Positions 1 through 51,507 of a stretch of DNA of 51,507 nucleotides are shown piece after piece. Source of the DNA: a virus; IMG/VR virus record IMGVR_UViG_3300021962_000153, positions 1 to 51,507 of that record. One strand, given 5' to 3'. Numbering within the stretch: position 1 is the first letter of the stretch; every line of letters begins with the position of its first letter. The notes beneath the pieces were generated by a model. It had not been told where the DNA came from, did not search any database, and saw only the letters and a list, made by a program, of their open reading frames with translations. The position numbers and the translations under genes were made by a program.

Positions 1-2
1 AT

Positions 3-893
3 ACAGAGGGCGCTATCGATAAATCTTCTGCTATTAAGTTTGGCATCGATCCTAACAAAGTTAGATATCAGCCGATCAAGACTGTTACAGAGTTTCAAAC
101 TTTCGTGAGTAATCTTATCTCTCTTGTTAAGAAGGCAAAAGATGCTGGAGCAAGTCCAAAGATTCTTTTAATCGTGGATTCTTTAGGTATGTTAAGCACT
201 GATAAAGAATTGAACGATGCAATGACTGGTAAGAATGCAGCAGATATGGGAGCAAAGGCAAAAGAACTTAGAAAGTTATTTCGTGTTATCACTCTTGATC
301 TAACTGCAGCTAGAATTCCTCTTATTTGCACAAACCACGTTTATGCTGGTGGCGGATTCTTCCCGACCAAAGAATCTTCTGGTGGAGATGGTCCAATCTT
401 CGCTATGTCAGTTATTTCTTTCCTGTCTAAAGCACAGCTAAAAGAAGGAAATAGCACAACTAAAACTGGTATTATAGTTACCTCAAATCTTAAGAAGAGC
501 AGATTTACAATTCCAGAGCCTGTTAAATTTCACATCTCTTTTGCAAACGGTATGAACCCATACGTTGGTCTTCAGGACTTTGTTACTTGGGAAGCTTGTG
601 GAATCGAAAGAGGAAAACTGGAAGAAGTTAAAAATAAAGACGGGGTTAAAGAGTTAGTCTTCACTCCGAATGCCTCATCAACCAGATGGGCAATCAAACA
701 CTTGGGTAAAACCGTAACATCATCTCAGCTATTTACGCCTGAAATTTTCACTCAGGACGTACTACAACAGCTAGATGAAAGAGTCATCAAACCTCACTTC
801 ATCCTTCCTGCAATGGGAACTAATGAAGACATTACAAGAGCTTTAGAAGCAGAAATGGGTGGAGACTTAGAAGACGGTGATGAACAAGAATAA
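3..893 (+). CDS. uvsX: UvsX-like RecA recombinase (5' truncated)
   Basis: Strand-exchange recombinase of the T4 recombination-dependent replication system, which coats ssDNA and drives D-loop formation. The reading frame is open from base 3 to the stop at 893 (296 codons). The N terminus and Walker A therefore lie upstream of the window; an in-frame GTG at 105 is internal. Visible motifs are the Walker B strand 'ILLIVDSLGML' followed by 'AADMGAKAKELRKLF', then 'IPLICTNHVYAGGG' and 'ESSGGDGPIFAMSV' (loop L2-like), all typical of phage UvsX. The acidic C terminus ('GGDLEDGDEQE') also fits the family. The next gene overlaps its end, and the gp41-like helicase follows, as in many T4-like phages. 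Identification is by motif and context. Confidence 0.93.
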   Translation, partial: TEGAIDKSSAIKFGIDPNKVRYQPIKTVTEFQTFVSNLISLVKKAKDAGASPKILLIVDSLGMLSTDKELNDAMTGKNAADMGAKAKELRKLFRVITLDLTAARIPLICTNHVYAGGGFFPTKESSGGDGPIFAMSVISFLSKAQLKEGNSTTKTGIIVTSNLKKSRFTIPEPVKFHISFANGMNPYVGLQDFVTWEACGIERGKLEEVKNKDGVKELVFTPNASSTRWAIKHLGKTVTSSQLFTPEIFTQDVLQQLDERVIKPHFILPAMGTNEDITRALEAEMGGDLEDGDEQE

Positions 894-1176
894 GATCAAG
901 TTTAAATATTTAATGAATCTCTGGCGAACTATGCCAGACTACCCCACAAAAGAAGACGTTATCTATGAACTGAACGTCTATCTAATGAAGGACGGTAGAC
1001 CCAATGGAAGTTTTTCACTTCAGACCTTAAAAGCACCTTTTGGACCAAATTGGGAGGAGACTAAATTTAAACAGATTGTTGACGAAATGATCGAAACCGG
1101 AGAATTTGAAGTTGACACTAAAAAAGTTTCTCCAAAGGTGTGGTACAAAATCAAAAATAACCCCTATTATAATTAA
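880..1176 (+). CDS. Small protein between uvsX and gp41, possible winged helix
   Basis: 98-residue protein that I do not recognise. ATG at 880 is preferred over the adjacent GTG at 877; both overlap the 3' end of uvsX. It is basic at the N terminus ('NKNKIKFKYLMNLW'), with a helical middle and a C-terminal strand-turn-strand ('GEFEVD...KVWYKIKNN') that resembles the wing of a winged-helix fold. The fold is inferred from pattern only. It sits between the recombinase and the replicative helicase, and its stop overlaps the helicase start by one base, so it is probably co-translated. A DNA-binding or helicase-accessory role is plausible but unproven. Confidence 0.75.
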   Translation: MNKNKIKFKYLMNLWRTMPDYPTKEDVIYELNVYLMKDGRPNGSFSLQTLKAPFGPNWEETKFKQIVDEMIETGEFEVDTKKVSPKVWYKIKNNPYYN

Positions 1177-2474
1177 TGGAATTATCCTATTCAGAAAATA
1201 TCATTCTCAGAAACATTCTAAGCAATCCAATATATTTGGAGAATGCTAGACCCGAATTCTTCAAAAATAATTCTTTTGGAGAGATTCATAAACTAGCTAA
1301 GAAGTTCTGGGACAAGTACAATGAGATCCCCTCGAGAGAGCAGATGAAAGAATCTGCAAAGCTAGAAGGAGTAACAGATAAAGTGGAATTGTCAGAGATC
1401 GATGCAATCTACAATATCGAACTTACATCCTATCAAGAAGACTGGCTAACAGAAACTACCGAGTGTTTCATCGAGTATAAAAACCTAACTAAATCTGCAG
1501 TTGATGCAGTTCAGTATATCCAAAAAACCCCAGTCACAGCCGAGAATATTAAAGAGGTGATTAACACCTTTAAGAATATTGTCGTAGAGAGAAATAATTT
1601 AGATTTCTCCTTTGACGAAGGACTAGATTTCTTCAATCCAGAAAGCCATAAACAGTTAAGTCACAACACGTTCAAATCGGGTTTCCCGTTCATTGACACT
1701 GTACTGGGTGGAGGATTTTCAGCAAAGTCTCTGTACGTCTTCATGGGAATGCCCAAAGTCGGAAAGTCACTGTGGCTGGGTAATTTGGCTATCCAAGCAT
1801 CTAAGATGGGAAACAATGTGGCAATTATCACCCTCGAGATGAACGACAGGAAATATGCCAAGAGAATTGGTTCTAATATGTTGAGCATTCCAATTGGAGA
1901 TTATAACAATGCTGCAAACGACACCCAGCTTCTAAAGAAGAAAATTGCAAACGTTCAGTTTGATAATCTTCAGGTTCCTGGAAAGATTTGGATTAAGGAA
2001 TTTCCAACCTCACAGGCTTCAGTTTTGGATATTGAGAGATATTTAAAGAAGGTCGAAGAACATCATGGAATCAAATTCAAGGTTGTGGTGATCGACTATA
2101 TTAACATTTTAAAAAACTGGAGAAATCCAAACTCCGAAAACACCTACATGAAGATCAAGCAGATTGCTGAGGATTTAAGAGGTATTGCAATGGCGAACGA
2201 GTGGGCAATTTTAACTGCTACTCAGACCAAACAAGGGGATTTCGATTCAACAGACTTAACAATAACTTCAGCAGCAGAATCCTCTGGACTAGTTGCAACT
2301 GTAGACGGACTCTTTGGAATTATCCAAGATCCTATCATGTATGCAAACAGAGAATATAAACTGAAATTGATAGCTAACCGTGATGACGGATATAAGAACT
2401 CTCACAAGATGTTCAACGTCGATTACAATTACATGAGAATAGTAGAAAACAGCGATCCGATTCATGTGGAATAA
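1176..2474 (+). CDS. 41: gp41-like replicative DNA helicase (DnaB/RecA fold)
   Basis: Hexameric 5'-3' helicase that unwinds DNA at the phage fork and pairs with primase. The 432-residue length is close to T4 gp41 (475). An N-terminal helical domain (about 1-150) precedes the RecA-like motor. Walker A 'GMPKVGKS' lies at about residues 190-197. Walker B 'VVVIDYINIL' lies at about 303-312. The DnaB-type strand 'WAILTATQTKQGDF' is followed by 'ITSAAESSGLVATVDGLFGI' and an arginine-finger-like 'LIANRDDGYKN'. The N-terminal 'LSNPIYLENARPEFF' is the usual DnaB-like opening. The start overlaps the preceding stop by one base, and the end overlaps the next gene by 11 bases. Confidence 0.93.
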   Translation: MELSYSENIILRNILSNPIYLENARPEFFKNNSFGEIHKLAKKFWDKYNEIPSREQMKESAKLEGVTDKVELSEIDAIYNIELTSYQEDWLTETTECFIEYKNLTKSAVDAVQYIQKTPVTAENIKEVINTFKNIVVERNNLDFSFDEGLDFFNPESHKQLSHNTFKSGFPFIDTVLGGGFSAKSLYVFMGMPKVGKSLWLGNLAIQASKMGNNVAIITLEMNDRKYAKRIGSNMLSIPIGDYNNAANDTQLLKKKIANVQFDNLQVPGKIWIKEFPTSQASVLDIERYLKKVEEHHGIKFKVVVIDYINILKNWRNPNSENTYMKIKQIAEDLRGIAMANEWAILTATQTKQGDFDSTDLTITSAAESSGLVATVDGLFGIIQDPIMYANREYKLKLIANRDDGYKNSHKMFNVDYNYMRIVENSDPIHVE

Positions 2475-2958
2475 TAAGAAAGAAGAACCGGAGGAAGTTG
2501 AGGAAAACTCGGCAGATCCAAAGAAGGTGCAGCTCGGAGATAAGATCTTTGGCGCCCACAATAACTCAGCTACCTCTAACGACTTTAGGGAAAGCTTCGA
2601 CATGGATTCTGGACACAGACTTTTAGAAGACAGCTACGACGAAGAAGAGTATCTACACAGAAAGAAGCTAGAAGAAACTGTTTATGAAGCATTTCAATCT
2701 TCTAGATGGTATCCTCTTTCGTATAAGAAAAAAATTCCAAAGGATCTGGTCCCTCATCTTTTCCAAGATGTTCTGGAAAAGCTAGAAGGAACAGAATTTT
2801 CATTTTCTGAAAAATTCGTAGTTATTTGTGACTTTGTTTCCATTCCTTATTTAAAGGCATATGAGTTGATACCTGTAAAATACAAAGAGGTAATCATCAA
2901 CGAGTTAGAGACAAAGTTTAGCGTTTTATCTAAAAGAAGAATTAAAAGATTATTTTAA
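2464..2958 (+). CDS. Hypothetical protein between helicase and gp47
   Basis: 164 residues, not recognised. The first 60 residues are acidic and probably disordered (many E, D, S and N). The rest looks helical, with a conserved-looking core 'AFQSSRWYPLSYKKKIPKDLVPHLFQDVLEKL' split over residues 75-110, and a strongly basic tail 'LSKRRIKRLF'. The ATG at 2464 lies inside the helicase C terminus, an 11-base overlap, so it is translationally linked to gp41. Position between the replicative helicase and the 46/47 nuclease complex suggests a DNA-metabolism accessory protein. No catalytic motif is visible. Confidence 0.75.
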   Translation: MWNNKKEEPEEVEENSADPKKVQLGDKIFGAHNNSATSNDFRESFDMDSGHRLLEDSYDEEEYLHRKKLEETVYEAFQSSRWYPLSYKKKIPKDLVPHLFQDVLEKLEGTEFSFSEKFVVICDFVSIPYLKAYELIPVKYKEVIINELETKFSVLSKRRIKRLF

Positions 2959-2961
2959 ATT

Positions 2962-4083
2962 ATGGCAGGATTGGGAAGTAAAAGAAATTTAAATCCCGAA
3001 GCAAAGAGAGTTTGGTTTATTACCGACACTCACTTTGGGGTTAGAAATTCGTCTAACGAGTGGATTGAAATCATGAGAGATTACTTCTTTGACTGGTTCA
3101 TCCCTTTGGTCAAAGAGAATTATAGACCTGGTGATGTTCTAGTTCATTTGGGAGACTGGTATGATTCTAGGCAGAGCGTTAACCTTAAAGTTCTAAATCT
3201 TGGGGTTGACGTTGCTGAAGAACTATCTAATGTATTTAAAGACGGAGTTTATGTTATTGTGGGAAACCACGATATCTGGGGGAAAACGACCAACGATGTA
3301 AATTCACTTAAATCTTTAAAATGGGTTCCTGGAGTTGAGATCTTTCAAGATCCGGAAACTCTAGTTCTTGGAGATAAAAAATTCTTAATGATGCCTTGGA
3401 GAAAAGATCATGCAACAGAAGAAGAATTCCTAGATTCTGCTGGACCTCATGACTACCTATGCTGTCATGCAGACATCAGAGGCCTAAAATTTAACAGATA
3501 TGTAACTGTCGAAGAAGGAGCGGATTCTAAGAAGTTTAAGAAGTTTAAGACCGTTTATTCTGGTCACATCCACTATGCTCAAGTTGTAAATAATATTCAC
3601 ATGCTTGGAAGTCCTTATGAGCTGACCAGATCTGATATGGGAAACCCAAAGTCAGTTACGATGTTGGATCTCCAGTCTGGAGAAGAGACTAAATTCATCA
3701 ACAACTTCTCTCCAAAATTTAAGAAGTTCTTGTTTGATCAAATTCTAGAAATGACAATCGAACAGCTAGAACCCGAGTTTAGAAACAACTTCGTCGACAT
3801 TATGATCGACCCAAAGATGGCTCTAAAAGCTCCTCTGAATATCCTAACTGATAGTATTTCCACCCAGAGAAAATTAGGATTCCATCCATACGACCCAAAT
3901 CAAGCGAACTCTCTTTCATCTCAGATCTATGATACAGACGGAAGGCAATTCAGCGTAATGGACTTTGTAAAGGAATACGTAAAGGGAATGGAGTATGATG
4001 ACCCAACAAAAGATAAATTGGTCGGAAGCCTAGAAAAACTCTATAAAATGATAGTAGAAAAGGATCAAGAAAATAGATTATGA
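2962..4083 (+). CDS. 47: gp47-like recombination endonuclease subunit (Mre11/SbcD family)
   Basis: Metallophosphoesterase nuclease that works with the gp46 ATPase to resect DNA ends for recombination and host DNA breakdown. 373 residues (T4 gp47 has 339). The phosphodiesterase motifs appear in order: 'FITDTHFG' (D22, H24), 'LVHLGDWYD' (about 60-68), 'VGNHDIWG' (about 98-105), 'CCHADIRG' (about 168) and 'SGHIHYAQ' (about 200). These supply the two-metal ligands. The C-terminal part after residue 250 is the capping and gp46-binding region. It starts three bases after the preceding stop and overlaps gp46 by four bases (ATGA), matching the usual 47-46 pairing. Confidence 0.95.
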   Translation: MAGLGSKRNLNPEAKRVWFITDTHFGVRNSSNEWIEIMRDYFFDWFIPLVKENYRPGDVLVHLGDWYDSRQSVNLKVLNLGVDVAEELSNVFKDGVYVIVGNHDIWGKTTNDVNSLKSLKWVPGVEIFQDPETLVLGDKKFLMMPWRKDHATEEEFLDSAGPHDYLCCHADIRGLKFNRYVTVEEGADSKKFKKFKTVYSGHIHYAQVVNNIHMLGSPYELTRSDMGNPKSVTMLDLQSGEETKFINNFSPKFKKFLFDQILEMTIEQLEPEFRNNFVDIMIDPKMALKAPLNILTDSISTQRKLGFHPYDPNQANSLSSQIYDTDGRQFSVMDFVKEYVKGMEYDDPTKDKLVGSLEKLYKMIVEKDQENRL

Positions 4084-5744
4084 GAATTAAGAAGATTGAA
4101 TGGAGAAACTTCTCCTCTTACGGTAACAGAAAACAAGAAATCGAATTTGAAGACGAAGCTTGTCTTTATCAAGTTGTTGGAGAAAACGGTGCAGGAAAAT
4201 CTTCCATCTCTCAAGTTATTACGTTTGGACTTTATGGGAAATTGGAAGGTAAAAAACTTAAAGATATCCCAAATAGAATTAACGGCAATGCTTGGGTGAA
4301 AATAACTCTAGATTCCAATGGTTCAGAAATTGTAGTTGAGAGAGGACTAGAACCAAATTTATTTCGACTCTACATCAATGGGGTTGAATATGATCAGGCT
4401 GGAGTTAGATCAGTTCAAGATTATCTATCAGAAGACATTCTAGGAATTCCATACTATGTGTTTAACAACACGATCTCCCTTTCAATTAATGATTTTAAGT
4501 CTTTTATCAAAATGTCCTCACAGGACAAAAGAAGCATCATAGACAAGATCTTTGGATTCCACGTTCTTAACCAAATGAGGGATCTTCTTAAGGAAGAAAA
4601 TAGAAAGATCAGAGAGTCTATGGAAAATTTAGGGGGAAGACTTTCTTCTGTTGAGTCTACGATCCAAAGTTCCTTAAATGAGATGGAGAACCTTGCCAAC
4701 CAGATTGAGGAGGAATCCTCATCTAAGAAGGAAGAACTTCAGAAGTCTCTAGAAACTTTTGAGGGACTACAAGTTCTTCATAATCAGAAGACGGATGAGT
4801 TTCGAGAGATTGAAAATGAACTCAATTCGGAAATCACTAACACCCAAAGACTTGTTATTGAATCTAGAACTAAACTTCAGGAAGTTCAAAAGAAGATTAA
4901 ACTCTATGAACTGGACCAATGCCCAACTTGTCAGACCTCTCTAGATTCTGAATTTCACCACTGTATTAAAGACGGTCTAATTGCAGATCAATCTTCTGTC
5001 TCTCGACAGCTGGAGGAGTCAAACACCCTAATGTCAGATCTAAAACAGAAGGAGAGGGACTTGTCTGCAACCAAGAGAGACATCATGGATAAGGGTAAGA
5101 AAATTGAAATGAAGATAGGTGAAATTAGAAGGGACCTCAAGTCTCTAAACGAGTCTTCTAATGATAAGCAGCTTCAGTCTTTACAGAGAATTGTAGACAA
5201 TCTTCAAGGAGAAAGAGAAAAAATGGAAATGGAATCTTTCAAGAATCAAGAGAAGAATAACTGGCTTAGAACTCTAGACGAAATTTTAGGGGAGAAAGGG
5301 GTTAAACAAATGGCAATTAAAACTATCCTTCCATCTCTCAATTCTGAGATCCTGGAACTTCTTGGGAAGATGCACTTGGACTATCAAGTAATCTTTGACG
5401 AGGAATTTAATGCTACAATCTACCACATGGGGGTAGAAATTCCAACTCAAACTTTAAGTACAGGGGAAATGAAAAAAGTCGACTTTGTGGTTCTGATAGC
5501 TATCATGAAGCTAATGAAGATGAAGTTCAGTAGCATCAACCTCCTCTTCTTAGACGAGCTATTTAGCTCAGTGGATCCCGATGGGGTTCACTCCATTCTA
5601 AGAATTTTAAGATCTGTGTGTAAAGAACTAGGGTTGAACATCTTTGTTATAAACCACGCTCCAATGCCACACGAGATCTTCGACTGGAAGTTAGAGGTTG
5701 CTAAAGCAAACAATTTCTCTTCTATTTCGATAGACAAATTCTAA
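4080..5744 (+). CDS. 46: gp46-like recombination endonuclease subunit (Rad50/SbcC ATPase)
   Basis: SMC-like ATPase partner of gp47. 554 residues (T4 gp46 has 560). Walker A 'GENGAGKS' is at 34-41. Two coiled-coil arms (about 170-270 and 300-400) flank a zinc-hook 'CPTC' at 281-284. The ABC signature 'LSTGEMKK' is near 459, Walker B 'LLFLDELF' near 489, and the D-loop 'SSVDPDG' follows. The switch histidine lies in 'FVINHAP'. All elements needed for an active Rad50-type ATPase are present. Overlaps gp47 by four bases. A late-promoter-like box follows 14 bases after its stop. Confidence 0.95.
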   Translation: MRIKKIEWRNFSSYGNRKQEIEFEDEACLYQVVGENGAGKSSISQVITFGLYGKLEGKKLKDIPNRINGNAWVKITLDSNGSEIVVERGLEPNLFRLYINGVEYDQAGVRSVQDYLSEDILGIPYYVFNNTISLSINDFKSFIKMSSQDKRSIIDKIFGFHVLNQMRDLLKEENRKIRESMENLGGRLSSVESTIQSSLNEMENLANQIEEESSSKKEELQKSLETFEGLQVLHNQKTDEFREIENELNSEITNTQRLVIESRTKLQEVQKKIKLYELDQCPTCQTSLDSEFHHCIKDGLIADQSSVSRQLEESNTLMSDLKQKERDLSATKRDIMDKGKKIEMKIGEIRRDLKSLNESSNDKQLQSLQRIVDNLQGEREKMEMESFKNQEKNNWLRTLDEILGEKGVKQMAIKTILPSLNSEILELLGKMHLDYQVIFDEEFNATIYHMGVEIPTQTLSTGEMKKVDFVVLIAIMKLMKMKFSSINLLFLDELFSSVDPDGVHSILRILRSVCKELGLNIFVINHAPMPHEIFDWKLEVAKANNFSSISIDKF

Positions 5745-5758
5745 CTTCTTTCCATCCA

Positions 5759-5767
5759 GATATATAG
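5759..5767 (+). promoter_or_regulatory. Late-promoter-like box GATATATAG
   Basis: GATATATAG between gp46 and the PKD-domain gene, 19 bases before the TTG start at 5787. The same box and the same spacing occur before the genes at 7463 and 19798. It resembles the T4 late -10 element TATAAATA. Function is inferred from recurrence and position. Confidence 0.6.
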
Positions 5768-5786
5768 TGGAAATAAGTCTGGAACA

Positions 5787-6659
5787 TTGAAGCCACTATA
5801 TAGCAGAAATCAAAATTTACAAGTAACTAAGTCCGATCTGAAGAAGAAAGGACTTACTGCTGTTCAAGCTACAATGGTTGAACCCAACACCCAAGGTAAA
5901 GGTCTTCTCGGAATTGGTTATTTGAAACCACTTCCTGTAGTTGCTACTGAATATGTCCCGGAAACCAACTCTAAAGGAAACCCGGTCTACGCTCAGACTT
6001 CAGTTCAGACCTACTCAATTTTCTTTGCCCAGTACGAGAACACTTATATTCCAGCAGGAGATGAAAAACTCTATTCTTTTGTTGTAGTTAGAACTTTAGG
6101 ACCAATTACTTCTTCTGATTGTGCAACTCAACTTGGAATGAAACAGAATAGTGTTTACGGTCTTACCCAAACCGAATACGAGAATAACTCTTTCCAGCAC
6201 CCAGTTTATACAACAATGGAGAACACTCCATTGTATTTTAGATATGCAGAAGTTCCTGTTATAGTTCAAACTATTCCAGGAAGGCTCGATAATGTTCCAA
6301 TAGGGGCTCCGAATTTTCCACTTACCCCCTCCGGAGTTCAAACTCAAAAAGGAATGCTTCCTATGCCTCCTTATCCAAATTTCTCCACTTATTTTGGACA
6401 GACTGGGGGGACTGCAATTTCATTGGGAGGAACTGTCGGATTTTTGGATCTTTCCGTTCGAACCCCAACCACAGTACAACCAACATCTTGGTCTTGGAAC
6501 TTTGGAGGAACTGGAGCATGTGCAGGTGCAACTGGAGCAACAGCTCAAAATCCCCTAGTCTCTTTTGGAGCAACTGGTTCTTATACCGTTACACTAACTG
6601 CAACTAATGCAAACGGGTCATCTAGCATCACTAAAACAAACTTTGTAATTGTATCATAA
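5787..6659 (+). CDS. PKD-domain virion protein
   Basis: 290 residues. The first 200 residues are an unrecognised beta-rich domain. The last 90 form a PKD/Ig-like fold: 'SWSWNFGGTG' is the PKD 'W.FGDG' strand, and 'SFGATGSYTVTLTATNANGSSSITK' (split here across residues 258-285) is the closing hairpin. PKD and Ig-like domains commonly decorate phage capsids, necks and tails and bind glycans or surfaces. The start is a TTG. I accept it because it lies 19 bases after a GATATATAG box, the same spacing as two other late genes; the next in-frame ATG is 28 codons later. It is followed immediately by the gp15-like gene, so a virion role is likely. Confidence 0.75.
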   Translation: MKPLYSRNQNLQVTKSDLKKKGLTAVQATMVEPNTQGKGLLGIGYLKPLPVVATEYVPETNSKGNPVYAQTSVQTYSIFFAQYENTYIPAGDEKLYSFVVVRTLGPITSSDCATQLGMKQNSVYGLTQTEYENNSFQHPVYTTMENTPLYFRYAEVPVIVQTIPGRLDNVPIGAPNFPLTPSGVQTQKGMLPMPPYPNFSTYFGQTGGTAISLGGTVGFLDLSVRTPTTVQPTSWSWNFGGTGACAGATGATAQNPLVSFGATGSYTVTLTATNANGSSSITKTNFVIVS

Positions 6660-6660
6660 T

Positions 6661-7410
6661 ATGTCAGGATTTTTAGAAAAATATAACGTTGATGAGGTAT
6701 TCTTAAGAGGAATAATCGTTGGTCTGCTGAGGAATTTAAACGAGAGGGTTACATATACTCAGATCAATCAACAACAGCAAATTCTCCAGGTCTACATCCC
6801 ATTCTTTTACTCGATGTCAGGGGACGAGACTTTCCTTCAGGACTTTTACCTTGACTATTTAGACTGCGATGGACAGTCCCCATTTGCAGAGGGGAACTAT
6901 GATATTATTCCCCGAGGAATTGTTACACTAACTGGAGTTAATATTGAGACTGCATCTCTAACTAGCGGATTTGTTAGAGCAACATATAACGTGGAGGATG
7001 TCCAGGGCCAGATGAAAGCATATTCTGCATACACAACTTCTATTCCGCTCTCGATGACTTTCGATGTTAAGCTAAGGGCAGATACACTTTTAGATACTTT
7101 TAAAATATTTCAGGCAGTAATCCAAGTTTTCTATAAGGTTTTCAGCTTCAGTGTCGAATTTGGAGGGATGAGAGTTCCAGTTCAAGTTGGATTTCCCGAG
7201 CAATATCAAAATGATAAGCAATTAGAGTTTAGCTACCAAAACACCCAAAAATGGATAGAAACCACATTTAGTGTTGCAGTTGAAACTTACTATCCTCAAA
7301 AAGATCTCGAGACGGAAAGATTTAGAGGAAATTTAATGCAGGCTGGAATTAGATTAAAGATATCGACAGACGAACAGACAAATTTGCCGGGTAATTCTAG
7401 TTTATTTTAG
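6661..7410 (+). CDS. 15: gp15-like tail sheath stabilizer / tail completion protein
   Basis: 249 residues from ATG 6661, one base after the preceding stop (an in-frame TTG 12 bases earlier is less likely). T4 gp15 (272 aa) forms the ring that caps the tail tube and sheath and joins the neck. The resemblance is in layout: N-terminal 'LRGIIVGLLRNLNERVTY' with 'VYIPFFYSM', a central 'IIPRGIVTLTGVNIE' strand, then 'SIPLSMTFDVKLRADTLLDTFKIF' (split at 124-147) and a closing 'WIETTFSVAVETYYP'. These parallel the gp15 segments for pre-tail ring contacts. Similarity is weak by eye; another neck or tail-terminator protein is the main alternative. Confidence 0.6.
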   Translation: MSGFLEKYNVDEVFLRGIIVGLLRNLNERVTYTQINQQQQILQVYIPFFYSMSGDETFLQDFYLDYLDCDGQSPFAEGNYDIIPRGIVTLTGVNIETASLTSGFVRATYNVEDVQGQMKAYSAYTTSIPLSMTFDVKLRADTLLDTFKIFQAVIQVFYKVFSFSVEFGGMRVPVQVGFPEQYQNDKQLEFSYQNTQKWIETTFSVAVETYYPQKDLETERFRGNLMQAGIRLKISTDEQTNLPGNSSLF

Positions 7411-7434
7411 TCCTGGATTTTTCTTGAAAGATTG

Positions 7435-7443
7435 AATATATAG
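7435..7443 (+). promoter_or_regulatory. Late-promoter-like box AATATATAG
   Basis: Lies in the 52-base gap before the gene at 7463, 19 bases from its ATG. The surrounding 'AAAGATTGAATATATAGA' is nearly repeated at 38505-38523, before another gene. Late-promoter role inferred. Confidence 0.55.
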
Positions 7444-7462
7444 AAAAATACTGAATTGTATT

Positions 7463-7777
7463 ATGGCTAATAATTTTCCAAATAACCCAATATTAGAACC
7501 GGGACTCTCTGTTAGGATCATTGATGGATCCAGCAGCCAGACTTCTGACACCCTCTATTTTATTGGAACCGAAAATAACTATGTCAAGAAGTCCGCAAGA
7601 ACTGAGACTAGAAATTATTCGACTTTTGGAAATTTTTGGACTAAGCAGATCTCAGTGGAAAATAATTTTAGAGACATCTTGGATGGAGGAACATCGGAAG
7701 ACGGAACTGCTCAGTTCTATGGCCCTATCATCGGGGGAGAATTTCCAACTCAGACAAGATTACTAAATCAATTGTAA
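7463..7777 (+). CDS. Small hypothetical virion-region protein
   Basis: 104 residues, not recognised. Short, beta-rich and Asn/Thr/Ser-rich, with 'LEPGLSVRIIDGSSS' near the N terminus and 'FRDILDGGTSEDGTAQFYGP' in the second half. The composition resembles small phage fibre or decoration proteins. It is preceded by a late-promoter-like box, lies two bases before the next fibre-like gene, and probably shares its transcript. No membrane segment or catalytic motif. Confidence 0.65.
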   Translation: MANNFPNNPILEPGLSVRIIDGSSSQTSDTLYFIGTENNYVKKSARTETRNYSTFGNFWTKQISVENNFRDILDGGTSEDGTAQFYGPIIGGEFPTQTRLLNQL

Positions 7778-7779
7778 AA

Positions 7780-8109
7780 ATGGCATATAGAATACAAATT
7801 AGAAGAGACACATCGTCCAACTGGACTTCAAATAATCCTATCCTTCTGCAAGGAGAATTTGGTTACGAGCTAAATACGGGATATGCAAAGATCGGAGACG
7901 GACAGACTCCTTGGATTAACTTAGAATATTTTGGGGGAACTGGACCCACTGGACCGGTAGGTCCAACCGGAACTTATTTAGTTACTGACATCCCGCCAGG
8001 ATCTTCAGGAGCCACTGGAGCAACTGGGCAATTGGCTCTCGACTCAGACTGGCTTTATGTTTGTGTTGGAACAGACACTTGGAAGAGAACTATTCTCACC
8101 GGATGGTAA
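7780..8109 (+). CDS. Short fibre-like protein with Mtd-N-like opening and collagen-like repeats
   Basis: 109 residues. The N-terminal 50 residues ('YRIQIRRDTSSNWTSNNP', then 'GEFGYELNTGYAKIGDGQTPW') match the common phage-fibre module found at the start of major tropism determinant and many tail-fibre proteins, where it attaches or trimerises the fibre. Two short G-x-T/collagen-like runs follow ('GPTGPVGPTG' and 'GATGATG'), then a small C-terminal strand 'WLYVCVGTDTWKRT'. Full-length fibres of this type are usually much longer, so this may be an adaptor, whisker or decoration trimer. A strong terminator follows directly. Confidence 0.72.
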   Translation: MAYRIQIRRDTSSNWTSNNPILLQGEFGYELNTGYAKIGDGQTPWINLEYFGGTGPTGPVGPTGTYLVTDIPPGSSGATGATGQLALDSDWLYVCVGTDTWKRTILTGW

Positions 8110-8132
8110 AATGAATCGTCAAAAAATATTTT

Positions 8133-8159
8133 AAAAAGCTCAGAAATCTGAGCTTTTTT
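8133..8159 (+). terminator. Rho-independent terminator
   Basis: Perfect inverted repeat: AAAAAGCTCAGA at 8133-8144 pairs with TCTGAGCTTTTT at 8147-8158, ending in a T run. It lies 24 bases after the fibre-like gene and closes the 5.8-8.1 kb structural block before the glycan island. Confidence 0.88.
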
Positions 8160-8182
8160 GTTGAAACTATCTACCGATTTTT

Positions 8183-8193
8183 CTATATGAATA
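8183..8193 (+). promoter_or_regulatory. Weak promoter-like box CTATATGAATA
   Basis: An A/T-rich element between the terminator and the ATG at 8213, 19 bases upstream of it. It departs from the GATATATA(A/G) form, so it may be a weaker or different promoter class. It would drive the gene at 8213 and possibly the glycan island, since no other promoter-like box is seen before the island genes. Confidence 0.35.
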
Positions 8194-8212
8194 AAGATAA
8201 AAAAGTATTCAT

Positions 8213-8491
8213 ATGTCAGATCAGATAAAAATTTCACAGGAAGAATTAAACTCTCTACTAGATCTTAGAGAAAGAATTAGGACCAACGTCGAGTCTATAG
8301 GAAGACTTAACATCAAAAGACATTTTACTCAGTTAGATTTAGATCAGATTCTCGGGGATCTAGATCAAGCTTACTCGGTTTCCGAAGATCTAAGCATGGA
8401 AGAAACTAGAGTAGTCCAGGAGATTACATCCAAATATGGTGAGGGAGATTTGGACTTTGGTACCGGAATATACACTCCTAAACAGAAGTAA
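8213..8491 (+). CDS. Small hypothetical helical protein
   Basis: 92 residues, not recognised. Strongly helical: 'ISQEELNSLLDLRERIRTNVESIGRLN' spans residues 7-33 and is likely a coiled coil, followed by 'LDLDQILGDLDQAY' and a short acidic tail. It is the first gene after the terminator at 8133-8159 and lies eight bases before the large glycosyltransferase. It could be a small chaperone or regulator, but nothing specific supports this. Confidence 0.7.
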   Translation: MSDQIKISQEELNSLLDLRERIRTNVESIGRLNIKRHFTQLDLDQILGDLDQAYSVSEDLSMEETRVVQEITSKYGEGDLDFGTGIYTPKQK

Positions 8492-8499
8492 TTTTCCCT

Positions 8500-10809
8500 A
8501 TGAAGAATAGGATTAAAATTTATGCACATGGTTCTTATATTGGAACTACCGGGTACAATAATCACACCCGGGATTTCTTCAGAGAACTTTCAAAGTATTC
8601 GGAAATTAAAGTTAGAAATTTTACCGTAGGCAATTCATGGAATGGACTGAATAGCACTCCCCACGATGGAGAACCTTATTTAAACGAGGTTGATAAATCT
8701 TTGTTGTACCAACAAAGACTGTGGGTTGCAGATGGCAAAATGGAGGATTTTAAGATTTATGAATCCCCCGAAAAAGAATTTAGACCAGACTTTAATATTG
8801 TGTTAAATGAGACTAATCATCATCTCTATTATGATAAGTATATTGGTCCAAAGATTGCATATAACGTATGGGAGTCAACAAGGCAGCCTGATGATTTTTT
8901 TAACCAGCTATTGAAATTTGATGAGATTTGGGTTCCGAGTAAATGGCAAAGAGAATGTACTATTGAACAAGGTGCCGACCCAGATAAAGTTAAAGTTGTC
9001 CCCGAAGGTGTGGATGTGCATACATTTTACCCGGAAAAGGTTGAACCGCTTGAAGAATATAGAGACGATAGATTTAAATTTCTCCTTATGGGTCGTTGGG
9101 ACTATAGAAAATCGACTAAAGAAATTATTGAAACCTTTCTTAGTACTTTCTCCCCTGAAGAACCTATTGACTTGATTGTGTCTATTGATAACATGTGGGG
9201 TGAAGAAATGGATGGATTTAAGACGACCGAAGAACGTTTACAAAATTATGGATTAATCGACCCCCGGATTAAAATTATACATTTTCCATCGAGGGAGGAT
9301 TATATCAAGTATCTTAAGACCGGCCACGTATTTGTTTCCTGTGCAAGATCTGAAGGGTGGAATTTACCACTTATCGAAGCTATGGCTTGCGGAACCCCTT
9401 CTATTTATTCCGAGTGCTGCGCTCAGATGGAGTTTGCGGAAGGAAAGGGAATACCTGTAAAAATTCTGGGAGAAAAACCTGCAAATAAAAATAACTATGG
9501 AAGGTACACTATGAGTGAACTTCCAGGAAATTATTACGAGCCTGATTTTGGACATCTATCTGAAGTCATGAGAGATGTATACGAGAATTATGATTCCTAT
9601 AAAGAAAAGGCGGTCATTGAAAGTTCTGATTTAAGGGACAAATTTTCATGGGAGGTTGTTGCAAAAATAGGACAGGAAAAAGTTAATGCCTTTATGGAAA
9701 AAATCAGCTCCGATGAATACAATAAAAACTCAGATACAAATTCAATCAACGTGAGTTATTTCGAGGGTCCAAAAGTTGAGATTCTTGGGGATTATGACGC
9801 CGCATATTTAATTGAATTTGTCGATTCAAAAACAGATAAAGTTCTTCATTCTCAAACTATAACTAATAATATGTGGTGTTCTTGTTCAAAGAAGTATTAC
9901 ATTGATTGGATTATAAAAGTTAACGGGAAAGTTATTGACACGTTCACCCTTAAAAACAAAAGGGTTTTGATCTCTTTTGAGTCTAAATCGATTGGGGACA
10001 CCTTAGCATGGGCACCTTATGTTGTTGATTTCTCGAAGAAGAATGGATGTAAGGTAATCTTATCGACATTTCATAACAACTGGTTTGAAGGAGTCAAAGA
10101 TTACTCGGATATTGAATTTATCAGCCCAGGACAAAAGACTCATTGTGATTCAATTTACAGGGTTGGATGGTTTCGTTCGGATAAAAATAGATGGGATAAG
10201 TTTGATTCTTACCCCTATCCTTTGAACTCTCAACCATTACAAAAAACAGCAAGTGATATTTTAGGATTGGATTTTGTAGAAAGAAATTACGGAATTAAAT
10301 TCAATCCAAAGGATAAACCATATCAAAACAAATACATTGTGATTGCCCCCGAATCAACGGCAGGATGTAAAGAGTGGACTTACGAAGGATGGCAAATATT
10401 AACAAACATGTTGGTGGAAGAGGGATATGAAGTAGTATGTCTAACCCATAAACCATATACCCTTAAAAATGCAAAATGTGTCCATGGTAAATCCCTGGAA
10501 GACTCTTTCAATATTCTATTCCATGCAGAATATCTCATAGGATTAAGTTCCGGTTTAGCTTGGATCAATTGGTCCCTAGGAAAGCATACGGTTATGATCA
10601 GTGGATTCACCGCAAAAGATCATGAGTTTGGAACAAACATCACAAGAATTCAAAATGAACACGCATGCAATTCTTGCTGGGCAAACATTAACTTTATATT
10701 TGATGCAGGAGATTGGGACTGGTGTCCAATTTGGAAAGGAACAGATAAACAACACATCTGTTCAAAATCTATATCCCCACTAACAGTATTTAATGCTTTA
10801 CCAAAATGA
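8500..10809 (+). CDS. Two-domain glycosyltransferase: GT4 domain fused to BAHT-type O-heptosyltransferase
   Basis: 769 residues. Residues 1 to about 400 are a GT-B retaining glycosyltransferase of family 4: 'VVPEGVDVHTFYP', 'FKFLLMGRWDYRKS', and the nucleotide-sugar motif 'SEGWNLPLIEAMACGTP' near 284-300. From about 415 a second enzyme begins with the hallmarks of the bacterial autotransporter heptosyltransferase (BAHT) family: 'VSYFEGPKVEILGDYD', 'NNMWCSCSKKYYIDW', 'ISFESKSIGDTLAWAPY', 'VIAPESTAGCKEW' and 'GLSSGLAWINWSLGK'. Four cysteines near the end, C723, C726, C742 and C754, match the arrangement of the iron-binding finger in TibC-like heptosyltransferases, which transfer heptose from ADP-heptose to Ser residues of autotransporters. 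Overlaps the next gene by four bases. Activity and acceptor are inference. Confidence 0.88.
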   Translation: MKNRIKIYAHGSYIGTTGYNNHTRDFFRELSKYSEIKVRNFTVGNSWNGLNSTPHDGEPYLNEVDKSLLYQQRLWVADGKMEDFKIYESPEKEFRPDFNIVLNETNHHLYYDKYIGPKIAYNVWESTRQPDDFFNQLLKFDEIWVPSKWQRECTIEQGADPDKVKVVPEGVDVHTFYPEKVEPLEEYRDDRFKFLLMGRWDYRKSTKEIIETFLSTFSPEEPIDLIVSIDNMWGEEMDGFKTTEERLQNYGLIDPRIKIIHFPSREDYIKYLKTGHVFVSCARSEGWNLPLIEAMACGTPSIYSECCAQMEFAEGKGIPVKILGEKPANKNNYGRYTMSELPGNYYEPDFGHLSEVMRDVYENYDSYKEKAVIESSDLRDKFSWEVVAKIGQEKVNAFMEKISSDEYNKNSDTNSINVSYFEGPKVEILGDYDAAYLIEFVDSKTDKVLHSQTITNNMWCSCSKKYYIDWIIKVNGKVIDTFTLKNKRVLISFESKSIGDTLAWAPYVVDFSKKNGCKVILSTFHNNWFEGVKDYSDIEFISPGQKTHCDSIYRVGWFRSDKNRWDKFDSYPYPLNSQPLQKTASDILGLDFVERNYGIKFNPKDKPYQNKYIVIAPESTAGCKEWTYEGWQILTNMLVEEGYEVVCLTHKPYTLKNAKCVHGKSLEDSFNILFHAEYLIGLSSGLAWINWSLGKHTVMISGFTAKDHEFGTNITRIQNEHACNSCWANINFIFDAGDWDWCPIWKGTDKQHICSKSISPLTVFNALPK

Positions 10810-11534
10810 TAGACTTAACAAATTTCAATTGGGGTTGGATGGACGAGCCCTCTGACACCTACCATATAATGTCCGATGGTTCACATAAAGGGATGGGACA
10901 ATATCATAAAGACTCGATCATACAGGAAATATTTGTAGATAAGTGCTACGAAAAATTCTTCGAAGTAGAGGAAGGAGATGTTGTTCTCGATATAGGAGCA
11001 AGCGTAGGACCTTTTGCATATTCAGTATTGCATAAAAACCCTAAACAGATATTTTGTTTCGAACCAAGCGAACGGGAGTTTAAAACTCTGGTTAATAACA
11101 CCAAAGGTTACCCGGTAGTACCAATCCCAAAGGGAATTTCTAGTGTAAATTCTATAGTTGGGAATGACCACTTATTTGGGGGTGAAGCCCAAATGGAGTC
11201 AATTACTTTTCAAAAGTTTATCAATCTATACGGGATTGAAAAAATTGATTTTCTAAAAACGGATTGTGAAGGGGGAGAATTTGATATATTTACTTTAGAA
11301 AATCTAGATTGGATTAAATCAAATGTTAAAAAAATTACAGGGGAGTGGCATCTACAACTACAGGGACACAACTACATTGAAAAATTTAGACAGTTCAGGG
11401 ACGGTTTTTTATCCAAATTTCAGAATTACGAAATTTATTCAGTAGATAATATTGACATAAAGTGGGATTTGTGGAATGATCATTTTTTGGAGTATTACCG
11501 ACAGGTTATAATCCACATAGATAATAGAAATTAA
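10806..11534 (+). CDS. FkbM-family SAM-dependent methyltransferase
   Basis: 242 residues. SAM-binding motif I 'VVLDIGASVGPFAYSVL' (about 58-74), acidic loop 'IFCFEPSERE' (about 85) and the FkbM-defining 'IDFLKTDCEGGEFDIF' (about 150-165) are all present. The family mostly O-methylates sugars and natural products, and it is common in glycan loci. Starts with an ATGA overlap on the glycosyltransferase, so it is translationally coupled. Likely acts on a sugar added by neighbouring transferases. A second FkbM-like gene lies at 17734. Confidence 0.88.
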   Translation: MIDLTNFNWGWMDEPSDTYHIMSDGSHKGMGQYHKDSIIQEIFVDKCYEKFFEVEEGDVVLDIGASVGPFAYSVLHKNPKQIFCFEPSEREFKTLVNNTKGYPVVPIPKGISSVNSIVGNDHLFGGEAQMESITFQKFINLYGIEKIDFLKTDCEGGEFDIFTLENLDWIKSNVKKITGEWHLQLQGHNYIEKFRQFRDGFLSKFQNYEIYSVDNIDIKWDLWNDHFLEYYRQVIIHIDNRN

Positions 11535-11546
11535 TATTAAAGATAT

Positions 11547-12191
11547 ATGGCTAACGGAGTTTATCAGATAACAGACGATTTTGAAAAAGAACTTGGAAGA
11601 TACACAGGAGCACCTTATGTTGTCACCCTTGATAACATGAGTAACGCTTTATTCTTGGCGTTGTACTATGAAAAAAATATAGTTAAGTCAATCAAGGGAG
11701 ATAAAATTTCAATCCCGAATAGAACATATCCATCTGTTCCGTGTGAAATTATACATGCTGGTTTAAAAGTAAATTTCATACCCGTTGAAGGTAGAACAAT
11801 AAAAGGAGCGTACCAGCTAATCGGTTCAAATGTTTGGGATTCTGCTTTGTCGTTTACTGCGGACATGTATAGACCAGGTAGTCACATGTGTGTTTCTTTT
11901 ACCGGTCCATATAAACATTTTAAATTAAGTAAAGGCGGGGCGATTTTGACTGATAGTTTAGATGCTTACCATTGGTTTAAAAGAGCAAGATATAGTGGAA
12001 GACGTGAATGTTCATATCATGATGATAACCTTGATATGTTAGGTTGGAATTTTTATATGATGCCAGAACTTGCAACAAGAGGATTATTACTAATGAATCA
12101 ATTCTATAATCTTGATGGGACTAAGAAACACAACCAAGATTTAGAATTACCATACCCGGATCTATCTCAATTTGATGTATACAAAAAATGA
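11547..12191 (+). CDS. Short DegT/DnrJ/EryC1-type sugar aminotransferase homologue
   Basis: 214 residues against about 370 for the family. It keeps the PLP-fold core: 'LGRYTGAPYVVTLDNMSNAL' (cofactor-binding opening), 'ISIPNRTYPSVPCEIIHAG' (family 'P..T......I...G') and 'SFTGPYKHFKLSKGGAI', where K123 aligns with the PLP-linked lysine. The usual C-terminal domain is largely missing: after the core only about 65 residues remain, including 'ARYSGRRECSYHDD' and 'LGWNFYMMPELAT'. The equivalent of 'GYN.RM.ELQAA' is recognisable in that last stretch. Either a compact enzyme or a pseudo-enzyme. It would transfer an amino group to a keto-sugar, and the NeuD-like acyltransferase next door would then N-acylate it. 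Confidence 0.78.
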   Translation: MANGVYQITDDFEKELGRYTGAPYVVTLDNMSNALFLALYYEKNIVKSIKGDKISIPNRTYPSVPCEIIHAGLKVNFIPVEGRTIKGAYQLIGSNVWDSALSFTADMYRPGSHMCVSFTGPYKHFKLSKGGAILTDSLDAYHWFKRARYSGRRECSYHDDNLDMLGWNFYMMPELATRGLLLMNQFYNLDGTKKHNQDLELPYPDLSQFDVYKK

Positions 12192-12769
12192 AAAAAGCTT
12201 TAGTTGGCTATGGAGGTCACGCCCGTGAGGTTATGGCTCAGATGGGGGTAAAACTTACTTGTTTTGTGGACGATGAGTATGTAGTTGAAGGAACACAACC
12301 ATTATCAAAATTCAATCCGAAAAAATATGTTTTAATGGTTGCAGTTGCTGATTCAAAGGATAGGTTTGATATAATACAAAGATTACCAAAAGAAACAAAG
12401 TATTTTACTTGGATCCATCCAACGGCTTTAATTATGAGTAACGATATTGAAATCGGAGAAGGTAGTTTTATCGGTGCATACTCGATACTAACTTCAAATA
12501 TTAAATTGGGTAAACACGCACTATTGAACAGAGGTAATCACATAGGGCACGATTGCCAGATTGGTGATTTTTTTAGTGCTATGCCGGGTTCTGTTGTTGG
12601 TGGGAATGTATCAATTGGAGATGTTGTTTATATGGGAAGTTGTTCAAATATTAGGGAAAAAATTAAAATTGTGTCCCTTGTTAAGATAGGGATGAATTCA
12701 GCAGTTGTAAAGGACATAACTAGGCCTGGTATCTATGTGGGGGTACCGAGTAAAAAAATTAAGAAATGA
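12188..12769 (+). CDS. NeuD/PglD-like sugar O/N-acyltransferase
   Basis: 193 residues. N-terminal Rossmann-like sugar-nucleotide domain ('KKALVGYGGHAREVMAQM', 'CFVDDEY') followed by a left-handed beta-helix of hexapeptide repeats ('IEIGEGSFIGAYSILTSNIKLGKHALLNRG' over about 91-120), then 'HIGHDCQIGDFFSAMPGSVV' and the cap 'ITRPGIYVGVPSKKI'. The catalytic histidine is probably in 'GNHIGHDC'. This is the PglD/NeuD architecture, which acetylates UDP-amino sugars or sialic acids. ATGA overlap with the DegT-like gene supports an aminotransferase-acyltransferase pair, as in bacillosamine-type pathways. Confidence 0.88.
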   Translation: MKKALVGYGGHAREVMAQMGVKLTCFVDDEYVVEGTQPLSKFNPKKYVLMVAVADSKDRFDIIQRLPKETKYFTWIHPTALIMSNDIEIGEGSFIGAYSILTSNIKLGKHALLNRGNHIGHDCQIGDFFSAMPGSVVGGNVSIGDVVYMGSCSNIREKIKIVSLVKIGMNSAVVKDITRPGIYVGVPSKKIKK

Positions 12770-13761
12770 AGGACTTAATTTTAATTACTACATACTGTCC
12801 CGATGAACATCGAGAAATTATTTTAAGAAATTTAGTAAATTCTCTAACAAGGTTTAAAGATACTTTCGATACTTTAATTGTTAGCCATACCCCCGTTCCT
12901 CTGGACATCCAGAAAAAAGTTAATTATTGCTTTTATGACAGCAAAAACGAAATCTTAACCGACTGGGATCTATTAAATCAGCCCTGGTTTAATCCCAACG
13001 ACGAGAGAAGAATTCAGTCTTCGTTTTTAAGCAGAAAGAACACACACCTGGCCATCTGGAGAATGATGATTATGGGATTTTCGATGGCTAAAAATATGGG
13101 CTATAGCAAAGTTCATCACATCGAGTATGATTGCGAAATCTCTAGTGTTGATGAATTTGTACATAACTCTCAGCTACTTGGTGAGCATAACTCTGTGATT
13201 TATATAGACAGTCAAGATACAGTTGACGACATCTTATTTGGCAGTTTTCAGTCTTATTTTGTCCCTAATATTAATCCTTTTTTGATTATACTAGATGAGG
13301 AAAAAATAAAGGATATGATTCGTAATTCAGAATCGAAATCTCCGGAATTGATGCTACAGAGACTCATAGAACAAATGGGAAAGGTGTACAAAAAATCCAG
13401 GATTAGTTTAAACACAGATTGTAACAAATTTGGAATTGTAGATGGTCAGGTTGGAGTTAAATTCATTCCCTGGGGGGTTCCTTTTTATGATCAATTGGAG
13501 GACACTGTTGGTTTCATAATTTGGAATACCAAAAAAGAAAAAGGGGTTAAGTACAATATCATCATCAATGACGAGAAGGTAGTTAATGTTCCCTTAACTA
13601 TGCTCGATCACTGGAGGATAGTAGACTTAGGTGATATTAAAGATATCAAACGTATATTAGTTATTGAAGACGAAGAAGTTAAAGATAAATTTAGCTTGGA
13701 TACAGAAGAAGAAATAGAAATTTTTAAAAAAATCAGTTTTAGACACAAAGAATCTTTTTAG
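12766..13761 (+). CDS. Glycosyltransferase-like protein, family copy 1
   Basis: 331 residues. Clearly related along its length to the product at 14309-15283 and more distantly to 16770-17741. Shared segments are '[15 protein letters not shown]', '[15 protein letters not shown]', '[19 protein letters not shown]' and '[10 protein letters not shown]', the last a DxD-like acidic motif after a beta strand, typical of GT-A enzymes. A C-terminal beta domain (about 230-331) is also shared. The GT-A assignment is inference from the acidic motif and the neighbours, because no full GT family signature is visible. Overlaps the preceding gene by four bases and lies two bases before the next. Confidence 0.72.
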
Positions 13762-13763
13762 TC

Positions 13764-14312
13764 ATGAGTATAGAAAACATACATTTGTGGCACTCCGATA
13801 GAGGAACATATTTCGATAGAAACGTTAATATAATATCATGGAGCGACCAATATCACGTCAGAATAGGTAAGTACAACTCAATAGGTAGAGATTGTAATTT
13901 CTTTTTGCATGCAAACCATAGACCCGATTGGATCACAACTTCATCCCAGCTTTGGGGACCAGTAAATCATGAGATTGCTCAGATGCACATGGATATGGGA
14001 CACCCATCTTGTAAAGGTGATATAATTATCGAAAACGACGTTTGGATTGGGGCGACCGCCACAATAATGTCGGGGGTTAAAATTTCAAATGGTGCAGTTG
14101 TTGCTGCGGGCTCTGTTGTTACCAAAGACGTTCCCCCTTATGCAATTGTTGCAGGTAATCCTGCTAAAATTGTTAAGTATAGATTCACTGAAGAACAAAT
14201 TGAAAAACTTTTATCAATTGCTTGGTGGAACTGGGAGGAACAAAAAATTAGAGATAATGCGATGAATATGTGGTCCGACAATATCGACAATTTTATAGAA
14301 AAATTCTTATGA
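13764..14312 (+). CDS. CatB/Maa-type hexapeptide acetyltransferase
   Basis: 182 residues. Left-handed beta-helix acyltransferase: '[25 protein letters not shown]' (with the family catalytic-type histidine, about 34-58), '[18 protein letters not shown]', '[21 protein letters not shown]' and 'IVKYRF'. This combination defines the xenobiotic/sugar O-acetyltransferase group that uses acetyl-CoA; the loop '[12 protein letters not shown]' is also typical. Lies between two related glycosyltransferase-like genes, so it probably acetylates a sugar of the same glycan. ATGA overlap with the next gene. Confidence 0.88.
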
Positions 14313-15283
14313 AAGATTTAATTCTAATATCTAATTATTCCGATACTTTAGATAAACAAGAAACTTTAAGAAATCTTGTCATTCAAATTAATTTACAAAA
14401 AGAATATTTTGATATACTAATTGTATCACATACTACTATCCCCCAAGATATTCAGGAAAAATGTCATTATAGTATATACGATTATAAAAATGAACTTATT
14501 TATGACTGGGAATTTAGAGACTTTCAATATTTTTATCCTGGCAATAGTGGCACTATACAATCCATATTTACTGGTGAGTATAACAAACAGTTGGCTATTT
14601 GGAGGATGATTATATTAGGTAATTCTTTTGCCAAAGGATTGGGGTATAATAAAATCCATCATATTGAATTTGATTCATCTATTAATAATTTTTCGGAACT
14701 AATTGAAAATTCTAAATTGTTGGACACATACGATAGTATTTTTTATGTTAACGATAAAGATGTGTTAAATGATGTTTTATTTGGAAGTTATCAAGCATAT
14801 AAATTGGATAGTCTCCCAAAAGATTTATTAACATTAAATGAGTCTTATTTAAAGAGTCAAATACTCTATTCTACTAATAAAACTCCCGAGGTCATGCTTC
14901 AACAACTTTTAAAACTTTCTGAAAATTATTATGTAAAATCTAAGTCCGATTTATTACAAGATAATGATTTTGGTTTAACTCATGGCAAATTGGCCTCTAC
15001 CAACACAGCTTGGTGTTTACCTTTTTACAACAGAGATTTAGATAAATTAGAATTTGTTGTGTGGAATATGGAACACACAAATGATGTCATTAATGTTAGA
15101 TTAATTTATAATGATAACCAATTAATCAATATTGGAGACATCCCAAAAAATAATTGGAAAATAATTACAATCGATGATTACAAAAATGCTGAGTCTTTAA
15201 CTGTTATTTTAAATAATAAAATAAAAAGTGAATTCTCCTTTAAAGAGGATAAAGAAAAATTCAAAAAATTTAGTTTCAAATGA
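14309..15283 (+). CDS. Glycosyltransferase-like protein, family copy 2
   Basis: 324 residues from ATG 14309, which overlaps the acetyltransferase stop. An upstream in-frame GTG at 14270 is inside that gene and is rejected, because the paralogue at 12766 also begins 'MKDLILI'. It shares '[15 protein letters not shown]', '[19 protein letters not shown]', '[10 protein letters not shown]' and '[11 protein letters not shown]' with copy 1. The acidic motif is changed from YDCE to FDSS, so metal binding may be weaker or use other residues. Base composition is noticeably more A/T-rich than in the structural genes. Confidence 0.72.
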
Positions 15284-16773
15284 AGATAAAAAAAATAATA
15301 TTCGCAAGTGATAACTCCTACTTTTTAGAGTTTTGGCCAATTCAAGCTAAATTGTGTCGAGAATTATTTGGTTGGGAACCGGTTCTTTTTAAAATTTCTG
15401 ATGAAGATAGTGAGTTCTATAACGATGGAAACGGATTAGTAAAAAATATCAAATCTGTCCAAGGAATTCATACTGCAATTCAAGCTTGCACAGTCAGAAT
15501 GTTCGGTACCAAATATTTTCCTGAGGATGTTTGTGTATGTGGGGATTTAGATATGTTGATGATAAATAAAAACTATTTTATTGAGCAATTAAAACACTAC
15601 CCGGACGACTCTTTCGTTATAATGTCGAGTGACGCTTATGATTTTAGCAGGCCCGAATCAAACGAATTATTCGTAAAAGAACCACTACCTTTTAAACAAG
15701 AGATGTACGGGTATGTGTATAATGTGGCCAAAGGTAAAACTTTCACAAAAATATTAAATTCTGATTGTTCTTTTGATGAATTTATGAATAGACACTCAAA
15801 TCATAAAGACGGCTATAAAATTATGTGGTTGATTGACGAGTTTTATTTTTCGGATTGTGTAAATAATAATCAACACGATGTAGAGATTATTAAATTAAAA
15901 CGAGGTCATTATACAGAATTTTTAACGCCAAGAAGAATAGAAAGGCATAACTTTCCTGTGGAATTAAAATGGGATGGTGAAATAGAGAACCAAAAAAAAT
16001 ATGGAGTATATGATATAGAAAAATTAAAACAAGGGTTTTATATTGATGTTAACTGTGTTAGACCATATAGTGATTATAAAGAAGCTATTGATGAGGTTGT
16101 AAATATTATTCTTGGAAATCAAGACAATAGTGATATGTATGGCCTTGGCTTAAAATACAATACAGATAAAGTGTTGGAACATAGATATGATAGAATTTAT
16201 GAAAAGTTTTTAGAACCACTAAGGAATAAAAAAATAAAATTATTTGAGATTGGTTCTGGTAGTGAAGCGGCCTCTTTTAGAATGTGGATTGAATATTTTA
16301 AAAATGGTATGATTTACGCTATGGATATCTCCGAAGAAAGAAATCAAGAAAGAGGTATTATGTATAAAGGTGACCAAAGTAAGATTGAAGATTTGGAAAG
16401 AATGATTAATTTGATAGGTCAGTGCGATGTTATTATTGATGATGGAAGTCACCAGCCACAACACCAAATAGAATCATTCAATTATCTATTTGAAAATATG
16501 CTAAAAGAAGGCGGGGTTTATATTATTGAAGACATTGAATGTAACTACTGGAATCCCAAAGAAACAATATATGGATATGAGATTGGTAATTACAATATTA
16601 TTGATTATTTTTCTTCGGTTCCACACAAAATAAACTCCGATTTTAGTAGTGTTAAAAATCGCCAAAATATTGAATCGATCACACATTACAAGAATTGTAT
16701 TATTGTAACTAAAAAAAGTGTTGAAGAAATCTTAGGAGTTAAAAAAGATTATAGATTTAAATTTATGTTATGA
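15280..16773 (+). CDS. Bifunctional GT-A-like glycosyltransferase plus class I methyltransferase
   Basis: 497 residues, two domains. Residues 1-260 look like a GT-A transferase: 'IIFASDNSYFLEFWPIQAKL', then 'DVCVCGDLDMLMINKNYF' with a DxD (about 89-91) and the acceptor-side 'EMYGYVYNVAKG'. Residues from about 285 are a SAM methyltransferase: 'GLGLKYNTDKVLEHRYDRIY', 'KLFEIGSGSEAASFRMW' (motif I, about 320), 'DVIIDDGSHQPQHQIESF' (about 383) and 'GGVYIIEDIECNYW'. This methyltransferase type is common in sugar and antibiotic loci. The fusion suggests that adding a sugar and methylating it are linked. Overlaps both neighbours by four bases. Confidence 0.8.
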   Translation: MKIKKIIFASDNSYFLEFWPIQAKLCRELFGWEPVLFKISDEDSEFYNDGNGLVKNIKSVQGIHTAIQACTVRMFGTKYFPEDVCVCGDLDMLMINKNYFIEQLKHYPDDSFVIMSSDAYDFSRPESNELFVKEPLPFKQEMYGYVYNVAKGKTFTKILNSDCSFDEFMNRHSNHKDGYKIMWLIDEFYFSDCVNNNQHDVEIIKLKRGHYTEFLTPRRIERHNFPVELKWDGEIENQKKYGVYDIEKLKQGFYIDVNCVRPYSDYKEAIDEVVNIILGNQDNSDMYGLGLKYNTDKVLEHRYDRIYEKFLEPLRNKKIKLFEIGSGSEAASFRMWIEYFKNGMIYAMDISEERNQERGIMYKGDQSKIEDLERMINLIGQCDVIIDDGSHQPQHQIESFNYLFENMLKEGGVYIIEDIECNYWNPKETIYGYEIGNYNIIDYFSSVPHKINSDFSSVKNRQNIESITHYKNCIIVTKKSVEEILGVKKDYRFKFML

Positions 16774-17741
16774 AAAAATTAGCCCTAATTAGCACTTTTT
16801 GTAACACAGCAGAAAAACAAAAAATTTTAAGGGAAAACATTATTCGGTTAAAACAATTAGGACTTGATGTTATGTGCCTCGGCCCTAATTTTATAGAAAT
16901 CCCTCAGGAAGTTATCAGATTGTGTGACTATTTTTATTTCACTAAAGAAAATCCTCTACTAATTTGGCCAGAGAGAGCTTTCACTTTTTGGAAGACAATT
17001 TCTTACGAGGAAGGATTTATAAAAATGCATAGAAACATTGCAGATTACGGATGGGCAGCCTTAAACCAAGTTAAGAGATTAAGTCAAATAGCTTTAAACT
17101 ATGACTATGATTTATTTTATCACGTAATTTATGATTTAGAAATTGACTCTGAGATTGAAAGAGAAATTCTTTCTAATGAATGTAATTTGATACACCCAAG
17201 AATTAATCCTAACGACCCTAATGAATTATGGGAAGCCACTTTACATCTTATGATTTTTGATAGAAAAAGGATGGAGGATATTTTACCTATGATCGACAGA
17301 AAAACATACTTGGATAGTAATGGGGTTGCTGAAGGACAAGCCTTAAAATGGGCCAAAGAAATACCTCTCAAAATATCTCCTCACCCCATTAAAGACAAAA
17401 TATATTATTGGGAAGATTTCGATTTTTTCGATTATTCTAAGTGCCCCGATTATAAATTGTTTATCAATAAAAATGAACCCTGTGAAACTTGGAAGGGTAG
17501 TCCTCCAGTAATGGAAATCTTAGACTCTAAGTTACGGTTATTTTTCTATGACATAAAAGTATCTAAAGGGGTTGATGTTTTTTGTGACGGGTTAAGCTAT
17601 AATTTTTTATTGAACTCTAATAAATTTATAGAGATAGAAAAAGACTCTCTAAGTGTTCAACGATTAATAATAGACGGTATTGATTATTCTAGTGAACACG
17701 AAGAAATTATTAGAAATATAAGTTACTTTGAAAATGTTTAA
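16770..17741 (+). CDS. Glycosyltransferase-like protein, family copy 3 (divergent)
   Basis: 323 residues. The N terminus 'MKKLALISTFCNTAEKQKIL' follows the pattern of the copies at 12766 and 14309. The acidic motif is 'DLFYHVIYDLEID' (about 112-124). It differs in the rest, with 'LLIWPERAFTFWKTISYE', 'IHPRINPNDPNELWEATL' and 'VAEGQALKWAKEIPL', the last two typical of GT-A acceptor and catalytic regions. Probably a distinct transferase of the same superfamily. Overlaps the gene before it by four bases and the one after by eight. Confidence 0.68.
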   Translation: MKKLALISTFCNTAEKQKILRENIIRLKQLGLDVMCLGPNFIEIPQEVIRLCDYFYFTKENPLLIWPERAFTFWKTISYEEGFIKMHRNIADYGWAALNQVKRLSQIALNYDYDLFYHVIYDLEIDSEIEREILSNECNLIHPRINPNDPNELWEATLHLMIFDRKRMEDILPMIDRKTYLDSNGVAEGQALKWAKEIPLKISPHPIKDKIYYWEDFDFFDYSKCPDYKLFINKNEPCETWKGSPPVMEILDSKLRLFFYDIKVSKGVDVFCDGLSYNFLLNSNKFIEIEKDSLSVQRLIIDGIDYSSEHEEIIRNISYFENV

Positions 17742-18558
17742 GATAAATTATAGTACGGACAGCATCAGAATAGAAACCCATAATCTAAATGGGATTTTTA
17801 GCAGTGAACAACTACCCCTACACTTTGATTTTGTGAGGCAAGTTAATGGAAAGAAAATATGGGATACGAGATTAAATTCCAATAGCTGGGCAACATTTCC
17901 CGATACTGAGATGATTGATGTGATTGTTAAAGACAATTGTGGGATCCACCTTTTTACCCACCGATGGAATGTTGTTACTAACGGAACCTTTCCGTATCAA
18001 AAACTGTGGAATTATTGTAAGATAAACCCAAATTCAAAGGGTGTTGTTGTAGGAACACATAGCGGTGAATTTGGTGAATGGGTTCCTGTAGCTCTAGATA
18101 AATTAGCCCATATTACTCTAGTAGAAGCTAGCGAAAAACAATTTACTGAGCTTTCCCAAAACTATGCCAGTTATGATAATTTAACTTTTGTTAATGAATT
18201 GGTAACGGATAATGGAGAAGACACTATTTTCTATGAAGGAGGAAAGGGTTATACCAATTCCGTAGAAAAAACAGTAATTGAGTCGTGGGAAACTGAAGAG
18301 ATAACCTCCACACTAAGAAGCTCTATTAAATTCTCTGATCTAATCACGCAGGATACAAAGTGGGTCCATCTAGACGTTGAAGGTATAGACGATAAACTTC
18401 TGTATAGTCTCTCTGATGATCAATATTCTCATTTGGATTTAATTGTCTTTGAATATAATAATTTGTCAACGGAGAAAAGAGAAGAAATAAATAATTTTGT
18501 AATCTCTAAAGGGTTTATTAGTTTTAGAGAAAATGGAATCTGTATTGCACATAAATAA
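17734..18558 (+). CDS. FkbM-like methyltransferase with N-terminal extension
   Basis: 274 residues from ATG 17734 (an in-frame TTG two codons upstream is less likely). The first 100 residues are a beta-rich extension. The methyltransferase follows: 'GVVVGTHSGEFGEWVPVAL' (motif I), 'ITLVEASEKQFTELSQNY' (motif II acidic Glu) and 'TKWVHLDVEGIDDKLLYSL' (about 207-225), which is the FkbM 'K.D.EG.E...L' element with D and E kept but the lysine replaced. The rest matches the FkbM fold. Likely methylates a sugar product of this island. Confidence 0.8.
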   Translation: MFKINYSTDSIRIETHNLNGIFSSEQLPLHFDFVRQVNGKKIWDTRLNSNSWATFPDTEMIDVIVKDNCGIHLFTHRWNVVTNGTFPYQKLWNYCKINPNSKGVVVGTHSGEFGEWVPVALDKLAHITLVEASEKQFTELSQNYASYDNLTFVNELVTDNGEDTIFYEGGKGYTNSVEKTVIESWETEEITSTLRSSIKFSDLITQDTKWVHLDVEGIDDKLLYSLSDDQYSHLDLIVFEYNNLSTEKREEINNFVISKGFISFRENGICIAHK

Positions 18559-18569
18559 AATGAAATGAA

Positions 18570-19370
18570 ATGAAAAAAATAATAATAACCGGAACTAAAG
18601 GATTCATTGGGTCTAATCTTAAAAGAGAGCTAGATTCCAAGTATGATATCATAGAAATTAACGAGGATATTTTCCAAACTGTTAATTGGAGGGACGAAGT
18701 CTCTAAGCACTTTTGGCTAGATATTTCCGCAGTCTTCCACGTCGGTGCGTGTTCCAATACTCTAGAAACCGACGTTAACTACATGATGTTGGTCAACTAC
18801 GAGTTCACCAAGCACCTCTCAAATCTCTGTTCTTCTGAGAAAGTCCCCCTGGTATACTCTTCGTCAGCTGCTAATTACGGAATAAATGATGAATATCCCT
18901 CTAATTTATATGGATGGAGTAAATATGCAGCAGAAGACTATGTGATCTCCAATGGAGGAATTGCACTTAGATATTTTAATGTTTATGGCCCGGGTGAAGA
19001 AAATAAAGGCAAGATGGCATCGGTTGCTTATCAGATGTCCGTATTACACTCTGAAGGAAAGAATATAAATTTATTTCCGAAGAACCCTAGAAGAGACTTC
19101 GTTTATGTGAAAGATATAGTCTCTTCCAATATTCATGCCATGGAGAACTATAGTCTTCTAGAGGGAAGATATTATGAAGTTGGGTCTGGGGTGGCAAGAC
19201 CCTTTGAAGACGTAATGGAGATTATGGGGATTCCGTATGGATATCTAGACCAGTCCGTAATCCCTCAGGGATACCAATTTTATACCTGTAGCAATCCAAA
19301 GAAATGGATGTCCGGTTGGACTTCCCGATGGTCTTTGGAAGAAGGACTAAAAGACTATTTTAATCTATGA
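18570..19370 (+). CDS. hldD-like: NAD(P)-dependent epimerase, HldD-like (ADP-heptose 6-epimerase type)
   Basis: 266 residues, short-chain dehydrogenase fold. NAD(P)-binding 'GTKGFIGSNL' (8-17), 'AVFHVGACSNTLETD' (close to the HldD hallmark 'F..GACS.T...D'), catalytic Ser in 'VYSSSAANYG', Y114 and K118 in 'YGWSKYAAEDY', then 'LRYFNVYGPGEENKGKMASV' and 'RRDFVYVKDIV'. HldD is about 310 residues, so this is slightly short at the C terminus. HldD converts ADP-D-glycero- to ADP-L-glycero-D-manno-heptose. Its presence with a heptosyltransferase-type gene in the same island is notable. A different nucleotide-sugar epimerase is possible. Confidence 0.85.
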   Translation: MKKIIITGTKGFIGSNLKRELDSKYDIIEINEDIFQTVNWRDEVSKHFWLDISAVFHVGACSNTLETDVNYMMLVNYEFTKHLSNLCSSEKVPLVYSSSAANYGINDEYPSNLYGWSKYAAEDYVISNGGIALRYFNVYGPGEENKGKMASVAYQMSVLHSEGKNINLFPKNPRRDFVYVKDIVSSNIHAMENYSLLEGRYYEVGSGVARPFEDVMEIMGIPYGYLDQSVIPQGYQFYTCSNPKKWMSGWTSRWSLEEGLKDYFNL

Positions 19371-19756
19371 TCCACAACTTTAAAATATTTATTGATAGAA
19401 GTCCAATCCATGGCTGGGGGGTTTTTGCTAAAGAGAACATAAAAGAAGGGGAAGTCTTTGAGGAGTGTCCTGTGCTTCCCCTCCCGATTCAGAAGGGTGA
19501 ATCTTCCTCTCTTTTAATCGACTATAGATTTAATTGGCCACAGGGAACAGAGTGGGAGGAGCAGGTTATTTCTTGGGGATATGGTTCTTTATATAATCAT
19601 TCAGACCCTGCAAATGCATATTGGGTTTCTGATCTTGACAGAAGAACTTTCAAATTTATCGCAAATAGAGACATTATTGCCGGGGAGGAAATCTTCATTT
19701 GGTACGGAGATGAGAGTTACTGGAACGATGGAAGGAACCACACCTCTGTGGTGTAG
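19367..19756 (+). CDS. SET-domain protein-lysine methyltransferase
   Basis: 129 residues, a bare SET domain. Key elements: 'SPIHGWGVFAKENIKEGEVF' (the G-x-G/'GWG.FA' opening), 'YGSLYNHSDPANAYW' (the NHS motif that contacts SAM) and 'FKFIANRDIIAGEEIFIWYG' (catalytic Tyr region with 'GEE...YG'). There are no pre-SET or post-SET cysteines, as in bacterial and viral compact SET proteins. It would methylate lysine on a host or virion protein. ATGA overlap with the epimerase; last gene of the island, followed by a hairpin and a late-promoter-like box. Confidence 0.88.
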   Translation: MIHNFKIFIDRSPIHGWGVFAKENIKEGEVFEECPVLPLPIQKGESSSLLIDYRFNWPQGTEWEEQVISWGYGSLYNHSDPANAYWVSDLDRRTFKFIANRDIIAGEEIFIWYGDESYWNDGRNHTSVV

Positions 19757-19764
19757 TCTTTTTT
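19737..19764 (+). terminator. Possible weak terminator at end of island
   Basis: ACCACA at 19737-19742 pairs with TGTGGT at 19747-19752 (loop CCTC), with a T6 run at 19759-19764. The hairpin overlaps the SET gene stop codon, and six bases separate stem and T run, so it is weaker than the other terminators here. Confidence 0.35.
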
Positions 19765-19769
19765 GACTG

Positions 19770-19778
19770 GATATATAG
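19770..19778 (+). promoter_or_regulatory. Late-promoter-like box GATATATAG
   Basis: Exact copy of the box at 5759, 19 bases before the ATG of the neck gene at 19798. It restarts late transcription of structural genes after the glycan island. Role inferred from recurrence. Confidence 0.62.
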
Positions 19779-19797
19779 AAGGAATATATTCAGTAAA

Positions 19798-22374
19798 ATG
19801 ACATTCTATCCTGATAACAGATTTCCTAAAGAAGGACAGCCGGTCTATAACGGCAATGGGGAGCAGTACGACATCTCCGACCCTAGATACGCTTATCAGG
19901 ATGGGAGGGATAATACCAATAAACCTCCTGGAACTAGCACAGACAATCTTTATTCTACCCCAGAAGCAGCTCTGGCAAGAGCAGTTCAGATCGGATGCAA
20001 TGGATATCATATTCAGGGGGTTCCTTATCCAGCAGGTGGAACTGCATACTTCTATGCACCTTGCGGAGATGGATTTATCGATCTAACTGGCGAAGAATGG
20101 CTTGCAAGAAGAAAGGAGCAAATTGATTCTGCCCTCAATTTTACTTACATCGGAAGCTATAGAGTTCTTAGCTGGGATAAGCCATATAAAAATGTCTCCA
20201 GTCTGAATGGATGGATTATAGATTCTATTAACACTTCTACTGATCAGGTAGATTTGGACTCACAAGACATTTCTATCGATTTTAGATATAGTGTTGATGG
20301 GGAAAGTTGGTCTCTGTGGACTAATGTTGGAACAGCTCTTACCGGAATCTCTGCAAGTTATACATCCAACGAAAAATCCGAAATTTTTATTATAGAGCTA
20401 GATCCTTCTCTTCCATTTTACCCGGAGTTTAGATTTACCTCGACCTACGTTAACAATGATGGGACACTAGGGTATAGCGGAGATTCCCCAATTTCTCCCT
20501 CGATTATCATTATTGACTTTGACCTTGACGTTACCTATTCTGGAACAGAAGGTCCGAGCAATCCCACTGTAGATCCGACCAATTCAATCATTAAACCTCC
20601 GGTACCAACTTGCTCTGAGGAGAGAAGTAATAGACCAGTGGTGTTTAATAACGATTGCACACAGATAACTTTTAATCCATATGCAGTAAATTCTGCCCTG
20701 AATTTATATCAAGATCTAAGTCTTTCTGTTAACAAGTTGTTCGGTTGGGAAGTAAATTACTATTCGGTTCAGGCACAGTCCAGATCCAAAGATGTTATAC
20801 TAAAAGAATTTACCCTCTACGATGTTGTCGATGAGAAGTGTATAAAGGTGATGGTTCCACAGAACCAGTTTCCAGATAATAAGATAAACTTCGATCCTTT
20901 TGGTCTTCAATTTGAAGAGCCATTCGAGATCCACATCGATAAGATTTACTTTGAGTCTTTCTTTGGAAGAGGATCCCAGCCTAGAAAGAGAGACATTATT
21001 TATTTTCCTCTGACCAACAGAATATACGAGATTAACTCGATGTATTTGTTCAGAGACTTCATGTATTCCCCAGTCTACTTCAAAATCGAATTAAAGAAAT
21101 ACCAGCCAAAGTCGAACACTTACTATGCAGATCCTGCTTACAAAGAAGAGTTAGATGGGATATCTCTGAATACCCAGAAGCTCTTTGGGGAAGAAACCAA
21201 TGCCGAAGAGGAAAAATTAACCAAACCTCAACAGTATGTAACTAGCACTCAAGATAGATCTCCGGATCCAGTTAGATCTTATTTGTATAAGGATCTTCCA
21301 ATAGTTAGTTACGACCTGAATAACAACTGGACAATAGTATCTAATCAATATTATGATATGTCAGACTCTTTTAGATATGATGCAGAATTCATTTACGATC
21401 CTTCGGAATATAGACAAGCAGTAAGATATAAGACACTTCCAATCTTAACCTCGGTCGGAGAACTTTCATACACGGCTTGGTTTAATATTAGAAACTACTA
21501 TGACCAATCAAAGTTATCCAAAAAGGCTTATCCTTCTTTACCAATAACTGTTGTTTCTTATGATGAACAAAGAATAGTCTACACTACACATCCATATAGA
21601 CACGGTCTTCAAGTTTGGAGATCTTATTCCGAAAATCCTGAAGGCTATGTTGCTATTCTAGCAGATGCTAATCACACCGGAGGATTTAGAGTTAAGTCTG
21701 TTATTAATGAATATCAGTTCTCGGTAGAAAATCCAAATCTTCCAATACAAGAGAATAGATCTGCATGGAGGATGCAGAAGGCCCAGGCTAGAAACTTATT
21801 AAATGGGCTTTATTTAGATTCCAATGGTGTAACGAAAGGACTGAGAATTGATATGATCCATTCCGGTCTAAATGAACCTGCAAACACAAGCTATCTTCAG
21901 GTTGGATCTGTTGAAGTTGTCTTGAATGATCTAGTTCTAAATTCCCCATTCCAGTTTACCCCGGTCTTTGGTGACTGGTATGCAATTACTGTTAACATCT
22001 CAAACAAGTATAAACAGGTTGCTATTAATATGTGGGAGATGTCCTATGATCCAACAAATCCTCAGGAACAATCTAGTGATCTTAGAAATGTCCACGAGTA
22101 TGTTAGATCCCTTTCTACAACCTATGAATTTGCAGCCGAGCCCGATCTAAACACGGACTTAAACAGTCCTTATTATGGAACAGACAATAACTCATATAAG
22201 GTTATAACATCCCCTCTATACATCACTAATATTAGATTATTCAAGAAGATGATAGATATAGATAAGCAGTCTATCATTCTAAATCAGAATATTGTTAGAG
22301 ATGCTCAGCTTGCTCACATCATCGACAACGCTCAGCCTCTTCTTAAACTGCCTAAATTTGCTAACAGAAAGTAA
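19798..22374 (+). CDS. 14-like: Large neck protein with gp14-like core and lectin-like C terminus
   Basis: 858 residues. A segment at about 300-440 resembles T4 gp14 (256 aa): 'LNLYQDLSLSVNKLFGWEVNYY', a 'FDPFGLQFEEPFEI' strand and especially 'PRKRDIIYFPLTNRIYEIN', which parallels gp14 'GDLIYFPLSNALFEI'. The first 290 residues are an added beta-rich region. Residues about 500-850 look like a concanavalin/LamG-type jelly roll ('LSYTAWFNIRNYYDQ', 'GDWYAITVNISNKYKQVAINMW', 'ITNIRLFKK'). T4 gp14 joins head to tail; here extra domains could form neck whiskers or a glycan-binding collar. Directly upstream of gp16/gp17, close to T4 order. The gp14 match is by eye. Confidence 0.62.
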   Translation: MTFYPDNRFPKEGQPVYNGNGEQYDISDPRYAYQDGRDNTNKPPGTSTDNLYSTPEAALARAVQIGCNGYHIQGVPYPAGGTAYFYAPCGDGFIDLTGEEWLARRKEQIDSALNFTYIGSYRVLSWDKPYKNVSSLNGWIIDSINTSTDQVDLDSQDISIDFRYSVDGESWSLWTNVGTALTGISASYTSNEKSEIFIIELDPSLPFYPEFRFTSTYVNNDGTLGYSGDSPISPSIIIIDFDLDVTYSGTEGPSNPTVDPTNSIIKPPVPTCSEERSNRPVVFNNDCTQITFNPYAVNSALNLYQDLSLSVNKLFGWEVNYYSVQAQSRSKDVILKEFTLYDVVDEKCIKVMVPQNQFPDNKINFDPFGLQFEEPFEIHIDKIYFESFFGRGSQPRKRDIIYFPLTNRIYEINSMYLFRDFMYSPVYFKIELKKYQPKSNTYYADPAYKEELDGISLNTQKLFGEETNAEEEKLTKPQQYVTSTQDRSPDPVRSYLYKDLPIVSYDLNNNWTIVSNQYYDMSDSFRYDAEFIYDPSEYRQAVRYKTLPILTSVGELSYTAWFNIRNYYDQSKLSKKAYPSLPITVVSYDEQRIVYTTHPYRHGLQVWRSYSENPEGYVAILADANHTGGFRVKSVINEYQFSVENPNLPIQENRSAWRMQKAQARNLLNGLYLDSNGVTKGLRIDMIHSGLNEPANTSYLQVGSVEVVLNDLVLNSPFQFTPVFGDWYAITVNISNKYKQVAINMWEMSYDPTNPQEQSSDLRNVHEYVRSLSTTYEFAAEPDLNTDLNSPYYGTDNNSYKVITSPLYITNIRLFKKMIDIDKQSIILNQNIVRDAQLAHIIDNAQPLLKLPKFANRK

Positions 22375-22392
22375 CTTCTAAACAACAATTAT

Positions 22393-23175
22393 ATGCCAAG
22401 AAGAAAACCAAAACCAGAGAAGATTGTCCAGGAGAACATCAAGTCCACCTTGGATCAAATTCTGATGGACGAAGGTTTAGATTCGGATACCCTTCAGCCT
22501 TCCGATCTTCCCAGATTAAAAACCACTGACATGATGGACTTTGCAACTGCAAAATCCGATGTCGGAAACGATGCTAGAAAACTGATGGAGTCTATCGTGG
22601 ACTTCTATTTGAAAGAAAACTACATTGAGAAGTCCGATTACATCGCGTATAAGCAGAAAATAGATGCGATGAATGTCTCTTCTATGATGCTCCAGCTAAA
22701 GACGGCCCAGCACGCTATTACAAAGCTTCTCGAAGAGATAGATCTCGGGAATGCAAACCCAAGAATGTTCGAGGTTCTTGCTCAGCTCCAATCTCAAATT
22801 ATGCAGATGCCTAAAGACTATCAGAACTATCTCACCAAGATGGAAGAAAGTTATGTTAGACTAAGAGGAGAGGGGGAAAGAAAAGCATATGCAGGAGGGG
22901 TTCAAATGGAATATGATCCTGCAAATAAAACATCAACATTAGGGTCCACCCCTAGTCTAGGACAGAGCGAAGGACTAAAGGTTAGAGGAACAAAGGGACT
23001 GATGGAAGGACTTAGGGATATTCTTGGAACTGAGATAGAAGACATTCAGATAGACGAGAGCAACGAGAACTCTATAGTAAATGCTAGGAGGAAAGAGGAG
23101 CTAGCAATCACCAGAAATGACATCGAGATCAACGACGAGAACACTCTCGAGGTTGATGATGATCTTTTTAATTAA
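22393..23175 (+). CDS. 16: gp16-like small terminase subunit
   Basis: 260 residues (T4 gp16 has 164). Helical, with an N-terminal basic stretch 'MPRRKPKPEK', a central helical pair ('ARKLMESIVDFYLKENYI', 'LAQLQSQIMQMPKDYQNYL') that would form the oligomeric ring core, and an acidic C-terminal tail. It lies immediately upstream of the large terminase with an 11-base gap, the T4 16-17 arrangement. Role: DNA recognition and stimulation of gp17 during headful packaging. Assignment rests on position and helical architecture more than on sequence identity. Confidence 0.7.
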   Translation: MPRRKPKPEKIVQENIKSTLDQILMDEGLDSDTLQPSDLPRLKTTDMMDFATAKSDVGNDARKLMESIVDFYLKENYIEKSDYIAYKQKIDAMNVSSMMLQLKTAQHAITKLLEEIDLGNANPRMFEVLAQLQSQIMQMPKDYQNYLTKMEESYVRLRGEGERKAYAGGVQMEYDPANKTSTLGSTPSLGQSEGLKVRGTKGLMEGLRDILGTEIEDIQIDESNENSIVNARRKEELAITRNDIEINDENTLEVDDDLFN

Positions 23176-23186
23176 TCCCATTTCTT

Positions 23187-24995
23187 ATGGCAGCAGAAGA
23201 GTTAGAGTCCGAAAGTAATTATTGGTCGACGAAGCGAGTCGAAGAACTTCTTTGGAAGGTCGAAGAAGAAGGTCTGGATTATAAACAAGTCGACAACCCT
23301 TTCCACGATGGGGATCCTGAGTTAAAGAGAGCCAATATTCTCTGGGAATACACCACGGATGAAATTTTAGAAATTCAAAAGTGTGCTAGAGATGTAACTT
23401 ACTTTGCTAAGTACTGTCAGGTAATGATGGATCATGGTCTGGACTATATTAGACTTAGAGATTATCAAACCTCGGTCCTAAAAGAATATCAGGCAAATAG
23501 ATTCAATGTGTTTTTAGCCCCTAGACAGGTTGGTAAATCCATCATGTCTGGAGTTATGCTAGTTTGGTACCTCCTTTTCAATCACGATAAAAATGCAATG
23601 ATCCTGGCAAACGTCGGGGCAACTGCAGAAGAATTAATGGGTAAGATCAAGGAGATCATTAGGGGTCTTCCTTGGTTTTTGAAACCCGGTATTGTAGTAA
23701 ACAACGTCATGTCTCTTAAATTTGACAATGGATGTAGAGCAATTGCTAAAACCACGACTAAGACATCTGCGATTGGTTTTACTATCCACTTTCTATACAT
23801 GGACGAGTTTGCACATATTCATCCAAACTTCATCGAATCATTCTTTAGATCAACATACCCAACGGTTTCTTCTTCTAAGGTATCAAGAATTATCATTACT
23901 TCAACACCAAATGGACAGAATAAATTCTGGGAGATCTATCAAGGAGCAATGACTGGAGAAAACACTTTCAACCCAATTAGAGTTGACTGGTGGCAGGTTC
24001 CGGGAAGGGATGAAAATTGGAAAAAAGACGAGATTGCTAACTTGGGTAGTGAGGAACTGTTCAATCAGGAATATGGAAATCAGTTCTTGAGTTCTTCCAC
24101 ACTTCTTCTAGGATCGAAAGAACTTCAGAAGCTAAAAAGCAACGAAACCGAGTATGTTTGGAAGGATGTTGATGCTTTCGACGATCTTGGTCTTAACTAT
24201 AGAAATTTTATTTGGCATCCTAAATTTGATCCAAATCTAACAGATCAAACCGGAAAGAAATATGTCCTATCGATAGACTTAGCCGGTGGGGGAGGAGGGG
24301 ACTTTACAGTTCTAAATGTTTTCAAAGTTGTTCCCTTACCTAAAAAAGCAATCGAAGAACTAGATGACTTTGAAGATGAGTCAGATTTCTTTGGACTTCT
24401 CCAGGTGGGTGTTTTTAGAGACAATTCCATTGAGGTTGAAGACTTTAAAAAAGTTGTAGAATCTTTAATCGTGGATATTTTCGGATCTGAAAGAGTTAAA
24501 GTTCTTTTAGAATTAAATTATAAAGGGGAACTCCTGATGGACAAGCTTCTGAACAATGAGTCTATTAGTGAAGAAGTCTTTGTCTACACTAAACACAGCG
24601 AAACTGCAAGGATTAAAAAGCCCGGAATCAAATATAGCGGAAACAATAAACTAAAGTATTGTGAGAACCTAAGGCAGATCATCAGAAAGAATAGAGCTCT
24701 GGTAAACGAGAAAAAATGGACAATTTCCGAATTATTCTCTTTTGGTATGAATGGAAGGGGAACATATTCTTCTCAGTCTGGCCATGACGATGTTGCTATG
24801 ACCCTAGTGAACTTAGCTGCCCTATTTGATTCGACCGATTTTAACGATCTAATAGAGGATCTCTATGATGAAATTGACCCAACTTACAGAAGAATGATCG
24901 AGAAAAAGGTAGAAGGAGAAAATACTGGCCAGGATAACGGCAAAATGAAAACGAAGGATGGAGGATTCTACAATTCTTTTAATTCCCTCCTCTAA
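23187..24995 (+). CDS. 17: gp17-like terminase large subunit
   Basis: Packaging motor ATPase and nuclease, 602 residues (T4 gp17 has 610). Motifs in order: adenine-binding 'LRDYQTSVLKEYQANRF', Walker A 'APRQVGKS' (about 110-117), Walker B 'FLYMDEFAHI' (about 202-211), coupling motif 'IIITSTPNGQNKFWEIY', and the RNase H-like nuclease with 'LSIDLAGGGGGDFTVLNVF' (first Asp near 363), 'VLLELNYKGELLMDKL' and 'GHDDVAMTLVNL'. All core catalytic residues appear intact. Preceded by gp16 and followed by the tail sheath, the same 16-17-18-19 order as T4. Confidence 0.96.
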   Translation: MAAEELESESNYWSTKRVEELLWKVEEEGLDYKQVDNPFHDGDPELKRANILWEYTTDEILEIQKCARDVTYFAKYCQVMMDHGLDYIRLRDYQTSVLKEYQANRFNVFLAPRQVGKSIMSGVMLVWYLLFNHDKNAMILANVGATAEELMGKIKEIIRGLPWFLKPGIVVNNVMSLKFDNGCRAIAKTTTKTSAIGFTIHFLYMDEFAHIHPNFIESFFRSTYPTVSSSKVSRIIITSTPNGQNKFWEIYQGAMTGENTFNPIRVDWWQVPGRDENWKKDEIANLGSEELFNQEYGNQFLSSSTLLLGSKELQKLKSNETEYVWKDVDAFDDLGLNYRNFIWHPKFDPNLTDQTGKKYVLSIDLAGGGGGDFTVLNVFKVVPLPKKAIEELDDFEDESDFFGLLQVGVFRDNSIEVEDFKKVVESLIVDIFGSERVKVLLELNYKGELLMDKLLNNESISEEVFVYTKHSETARIKKPGIKYSGNNKLKYCENLRQIIRKNRALVNEKKWTISELFSFGMNGRGTYSSQSGHDDVAMTLVNLAALFDSTDFNDLIEDLYDEIDPTYRRMIEKKVEGENTGQDNGKMKTKDGGFYNSFNSLL

Positions 24996-25012
24996 AAATC
25001 ATTTCTAGCTTA

Positions 25013-25021
25013 GATATATAA
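25013..25021 (+). promoter_or_regulatory. Late-promoter-like box GATATATAA
   Basis: First of two boxes in the 98-base gap before the tail sheath gene. It lies 72 bases before the ATG. The double promoter may reflect the high demand for sheath protein (inference). Confidence 0.5.
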
Positions 25022-25059
25022 ATCAAATCTGTAAGCCCACATTTACGGGAAGTCGGATG

Positions 25060-25068
25060 GATATATAC
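25060..25068 (+). promoter_or_regulatory. Late-promoter-like box GATATATAC
   Basis: Second box before the sheath gene, 25 bases before its ATG, in the context 'GGATATATAC' that is repeated exactly at 36087-36096. Confidence 0.58.
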
Positions 25069-25093
25069 AAAGCAAAAAATATCATTATAAATA

Positions 25094-28000
25094 ATGGCAC
25101 AAAAAGTCAAACTTGATTTATCCCAATTTAAAGCTTCTGGAGTTTACACCTTGGAGTTTGATGCGTCGGCAAATGTAATTCTAACTACTCAGACTATCCG
25201 TTTAGTAGTTGGATTTTCCAACAAAGGCCCGTTCAACGCTCCCGTCTATATTCCAGACGTTACAACAGCTTTAGCCATCTTCGGGGATATAGATAAAAAT
25301 CTAGAAGCAAAAGGATCTTTCTTTCAAAGATCTATCTTCACCTGTTTGAATGCAGGTCCGGTATTTGCTCTAAATCTGCTAAGATTAAATAACGATGTAG
25401 ATAGTCCAACTGCAGACGTCGTTCCTTACTTTGGTTATTCTGTAGATACCGAGCAAAAGAATGGTATTTTAACAGATAAACTTCTAGCTTCTTACTATAA
25501 CAAGGAGAGATTCTGGTATGCAGACACTAAATACTTCTTAGCAACTAGATCTATAGTAGATCAAGGAAGAATCTTTAACCTGGTAAACCTTGGAAACACT
25601 CCAATGTCTATCATTGTTAGAAAATCTACAGATGCTAATCCTCCTCTACAGGGATATGATATTTTTGCAATTGACTGGTACGGACCAGGAAATGTTCCGT
25701 CTTATGTTAACCCATACGACTATATTTCTGACTGGTTTATTGATGTTATTGCAGTAGCAGGGGATTGGACAAACTATACAGCTCTTTCTCAAGATCCTCA
25801 ATGGAGTTCATATTTCACTCCAAATGGATTTATTAAGAGCCAAATTACTAACTTCCTGAACAATGCAGATGTTAATCTCGTTACTATTCAAACTGGATGT
25901 TTAATTATCGACTTTGTTAATCTAAACGGAAACAACGAGTACATCCAAACACTAATCAATAATAATACCCCTTCAACGGGTCTATTCTGTGCGGTTGACG
26001 AGGATGCTTTAGAAAATCTTTGCACAAACCCATATAAAGTTGATTTGGTTGGTAACCACTTGATCGATGAACTTTCTGGAGACCGAGACATTCAAGATGC
26101 TAAGCTTAATTTCTTAAGCTATGATCAGAATCTTCTACAAGATTATCTTTACTCTAAGAATTATTCAATTCTAACTGCAAACAGTGGAGAAACTGGACCG
26201 GTTGGTACCCTATACTGTTTACCTGGATATAAGCCAGGTGTAGATTCTACCAATTTAGGTGGAACAGCAGGGGTTCCTTATGAGGGATTTCTAGCTTATG
26301 ATCCAACTCAATATGTTGCAGGACTTCACTTTTTAACTGCTGCCACTGGTGCTTCTGGATCTTTTGCGGGACTCACATCTGCAGATCTTCTGAATATGAA
26401 GGACTTTTTAACCCCAAGTTCAACTTCAGCTCCTTATATTGTAGGTACTGTAAATGGTATTACTGCAGGATACACCGACAACGTGATCAGCCAGTTCAGC
26501 AACGGGGATCTAATTAAGCTTCAGGTTGCTAATGTTAATGAGGTTAGTGGAAGACTTCAAATTGCTTTCAGTCACCCTCTAGATATTACGAAATATAGAG
26601 ATCTAGGTATTGTAGTTACACCTTATGCAACAGATTATTCAACTACAGATTATAAGCCTAGTGGAGCTACTGGAGATGTAATCGGAGGAACTGCATATAT
26701 CTTTGCAGCTTCAGATGCTCTCGGAATATCATATTCTTTAAATCCCGGAGGAACCGGAGCAACCTCATCTGCTGCAACCGGAGGATATGTAAATGCTCTA
26801 ACCGGGCAACTTACTACTTCTTTCTATCAGAATGTCTTGTATGAAGAACTTCAAAATGGAGATTTGATTTACACAAATGCTTCCCAAACCCAGGAGCAGT
26901 ATTTAACTTATGCACTTGGAGTTGATAGAGATCAATATTCGATCTATTATGCTTTTGCTTACACTAATGTTTCTAGAACAGCAACAACCTTAACCCCGAT
27001 TGCTAATTTTGGTGCAACATATGCTTCTAATACGACCGGACAAATAGCAGGATACCCAGCTACTTATAAGCTTGACATAGTTTCTTCCACTGGAAGCATT
27101 AACGAATTCATCGAAGTTGCGGGAGGAATTGGAGGGAAAATTAGTGTTACATCCTTTAAGATGAACAGCGATCTATATACAATCTCTGTAGGGGATCTTC
27201 TAGTTTCAACGGATCAGGATCTATGCCAAATCGAGAATACAAATAGACAACAGAGACTAACTAAGGTTACCTCTGTAGCTACAACTTCAATTTCTGGGAT
27301 CGTGACAGTTACGACTGCAAGACCAATTTACTTCTATTCAGGAGGAAGCAGCGGACTTCAAGTTCAAAAATTCCAGTCTATTCCTCAGTTTACAACATCT
27401 TTTGACTTCACTTATCTAGAAGGATTCCAGCTTAGCGATTATCACAGACCAGACGGAACAGATGCTAGAGTAAATGCAATTCTAGATGTTATGTACAACA
27501 CAAACATCGCAGCAACTCTCGCAACTAAAGACGTTATTTCGTTCAGATACATCGTTGATACATTCAGTGGGGTAATTCTTCCTAACTCTAAATATCAATT
27601 GAGTAAGTTGGCAATGATGAGAGGACAAGCTCTTGCACTGATCAACGCTCCTTCGATGGCTCAGTTCCAAGCTTCTGTAGATCCTAGATTTACTGCAGCA
27701 CCGACCGCAGCTGATCCATATCCGGCACTACAAACTCAATACATTGCAGACGGAGGTAACTTATCTCTGAACCCAACTTATACTTTCTCTCTACCTTCTC
27801 AACCTCTTGGAGCATCATTCGCAGCATTCTATGCTCCTTATATCACTCTAAGAGAAAACAACAGAAACGTAAACGTCCCACCAGCAGCATTTGTTTCTAA
27901 CAACTTCGTTGCTAAATTTGCAAACGGTGAACCATACGCTATCGTAGCAGGTCAGAAGAGAGGAACAATCGCAGGAACAAACCTAGTTGGAGTTGAGTAT

Positions 28001-28462
28001 GACTTCACTCAAGAAGATAGAGGATGGTTAGAACCTTTCGGTATCAACCCAATCATCAAAAAGAGAGGACTAGGAGTTGTTATCTTCGGTAACCAAACTG
28101 CTTATCAAACGGTTAATTCCGCATTCAGCTTGGTTCACGTAAGAGATCTACTGATCAGCGTAGAGAACGACGTAGAACAAATTCTTTCTAACTACTTGTT
28201 CGACTTTAACGAGGATTCTATCAGACTTGAAATCAAGACTCTGGTGGACAACTACCTTGACGGTGTTAGATCTGGTGGAGGAATCTATGCTTACCAAGTA
28301 ATCATGGATGCTTCAAACAACCCTCCTTCAGTAATCGACCAAAACATAGGTATCATCGACGTTATTCTTGAACCTGCTAGAGGTATTCAGAAGTTCATCA
28401 ACAGAATTACTGTTACTAGAACCGGAGGAATTGCAGCTGGAGGATTCATTCAGTTCGTCTAA
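25094..28462 (+). CDS. 18: gp18-like contractile tail sheath, greatly enlarged
   Basis: 1122 residues against 659 in T4. The N terminus ('VKLDLSQFKASGVYTLEFDAS', 'LVVGFSNKGPFNAPVYI') and the C-terminal 220 residues ('YTLRENNRNV'-like region, 'GTIAGTNLVGVEYDFTQEDR', 'AFSLVHVRDLLISVEND', 'FDFNEDSIRLEIKTLVDNYL', 'INRITVTRTGG') match the sheath interlocking core. The middle (about 250-750) is expanded with Gly/Thr/Ala-rich beta segments such as 'GATGDVIGG' and 'GGTGATSSAATGG', likely surface domains on the tail exterior. Two late-promoter-like boxes precede it. Followed by tail tube genes as in T4. Confidence 0.93.
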   Translation: MAQKVKLDLSQFKASGVYTLEFDASANVILTTQTIRLVVGFSNKGPFNAPVYIPDVTTALAIFGDIDKNLEAKGSFFQRSIFTCLNAGPVFALNLLRLNNDVDSPTADVVPYFGYSVDTEQKNGILTDKLLASYYNKERFWYADTKYFLATRSIVDQGRIFNLVNLGNTPMSIIVRKSTDANPPLQGYDIFAIDWYGPGNVPSYVNPYDYISDWFIDVIAVAGDWTNYTALSQDPQWSSYFTPNGFIKSQITNFLNNADVNLVTIQTGCLIIDFVNLNGNNEYIQTLINNNTPSTGLFCAVDEDALENLCTNPYKVDLVGNHLIDELSGDRDIQDAKLNFLSYDQNLLQDYLYSKNYSILTANSGETGPVGTLYCLPGYKPGVDSTNLGGTAGVPYEGFLAYDPTQYVAGLHFLTAATGASGSFAGLTSADLLNMKDFLTPSSTSAPYIVGTVNGITAGYTDNVISQFSNGDLIKLQVANVNEVSGRLQIAFSHPLDITKYRDLGIVVTPYATDYSTTDYKPSGATGDVIGGTAYIFAASDALGISYSLNPGGTGATSSAATGGYVNALTGQLTTSFYQNVLYEELQNGDLIYTNASQTQEQYLTYALGVDRDQYSIYYAFAYTNVSRTATTLTPIANFGATYASNTTGQIAGYPATYKLDIVSSTGSINEFIEVAGGIGGKISVTSFKMNSDLYTISVGDLLVSTDQDLCQIENTNRQQRLTKVTSVATTSISGIVTVTTARPIYFYSGGSSGLQVQKFQSIPQFTTSFDFTYLEGFQLSDYHRPDGTDARVNAILDVMYNTNIAATLATKDVISFRYIVDTFSGVILPNSKYQLSKLAMMRGQALALINAPSMAQFQASVDPRFTAAPTAADPYPALQTQYIADGGNLSLNPTYTFSLPSQPLGASFAAFYAPYITLRENNRNVNVPPAAFVSNNFVAKFANGEPYAIVAGQKRGTIAGTNLVGVEYDFTQEDRGWLEPFGINPIIKKRGLGVVIFGNQTAYQTVNSAFSLVHVRDLLISVENDVEQILSNYLFDFNEDSIRLEIKTLVDNYLDGVRSGGGIYAYQVIMDASNNPPSVIDQNIGIIDVILEPARGIQKFINRITVTRTGGIAAGGFIQFV

Positions 28463-28489
28463 TTAATTTTTGACGGAAAGAAGGAAAAG

Positions 28490-28498
28490 GATAAATAG
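28490..28498 (+). promoter_or_regulatory. Late-promoter-like box GATAAATAG
   Basis: In the 58-base gap after the sheath gene, 22 bases before the first tail tube ATG. The TAAATA core is closest to T4 TATAAATA. Confidence 0.52.
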
Positions 28499-28520
28499 AA
28501 GAAAAAAGAAAAAGAACTAA

Positions 28521-29072
28521 ATGGCTGGATTACCACACTATCAGAATTCACTGTTTGGGATAAACAAATACGAACCCGTTTATCTCAACCAGTTTGAAGT
28601 TCTTATTACGCCCCCGGCAGCAGTCCTGGGAGGACCAATTCTGGTTGAACAGGTGACAAGCATTTCAGGTTTGGGCGTGGATAAAACTCCTGCTGCAACA
28701 CAGCAGAAATATAAGTTTGCGGTTAGAAACTATGCAGGTGCAAAACCCGATAGCACAGTTTTTGATCTAACGGTTAACTTTACCGTCAACTTGAACGATG
28801 CAAACTCCATGTACGTGTTCAAGACTTTGAGACAATGGACAGACCTTATTTACAACCCTCTCACAGGTGCGATGGGTCTAAAGAGAGATTATACCGGAAC
28901 TATTGTTATTTCTGTCTTTAACAAACAAGGAGATGTATTTAGAAGAATTACCTGCAGAGACTGCTTCCCTATCGCCCCTATCGGTGCGATGGAACTAGAC
29001 TATGGAGGAACTGAACTATATGACATTAGCTTACAGTGGGCAGTAGATTACTGGGACGACCAATTCTCATAA
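28521..29072 (+). CDS. 19: gp19-like tail tube protein, copy A
   Basis: 183 residues (T4 gp19 has 163). Tube monomer that stacks in hexameric rings inside the sheath. Features: N-terminal 'YEPVYLNQFEVLITPPA'-type strand, 'TSISGLGVDKTPAA', 'VNFTVNLNDANSMYVFKTLRQW', 'YNPLTGAMGLKRDYTGTIV' and 'FNKQGDVFRRITCRDCFP'. The 'F...I..P....Q....I.G' opening and the 'D..G.V..R' end are tube-family features. Copy A is shorter than copy B and has a 'CRDC' cysteine pair near the end that copy B lacks. An A-rich leader without Shine-Dalgarno precedes the ATG. Confidence 0.92.
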   Translation: MAGLPHYQNSLFGINKYEPVYLNQFEVLITPPAAVLGGPILVEQVTSISGLGVDKTPAATQQKYKFAVRNYAGAKPDSTVFDLTVNFTVNLNDANSMYVFKTLRQWTDLIYNPLTGAMGLKRDYTGTIVISVFNKQGDVFRRITCRDCFPIAPIGAMELDYGGTELYDISLQWAVDYWDDQFS

Positions 29073-29086
29073 AAAAATTAAAATAA

Positions 29087-29665
29087 ATGGCAGGATTACC
29101 ACATTTTACCAACTCGGCAGCCGGAGTAAAACTGTACGAACCAGTTTATCTCAACCAGTTTGAGGTTTTGATTACCCCTCCCGCTAGTGTTACTTTAGCT
29201 AATACTAGATTCAGAGGAGAAGGTATTCTAACCCAGCAGGTGAAGAAGATATCAGGTCTTGCGGTTGATATTCAACCTGCAGGAGCTGCTAGTCAGTTTT
29301 ATAAGTTTGCAGAAAGAAGATATGCAGGAGGTGCTCCTTCAGATACTTCTGTTGCATTTAGCATAGATTTCGAGGTTAACTTGAATGAACAGAATTCCAT
29401 GATTGTTTATAAAATCATGAGACAATGGGCGGATTTGATTTATAACCCACTAACTGGTGCAATGGGTCTAAAAAAAGACTATGTTGGATCTATCGTGGTT
29501 TCGATCTTCAATAAACAGGGAGATGTATTTAGAAGAATCAGCCTAAATAACTGCTTCCTGACTGCAGATTTGAATCCAATGGATCTAAACTATGATGCAG
29601 GAGAAACTCTATACACATTAGCTACTAGCTGGAAGGCAGACTACTGGCAAGATCAATTCATCTAA
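29087..29665 (+). CDS. 19: gp19-like tail tube protein, copy B
   Basis: 192 residues, tandem paralogue of the gene 14 bases upstream. Nearly the same opening ('MAGLPHFTNSAAG', 'YEPVYLNQFEVLITPPA'), the same 'YNPLTGAMGLKKDYVGSIV' and 'FNKQGDVFRRISLNNCF'. It carries an extra stretch 'SVTLANTRFRGEGILTQQ' near residues 34-51, and 'FAERRYAGGAPSDTS' in place of the shorter loop. Two tube genes may give separate shaft and end-ring subunits, or a mixed tube. Coding is intact, so it is not a decaying copy. Confidence 0.92.
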   Translation: MAGLPHFTNSAAGVKLYEPVYLNQFEVLITPPASVTLANTRFRGEGILTQQVKKISGLAVDIQPAGAASQFYKFAERRYAGGAPSDTSVAFSIDFEVNLNEQNSMIVYKIMRQWADLIYNPLTGAMGLKKDYVGSIVVSIFNKQGDVFRRISLNNCFLTADLNPMDLNYDAGETLYTLATSWKADYWQDQFI

Positions 29666-29667
29666 AA

Positions 29668-30162
29668 ATGAAAAATTTATCATATTTCGATTCATTTGTT
29701 CAGGCTCTAAACGAGGGAGTACAAGAATGGGATCCAAAAAGAGCACAGGCTGCCATCGAGGAGCTTAGAAAAAATACAAAAGATGAACAACAGACCAGTC
29801 TCACTTTTGATAATATTAAAAAAGTTTTTGGCGACACCTCTTTTAATAATAGATATTTGATTGCTTGGGCCCTAAAATTAGCGGGGAAAGATTTTTTCCC
29901 TACTTCTATGGAGTTTCCAACCCCGGATAAAGCCAAAGAACGTTTCGGGAATACAACCTTAAGCATGTACCAAGGAAATGCTGATCAGAATAAAAAGATG
30001 AATAATTTCTCAGAAGCACTATTAAAGGCTGTAAAACCTTTATATGATGATCTAAAGGCTACGGAGGATCAAGATAGACTTATTTGGTGTAATCCAATAG
30101 AATCAGCAAAAAGAGATTCTGTAAAAAGATCTAAAGCTGCAATTTCTAACATTAACGCTTAG
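29668..30162 (+). CDS. Putative internal (ejected) protein A
   Basis: 164 residues. The N terminus 'MKNLSYFDSFVQALNEG' follows the pattern of T4 internal-protein capsid-targeting peptides (IPIII begins MKTYQEFIAE), with an L-x-E cleavage-type site at residues 14-16. Two other genes here (41751 and 42098) begin the same way. The rest is a soluble, Lys-rich domain ('WDPKRAQAAIEELRKNTK', 'NNRYLIAWALKLAGKDFFP', 'NPIESAKRDSVKRSKAA'). Not otherwise recognised. It lies between tail tube and baseplate genes and is closed by a strong terminator. Packaging and ejection into the host is inference. Confidence 0.7.
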   Translation: MKNLSYFDSFVQALNEGVQEWDPKRAQAAIEELRKNTKDEQQTSLTFDNIKKVFGDTSFNNRYLIAWALKLAGKDFFPTSMEFPTPDKAKERFGNTTLSMYQGNADQNKKMNNFSEALLKAVKPLYDDLKATEDQDRLIWCNPIESAKRDSVKRSKAAISNINA

Positions 30163-30183
30163 CATAAATTAACGAAACTTTCC

Positions 30184-30220
30184 AAAGACGAATATTCTAA
30201 AAAAGAATATTCGTCTTTTT
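30184..30220 (+). terminator. Rho-independent terminator
   Basis: Perfect 14-bp stem: AAAGACGAATATTC at 30184-30197 pairs with GAATATTCGTCTTT at 30205-30218, loop TAAAAAA, T run to 30220. Ends the sheath-tube transcript 21 bases after the stop at 30162. Confidence 0.9.
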
Positions 30221-30230
30221 ATGTGGATGA

Positions 30231-30239
30231 GTATATAAA
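30231..30239 (+). promoter_or_regulatory. Late-promoter-like box GTATATAAA
   Basis: Directly after the terminator, 17 bases before the ATG at 30257. Slight variant of the GATATATA box. Confidence 0.5.
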
Positions 30240-30256
30240 GTATAAAGTAAATAATT

Positions 30257-31369
30257 ATGAATCCAAACGAAAGTGGAATTTTAAAAGGTCTCTCCCCAGA
30301 AGAAATCCTAGCTAGAAAAGAGATGGAAGGGGGAATTGTATATGATGATCCTTTTATACCTCAAACCCCAATTAATCCAACCCCGGAAGATTTAAAGGCA
30401 AGACAAACCCCTTTATATTCCCCTCCTATCTTCGAAGAACCCAGAGAAGAACCTGTCGCCCCTCCTGTTCAGCAAGCTCCTGACTTGGGAAGAATTGAAC
30501 CAAAAAGAATCCCACAGCCGGAGTTTTCTCCTGGGCTGGATTTTGGCTGGAAAAATCTTCCATTAACAGTTCTTCCTTCCAGAGGATTTTTTTATCCCGA
30601 GGGAACAAAGATTGCAATTAGATCTGCCGAAGTTAAAGAGATTAGACACTTTTCAACTATTGACGAAGACGATCTAATCGATCTTGACGAGAAACTAAAT
30701 TTCATCCTTAGCAAGTGTAGCACTATGCATTTTCCTAGCGAAGGTGTTGTTTCATATAAAGATTTAAAACACGAGGACAGATTTTTTCTCGTAATGGCAA
30801 TTAGGGATTTGACTTTTATCCAGGGAGAAAACAGAATTATCATTACTCCCGAGTCTAAGTGTAAAGATAAGAATTCCTGCCCAATCAATAACGGGATAGA
30901 ACTAAGAACTGGAGTTCTTTCTTCCTATGATATTGATCCAAGGGTAATGAAGTATTATTCTCCTATAACCAGAAATTTCGTTTTTCCTGTTAGAAAAATC
31001 GGAAAAGAAATTACAATGTCCGTTCCTTCTATCGGAGTAATGGGTGCAGTTTCTGATTTTATATTTGAGTGTGATAAAAGAGGTATTGAGGTGGACGAGA
31101 GCTTTATTAAAATTGCTCCTTTCATTTTTGGTGAATGGAGAAATCTAGGATTTAATGAGATTGTTCTAAGAATGAGAGAATCAGACAACTGGTCTAAAGA
31201 AGAATTCTCTCTTTACTATGAACTTTGTGAAACTATAAAAATTGGGACAGAACTAGATATTAACATCAAATGTCCTACCTGCGGTGCCGAGGTCACCGCA
31301 CCCATAACCTTTCCCGGAGGGTTCAAATCTCTTTTCGTTATTTCAGATATCTTTGGAGAACTTCTTTGA
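30257..31369 (+). CDS. gp26-like baseplate hub / tail assembly protein
   Basis: 370 residues. The first 95 residues are Pro/Glu-rich and likely disordered. The core starts at 'LPLTVLPSRGFFYPEGTKIAI' (about 100-120), the opening typical of the T4-like baseplate hub-assembly (gp26-type) family, followed by 'VKEIRHFSTID', 'LNFILSKC', 'FFLVMAIRDLTF' and a late 'IKCPTCGAEV' zinc-ribbon-like turn with an earlier 'CKDKNSCP' that could complete it. The CDS ends in CTT TGA, and an open +1 frame continues downstream (see the frameshift entry). Position between tube genes and a tape-measure-like gene matches a tail assembly chaperone. Exact T4 equivalence is uncertain. Confidence 0.7.
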   Translation: MNPNESGILKGLSPEEILARKEMEGGIVYDDPFIPQTPINPTPEDLKARQTPLYSPPIFEEPREEPVAPPVQQAPDLGRIEPKRIPQPEFSPGLDFGWKNLPLTVLPSRGFFYPEGTKIAIRSAEVKEIRHFSTIDEDDLIDLDEKLNFILSKCSTMHFPSEGVVSYKDLKHEDRFFLVMAIRDLTFIQGENRIIITPESKCKDKNSCPINNGIELRTGVLSSYDIDPRVMKYYSPITRNFVFPVRKIGKEITMSVPSIGVMGAVSDFIFECDKRGIEVDESFIKIAPFIFGEWRNLGFNEIVLRMRESDNWSKEEFSLYYELCETIKIGTELDINIKCPTCGAEVTAPITFPGGFKSLFVISDIFGELL

Positions 31370-31541
31370 TCTGAAGTTCAGAATGTGGAAAGAACATGAC
31401 CTAGATCCAAATTGGGTTGAGTCCATTCCATTCTATGAATATCAAATTTGGATTGAAAAGTTAAATCAAGCAGTCGAAAAAGACAACAAAGAAGCTCTAG
31501 AGGAATCGGGTAAGATTGAACTTTTCAATTTTACCAAATAG
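31353..31541 (+). CDS. Small tail-assembly protein, possibly +1 frameshift extension of the gp26-like gene
   Basis: Up to 62 residues if it starts at TTG 31353; ATG 31383 would give 52. The domain seems to begin before the ATG: 'FFDLKFRMWKEHDLDP' followed by 'WVESIPFYEYQIWIEKLN' reads as one helical unit. So either the TTG is used, or ribosomes arrive by +1 slippage at CTT TGA (31364), giving a fusion that joins 'GELL' to 'DLKF'. In T4, gene 26 is followed by small gene 51, and in many phages the tail-chaperone pair is joined by a frameshift. Short acidic and aromatic protein with no membrane segment. Confidence 0.6.
   Translation: MENFFDLKFRMWKEHDLDPNWVESIPFYEYQIWIEKLNQAVEKDNKEALEESGKIELFNFTK
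31364..31369 (+). promoter_or_regulatory. Candidate +1 programmed frameshift site CTT TGA
   Basis: The gp26-like CDS ends with CTT TGA, the core of the +1 recoding site known from bacterial prfB (release factor 2). A GGAG lies at 31356-31359, five bases before CTT, where prfB has its stimulating Shine-Dalgarno-like sequence. The +1 frame is open to 31541 and continues as 'DLKFRMWKEHD'. Recoding is inference. Confidence 0.4.
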
Positions 31542-31550
31542 CAATTTGCT

Positions 31551-31559
31551 GATATATAA
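31551..31559 (+). promoter_or_regulatory. Late-promoter-like box GATATATAA
   Basis: Exact copy of the boxes at 25013 and 38549; 14 bases before the ATG at 31574. Confidence 0.58.
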
Positions 31560-31573
31560 AGAAAAAATAATTG

Positions 31574-32881
31574 ATGGAATCCTCCCCAAAGTTACTCCAA
31601 GAATTGTCAAACCTTACCAGGAACTTGGATGTTCTGATTAAAGAGATTAGGGAATCAAATAAGATAAATTCTGAATCTCAAAAGACTCTATCTACAAAAT
31701 TAGAAAATTCTGTTAAGAAAGAAGCAGATGCTGCAAAGAAGTCCGCATCGGAGTCTAAACCAACAAGCTCGACCTCTACTTCTTCTACCTCTTCTGAAAA
31801 ATCATCCAGGTCTGCATCATCGGATGCAACCGGTAGGGTTGCTAAACAAGCCGGGCTAGGATCACTAAAAGCTGCTGGAATGTCCTTTCTAAAAGGAGGG
31901 TCCATTAAGGATATAATATCCTCTGGATTAAAGGGGGGAATTTCGGAAGGAAAGAAAGGTTTAGTAAAGGAGGCAATTGGAGGGGTTTCTACAATTCAAA
32001 CAAGAAGAGACGAATTGAAGGCTAAGGAGAAAATTTCTTCGGAGGAAAAGAAGGAAGGGAAAGAATCGGTTTTAGATAAACTGAATCCATTTAAGAGGAA
32101 AGAAAAATCAGAAGATGATAATAAATCTACAGAAGTAAAAAAGGACGATAACAAAGGATTCTTCGAGAAATTAATGGATAAGATTTCTCCTAAGAAAACT
32201 GAGGATAAGAAAGATGGATCTTCCCCAGGAAATGAAAATAAGCCTAGCAGTCCCGAATCAGTTAAAAAATCTGAGAAGAAGGGATTCTTCTCTTCCCTAT
32301 TCGAGAAGACAAAACCCAAAGGGGAATCTAAAAATGATGACTCTAAAAAAAGCGAGACAAAAACAACTTTGGAGACAGAAAAATCTTCTTCTCAAGAGAT
32401 TAAAAAAAGTCCAGAATTAACAGAAGTTCAAAAGATAAAAGAAGGACTTAAAAAGTCTTACGAAGAAAGCTCCCTCGGAAAAACTGTTGCTGGGGTTAAA
32501 TCCCTAGTCAAAAAAGAAAAAGAGAGAAAAGAAGCAAAGTCAGAAATGAAAAAAGAAGAACAAGCTCTAAAATCTGAGGTATCTAAAGGGACTCCTTCTA
32601 CTCCTTCTTCTGAAAAAAATGCTAAGGATTCTTCTACCACGGAGTCTGAATCTACTAAGACCTCTACAGCAGATTCCTCTCCCTCTACTCCGTCTTCTAC
32701 TCCGTCTCCTTCAGCTAAATCTACATCTCCTTCGACACCAACGCAGTCTCCGGAAGGAATTTCCCCACAGGATATTCAAGACATTAAGTCTTTACTTTCT
32801 GCTATTAATTCTACCCTAAATGGTCCTTTAACTATTAAAGACAATAAACCGTTTAGACCAAAGTCTAGCATGCTAGAATAA
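31574..32881 (+). CDS. Ser/Lys-rich low-complexity protein, possible tape-measure or hub component
   Basis: 435 residues from ATG 31574 (a TTG one codon earlier is ignored). An N-terminal coiled coil (about 5-55: 'LLQELSNLTRNLDVLIKEI') leads to a Ser/Thr stretch, a short hydrophobic Gly-rich helix region 'LGSLKAAGMSFLKGGSI' plus 'GLKGGISEGKKGLVKEAIGG' (about 94-140), long charged K/E/S repeats (including 'GFFEKLMDKISPK' and 'GFFSSLFEKTKPK', a repeated motif), a Ser/Thr/Pro run, and a structured C terminus 'DIQDIKSLLSAINSTL'. The layout of amphipathic and disordered parts fits a small tape measure or hub-associated protein, but this is position-based inference. Confidence 0.72.
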   Translation: MESSPKLLQELSNLTRNLDVLIKEIRESNKINSESQKTLSTKLENSVKKEADAAKKSASESKPTSSTSTSSTSSEKSSRSASSDATGRVAKQAGLGSLKAAGMSFLKGGSIKDIISSGLKGGISEGKKGLVKEAIGGVSTIQTRRDELKAKEKISSEEKKEGKESVLDKLNPFKRKEKSEDDNKSTEVKKDDNKGFFEKLMDKISPKKTEDKKDGSSPGNENKPSSPESVKKSEKKGFFSSLFEKTKPKGESKNDDSKKSETKTTLETEKSSSQEIKKSPELTEVQKIKEGLKKSYEESSLGKTVAGVKSLVKKEKERKEAKSEMKKEEQALKSEVSKGTPSTPSSEKNAKDSSTTESESTKTSTADSSPSTPSSTPSPSAKSTSPSTPTQSPEGISPQDIQDIKSLLSAINSTLNGPLTIKDNKPFRPKSSMLE

Positions 32882-32953
32882 ATTTCAAGATTTTTTCAGC
32901 TTATAGAATTTAGGTCCGTATATTAGATGGTAAGAGATCTAAAGAACTACTAA

Positions 32954-33508
32954 ATGACAGACAACCAAAGAAAAACATTTCTCCATCTGACTTTTGGGGA
33001 CACCGATAAATTAGCTCTCCCCTTCTGGAAGGCTTCCCCGGGAGGATGGACTTTTAAATATGGAAATTCTATAGAAGACCTAGATCTAGATGTGAAGACT
33101 CTTAAGACAGACTTAGTCTATCTCAAGATGGCAGAAATTTGGGGAACCAATTCACACTGCAAAAGAATGCAGGTCGGATGCTTAATGGTAAAAAACAAGT
33201 CCATCATTTCCGATGGGTATAATGGGAGTCCGTCTGGGTTTCCAAATCAGTGTGAAGATGATAGCAATACAACTCTACCGTATGTTCTTCATGCAGAAGC
33301 AAATGCAATCACTAAACTCGCAAAGAGCACAAATAGCTCGGATGGATCCACAGTTTATATTACAGCTTCCCCTTGTTTTGAATGCTCTAAACTTATCATT
33401 CAGTCGGGAATCAAGAGAGTTGTATTTAAGGACCTTTACAGAAAAACAGAATCTCTTAGTTTCCTGTTTCAAGCTGGAATCGAGGTGGTCAGAATTGGAG
33501 AACTATAA
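32954..33508 (+). CDS. cd: Deoxycytidylate deaminase
   Basis: 184 residues (T4 Cd has 193). Converts dCMP to dUMP for dTMP synthesis. Zinc-site motifs: 'HAEANAI' (His and catalytic Glu) and 'SPCFECSKL' (two cysteines). Upstream 'RMQVGCLMVKNKSIISDGYNG' with 'SGFPNQCED' supplies substrate-loop and structural metal residues typical of phage dCMP deaminases. The first 55 residues are an N-terminal extension ('LHLTFGDTDKLALPFW'). A single-gene distance from the sigma factor suggests a middle or early transcript. No late-type GATATATA box precedes it; a weaker 'GTATATTAGATGG' does. Confidence 0.92.
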   Translation: MTDNQRKTFLHLTFGDTDKLALPFWKASPGGWTFKYGNSIEDLDLDVKTLKTDLVYLKMAEIWGTNSHCKRMQVGCLMVKNKSIISDGYNGSPSGFPNQCEDDSNTTLPYVLHAEANAITKLAKSTNSSDGSTVYITASPCFECSKLIIQSGIKRVVFKDLYRKTESLSFLFQAGIEVVRIGEL

Positions 33509-33538
33509 AATTATAAACTAAGAAAATTATAAAGAGAA

Positions 33539-34150
33539 ATGCAAAAAGAAATTAAGAAAGAAAAGAACATCCAAGTACTTGCAAACAATTTTATTGAGAC
33601 TAGGGATGAAAGAAGTTTTAAATCACTTTATGAAAGAGTTAAACCCGGGGTATTAAATCATTGCTATGGGATTCTAAAAGACCCGGAGTTAGCAGAGGAT
33701 GCATTCTTGAATGCAATGGCCAAAGTCTGGCAAAAGATAGATCAATATGATAGTTCTAGAGGAAATTTTTCTACGTGGTGTTATAATATTGCTAGAAATG
33801 AATCTCTTCTTCTTCTAAAGACTAGAAAGAAATATGTCCATCTTTCTATAGAAGACCTAGACTATTCTTCCTCTAAGAACGAGGAGAAGAATCCTTCATA
33901 TAATATAGACGAAGATCCCCTCTGGAGCTTTGCTAGCGAAGGAGAGTCTATAGATGATATGTACGAAACAGCAATTGAAGAAATTAGGTCCCTCCCTTCT
34001 CTCTACCGGGACATTATGATAGATAGAGAAATTAATGGGATGAAATATAAAGACATAGCGGAAAAATATGGCATCAAAAAAAGATCTATTGCCACTAGAA
34101 TCAGACGAGCTAGAAATAAAATTCGTCTAAAGATGGAGGAAAACAAGTAA
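33539..34150 (+). CDS. ECF-type RNA polymerase sigma factor (regions 2 and 4)
   Basis: 203 residues. Region 2: 'FKSLYERVKPGVLNHCYGIL', 'ELAEDAFLNAMAKVWQKID' and 'GNFSTWCYNIARNESLLLL' (core-binding and -10 recognition). Region 4: 'EIRSLPSLYRDIMIDREING', 'YKDIAEKYGIKKRSIATRIRRARNK' (helix-turn-helix for -35 recognition, split at 165-190). A long linker with poly-Ser/Asn/Glu joins them. It is distinct from the gp55 homologue at 42821, which lacks region 4. It would redirect host RNA polymerase to a phage promoter class, perhaps middle genes. Start ATG 33539 follows an A-rich leader 'TTATAAAGAGAA'. Confidence 0.9.
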   Translation: MQKEIKKEKNIQVLANNFIETRDERSFKSLYERVKPGVLNHCYGILKDPELAEDAFLNAMAKVWQKIDQYDSSRGNFSTWCYNIARNESLLLLKTRKKYVHLSIEDLDYSSSKNEEKNPSYNIDEDPLWSFASEGESIDDMYETAIEEIRSLPSLYRDIMIDREINGMKYKDIAEKYGIKKRSIATRIRRARNKIRLKMEENK

Positions 34151-34178
34151 TTCCGTCTATAACTTATAAACTATTTTT

Positions 34179-34628
34179 ATGTTCAGAATTTTTAAAGTAT
34201 TAAAAGAAATAAGACTATATAGGGAATATCTGAAGGTGATTAAAAAAGAGTCTTTAGATTCTCCTGAATGGAGCAAATTAAGACTTAGAAGAGATTGGTT
34301 TGGAAGGATCTATACCGTCTTTAATCTTCCCCCTGAAGTCACTAAATCTCCGGACTTCCCAAAATATGCTAGACCAGCATTTGTGTTTGATCAAATTAAG
34401 CCGATTAACGAATACTTAACTAAGCTAAGCCTCCAAGAATTAATTGCCCCTCTTATGAATCCCGTTGAGGGTACTGATGAGGAATCATTCTTGGTCGTTT
34501 ACTCTTTCGTATTTAGACAACTCTCTATTTTATGGATGGCTAGACTGATATTAGAAATTACTCTACTAGTTTTAGCTTATAATCACTGGGACTGGATCTC
34601 TTCTTTATTCCCTTCCATCGGTAAATAA
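34179..34628 (+). CDS. Hypothetical protein with one C-terminal membrane segment
   Basis: 149 residues, not recognised. Basic, helical N terminus ('FKVLKEIRLYREYLKVIKK'), a central 'DWFGRIYTVFNLPPEVT' and a membrane-type helix near the end ('LSILWMARLILEITLLVLAYNHW', residues 113-135). It would sit in the inner membrane with most of the protein on one side. Starts 28 bases after the sigma factor and lies two bases before the nuclease gene. Role unknown; candidates are a superinfection-exclusion or lysis accessory protein, without direct support. Confidence 0.72.
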   Translation: MFRIFKVLKEIRLYREYLKVIKKESLDSPEWSKLRLRRDWFGRIYTVFNLPPEVTKSPDFPKYARPAFVFDQIKPINEYLTKLSLQELIAPLMNPVEGTDEESFLVVYSFVFRQLSILWMARLILEITLLVLAYNHWDWISSLFPSIGK

Positions 34629-34630
34629 TT

Positions 34631-35434
34631 ATGGACTTAAAGCCGATTAGAAAAGATCTAATTAAAAAGCTTTCTGTCTTTAAAGATCCAAACTTTATCT
34701 TTGAAGAAGAAGCTCACACTTACCACTATAGGGACATAAAGTATGATTCGGTAACTTCCTACATTAAGAGATTTAAAACTCCATTCGATAAGGAATACTG
34801 GTCTAAAAAGAAAGCAGCAGAAAGAGGAGTTGATGTTTCTGTAGTTTTAGATGAATGGCAGGGAAAGGCAGATGTTGCTAATGATCTTGGAACAAGAGTT
34901 CATAAATGGATAGAGGATTTTTGGTCAGGTAATGTCAGAGAACTAACCGAAGATGACGAACCCGCTTTTGTAGAGAGAATTGGAAAATTTATGGATCTCT
35001 ATGAAAAAAGATTTAAGAATCTAGTTCCCTTATCTTCAGAGCTTAAAATATTCTGCAGAAAATGGAAGCTCGCTGGAACTATAGATCAGCCTTTCCTAAT
35101 GTGGGACGAAAAACAGAAAATGGTTCTTTTTCTGATAGGAGACTGGAAGACTAACAAAGAGTTTAGATCTGACGAACATCCGAAGGGAAGATATAAAAAA
35201 TTACTCCATCCATTCTCTCACCTTTGGGAGAATCATTTAAATGAATATTCTATCCAGGTTAGTTTATATAGACTGATGCTCGAGGAAGAAATCGGAATAG
35301 AATCTCACGGAGGTTTTTTGTGTCACATTGGACCAGAAGGTCCAGCTAAAATTCACCCGATTAAAGATTTGAGAGAACCCTTAAGAGTTTATCTTCAGCA
35401 CAACAGAGAAGATTCTGATATCTTTGATGTATAA
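34631..35434 (+). CDS. PD-(D/E)XK nuclease (RecB/Cas4-like exonuclease)
   Basis: 267 residues. The order of elements fits the RecB-type nuclease fold: 'SVTSYIKRFKTPFDKEYW' at the N terminus, 'LGTRVHKWIEDFW' (motif with His), 'SSELKIFCRKWKLAGTIDQPF' (acidic Glu and 'AGTID' catalytic Asp, about 137-157), 'VLFLIGDWKTNKEF' (D-x-K catalytic pair, about 170-183) and 'NEYSIQVSLYRLMLEEEIG' (QxxxY motif). No cysteine cluster, so no Fe-S as in Cas4. Probable 5'-3' or end-processing DNA exonuclease used in recombination, host DNA breakdown or nucleotide recycling. Confidence 0.85.
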   Translation: MDLKPIRKDLIKKLSVFKDPNFIFEEEAHTYHYRDIKYDSVTSYIKRFKTPFDKEYWSKKKAAERGVDVSVVLDEWQGKADVANDLGTRVHKWIEDFWSGNVRELTEDDEPAFVERIGKFMDLYEKRFKNLVPLSSELKIFCRKWKLAGTIDQPFLMWDEKQKMVLFLIGDWKTNKEFRSDEHPKGRYKKLLHPFSHLWENHLNEYSIQVSLYRLMLEEEIGIESHGGFLCHIGPEGPAKIHPIKDLREPLRVYLQHNREDSDIFDV

Positions 35435-35453
35435 ATGAAACTTTTTAGTTAAA

Positions 35454-35461
35454 TATAAATA
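35454..35461 (+). promoter_or_regulatory. T4 late-promoter consensus TATAAATA
   Basis: Exact TATAAATA, the T4 gp55-dependent late -10 element, 18 bases before the ATG at 35480. This is the only perfect T4 form among the boxes I checked and helps tie the other TATATA boxes to late transcription. Confidence 0.65.
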
Positions 35462-35479
35462 GAATAATAAAAATATAAA

Positions 35480-36007
35480 ATGAGCAACAAGAAATCAACT
35501 CCTACTCCTCTTGCTTCTAGCGAAATCCCAACTACATTTTCTGGAGCTTCTGTAGATTATGCAGATTCTTTCATCGACACGCTAGATCACAAGAAAATTA
35601 AATCTCTCGAAGATCAGATCAAAGATCTAAAAGAGAAAAATTCTAAGAAAGTTTATGCAGTAAAAATGAATGCAGATCTTTTGGTTACCCTAATCGATTT
35701 TGTAGAAAAGAATGCCGAATGGTCTCAGACTGAGTCTTTGGGAGTAATCGAAGTCCACAAAATTCTTACTGGTCTTAAGAAAGAAGGGGTGAAAGACAAT
35801 ACGATCTTTATTGAATCACTTCCATTAGAAGCAGTTCACTATTTTCTTTCTAAGGTTAGAGGAAAAGGTCTAAAGGAAGCACAAAACTTTATTTCTTTAT
35901 TTAAGCCAATTTCGATTGCTTTGGAAGAAGTTAAAAAAGATGCAGAAGCTATCCAATCTCTAGAAAAAGATCTAGTAGCTGCTCAACAAGGAATTGAAAC
36001 AGCCTAA
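35480..36007 (+). CDS. Hypothetical coiled-coil protein
   Basis: 175 residues, not recognised. Ser/Thr/Pro-rich N terminus ('NKKSTPTPLASSEIPTTF'), a coiled coil at about 38-57 ('KKIKSLEDQIKDLKEKNSKK'), a compact helical core ('LVTLIDFVEKNAEW', 'IEVHKILTGLKKEGVK', 'LEAVHYFLSKVRGKGL') and a final coiled coil. Preceded by the perfect TATAAATA late promoter and closed by a strong terminator, so it forms its own late transcription unit and is likely abundant, perhaps a virion or assembly protein. Confidence 0.75.
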   Translation: MSNKKSTPTPLASSEIPTTFSGASVDYADSFIDTLDHKKIKSLEDQIKDLKEKNSKKVYAVKMNADLLVTLIDFVEKNAEWSQTESLGVIEVHKILTGLKKEGVKDNTIFIESLPLEAVHYFLSKVRGKGLKEAQNFISLFKPISIALEEVKKDAEAIQSLEKDLVAAQQGIETA

Positions 36008-36032
36008 TAAATAGTAAAAATTAAATCTTTCG

Positions 36033-36059
36033 GAAAAGAGCACATCTCGTGCTCTTTTC
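36033..36059 (+). terminator. Rho-independent terminator
   Basis: Perfect 11-bp stem: GAAAAGAGCAC at 36033-36043 and GTGCTCTTTTC at 36049-36059 with loop ATCTC. Followed by T-rich sequence. Closes the single-gene late unit at 35480-36007. Confidence 0.88.
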
Positions 36060-36087
36060 TGTTTCTTAGGGATTTATTTTTCCGGAG

Positions 36088-36096
36088 GATATATAC
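36088..36096 (+). promoter_or_regulatory. Late-promoter-like box GATATATAC
   Basis: 23 bases before the ATG at 36120, in the same 'GGATATATAC' context as 25059-25068. Starts the transcript for the two membrane proteins and the following pair. Confidence 0.57.
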
Positions 36097-36119
36097 AGAA
36101 TATAATTAAAAATCAAGTC

Positions 36120-36410
36120 ATGAATAAAATAGACAATTTTTTATCGAAACACGGGACAAAGATCATAATTATCCTTTTGTTCCTTACCTATCTTAAATCT
36201 TGTGGAACCAGTTCCGAACTGCACAAAGTTAAGAAAGAATTCCAGGCTCAAAAAACCATCATCGATGCACTTCCAAATAGAAAGGACATTGAAATAGAAG
36301 GTCTAAAGGCAGAAAAAAGAATGATCCAGTCGGTAGATAGAAAAATCTTAGATGTAAATAGACAATCTGAGATTGACCTCGAAATTAAGAAATTACAAAC
36401 AAAAAACTAA
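36120..36410 (+). CDS. Small membrane-anchored coiled-coil protein
   Basis: 96 residues. N-terminal hydrophobic helix 'IIIILLFLTYLKSCGTSS' (about 15-32) followed by a charged, coiled-coil tail to the end. 'YLKSC' resembles a Bacteroidota-style lipoprotein signal ending in Cys28, so it may be a lipoprotein rather than a single-pass protein. It overlaps the next membrane protein gene by one base. The TM plus coiled-coil layout is shared by inner-membrane spanins, but no matching outer-membrane partner is next to it, so that is only a possibility. Confidence 0.72.
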   Translation: MNKIDNFLSKHGTKIIIILLFLTYLKSCGTSSELHKVKKEFQAQKTIIDALPNRKDIEIEGLKAEKRMIQSVDRKILDVNRQSEIDLEIKKLQTKN

Positions 36411-37255
36411 TGAAAGACAAACTTGTACATAGGTTCATTATTGGAACTTTTGTGTCCTTGTATTTGCTTGTTAGTATCATTTCTACGATTCACGTAATAG
36501 AATTCTTCAAGCTGTCTAACCCCTATTGGTTAGCAGTTTCCCTTGCAATTGGATTTGAGCTGGGAGCAGCAGCTTCTCTAGCTTCTTTGATTATTCTAGA
36601 TAAGATGAACAAAACTCTTGTTTGGATGCTATTCGGGACTATTACTCTTATGCAGATGCAAGGAAACATGTATTATGCATTCGTCCACATGGAAAACTTC
36701 CAGGGATGGTCTGAGCTGTTTGGTCTCATCGAAGAAGATGTAGTTTATCAAAAAAGAGTTCTTTCTGCAGTTTCTGGAGCAATTCTTCCATTAGTAGCTC
36801 TTGGATTTATTAAATCTCTAGTTGATTATATTAAACCACAGTCAGAATTCACGACTAAAGAAGAGTCTAAAATAGAGGAAACCCCAGTTGAAACCAAAGA
36901 GGAAAAGTTTTCTTATACCCCTGAAGAACTGGAAGAGACGAAAGAATGGGATGTAACTTTAGAGGATGGATTAGAAGATGAACCGATAGTTGAAGAAATC
37001 AAGGAAAAGAGAGACGAAGATCACGAATTAGACCTGGTTTTAAATGAAATGGTGGAAGATCTCGAAACATCTGCGCCGGAGGAAAATAATACTTCTTCTG
37101 ATTTTGTAGGTGGATACTATGGAGATATCTTGATTGATGGTAACGGACCTTCGACTCAAACAGAAGAATCTCAGGTTTTACCCGTTAATTCTAACAGGGG
37201 GGTTCCACAGATAGACTCAGCTAGTAAAGTTTACATAAGCCCAACAAGATTATAA
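36410..37255 (+). CDS. Four-helix membrane protein with acidic tail
   Basis: 281 residues. Four membrane segments: about 8-30 ('IIGTFVSLYLLVSIISTI'), 41-63 ('AVSLAIGFELGAAASLASL'), 68-92 ('LVWMLFGTITLMQMQGNMYY') and 119-140 ('AVSGAILPLVALGFIKSLV'). The remaining half is acidic and disordered (many E/D), ending 'ASKVYISPTRL'. Not recognised. It is expressed with the preceding membrane protein and a pair of probable virion proteins, all from a late-type promoter. Possible roles include a membrane-linked assembly or host-takeover factor. Confidence 0.75.
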   Translation: MKDKLVHRFIIGTFVSLYLLVSIISTIHVIEFFKLSNPYWLAVSLAIGFELGAAASLASLIILDKMNKTLVWMLFGTITLMQMQGNMYYAFVHMENFQGWSELFGLIEEDVVYQKRVLSAVSGAILPLVALGFIKSLVDYIKPQSEFTTKEESKIEETPVETKEEKFSYTPEELEETKEWDVTLEDGLEDEPIVEEIKEKRDEDHELDLVLNEMVEDLETSAPEENNTSSDFVGGYYGDILIDGNGPSTQTEESQVLPVNSNRGVPQIDSASKVYISPTRL

Positions 37256-37259
37256 CAAG

Positions 37260-37940
37260 ATGTCAGCAACAGGAGAATTTGCATCGTATCTAGGAACAAC
37301 TGGATATAACTACGACGGAGGAAACGCGTACAATACAAGCTTATTGGAGCTTGCAGACGGAAATAGCACCTCTGTTCTTCCTCCTGGTGCTTCTGCAGCA
37401 TTTAAAGTCGACTATGCAATCATAGCGATAAATAAAACAGCTCTGAGAAGAGTAAATTTAACATTTGCAGATTTTAATGATCCTCATAATGTTAGATTTT
37501 ATAATACTGCAATCAATGTTTCTTGGCAGAAATACACAGAAGAGACTTTAAATTTGGTTTCTTTCTTTCACCCAATTCAGTCTTTCAGTAACTATCAAAA
37601 GCAAACTTTTAATCTTGCCCCTCTTTCCTCTATCAACTTTGACATCGGAAACTTTGACGAGACGTTTGGAGAAGTTAGCCTTTTAATGGCTCAGGCCGAA
37701 TATCTACCTCATTTAGTAGAAGATCCATATAATATTATCTATTGGAACTATAAAAACTCCCCTAGATATGCGATGGGTCAATTTATGGTTTTAACCGGAG
37801 CAGTTAAAACCAGTTCCAATTGGAAGGGATGGCAGGTAGATCCTACTCTAGAACCCGATTACGATGGAATTACTCCTGGATTTGTCTTTACTAATCCTAC
37901 AGACTTTACGGTGAGATTAACAATATTAACCGCTAACTAA
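37260..37940 (+). CDS. Probable virion protein, paralogue pair member 1
   Basis: 226 residues, beta-rich and unrecognised. The C-terminal third ('IIYWNYKNSPRYAMGQFMVL', 'FTNPTDFTVRLTIL') aligns with the neighbouring gene ('WTYEGNTYPLGELMILSG', 'ITNPHDAMNVKLEIM'), and the N-terminal parts share a jelly-roll-like pattern. Starts with 'SATGEFASYLGTTGYNYDGG', a Gly/Thr-rich stretch seen in fibre and decoration proteins here. One-base overlap with the next gene. A surface or decoration role is inferred. Confidence 0.75.
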   Translation: MSATGEFASYLGTTGYNYDGGNAYNTSLLELADGNSTSVLPPGASAAFKVDYAIIAINKTALRRVNLTFADFNDPHNVRFYNTAINVSWQKYTEETLNLVSFFHPIQSFSNYQKQTFNLAPLSSINFDIGNFDETFGEVSLLMAQAEYLPHLVEDPYNIIYWNYKNSPRYAMGQFMVLTGAVKTSSNWKGWQVDPTLEPDYDGITPGFVFTNPTDFTVRLTILTAN

Positions 37941-38485
37941 TGGCAACTAGACCTATTATATGTCCTCCTGGAACAGTTCCTGGATTTATCTTCTTCAAAG
38001 ATAAATTTGTGCTGGAAGAAGGAGGAGTAAAAACTACATTCTTTAATCTTTCTGATATTCTTTTGGGAGTTAGTGCTTACTCTAGAATTAAAATAAGTTT
38101 AAAGGCAAGTACCTCGGTAATGCTAAGTCAGACCGATCTGGTAGATAATGAAGGATTTGTTAGATGGATTGCAATTAAGGTTATTTATCCCGCACCAGTA
38201 AATCCGATTCTTTATAATTCGGAACTCCCTTTTGTCCCTGGATATCCAAGACCAACGAACGGAACTCCTCAGAACCAGAAGTATTTAACCTGGACATATG
38301 AAGGAAACACGTATCCTCTTGGTGAATTGATGATTTTATCCGGTAATCCTGCTGGATCCATCAACTCTGAACTTATTGGATGGAACCTTTCGGACCAGGA
38401 CATTGCTTTCCCTGGTGGTGGAATAACAATCACAAACCCTCACGATGCCATGAACGTTAAGTTAGAAATAATGGTAGCAAGATAA
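37940..38485 (+). CDS. Probable virion protein, paralogue pair member 2
   Basis: 181 residues, shorter relative of the preceding gene product. Beta-rich, with 'GVKTTFFNLSDILLGVSAYSR' (about 29-49), 'FVRWIAIKVIYPAPVNPI' and the shared 'MILSG...GW..SDQDIAFPGGGITITNP' ending. No membrane segment or enzyme motif. The two genes probably form a heteromer or sit at different places in the particle. A 94-base gap with two promoter-like boxes and a palindrome follows. Confidence 0.75.
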   Translation: MATRPIICPPGTVPGFIFFKDKFVLEEGGVKTTFFNLSDILLGVSAYSRIKISLKASTSVMLSQTDLVDNEGFVRWIAIKVIYPAPVNPILYNSELPFVPGYPRPTNGTPQNQKYLTWTYEGNTYPLGELMILSGNPAGSINSELIGWNLSDQDIAFPGGGITITNPHDAMNVKLEIMVAR

Positions 38486-38513
38486 AAAAATAACAATTTT
38501 TAGAAAAAGATTG

Positions 38514-38522
38514 AATATATAA
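38514..38522 (+). promoter_or_regulatory. Late-promoter-like box AATATATAA
   Basis: First of two boxes before the 989-residue protein. Its context 'AAAGATTGAATATATA' repeats the one at 7426-7441. Lies 57 bases before the ATG. Confidence 0.48.
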
Positions 38523-38530
38523 GAGAAAAA

Positions 38531-38548
38531 TTTCCTCAACTGAGGAAA
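38531..38548 (+). repeat. Perfect palindrome between two promoter boxes
   Basis: TTTCCTCA at 38531-38538 and TGAGGAAA at 38541-38548 with an AC centre. It abuts the downstream GATATATAA box at 38549 and lies 8 bases after the upstream one. No T run follows, so it is more like an operator or a 5'-leader hairpin than a terminator. Confidence 0.6.
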
Positions 38549-38557
38549 GATATATAA
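38549..38557 (+). promoter_or_regulatory. Late-promoter-like box GATATATAA
   Basis: Immediately follows the palindrome and lies 22 bases before the ATG at 38580. Confidence 0.57.
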
Positions 38558-38579
38558 TCTGTAAAAAAATAACAGGAAA

Positions 38580-41549
38580 ATGGATTTAATAAACAAACTA
38601 CAAAATCTAAAAGAAACTACTCAATCCAGAGAAGTTAAAGATTTGTGTGAAACCTACATCACTGAACTGAAGAAGGGAAACACTTCTATTACTGAATCTC
38701 AGGTTGTGGAAGCCATAGAATCTAGAGAAGAGAACACAATCTCTCCAATCGAAGCTCTAAGAAATGAAGAGCTAGAGAGATCTAAATCTAGAGCTAAAAT
38801 GCTTGCTGAATCTTGGGGAGGACTTAATTCCTTCAATCCTTCTAAGAACTCTGGTTCTTATGTAGACGGGGCAGAAGAAGAGCAAAAGCCATCTAGCGAG
38901 ATTCAAAATAAATTAAACGAAGCTCTTGAGGGAATGGCGAAGTTCGACAAGTCTGCTGCTTCATTTGTTGATTCCAACAAAGTTGAAAACTTAGGGATTC
39001 TAGAATCTATCCTAGAACTTTCTAAGAGAGGTATCTACGAGCATGGTAATTTTAAAATTCTTTGCGAGAACTACGTTAATATTCTAAAGAACAAAAACGT
39101 TCCTGAGTATTGGGTTGCTGAGAATTTCATCTCTGACTTCTCTAACTTCTCGTGGGACAGCAGCGTTAAAGCTGCAGTAAATAGAGTTGCTGAGTCTTGC
39201 AATACTCTTAGACCAGAAATCGAAGTTTCTAAAGCTTTGTATCAAATCGAGAACACAGGAAGCTCTGACTTCTATACTCCTGTTAAAGAATCAATCTCTA
39301 AATGGTTAGTTTCTGAATCCAAATCTATTCCTGCCCTTTCAAAAGAACTTAGAGTTTGGTCTTTCAACCCAGTTGTTAAGAACCTTATTAATAATTTAAC
39401 TCTTCTTGAGACAAATGATTCTAAAATGAATATTCCTACTATCAACGGAAATTCTGAAATCAGAAAAATTTATTCTCCTGTACTAGTTGAAAACAATAAA
39501 ACTATTTTTGCAATCGGTAAAACTTTATTTGAAGGTAGCTCTGAAGGAGTTAGAAAACTTTCTAATAGAGATGTTGCTAATATGGACAAAGAATTCTTGG
39601 GTCTCCTTGAGACTTTCTACACAGAAGGTGTTAAAGTTAACGAGAATGGAATTTCCATTTATGCTGGAGACACTAGAATTTCTATTGTTGAAGAAAACGA
39701 AGAAACTAGAATCTACCTAAATGATGATCTTGCTAAATTTGGTGATTACAACCAGCTTGCAAAGCTTATCACTTTGAAGGTTTCAAGAGGACTTGCAACC
39801 AACGAAAATAAACTCATCTCTGATACAATTAGACTTTACGAAAACTTTGATAAAATTGTAGATCTAGACTTTGCTAAGTCTATCGTTTCTAAGGTTTACG
39901 AAGGTGCTTCTGTTAGTTTGATTAAGTGGGACGGAAAGATGTATCTTCAGAAGGTTAACGAAGCAATGAGAGAAAATTCTCTATTTGCAGTTAACGGATC
40001 TCAAGCAGCTAACATCGTTAAAGACTTCTTGAAATACGACGTTTCAGAAGGTTTAACTGAATTCTTGGATGGCGAGAGAAAGATTAAGTCCATCATGATT
40101 AACGATAGAAAGAAAGTTATAGATAACATTGCTATCGTAGAAGGTGAAATGAAGAAGATCGAAACCCTAGTGGCTTCAAATCCTCTATTCAAAGGATCTA
40201 ACCAGCTTTCACAAGCTTATTCTATTCTTGAAAAAGAACTTCAGACTCTTAAGTCTAAATGGTCTACTATCAATGCAGAATTAGATTCTATTGAAAATAA
40301 TCCTACCGTGATTGAAGATCTAATGGAAGATTCTAAATTCACAGTTGGGGATTACGTTAAAGTTAAAGAAAACGGAAATACTGGAAAGATTATTTCAGTA
40401 GATACTACATCAGGTTCTTACACTGTTCTTTTGGATAGTGGAAAGACCGGTGATTTTGGAGTAGAAGATATCGTTGATCTTGAAGATGCATTCCAAAAAT
40501 CTTCAGACGAGAACGCAGAAGAAGGCGAAGGTGTAAAAGAGTCTAGCACTCCTTTAGCAAAAGCCCCATCTACTGGTAAATTAGTTCACGGTAAAACTCC
40601 AGCTCAAGTGTTAAAAGCTAGCACTTCTGCAGCTCCATCTGCTAAGACTCAAGACCAAGACGGAAAGAAAGACGTTGAAAATCTTAAAGATGCAAATCTA
40701 GAAGAAGCACCAGAAAGCAAAAATAAGCCTACCGACTACGAAGTAAACGACGAAAACGGGTATAATCTAGAAGAATCTAACCAACCTTCACTAGCTACTG
40801 CTCCTCAAGGAAAACCTAAAGGAACTAACATGGCTACAGAATGGGAAAAGTCTGGACTAAAGGCTATGAATTTAGCTTCTACCCCCGGTAAAGAAGAGGG
40901 AGATGCAGATTATAAAGTTGAATATCCAGATCCTAAAGCTTCTAAGAAGCCTGAGATCACTGGAAATTCCAACATGGCGGTTGCTCCGGGATCGGGAAAA
41001 TCTAAAATGGACGAGTCGGATCTTTCTAAATTAGATCCAGCTCTTGCTACTGCACCAGGCGCACAAGTCGGAGACTCAGGATATGCAATTAAGATCGACC
41101 TTCCTAAAGCTAGCAGTCCAGAGATCGACAATCTTGATACTGCAGAGCTAGTAACAGCTCCAGAAAAAGGTTCTAAGGTTCCTTCTAAAGACACAACAGA
41201 TCCAAACTTCGCTACTTCCCCAGGGAAAGTAGAAGGAGACGCAGGATATGAAGTTGAATATTTGGATGCTAAAGCTTCTAATAATGCAGATATTGACAAT
41301 TTGGATACTGCAGACTTAGCAGAAACACCTTCAAAAGGTGCAGACGGAGAAGTTGATTATGAGCTTAACGCTGAAATGGGTTACAATATTGGAGAAGGAG
41401 AAAATTCATCTCCAACCGAATTAACTCTAGATGGAATTAAGAACTTCATCATGGAGAATAAAGATTCTGAAGAGGTACAAAAAATGCTTCAATCGATTTT
41501 CGTAAATGAAGGATTTGACAGACCTAGTCCAGAATTAAAAAAAAATTAA
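38580..41549 (+). CDS. Large repeat protein with KOW-like domain (candidate head core or structural protein)
   Basis: 989 residues. The first 560 are helical and acidic ('LVETFYTEGVKVNENG'-like segments, 'LKVSRGLATNENKLISDTIRLYENF' over about 398-422). A KOW/SH3-like module follows at about 587-625 ('FTVGDYVKVKENGNTGKII'). The last 250 residues are a degenerate repeat built on 'LATAPG..GDAxYxVEYxDxKAS' and 'DIDNLDTAxLxxAP' (residues about 735-930). It stops at TAA 41547 just after an A9 run, and the -1 frame stays open with similar repeat-type sequence to 41731. Many [LI]-x-E sites would suit prohead protease processing. Not clearly homologous to a T4 gene. Confidence 0.82.
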   Translation: MDLINKLQNLKETTQSREVKDLCETYITELKKGNTSITESQVVEAIESREENTISPIEALRNEELERSKSRAKMLAESWGGLNSFNPSKNSGSYVDGAEEEQKPSSEIQNKLNEALEGMAKFDKSAASFVDSNKVENLGILESILELSKRGIYEHGNFKILCENYVNILKNKNVPEYWVAENFISDFSNFSWDSSVKAAVNRVAESCNTLRPEIEVSKALYQIENTGSSDFYTPVKESISKWLVSESKSIPALSKELRVWSFNPVVKNLINNLTLLETNDSKMNIPTINGNSEIRKIYSPVLVENNKTIFAIGKTLFEGSSEGVRKLSNRDVANMDKEFLGLLETFYTEGVKVNENGISIYAGDTRISIVEENEETRIYLNDDLAKFGDYNQLAKLITLKVSRGLATNENKLISDTIRLYENFDKIVDLDFAKSIVSKVYEGASVSLIKWDGKMYLQKVNEAMRENSLFAVNGSQAANIVKDFLKYDVSEGLTEFLDGERKIKSIMINDRKKVIDNIAIVEGEMKKIETLVASNPLFKGSNQLSQAYSILEKELQTLKSKWSTINAELDSIENNPTVIEDLMEDSKFTVGDYVKVKENGNTGKIISVDTTSGSYTVLLDSGKTGDFGVEDIVDLEDAFQKSSDENAEEGEGVKESSTPLAKAPSTGKLVHGKTPAQVLKASTSAAPSAKTQDQDGKKDVENLKDANLEEAPESKNKPTDYEVNDENGYNLEESNQPSLATAPQGKPKGTNMATEWEKSGLKAMNLASTPGKEEGDADYKVEYPDPKASKKPEITGNSNMAVAPGSGKSKMDESDLSKLDPALATAPGAQVGDSGYAIKIDLPKASSPEIDNLDTAELVTAPEKGSKVPSKDTTDPNFATSPGKVEGDAGYEVEYLDAKASNNADIDNLDTADLAETPSKGADGEVDYELNAEMGYNIGEGENSSPTELTLDGIKNFIMENKDSEEVQKMLQSIFVNEGFDRPSPELKKN
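40785..41370 (+). repeat. Degenerate protein-coding tandem repeats
   Basis: Within the 989-residue CDS, units recur as '(L/F)AT(A/S)PG', 'GDA(D/G)Y(K/E)VEY', 'KAS', 'DNLDTA(E/D)L'. At least four units can be traced (near 40790, 40870, 41040 and 41210). The DNA copies are diverged, so the repeats are old or selected at protein level. Confidence 0.7.
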
Positions 41550-41731
41550 AGTCAGCTCTTAGCAAAGTTTGGGCTTTTGCTCCCGAAAATGAGGAAGCAG
41601 AAGGAAAAAAATCCCAACCTGATATTGAAAGTTCTGAAGGAAAAATGAGTGTAGCTCCAGACGGGAAACCGAAAAAATCTGAAGATACACTCATTTCTCG
41701 TGAAGACGAAGAGGGAGAAGACAAAGAATAA
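41537..41731 (+). other. A9 slippery run and open -1 frame extension
   Basis: Nine A at 41537-41545 lie two codons before the zero-frame stop. Reading back one base gives TTA AAA AAA AAA TTA AAG and an open frame to TAA 41729-41731. It encodes about 60 residues, including 'ALSKVWAFAPENEEAEGK' and 'GKMSVAPDGKPKKSEDT', which matches the repeat style of the upstream protein ('NMAVAPGSGKSK'). So this is a programmed -1 frameshift, a transcriptional slip, or a one-base sequence error. The product would then be about 1050 residues. Confidence 0.65.
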
Positions 41732-41735
41732 AATT

Positions 41736-41744
41736 GATATATAG
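41736..41744 (+). promoter_or_regulatory. Late-promoter-like box GATATATAG
   Basis: Exact box, but only six bases before the ATG at 41751. If used as a -10 element, the transcript would be nearly leaderless, unlike the 14-25 base spacing elsewhere. Confidence 0.45.
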
Positions 41745-41750
41745 ATAACT

Positions 41751-42086
41751 ATGAAAAATTTAAAATCTTACTCAGAAATTAACGAATCTGAATTATTCGA
41801 AGCTTTTGGAAAAGGACCTGCAGGAAAAGCAGCTGTTAATCCTTTATTCAAAAAGAACTTCATCGACATGGCTACCAAGGCATATGGATATAAAGAGAGT
41901 GGAGAAACCCTTTCTAGAGACATTGATGGAATAAAATCTTCAATCACTGTAAAAGATTCTGGAATTAAATCCGATCTTATTGGAGATTATCCATTGACAA
42001 AAACTAAGTCAGTTGACTATGTGAAGTTCCTAAATAAAATTGGAGATGAAGCTAGAAAACAAGCTAAAAAAGCAATTAAGAAATAA
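41751..42086 (+). CDS. Putative internal (ejected) protein B
   Basis: 111 residues, basic. The N terminus 'MKNLKSYSEINESELFEAFG' resembles T4 internal-protein targeting peptides and contains I-N-E and L-F-E, two sites of the [LI]-x-E type cut by the T4 gp21 prohead protease. The mature part is Lys-rich ('NIGDEARKQAKKAIKK'-type end; 'KGPAGKAAVNPLFKKNFIDMA'-type start, split over residues 21-42), suiting a DNA-associated head protein. The start context is A/T-rich with a late box close by. Not recognised otherwise. It is followed 11 bases later by protein C with the same opening. Confidence 0.75.
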   Translation: MKNLKSYSEINESELFEAFGKGPAGKAAVNPLFKKNFIDMATKAYGYKESGETLSRDIDGIKSSITVKDSGIKSDLIGDYPLTKTKSVDYVKFLNKIGDEARKQAKKAIKK

Positions 42087-42097
42087 TTCTGAACTAA

Positions 42098-42736
42098 ATG
42101 ATGAAAAACTTATCAAATTTTGAAAATTTCTTAGTAGAATCTAAACCTCTATACTTAGGAGAAAATATCTTCATTGATGTTCAGCCGGATAACTACTTTG
42201 AAGGGGTTATTCTCGAGGCTAAAAAGTTTATTGACCAGAAAGAACTTGCAGATGAGGTTAAGAAATCTCTTGCAGAAGGGGAAACAGTTTATATTAAAGT
42301 TCTAGGCAATCCCCGCAGACCTGTTAGAACAGTAACCCACAAACTCGCTAAAATGCTTGTCGAGTTAATCAATTCTGTAGCTTATGGCGAGTTCAGAAGA
42401 AGATGGTCCAATTTGAGCGACGAGCAGTTTGATGAAGTAATTGCTACAACTCTAAAAGATGTTCTTCAAGACTGGCACAAGAGTGTAGATAAACCAAACC
42501 TAACGGACGGTCAGATTTACGGTAATCTTAGAACGCTAATTAAAACAAGACTTCTTGGAGCTAATAATCAATTAATGAGAAAAGTAGTTAAAGAACCTTC
42601 TGGATCTCAACAAGTTGACTATGATGCGATCGATAGAAGTATCAATAAAATTCTAACCGGAACAACGGATAGAGCTTATAGACCAGCAGTAAAAGCTCCA
42701 GAGCCTGGAGAAAAGAGCTGGTTCGACATGGACTAA
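42098..42736 (+). CDS. Putative internal (ejected) protein C
   Basis: 212 residues; two ATGs in tandem (42098 and 42101), of which 42101 gives 'MKNLSNFENFLVESKP', matching proteins A and B. The L-V-E site at residues 11-13 after 42101 fits prohead cleavage. The rest is helical: 'FIDQKELADEVKKSLAEGET', 'VRTVTHKLAKMLVELINS', 'GEFRRRWSNLSDEQFDEV' and 'LRTLIKTRLLGANNQLMRK'. No enzyme motif is visible. Likely packaged with DNA and either ejected or retained as a head core protein. A strong terminator follows. Confidence 0.75.
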   Translation: MMKNLSNFENFLVESKPLYLGENIFIDVQPDNYFEGVILEAKKFIDQKELADEVKKSLAEGETVYIKVLGNPRRPVRTVTHKLAKMLVELINSVAYGEFRRRWSNLSDEQFDEVIATTLKDVLQDWHKSVDKPNLTDGQIYGNLRTLIKTRLLGANNQLMRKVVKEPSGSQQVDYDAIDRSINKILTGTTDRAYRPAVKAPEPGEKSWFDMD

Positions 42737-42756
42737 TAGGGAAACTTCCCGAAACC

Positions 42757-42802
42757 AAATCCGCACTAAATGATATAATACATTAAGTGCGGATTTATTT
42801 TT
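42757..42802 (+). terminator. Rho-independent terminator
   Basis: AAATCCGCACT at 42757-42767 pairs with AGTGCGGATTT at 42786-42796, and a T-rich run follows to 42802. The 18-base loop contains 'ATGATATAATACAT', itself partly self-complementary. Separates the internal-protein unit from the late sigma gene. Confidence 0.82.
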
Positions 42803-42820
42803 TACACTAAAATATTAAAG

Positions 42821-43177
42821 ATGGCAGACTACGTTAAAAACTCAGAATTGATGAAGGCGATTTTAGAGTCCAAAGAAAAGGGAGCTTTGACTCCCGAAAC
42901 CATAAGAATGTTTTATCTTATGATCAATGGTATCTCTAAAAAGATGGCTTATAAAGACCCAGAAGACAAGGAGGACTGTATGGCTTTTGCTATGGAGGAT
43001 CTCTGCAAATACTGGAACAGATTTGATCCTGCTAAATCAAATAATCCATTTGCATACTATACACAGATTGCTAAGAATGGATTTGCAAAAGGATGGAAGA
43101 AAATACATCCCCCAAAAGCTCCTAAAACCATTCCTTTTTCTCATATCACAGGAGAAGAAAATTCATACAACGTTTAA
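42821..43177 (+). CDS. 55: gp55-like late sigma factor
   Basis: 118 residues (T4 gp55 has 185). It aligns by eye with the N-terminal, sigma-region-2-like half of gp55: 'YVKNSELMKAILESKEKG' (gp55 'YVNNKELLQAIIDWK'), 'MFYLMINGISKKMAYK', 'KEDCMAFAMEDLCKYWNRFDP' (split at 47-67) and 'KSNNPFAYYTQIAKNGFAKGW' (gp55 'KNPHAYITQACFNAFVQ'). The T4 C-terminal sliding-clamp-binding tail is shortened to 'HPPKAPKTIPFSHITGEEN', so clamp coupling may differ. Expected to direct transcription from TATATA-type late promoters. Starts 24 bases after the preceding terminator's T run ends near 42797. Confidence 0.88.
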   Translation: MADYVKNSELMKAILESKEKGALTPETIRMFYLMINGISKKMAYKDPEDKEDCMAFAMEDLCKYWNRFDPAKSNNPFAYYTQIAKNGFAKGWKKIHPPKAPKTIPFSHITGEENSYNV

Positions 43178-43180
43178 ATT

Positions 43181-43663
43181 ATGTCGATTAAGAAAGTAAA
43201 GCCAAATGGATTATACAAGTCAGGCCTTTACGAACCTCTTTATCCTGACAAATATATTGGAGATCCACACAACATTATCTTTAGATCCTCCTGGGAATTT
43301 AGATTTTGTAAATATTGTGACACCAACGAGAAGATTCTAAAGTGGTCTTCAGAGCCTCTCCAAATTCCCTATTATAATCCCCTTGATAAAAAAGAACACA
43401 CCTATAATGTGGATTTTTACATGAGGGTTCTAAAAGATGATGGTACTGAAGCCGAATGGATCGTAGAGATTAAACCCGAATCTCAATATAAAAAACCTGT
43501 GATAACCCCGCCGGAAACCCTTGCGAAATTAAAAGCATATAATCAAAAGATGCAAATTTGGATTACCAACCAGGCTAAATTTAAGGCGGCAAAGGAATGG
43601 GCTTTAAAAAGAGACTATAATTTTGGAGTTATAGACGAGAATTTCCTATTTAAAAGCCCATAA
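43181..43663 (+). CDS. 4: gp4-like head completion protein (nuclease fold)
   Basis: 160 residues (T4 gp4 has 150). Strong pattern match to gp4: 'YPDKYIGDPHNIIFRSSWEF' (T4 'YRGDPKKITYRSNWE'), 'NEKILKWSSEPLQIPYYNPL', 'HTYNVDFYMRV', 'WIVEIKPESQYKKP' (the E-x-K catalytic strand) and 'KMQIWITNQAKFKAAKEWA' with 'NFGVIDENFL'. gp4 acts after packaging, just before tail joining, and has a PD-(D/E)XK-type fold. Close spacing to gp55 (3 bases) and to the next gene (4 bases). Confidence 0.93.
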   Translation: MSIKKVKPNGLYKSGLYEPLYPDKYIGDPHNIIFRSSWEFRFCKYCDTNEKILKWSSEPLQIPYYNPLDKKEHTYNVDFYMRVLKDDGTEAEWIVEIKPESQYKKPVITPPETLAKLKAYNQKMQIWITNQAKFKAAKEWALKRDYNFGVIDENFLFKSP

Positions 43664-43667
43664 ATAA

Positions 43668-44276
43668 ATGGATTTCAGAGAACAAGTTATAGAATACAGA
43701 AAATCTGCTCCCTCAGTTTCTGCTCTTTCAACAAATACCGATTTATATTTTTTGGAGAAGTATGGAGTTAATGGTCCAGGTGCGGAGTATAAATTTGACG
43801 GAACTTTGATCCCCGGAAATATTTATTTCTTTACCTATGACACGAACACCGAGCTTAGCGAAAAGGTCCAGTTTATAGATAGGAACCCCCTTATCCTTTA
43901 CCTATCCTCAGAGAAGGTAGGGGAAAACATAGTTATCAAGTCAATTGATTTAACTGTGACCCCTCCGGAGCAAAGATTAGAGATAATCCAGAAGTTCTAT
44001 GATCAATTTAAACCTCTAGTAGAAGAGGGGACTAAAAAAGTTGAGAAGGGAGGATCTCCCAGTGTTATTAGGGTAGAATCTAGAAGTATCCCTCCATTAT
44101 TTAAAGGAACTGGATATAATACATCTTTTACCGGATTTAAATATAGATTTATGAAAGACATTAAGTGGGTATCCTATTCTGATTGGTCAAAATTACCCTT
44201 TCTAAAATATTCTTCGATCCAGGGGTTATCTATTAACGAGATATATACTAACTATAGGTCGAAATTAATTCAATAA
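43668..44276 (+). CDS. Probable head or neck structural protein
   Basis: 202 residues, not firmly recognised. The segment 'GNIYFFTYDTNTE' leading to 'VQFIDRNPLILYLSS', then 'LTVTPPEQRLEIIQKFYDQF', follows a pattern seen in small structural proteins of T4-like phages ('Y.F.Y......D..P.V..L...YLPP..R...'). The second half has a helical arm and 'SSIQGLSINEIYTNYRSKL' at the end. It sits between gp4 and the portal genes, where T4-like phages often keep gp2/gp53-type head and baseplate genes, but I cannot match it to either. A TATATA box overlaps its 3' end near 44240. Confidence 0.72.
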   Translation: MDFREQVIEYRKSAPSVSALSTNTDLYFLEKYGVNGPGAEYKFDGTLIPGNIYFFTYDTNTELSEKVQFIDRNPLILYLSSEKVGENIVIKSIDLTVTPPEQRLEIIQKFYDQFKPLVEEGTKKVEKGGSPSVIRVESRSIPPLFKGTGYNTSFTGFKYRFMKDIKWVSYSDWSKLPFLKYSSIQGLSINEIYTNYRSKLIQ

Positions 44277-44309
44277 AAAGATCTATAACTTAAAGACAAA
44301 AAGCATTAA

Positions 44310-45929
44310 ATGGCAGGTTTTTTAGAAAATCCACAAGGTAGTCCTATCTTCCAAAGAATTAGAGATTCAGTAAAGAATCTAAGTAACTTTGGGTTAAACT
44401 ATGGAGACATGGTGGTTAAAAATTCTCAAGCCATCGGTCAAACCGAAGCAGCATTCCTCAAAAAAGGAATGATTGAGGACGAGACGATGCTCTATGCTCT
44501 GGCTAGACAAGATACCACGTCGAGACAGTATGTTTCTTATTTTGACAAGGACTACAAAGGTAAAAGGGATTATCTTAGAAAATTTTCACTAAACCCTGAG
44601 ATTGAATTCATCCTGGATGTAGTTAATGACGAGTCAATCACATACGATTCTCATAACTTTTTTGCATATCCTGCTTTCTTAAATCTAACTGGACTGAAGG
44701 AAAAAGTCATCGATAAGATCAACGAAAATTACAAGAAATTGTATGACATGTTTGGATTCACTGACGACATTAGTGCTTGGCAGTATTTCAGACAATTCCT
44801 GGTAGACGGATATGTTGCATTTGAAATTATCTACGACGACAAAGGAAAAAACATCATCGGATTCAAAGAGATCGATGCTATGACTTTGATGCCTTCTGTC
44901 GAAAAACAAAATGACGGAAGCTATCTGAACGTTTGGTGGCAATATTTCAAAGATCCAAGGAGAAAAAGAATGCTATATGACTCCCAGATTATCTACATTT
45001 CTTATGCAAAGGGGAATACAGTTTCGAGAGTCAGCTACACCGAAAGACTTATTAGACCTTATAACATCCTTAGAATTATAGAATACACAAGGGTTATTTG
45101 GTCTGTAATGAATGCTTCTTTCAGAATGAAGATGACAGTTCCAATCGGAACTAGATCTCAACAAAAAGGAATGCAGACGTTAGGAGAGTTGATGAGTATC
45201 TATAAAGAAGATATCTCCCTAAACGATCAAAGTGGAGAATTATTTGTAAATGGAGCACCGAAGATTCAGTTCTTTAAAAACTACTTAATGCCTTCCGGTG
45301 TGAACGGAACCCCCACTATTGAACCTCTAAATAATGTAGGGCCGAACCTTAATGACCCTGCACCCTTAGCATACTTTTTTGACAAACTGATTAACGAATC
45401 TAAAGTTCCTAATTCTAGATTTAATGGTCCAGATGGGGGATCGATGGGAAAGTATGCAAATGCAGCGGAGGGTTTAGACAAACAGGAAATTAGATTTGCT
45501 AAGTTTATCAATAGACTTAGAACTGCTTTTCAGGACATTTTAATTAAGCCTCTGTGGATTCAAATGTGTAAAGATTTCCCGGAACTGGAGAAAGATTACA
45601 TGTTTAAAAGTCAACTTGGTCTTGATTACGTCTCGGATAACCCATTTAAGAGAAATCAGGAAATGGAGATTATCCTAAAGAAAAAGGAATCTGTTGATAA
45701 ATTGATGACTCTAACCGACGACACGGGTGGAGGATTCTTCTCAGTTCCATACCTAGTTGAAAATTATTTGGGTCTTACTAGCGACGATATCAGAGCAAAC
45801 GCAGAAGCTAGAAAGAAAGCAGAGGAGAAGAAAAAAGAGGGAGCAGCACCGGCAGCAGGAGCTACCCCAGCAGCACCGGCAGCAGCACCGGCAGCAGCAC
45901 CGGCAGCAGCAGAAGCCCCACCAGCATAA
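44310..45929 (+). CDS. 20: gp20-like portal protein, copy A
   Basis: 539 residues (T4 gp20 has 524). Dodecameric channel at the head vertex for packaging and tail attachment. Motifs: 'LRKFSLNPEIEFILDVVNDES' (T4 'AVSEIVSDAIVYEDD'), 'WQYFRQFLVDGYVAFEII', 'IIYISYAKGNT', 'RLIRPYNILRIIEYTRVIW', 'GELMSIYKEDISLNDQSGEL' and 'QEIRFAKFINRLRTAFQDIL', the last very close to T4 '[21 protein letters not shown]'. The C terminus ends in a long Ala/Pro run (about 510-539), encoded by a GC-rich repeat. Tandem with a second portal gene 9 bases downstream. Confidence 0.93.
   Translation: MAGFLENPQGSPIFQRIRDSVKNLSNFGLNYGDMVVKNSQAIGQTEAAFLKKGMIEDETMLYALARQDTTSRQYVSYFDKDYKGKRDYLRKFSLNPEIEFILDVVNDESITYDSHNFFAYPAFLNLTGLKEKVIDKINENYKKLYDMFGFTDDISAWQYFRQFLVDGYVAFEIIYDDKGKNIIGFKEIDAMTLMPSVEKQNDGSYLNVWWQYFKDPRRKRMLYDSQIIYISYAKGNTVSRVSYTERLIRPYNILRIIEYTRVIWSVMNASFRMKMTVPIGTRSQQKGMQTLGELMSIYKEDISLNDQSGELFVNGAPKIQFFKNYLMPSGVNGTPTIEPLNNVGPNLNDPAPLAYFFDKLINESKVPNSRFNGPDGGSMGKYANAAEGLDKQEIRFAKFINRLRTAFQDILIKPLWIQMCKDFPELEKDYMFKSQLGLDYVSDNPFKRNQEMEIILKKKESVDKLMTLTDDTGGGFFSVPYLVENYLGLTSDDIRANAEARKKAEEKKKEGAAPAAGATPAAPAAAPAAAPAAAEAPPA
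45841..45927 (+). repeat. GC-rich tandem repeat coding Ala/Pro tail of portal A
   Basis: Copies of a 12-base unit near GCACCGGCAGCA, at least three in close succession around 45870-45915, plus variants. Unusually G+C-rich for this window. It encodes 'AAPAAAPAAAPAAAEAPPA', a flexible tail. Confidence 0.75.
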
Positions 45930-45938
45930 AAAAGATAA

Positions 45939-47537
45939 ATGGCAGGATTTTTAGATTCAAACCCACAGAATAGATTCATTACCCAGCTCTACAAAAATCT
46001 GAGTAGAATTGGTAAATTTGGAATGCAATACGAAGACATGGTCATTCGTAATTCTCAGACTATTGGGCAAACTGAATCTCAGATGTTCTCAGAAGAGGGA
46101 AATGGGTTCACCAACGATAGTGCTTTTTATTGGACTCTTGGATACCAGGATACAAGAATAAGAAAATATATTGCTTATTTCGATAAGGACTATTTAGGTA
46201 AAAGGGACTTTTTAAGAAAGTTTGCACTGAACGGAGAGATCGATTTCATTCTAGAAACCATCTCAGACGAGGCAGTTAACTATGACGATAAAAACTTCTT
46301 CTGCCAGCCACTTCTAAATAACATAGATCTGAAGGATAAAATCATAGATAAAGTTCACGAGAACTTTAAAACTATTTACATGCTCTATGCATTCCAACAG
46401 AACAACTTAGCTTGGCAGCTTTTTAAGCAGTTCTTGATCGATGGATTTCTTGCTTTTGAAATTGTTTATTCCACAGACGGTAAAAAGATAGTTGGGTTTA
46501 AAGAACTCGATCCAACTTCACTCCAACCCCATACGGAGAAAGCTCCCGACGGATCCTTTGAACAGATTTGGATTCAATATCCTAAAGACTCTCAACTTTC
46601 TAGAAAATTAAAGTCTGAACAGATCATCTACATTTCTTACGCTAAGGGAAATTCTATTTCTAGAGTTAGCTACGTTGAACGACTTATCAGATCTTACAAC
46701 ATTTTAAGAGTAATGGAGAACACCAGAGTTATCTGGAACGTAATGAATGCTTCTTATAGATTGAAATTTGTCATTCCGGTTGGAACCCAATCTCAACAGA
46801 AAGCAATGCAAACTCTGGGTCAGTTAATGTCTTCTTATAAGGAAGAGGTTAGTATTAACGACACATCGGGTGAGCTTCTGGTTAACGGAACACCCAAGAT
46901 ACAGTTTTATAAGAATTATCTGTTTCCTGAGAAAGATGGACAGTCCCCACAAATTGATGTTCTAAACGCAAATGGTCCGGACTTTAACGTAATGGAAAAT
47001 GTAATTTATTTCTATAACAAGCTAAAACTAGATTCTAAAATCCCATATGCGAGATTTGCAGGTAGAGGAGCAACTCCTGCTAACTATCAAATCTCAATCG
47101 ATCAGCTTGAAAGAGATGAAATTAGGTTTGAAAAATTCTTAACTAGACTTAGATCTATTTTCCAGGAGATAGTAGTTAAACCCCTTTATATTCAGATGTG
47201 TTTAGACTTTCCCGAGCTTTCTAAAGACAGAAGCTTCAAGGCGAATCTCGGTTTAGATTACTATAGCGAAAATCAATTCTCAAAGCTTTTAGATTTGGCT
47301 CACCTAACTAAAGCAACCGACTTTGTTACTTCACTAGGAGAAATCAAGATGAAAGTTGGAGAGGAAGAAAAACCTTACTTCGACAAGGATTTCTTGATTA
47401 GAAGATTCCTTCCTTTGTCTAGAGACGAATTTGATAAGAATAAAGTCTATAAAGAAGACGAAGCAAAAGAAGCAGAAAAAGCTAAAAAAGAAGGTGGAAA
47501 AGAGGGAGAAGCTGAGGGAGGATCATTCACTCTATAA
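45939..47537 (+). CDS. 20: gp20-like portal protein, copy B
   Basis: 532 residues, full-length paralogue of copy A: same 'NSQTIGQTES' opening (copy A 'NSQAIGQTEA'), 'LRKFALNGEIDFILETISDEA', 'WQLFKQFLIDGFLAFEIVY', 'IIYISYAKGNSISRVSYVERL', 'GQLMSSYKEEVSINDTSGELL' and 'DEIRFEKFLTRLRSIFQEIV'. No frameshift or missing core. It lacks the Ala/Pro tail; its C terminus is charged ('KEAEKAKKEGGKEGEAEGG'). Two intact portal genes could form a mixed ring, or one could have a second role. Co-transcribed with copy A. Confidence 0.92.
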   Translation: MAGFLDSNPQNRFITQLYKNLSRIGKFGMQYEDMVIRNSQTIGQTESQMFSEEGNGFTNDSAFYWTLGYQDTRIRKYIAYFDKDYLGKRDFLRKFALNGEIDFILETISDEAVNYDDKNFFCQPLLNNIDLKDKIIDKVHENFKTIYMLYAFQQNNLAWQLFKQFLIDGFLAFEIVYSTDGKKIVGFKELDPTSLQPHTEKAPDGSFEQIWIQYPKDSQLSRKLKSEQIIYISYAKGNSISRVSYVERLIRSYNILRVMENTRVIWNVMNASYRLKFVIPVGTQSQQKAMQTLGQLMSSYKEEVSINDTSGELLVNGTPKIQFYKNYLFPEKDGQSPQIDVLNANGPDFNVMENVIYFYNKLKLDSKIPYARFAGRGATPANYQISIDQLERDEIRFEKFLTRLRSIFQEIVVKPLYIQMCLDFPELSKDRSFKANLGLDYYSENQFSKLLDLAHLTKATDFVTSLGEIKMKVGEEEKPYFDKDFLIRRFLPLSRDEFDKNKVYKEDEAKEAEKAKKEGGKEGEAEGGSFTL

Positions 47538-47575
47538 TCGAGACCGTATATTTATGTAGATAACAAACATTCTAC

Positions 47576-48916
47576 ATGAAACAAGAACTCAGAGTCCTAT
47601 TGTCCGTTGAATCCATGGAAGGAAACGGATCCCAGAAAGAAAAACAGAGATTAATTTCCGAGAATTTATCGGAGGAAATGCTTTACATCTTAGATGTCTG
47701 CTTTAATCCATTCATTACAACTAAACTTCATAAGCTAGAGTTATCTCAAAATCTAGATGTCCCTGAATTTCCAGGGTTTGAAACTTTTAAGTCTCTAGTG
47801 GAGGATCTTAAAAAAGCTCCTGCTGCAAATGACTCTTTGAGATCTAGAGCTAATGCTCTTATTAATTCCGTCATACATGAAAAAGATCTAGCTGAGGATA
47901 TGGCTCTTAGAGTAATTCTAATGAAGATTCTGACAAAGAGAATGAACATTGGAATTGGGGCTAAACTCATCAACAAGGCGGTAGGGAGAGAATTAATTCC
48001 CGATCCGTCGGTAATGCTAGCTTCTGATGACCGGAAGGAAGTAGCCGGATGGGATAAAATCTACTGCGAGGAAAAGTATGATGGAGTTCGTGTAATAGCA
48101 GTAGGAGACAGAGAAAAAGGATTTCAGTTTTATACTAGAGCTTTTAATGAGTTAGACAAGTCTAAACTTTCTAGAATCGAGTCCGAGCTGATTCAGGCTT
48201 TACACAACTCTAACACAACTAGCGAGGTCTTTTTTGACGGGGAATTAACGGATCTAAATAGAAAATCTGTATCTGGTAAGGTAACTCAGATCCTAAAAGG
48301 CACCGCTTCAAATGATATAGATAAAGATTTCCTCTTTAATGTGTTTGACATCGAAAAATCGGAGACATTAAAAATAGGAAAAGGCAACGTTCCTTTCCTC
48401 AAGAGAAGACAAGAACTCGAGTTTCTACTTGGGTTCCTCAAAGAGGATTCCAAAGTAAAACTGGCACGTCAATGGGTAGTAGATTCTATTGAGGAAACTC
48501 AAAAGATCTACGGACTGATTGTTTCAATGGGAGGGGAAGGAGTTATTTTAAAGCCAGCAGATCACGTCTATGAGTGTAAAAGGAGCAGAAATTGGGTGAA
48601 GCTAAAGCAGATTCAAGACTGCGACCTGGAGATTACCGGATGGTTTCCCGGAGAAGGAAAGAGAGAAGGATTCATTGGAGGATTCATCTGTAAAGATGCC
48701 AGTGGAACTCTGGAGGTTAGAATTGGATCTGGATTCACTGATAAAGACCTTCATGAACTCAGTCAAGATGCAGATTCTCTAATTGGTAAGATTGCAGCAA
48801 TTCAATACAACGAACCAATCACAGATAAATTCGGGGGACGTAGCTTATTCTTACCCCGCTTCATCGAGATTCGAAATGATAAGACTCAGGCAGATGATAT
48901 GTCTAAGATGTTCTAA
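47576..48916 (+). CDS. 30: gp30-like ATP-dependent DNA ligase
   Basis: 446 residues (T4 gp30 has 487). Adenylation lysine K167 in motif I 'CEEKYDGVRVIA'. Motif III 'FFDGELTDLN', motif IIIa 'DFLFNVFDI', motif IV 'EGVILKPAD' and motif V 'RNWVKLKQIQDCDLEITGW' follow in order, then the OB-fold C terminus. The N-terminal 160 residues are helical as in T4 ligase. Seals nicks in replication and recombination. Starts 38 bases after portal B; no strong late box precedes it, only 'GTATATTTATG'. Confidence 0.94.
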   Translation: MKQELRVLLSVESMEGNGSQKEKQRLISENLSEEMLYILDVCFNPFITTKLHKLELSQNLDVPEFPGFETFKSLVEDLKKAPAANDSLRSRANALINSVIHEKDLAEDMALRVILMKILTKRMNIGIGAKLINKAVGRELIPDPSVMLASDDRKEVAGWDKIYCEEKYDGVRVIAVGDREKGFQFYTRAFNELDKSKLSRIESELIQALHNSNTTSEVFFDGELTDLNRKSVSGKVTQILKGTASNDIDKDFLFNVFDIEKSETLKIGKGNVPFLKRRQELEFLLGFLKEDSKVKLARQWVVDSIEETQKIYGLIVSMGGEGVILKPADHVYECKRSRNWVKLKQIQDCDLEITGWFPGEGKREGFIGGFICKDASGTLEVRIGSGFTDKDLHELSQDADSLIGKIAAIQYNEPITDKFGGRSLFLPRFIEIRNDKTQADDMSKMF

Positions 48917-48959
48917 AAATCAGAAACTAACGACCCCCAGAACACTATAATCATCATCT

Positions 48960-49907
48960 ATGATCCAAGATCTATTAACAGAAAAATTAAGACCTAAAGA
49001 AATAAGACACATGATCCTCCCACCGAGAATCCGTGTTCTATTTGAAGACAAAGGACTGAATCAAAACGTCCTTCTAGCAGGTTCTCCGGGATGCGGAAAA
49101 ACAACTCTCGCTAAGATTCTAGCCAAGGATCTTCCTCACATGTTCATTAACGTATCCGACGAAAGTTCTGTAGATACGATCAGAAACAAGATCAACGACT
49201 TCTGCTCTAATATCTCGGTATTAGATGGAAAATCCTCCAAGAAGGTAGTCATTTTAGACGAGTTTGACGGAGCTTCAGATCAATTCTATAAAGCACTAAG
49301 GGGAACGATCGAAAAGTTCGCAGGCAACACGAGATTCGTTGCTACGTGCAATTATATTAATAAGGTTCCAGATGCAATCCAAAGTAGATTCGAGGTCATT
49401 AATTTCGACCCTTCAACTTCAGAGGAAGAAGAACTAATCAAGGAAGAATGGAGATCCAGAGTAAGATTGATTCTAGGAAAGCTTGGGATATCTATTGATG
49501 ACGATTCCTTGACTGCATTTGAAAAGACTTATTTTCCAGATTTTAGATCAGCTTTAAACAGAATCCAGTCGTGGTCAATCGAAGGGGTGACCCAGCTAGA
49601 TCTTGCCAAAGTTAAGGAAGCAAACTGGTCTTATGAAGATCTTTACAAGATGATAATGACTTCCAAAGATCCTGTAAATAACTATCAGGTCCTCGTCGGT
49701 CAATACTCGACTAAAGTTGATGATGTTATGACTTCTTTAGGAGGAGAGTTCATCGACTGGATAGTAAAAAATCATCCAGACAAGGCTAAGATTATCCCTG
49801 CCACTATTGTATTGGTTGCTTCTCATCAATCTCAGAGAACTACAGTAATTGACCCAGTAGTCTCTCTACTTTCTTTATTTTTTCAAATTCAAAAACTAGT
49901 CGACTAA
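48960..49907 (+). CDS. 44: gp44-like clamp loader ATPase
   Basis: 315 residues (T4 gp44 has 319). AAA+ motor that loads the sliding clamp gp45. Walker A 'GSPGCGKT' (41-48), Walker B 'VVILDEFDGA' (about 94-103), sensor 1 'FVATCNYINKVPDAI' and the 'SRF' arginine finger motif (about 143) are present, followed by a sensor 2 region 'FPDFRSALNRIQSW'. The small loader subunit gp62 is not recognisable next to it, although the next gene starts in the ATGG overlap. The gap before it holds 'CTATAATCATC', possibly an early or middle promoter. Confidence 0.94.
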   Translation: MIQDLLTEKLRPKEIRHMILPPRIRVLFEDKGLNQNVLLAGSPGCGKTTLAKILAKDLPHMFINVSDESSVDTIRNKINDFCSNISVLDGKSSKKVVILDEFDGASDQFYKALRGTIEKFAGNTRFVATCNYINKVPDAIQSRFEVINFDPSTSEEEELIKEEWRSRVRLILGKLGISIDDDSLTAFEKTYFPDFRSALNRIQSWSIEGVTQLDLAKVKEANWSYEDLYKMIMTSKDPVNNYQVLVGQYSTKVDDVMTSLGGEFIDWIVKNHPDKAKIIPATIVLVASHQSQRTTVIDPVVSLLSLFFQIQKLVD

Positions 49908-50248
49908 TGGAACTACTACCAGAAACAATCAGAAGAAAAGGTTTCTTCTATACTTTAGAAAAGAGAGGAACTAAATCTCTAATCTATAAACAAACAGATT
50001 CGGAAGACGGATATGTTGCTGCCTATGAGGTCTTTAAGATCAAAGTCGACCAACCCAAAGTTGTATTTGGGATCCAATTAAATGAGAGGGAGATTTTTCC
50101 TGCTAATGAAGACTTTGGAAAATGGGCTTGGTCTTGCCCTAGTCTAGAGAGAGCTTTGAAGAAGTTTGAATTTCTGGAAAGCGAGATAGAGGTGGAACAA
50201 CCAGAAGAAACTGTCGAGGAATCTTTAGAGGAAGAAGACGATGAATAA
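49907..50248 (+). CDS. Hypothetical acidic protein after clamp loader
   Basis: 113 residues, not recognised. Beta-rich first half ('GFFYTLEKRGTKSLIYKQ', 'YVAAYEVFKIKVDQPKVVFG'), then 'REIFPANEDFGKWAWSCP' and a strongly acidic tail of E/D residues. One-base overlap with gp44 and an eight-base overlap with the next gene. In T4 the gene after 44 is 62, but the length (113 against 187) and sequence give no support for gp62. Confidence 0.75.
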   Translation: MELLPETIRRKGFFYTLEKRGTKSLIYKQTDSEDGYVAAYEVFKIKVDQPKVVFGIQLNEREIFPANEDFGKWAWSCPSLERALKKFEFLESEIEVEQPEETVEESLEEEDDE

Positions 50249-50585
50249 GGCAGCTATTCTGTCTGTTGTTTTAATAATCCTAGGACAAGCAGGAGCTTGG
50301 TTTCAGCAATTTGCCCAAGCTAGATTCGAATGGATGAGAAACAATCTTTGGGTTAATGTTCTAGTCTTTGGATCTTTTGTTTCTTTCGCTTTCGTTTTTG
50401 CAGCAAAATATGGAATGGAGTCTTTCGGAAGTGCTTGGTCTTATAGGCTAATTCAGTTCTCCGTGGGGATATTTGTCTTTACCTATTTAACCCACGTATT
50501 TTTAAATGAGGATATTTCGGTCAAGAATGGAGTTTGTATAGGTCTATCCATTCTGATCATTTTAATTCAGACCTTTTGGAAATAA
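50241..50585 (+). CDS. Small multi-pass membrane protein
   Basis: 114 residues with four hydrophobic segments: about 4-20 ('AAILSVVLIILGQAGAW'), 37-55 ('WVNVLVFGSFVSFAFVFAA'), 68-87 ('YRLIQFSVGIFVFTYLTHVF') and 95-112 ('NGVCIGLSILIILIQTF'). Size and layout resemble small DMT/SMR-type membrane proteins, but the key SMR glutamate is not seen in the first helix. Overlaps the preceding gene by eight bases. Could alter host envelope transport or exclusion; function unknown. Confidence 0.75.
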   Translation: MNKAAILSVVLIILGQAGAWFQQFAQARFEWMRNNLWVNVLVFGSFVSFAFVFAAKYGMESFGSAWSYRLIQFSVGIFVFTYLTHVFLNEDISVKNGVCIGLSILIILIQTFWK

Positions 50586-50588
50586 AAA

Positions 50589-51110
50589 ATGAAAAAAAGA
50601 TTAATTATAGTAGGAAAGGGAGGATCCGGGAAGGATCATCTAAGAAAAATTTTAGTAGGAAAGGGATTTAAGTACTGTATATCTCATACCACCCGGCCAA
50701 TAAGAGAAGGGGAGGAGAATGGAAAGGATTATTGGTTTATAGAAAGTTCTAAATTAACAGAAATGGCGGAAGACTTTTATGAAGGGGTTTTCTTTAATAA
50801 CTGGTTTTATGGGACTTCGATGGACGAGTTTAACAGGTCAAATCTTTTCATTATGACCCCGGGCGGGATAGCAAAATTGAGTAAGAAAGACAGAGAAGAG
50901 TCCACAATTGTTTATCTGAATATAGATGAGGAAACCAGAAGAAAGAGGTTAGAAGGAAGAAGGGATGCTGATGATGTCAAGAGAAGACTGGAAGCAGACT
51001 ATGCAGATTTCCTAAATTTTACTGACTATGATTGTGAAATAAAAGATCCAAACTTTACTGATATTGGAGACATTGGGAACGTATATTTCTATATAAGAAA
51101 AAATGATTAA
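50589..51110 (+). CDS. Guanylate-kinase-like (d)NMP kinase
   Basis: 173 residues. P-loop 'GKGGSGKDH' (9-17) with Asp after the lysine, as in T4 gp1 ('SGKDT'), where a Thr usually follows in GMP kinases. The rest is guanylate-kinase-like: 'SHTTRPIREGEENGKDYWFI' (GMP-binding loop, about 34-53), 'FYEGVFFNNWFYGTSMDEF', 'TIVYLNIDEETRRKRLEGR' and 'RRLEADYADF' (lid arginines). Phosphorylates dGMP/GMP or other dNMPs for DNA synthesis. Substrate not certain. Overlaps the next gene by eight bases. Confidence 0.85.
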   Translation: MKKRLIIVGKGGSGKDHLRKILVGKGFKYCISHTTRPIREGEENGKDYWFIESSKLTEMAEDFYEGVFFNNWFYGTSMDEFNRSNLFIMTPGGIAKLSKKDREESTIVYLNIDEETRRKRLEGRRDADDVKRRLEADYADFLNFTDYDCEIKDPNFTDIGDIGNVYFYIRKND

Positions 51111-51507
51111 TATACTTGTAGACGGAAACTATATTTTCCATAAGACCTTTGGAGTCTTCGGTGGATTCGGGGCAAAAGACCCTTCTAAGGTTCTCGGTAC
51201 TCCCGGAGAACAGGCAATGTTCATCCGTAAGGTTGCTACGGACTTGTGTGCTGGACTCAAATTGCTTCCCCAAGGTGGAAGATTGATCTTCACCTCAGAT
51301 AGCAGATCGTGGAGAAAAGATGTTGAAATCGAGGACGGAGGATATAAGTCCAACCGGGTAAAAGACGAAACCGTAGACTGGACAATCTTCTTTGATCTAA
51401 TGACAGAGTTTGGTCATCAACTGGAGAATCAAGGATTTGTATTTTCGAAAGTAAAAGGTGCAGAAGGTGATGATCTTCTCTACTATTGGTCTGACTACTT
51501 CAACTCG
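51103..51507 (+). CDS. rnh: T4-type RNase H / 5' exonuclease (3' truncated)
   Basis: First 135 codons, cut by the window end. T4 Rnh (305 aa) removes RNA primers and has 5'-3' exonuclease activity. Matching elements: 'INILVDGNYIFHKTFG' (first catalytic Asp in the opening strand, T4 'LIDFSQI'), 'GRLIFTSDSRSWRKDVE' (T4 'VLCIDNAKSGYWRRDF'), 'GGYKSNRVKDETVDW' (T4 'YYKKNRGK...STWDWE') and 'VKGAEGDDLLYYW' (T4 'KYEANDHIAVL', next acidic pair). Lies with ligase, clamp loader and nucleotide kinase in a replication cluster. Overlaps the preceding stop by eight bases. Confidence 0.88.
   Translation, partial: MINILVDGNYIFHKTFGVFGGFGAKDPSKVLGTPGEQAMFIRKVATDLCAGLKLLPQGGRLIFTSDSRSWRKDVEIEDGGYKSNRVKDETVDWTIFFDLMTEFGHQLENQGFVFSKVKGAEGDDLLYYWSDYFNS

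Follow-up and report, generated by a model that had tools for sequence, protein, structure and literature searches.

A phage GT4–TibC-like glycosyltransferase fusion whose relatives accompany Ser/Thr-rich Gly-X-Y fibres

Why would a phage carry an enzyme resembling TibC, and on which substrate would it act? The question is raised by a gene at 8500–10809 of a 51,507-nt stretch of viral DNA (IMG/VR record IMGVR_UViG_3300021962_000153, positions 1 to 51,507; hereafter the window). A sequence-only reading had described its product as a GT4 enzyme fused to an iron-finger O-heptosyltransferase, unusual for a phage, with possible targets among virion or host surface proteins. The gene is composed as follows:

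8500–10809, plus strand: GT4–BAHT fusion protein, 769 aa in one unbroken ORF
8500–9700, plus strand: GT4 half, about residues 1–400 (PF00534, phrog_2170, EX7E at E285/E293, Foldseek)
9742–10800, plus strand: TibC/AAH-like (BAHT-type) O-glycosyltransferase domain, residues 415–766 (TIGR04414; structural match to TibC)
10666–10761, plus strand: putative iron-finger cysteines C723, C726, C742 and C754 (alignment to TibC C339, C342, C358 and C370)

Two glycosyltransferase domains and their phage relatives

Both halves of the protein were assigned to known families, and the proposed fusion was borne out. The N-terminal half matches Pfam Glycos_transf_1 (PF00534) at 6.8e-11 (42.4 bits, cut-off 26.4) and phrog_2170 at 2.1e-32, Foldseek matches it to the GT4 structures 3oy2, MshA and HepE, and its EX7E pair shows no variation among 40 aligned full-length homologues. 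The C-terminal half matches TIGR04414 (hepto_Aah_TibC, NCBIfam) at 1.2e-67 with 228.6 bits, above the curated cut-off of 200, a modest score given the 484–650 bits of bacterial members. It is related to TibC (PDB 4rap) by phmmer at 3.5e-36, with 26–27% identity. AlphaFold modelled this domain alone with a pLDDT of 88 and a pTM of 0.86, and TibC was the top Foldseek match of the model (TM 0.82/0.80, E 5e-28, covering β-barrel and GT-B), the WaaC-type LPS enzymes being far less similar in fold (TM ~0.5).

The four cysteines of the domain are the counterparts of TibC C339, C342, C358 and C370, which are the four iron ligands of that enzyme (PMC4358343). The spacings of 3 and 16 given in the earlier reading for TibC are correct, the third (12) is equal too, and all four cysteines are present in 69/69 non-identical viral homologues. 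This putative iron-finger segment ranks with the regions that AlphaFold placed least confidently (pLDDT about 62–75). TibC D110, T226, K230 and W305 correspond to D500, T620, K624 and W688 of the window protein, each kept in 69/69. The domain therefore has in common with the TibC/AAH enzymes (TIGR04414; PDB 4rap, 4rb4) its whole-domain fold, the cysteine spacing, the catalytic Asp, the Thr/Lys phosphate contacts and Trp305. Two members of the fusion family (L210, on contig G421, and L085) apparently lack the four finger cysteines and retain the catalytic residues.

The enzyme is not the oddity it had been taken for, since it belongs to a large and diverse phage family. A peptide-pattern scan of IMG/VR yielded at least 103 viral loci with relatives of the GT4–BAHT protein, 80 of which were analysed. 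All kept ORFs uncut by a contig end are fusions, nearly all of 753–798 aa, except L018 (439 aa, possibly frame-broken). A second scan, begun from a standalone relative, gave at least 209 matches to standalone phage BAHT; the 80 that were kept are 350–449 aa long and closely followed by a tail sheath gene. Among genome contigs a profile scan found six relatives, a first peptide scan of the same contigs having found none. At least two of the six (L083 and L084) are filed as bacterial MAGs, although the BAHT gene adjoins a phage tail sheath and the contigs are probably phage. Two UniProt phage proteins of 924–985 aa, A0A6J5SVC1 ('Glycosyltransferase Aah/TibC') and A0A7S9XE01, carry the same domain at 35–37% identity; their assignment is a database annotation, and we found no proposal of a partner or function for them, nor any paper discussing TibC-like phage proteins, in the open-licence literature. 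Two loci (L078:9065-9946 and L080:9065-9949) have a second, short BAHT-like ORF of ~294 aa directly after GT4–BAHT, which lacks the N-terminal barrel.

In an unrooted tree of the domain with thin bacterial sampling, 10/10 bacterial sequences group as a single clade (100/100), surrounded by phage sequences of diverse kinds. The closest relative of this clade is the BAHT of a viral contig picked for its Ser/Thr-rich fibre. It is conceivable, though we would not favour it, that TibC-like enzymes are primarily a phage invention for Ser/Thr-rich Gly-X-Y fibres, that bacterial BAHT is a later adhesin branch and that the GT4-fused branch switched to a non-ADP sugar.

Lost TibC features, the donor sugar and the window's cassette

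The fusion differs from the TibC/AAH enzymes in its GT4 half and also in features on which their activity depends. Arg286 of TibC contacts adenine and is the basis of the enzyme's ADP specificity, and its mutation to Ala abolishes or largely reduces activity (PMC4358343). The window gene has S669 at this position, which is V, S, I, T, L or A across the 69/69 viral homologues aligned; standalone phage members retain Arg286 in 54/54 cases, as does every bacterial sequence aligned. The hydrophobic tip of the β-hairpin thumb of TibC (F265/V266), required for the active dodecamer, is a gap in 69/69 viral homologues of the same alignment. Because Arg286 and the thumb tip are both lost, the branch that includes the window gene probably uses another donor and assembles differently. 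Furthermore, TIGR04415, the strand-loop-strand repeat of autotransporter targets, is absent from the window and from the other viral records searched, which are fragments, and present in 6/8 bacterial BAHT genomes, our positive control; a partner encoded by the host is conceivable. A phage-made ADP-heptose donor was considered and found unsupported, since the heptose-1-P adenylyltransferase domain TIGR02199 is absent from the window and gives sub-cut-off matches only in relatives.

These results weigh against a classical autotransporter-type O-heptosyltransferase that passes heptose from ADP-heptose to a strand-loop-strand protein of host or phage. We regard this as improbable, even with a TIGR04414 equivalog match above cut-off and with the cysteines and the residues equivalent to D110, T226, K230 and W305 in place. 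Heptose, named earlier as the transferred sugar, is not upheld, and the label 'heptosyltransferase' is doubtful for this gene; judging by its residues, the sugar would not be, or not only be, that of ADP-heptose. As Arg286, the thumb tip and the partner repeat are all missing, despite the homology and the HMM match, the protein should rather be named a TibC-like phage protein O-glycosyltransferase.

The genes around the enzyme in the window are:

7780–8109, plus strand: mini Gly-X-Y structural protein, 109 aa (PF18454 Mtd_N 1.7e-14; PHROG tail-fibre matches)
8213–8491, plus strand: small protein (BLAST 1.6e-13 to the ~83-aa gene of relatives between GT4–BAHT and tail sheath)
10806–11534, plus strand: FkbM-type methyltransferase (TIGR01444 4e-12; 4-bp overlap with GT4–BAHT)
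11547–12191, plus strand: short DegT/DnrJ-type aminotransferase homologue, sugar cassette (PF01041 2.1e-11)
12188–12769, plus strand: NeuD/PglD-type acetyltransferase homologue, sugar cassette (TIGR03570 1.1e-42, 146 bits, under the cut-off of 160.8)
13764–14312, plus strand: hexapeptide-repeat O-acetyltransferase of the Vat/CatB superfamily, sugar cassette (below the families' cut-offs)
18570–19370, plus strand: NAD-dependent sugar epimerase/dehydratase, sugar cassette (PF01370 9.4e-27)

The methyltransferase, the DegT homologue, the PglD-like acetyltransferase and the epimerase/dehydratase would suit a modified nucleotide sugar different from ADP-heptose. DNA is a frequent substrate of phage glycosyltransferases, and the GT4 half could in principle modify the phage DNA with the BAHT half as an accessory. 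We consider this highly improbable, as no DNA-base-modification genes were recognised in the cassette and the context of the relatives consists of tail and fibre genes. At the cassette end, a SET-domain protein (19367–19756, PF00856 1.1e-15) is a possible phage protein lysine methyltransferase.

The closest kin of the window is contig G010, which shares the cassette (8500–19753) at 40–92% amino-acid identity gene by gene and in which a Ser/Thr-rich fibre gene lies two genes off. Between the window and its relatives the tail sheaths are only ~30% identical, and the cassette has therefore likely been exchanged horizontally between otherwise dissimilar phages; GC is lower at 14–18 kb of the window. 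Portal and sheath are nearest to those of huge phages (462-kb LR756500), the sheath also to that of Flavobacterium phage MaF61, and a Bacteroidota host would be our guess. The sheath (25094–28462) is unusually long at 1122 aa, and two adjacent ORFs (44310–45929 and 45939–47537) both match portal family phrog_213.

The 7780–8109 protein, of tropism-protein type, joins an Mtd_N head, the repeats GPTGPVGPTG and GSSGATGATG and a tail-protein-like C-terminus. It holds the sole Gly-X-Y run of five or more triplets in the 51.5-kb window and is the only candidate fibre-type acceptor there; neither a Pfam Collagen match nor a COLGALT-like or lysyl-hydroxylase-like enzyme was found in the window. Since this fragment holds a mini Gly-X-Y protein only, the acceptor has to be deduced from relatives, and a Ser/Thr-rich fibre of this phage may lie outside the fragment.

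Pairing of the enzyme with Ser/Thr-rich Gly-X-Y fibres

In the standalone clade, which is independent of the fusions, an upstream Ser/Thr-rich fibre is present in 19/29 loci, against 0/19 of the nearest sheath relatives without BAHT. One of the 19 control relatives (L158) carries a GT4–BAHT elsewhere, and the result is the same without it. Two further contigs, G421 and G422, were rejected as BAHT-free sheath controls, both carrying a GT4–BAHT elsewhere, and the pairing was therefore tested starting from the fibre. A DNA pattern encoding (Gly-[S/T]-[S/T])9 was the sole basis on which contigs (40 kb or longer) were picked, with (Gly-Pro-X)9 contigs and contigs picked by an arbitrary 15-mer as controls. 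Among the matches listed, TIGR04414 was found in 16/28 Ser/Thr-fibre contigs (15 over cut-off), in 0/24 Gly-Pro-X contigs and in 0/18 random contigs (Fisher, 3e-6 in comparison with the Gly-Pro-X contigs, 1e-8 with both control sets), the contigs being fragments, not fully independent, and the controls unmatched for host. Clustering at 50% identity divides the 16 enzymes into 10 groups, 9/10 of the enzymes scanned are GT4–BAHT fusions, and a Ser/Thr-rich fibre lies within ~10 kb of the enzyme in 11/16. BAHT was not seen on the other 12/28, which may be fragments or use another enzyme. Moreover, at ten loci, several of them near-identical, the Ser/Thr-rich fibre is the gene directly upstream of GT4–BAHT, with no other glycosyltransferase nearby. 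The giant fibres on the relatives' contigs measure 2645–3469 aa and comprise 716–1045 triplets with 72–97% S/T.

The enzyme and the fibre are thus paired in many phage lineages. Such co-occurrence can stem from a common host or lineage; even so, that phage genes of this type accompany giant Ser/Thr-rich Gly-X-Y fibres suggests that they glycosylate the phage's own fibre, and a virion protein, one of the two kinds of target first envisaged, is the likely one. We propose, with a probability of roughly 0.6, that the window gene encodes a two-headed O-glycosyltransferase for a phage-encoded Gly-X-Y (collagen-like) tail fibre. The BAHT half would place the first sugar on Ser/Thr of a Gly-Ser/Thr-Ser/Thr repeat by GT-B transfer, with Asp500 as the base by homology and the iron finger keeping the BAHT fold together. 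The GT4 half would then lengthen the glycan, and the products of the adjoining methyltransferase-, acetyltransferase- and aminotransferase-type genes may modify it further. The glycan might serve to stiffen the fibre, to resist proteases or to contact a receptor.

Two other targets have to be weighed against the fibre. The enzyme and its cassette could remodel the host surface by altering LPS, O-antigen or another host glycan, for instance to block superinfection. The cassette at 10806–19370 does resemble surface-glycan genes, and a host-surface role has been proposed for the glycosyltransferase islands of pelagimyophages, T4-like marine phages (PMC7029224). We nevertheless find this unlikely, as BAHT-fold enzymes that have been characterised act as protein O-glycosyltransferases, the window domain is far more distant in structure from the WaaC-type LPS enzymes, and the strong fibre association would be unexpected. 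Alternatively, another virion protein (capsid decoration, sheath or baseplate) could be glycosylated, the link to the fibre being indirect. In favour of this, most relatives have the gene shortly ahead of the tail sheath, and glycosylation of capsid and tail tube is described for mycobacteriophages in work cited in PMC12619734. Sheath relatives without BAHT, however, keep the sheath neighbourhood and lack the upstream Ser/Thr-rich fibres, and the reverse sampling began with the fibre only, which leaves this alternative a rather small chance.

Fibre glycosylation by the phage has partial parallels in known systems. BclA of Bacillus anthracis is a glycosylated collagen-like Gly-X-Y protein. Its sugar chains sit on the Gly-X-Y triplets, as cited in PMC3368898, but other enzymes are involved and the protein belongs to the spore surface, not to a virion. 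Mycobacteriophages likewise have glycans on virion proteins; in the work that PMC12619734 cites, these are on the C-termini of capsid and tail-tube proteins, not on Gly-X-Y fibres. No mycobacteriophage record matched the window protein at E 1e-5. If fibre glycosylation is correct, many aquatic phages would bring their own machinery to O-glycosylate giant Gly-X-Y fibre proteins, and glycosyltransferases of host-recognition islands could be reread as serving fibre armour or receptor mimicry, beyond LPS change alone. They would also be a fresh source of Ser/Thr glycosyltransferases for simple repeat peptides, and the question would arise whether bacterial adhesin glycosylation originated in phages.

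Locus types in the relatives and in isolate Mel-JY01

Where the flanking sequence of relatives suffices, their genes typically run in the order Gly-X-Y fibre or fibres, modification genes, GT4–BAHT, the ~83-aa protein, tail sheath, tail tube and baseplate, and two main locus types can be distinguished. In the S-type, fibres have 57–97% Ser/Thr at X and Y and often a Peptidase_S74 tip, and hydroxylases are absent. In the P-type, the collagen-like fibres are rich in Pro. The P-type phages examined further out also have Ser/Thr-rich fibres (one of 2645 aa in G009, four in G008, one in G015); in some loci a Pro-rich fibre is nearest and a Ser/Thr-rich one more distant; two fragments, G415 and G418, show no Ser/Thr-rich fibre.

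Beside some relatives of the window gene we observed a further fusion (L072:2356-4683, with homologues in L025, L028, L051, L068, L126 and L132), which combines GT4, a COLGALT1-like part (PDB 9u7j, 2e-19) and a procollagen lysyl-hydroxylase part like that of LH3 and mimivirus L230 (6ax6, 1e-28). Collagen-like fibres rich in Pro lie beside it, and each locus that has the lysyl-hydroxylase-like protein encodes a PKHD-type 2OG oxygenase as well. Such a locus is a possible phage cassette for collagen-type hydroxylation and galactosylation, and we found no paper on phage procollagen enzymes in the open-licence literature. LH3/PLOD3, mimivirus L230 and COLGALT1 resemble this neighbouring fusion; they have no homology to the window gene. 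Were the fibre reading true, some of these phages would carry COLGALT/lysyl-hydroxylase-like enzymes of a kind familiar in animals and in mimivirus.

An isolate is also represented among the relatives. Microcystis phage Mel-JY01 (PP395634.1, locus L002) encodes GT4, a middle region and BAHT in one CDS (4750–8430), annotated in its record as methyltransferase FkbM, shortly downstream of an unannotated Ser/Thr-rich Gly-X-Y fibre ORF. This frame (L002:1-3049, plus strand) encodes 1016 aa in a region where the record annotates two genes on the minus strand and a single short one on the plus strand.
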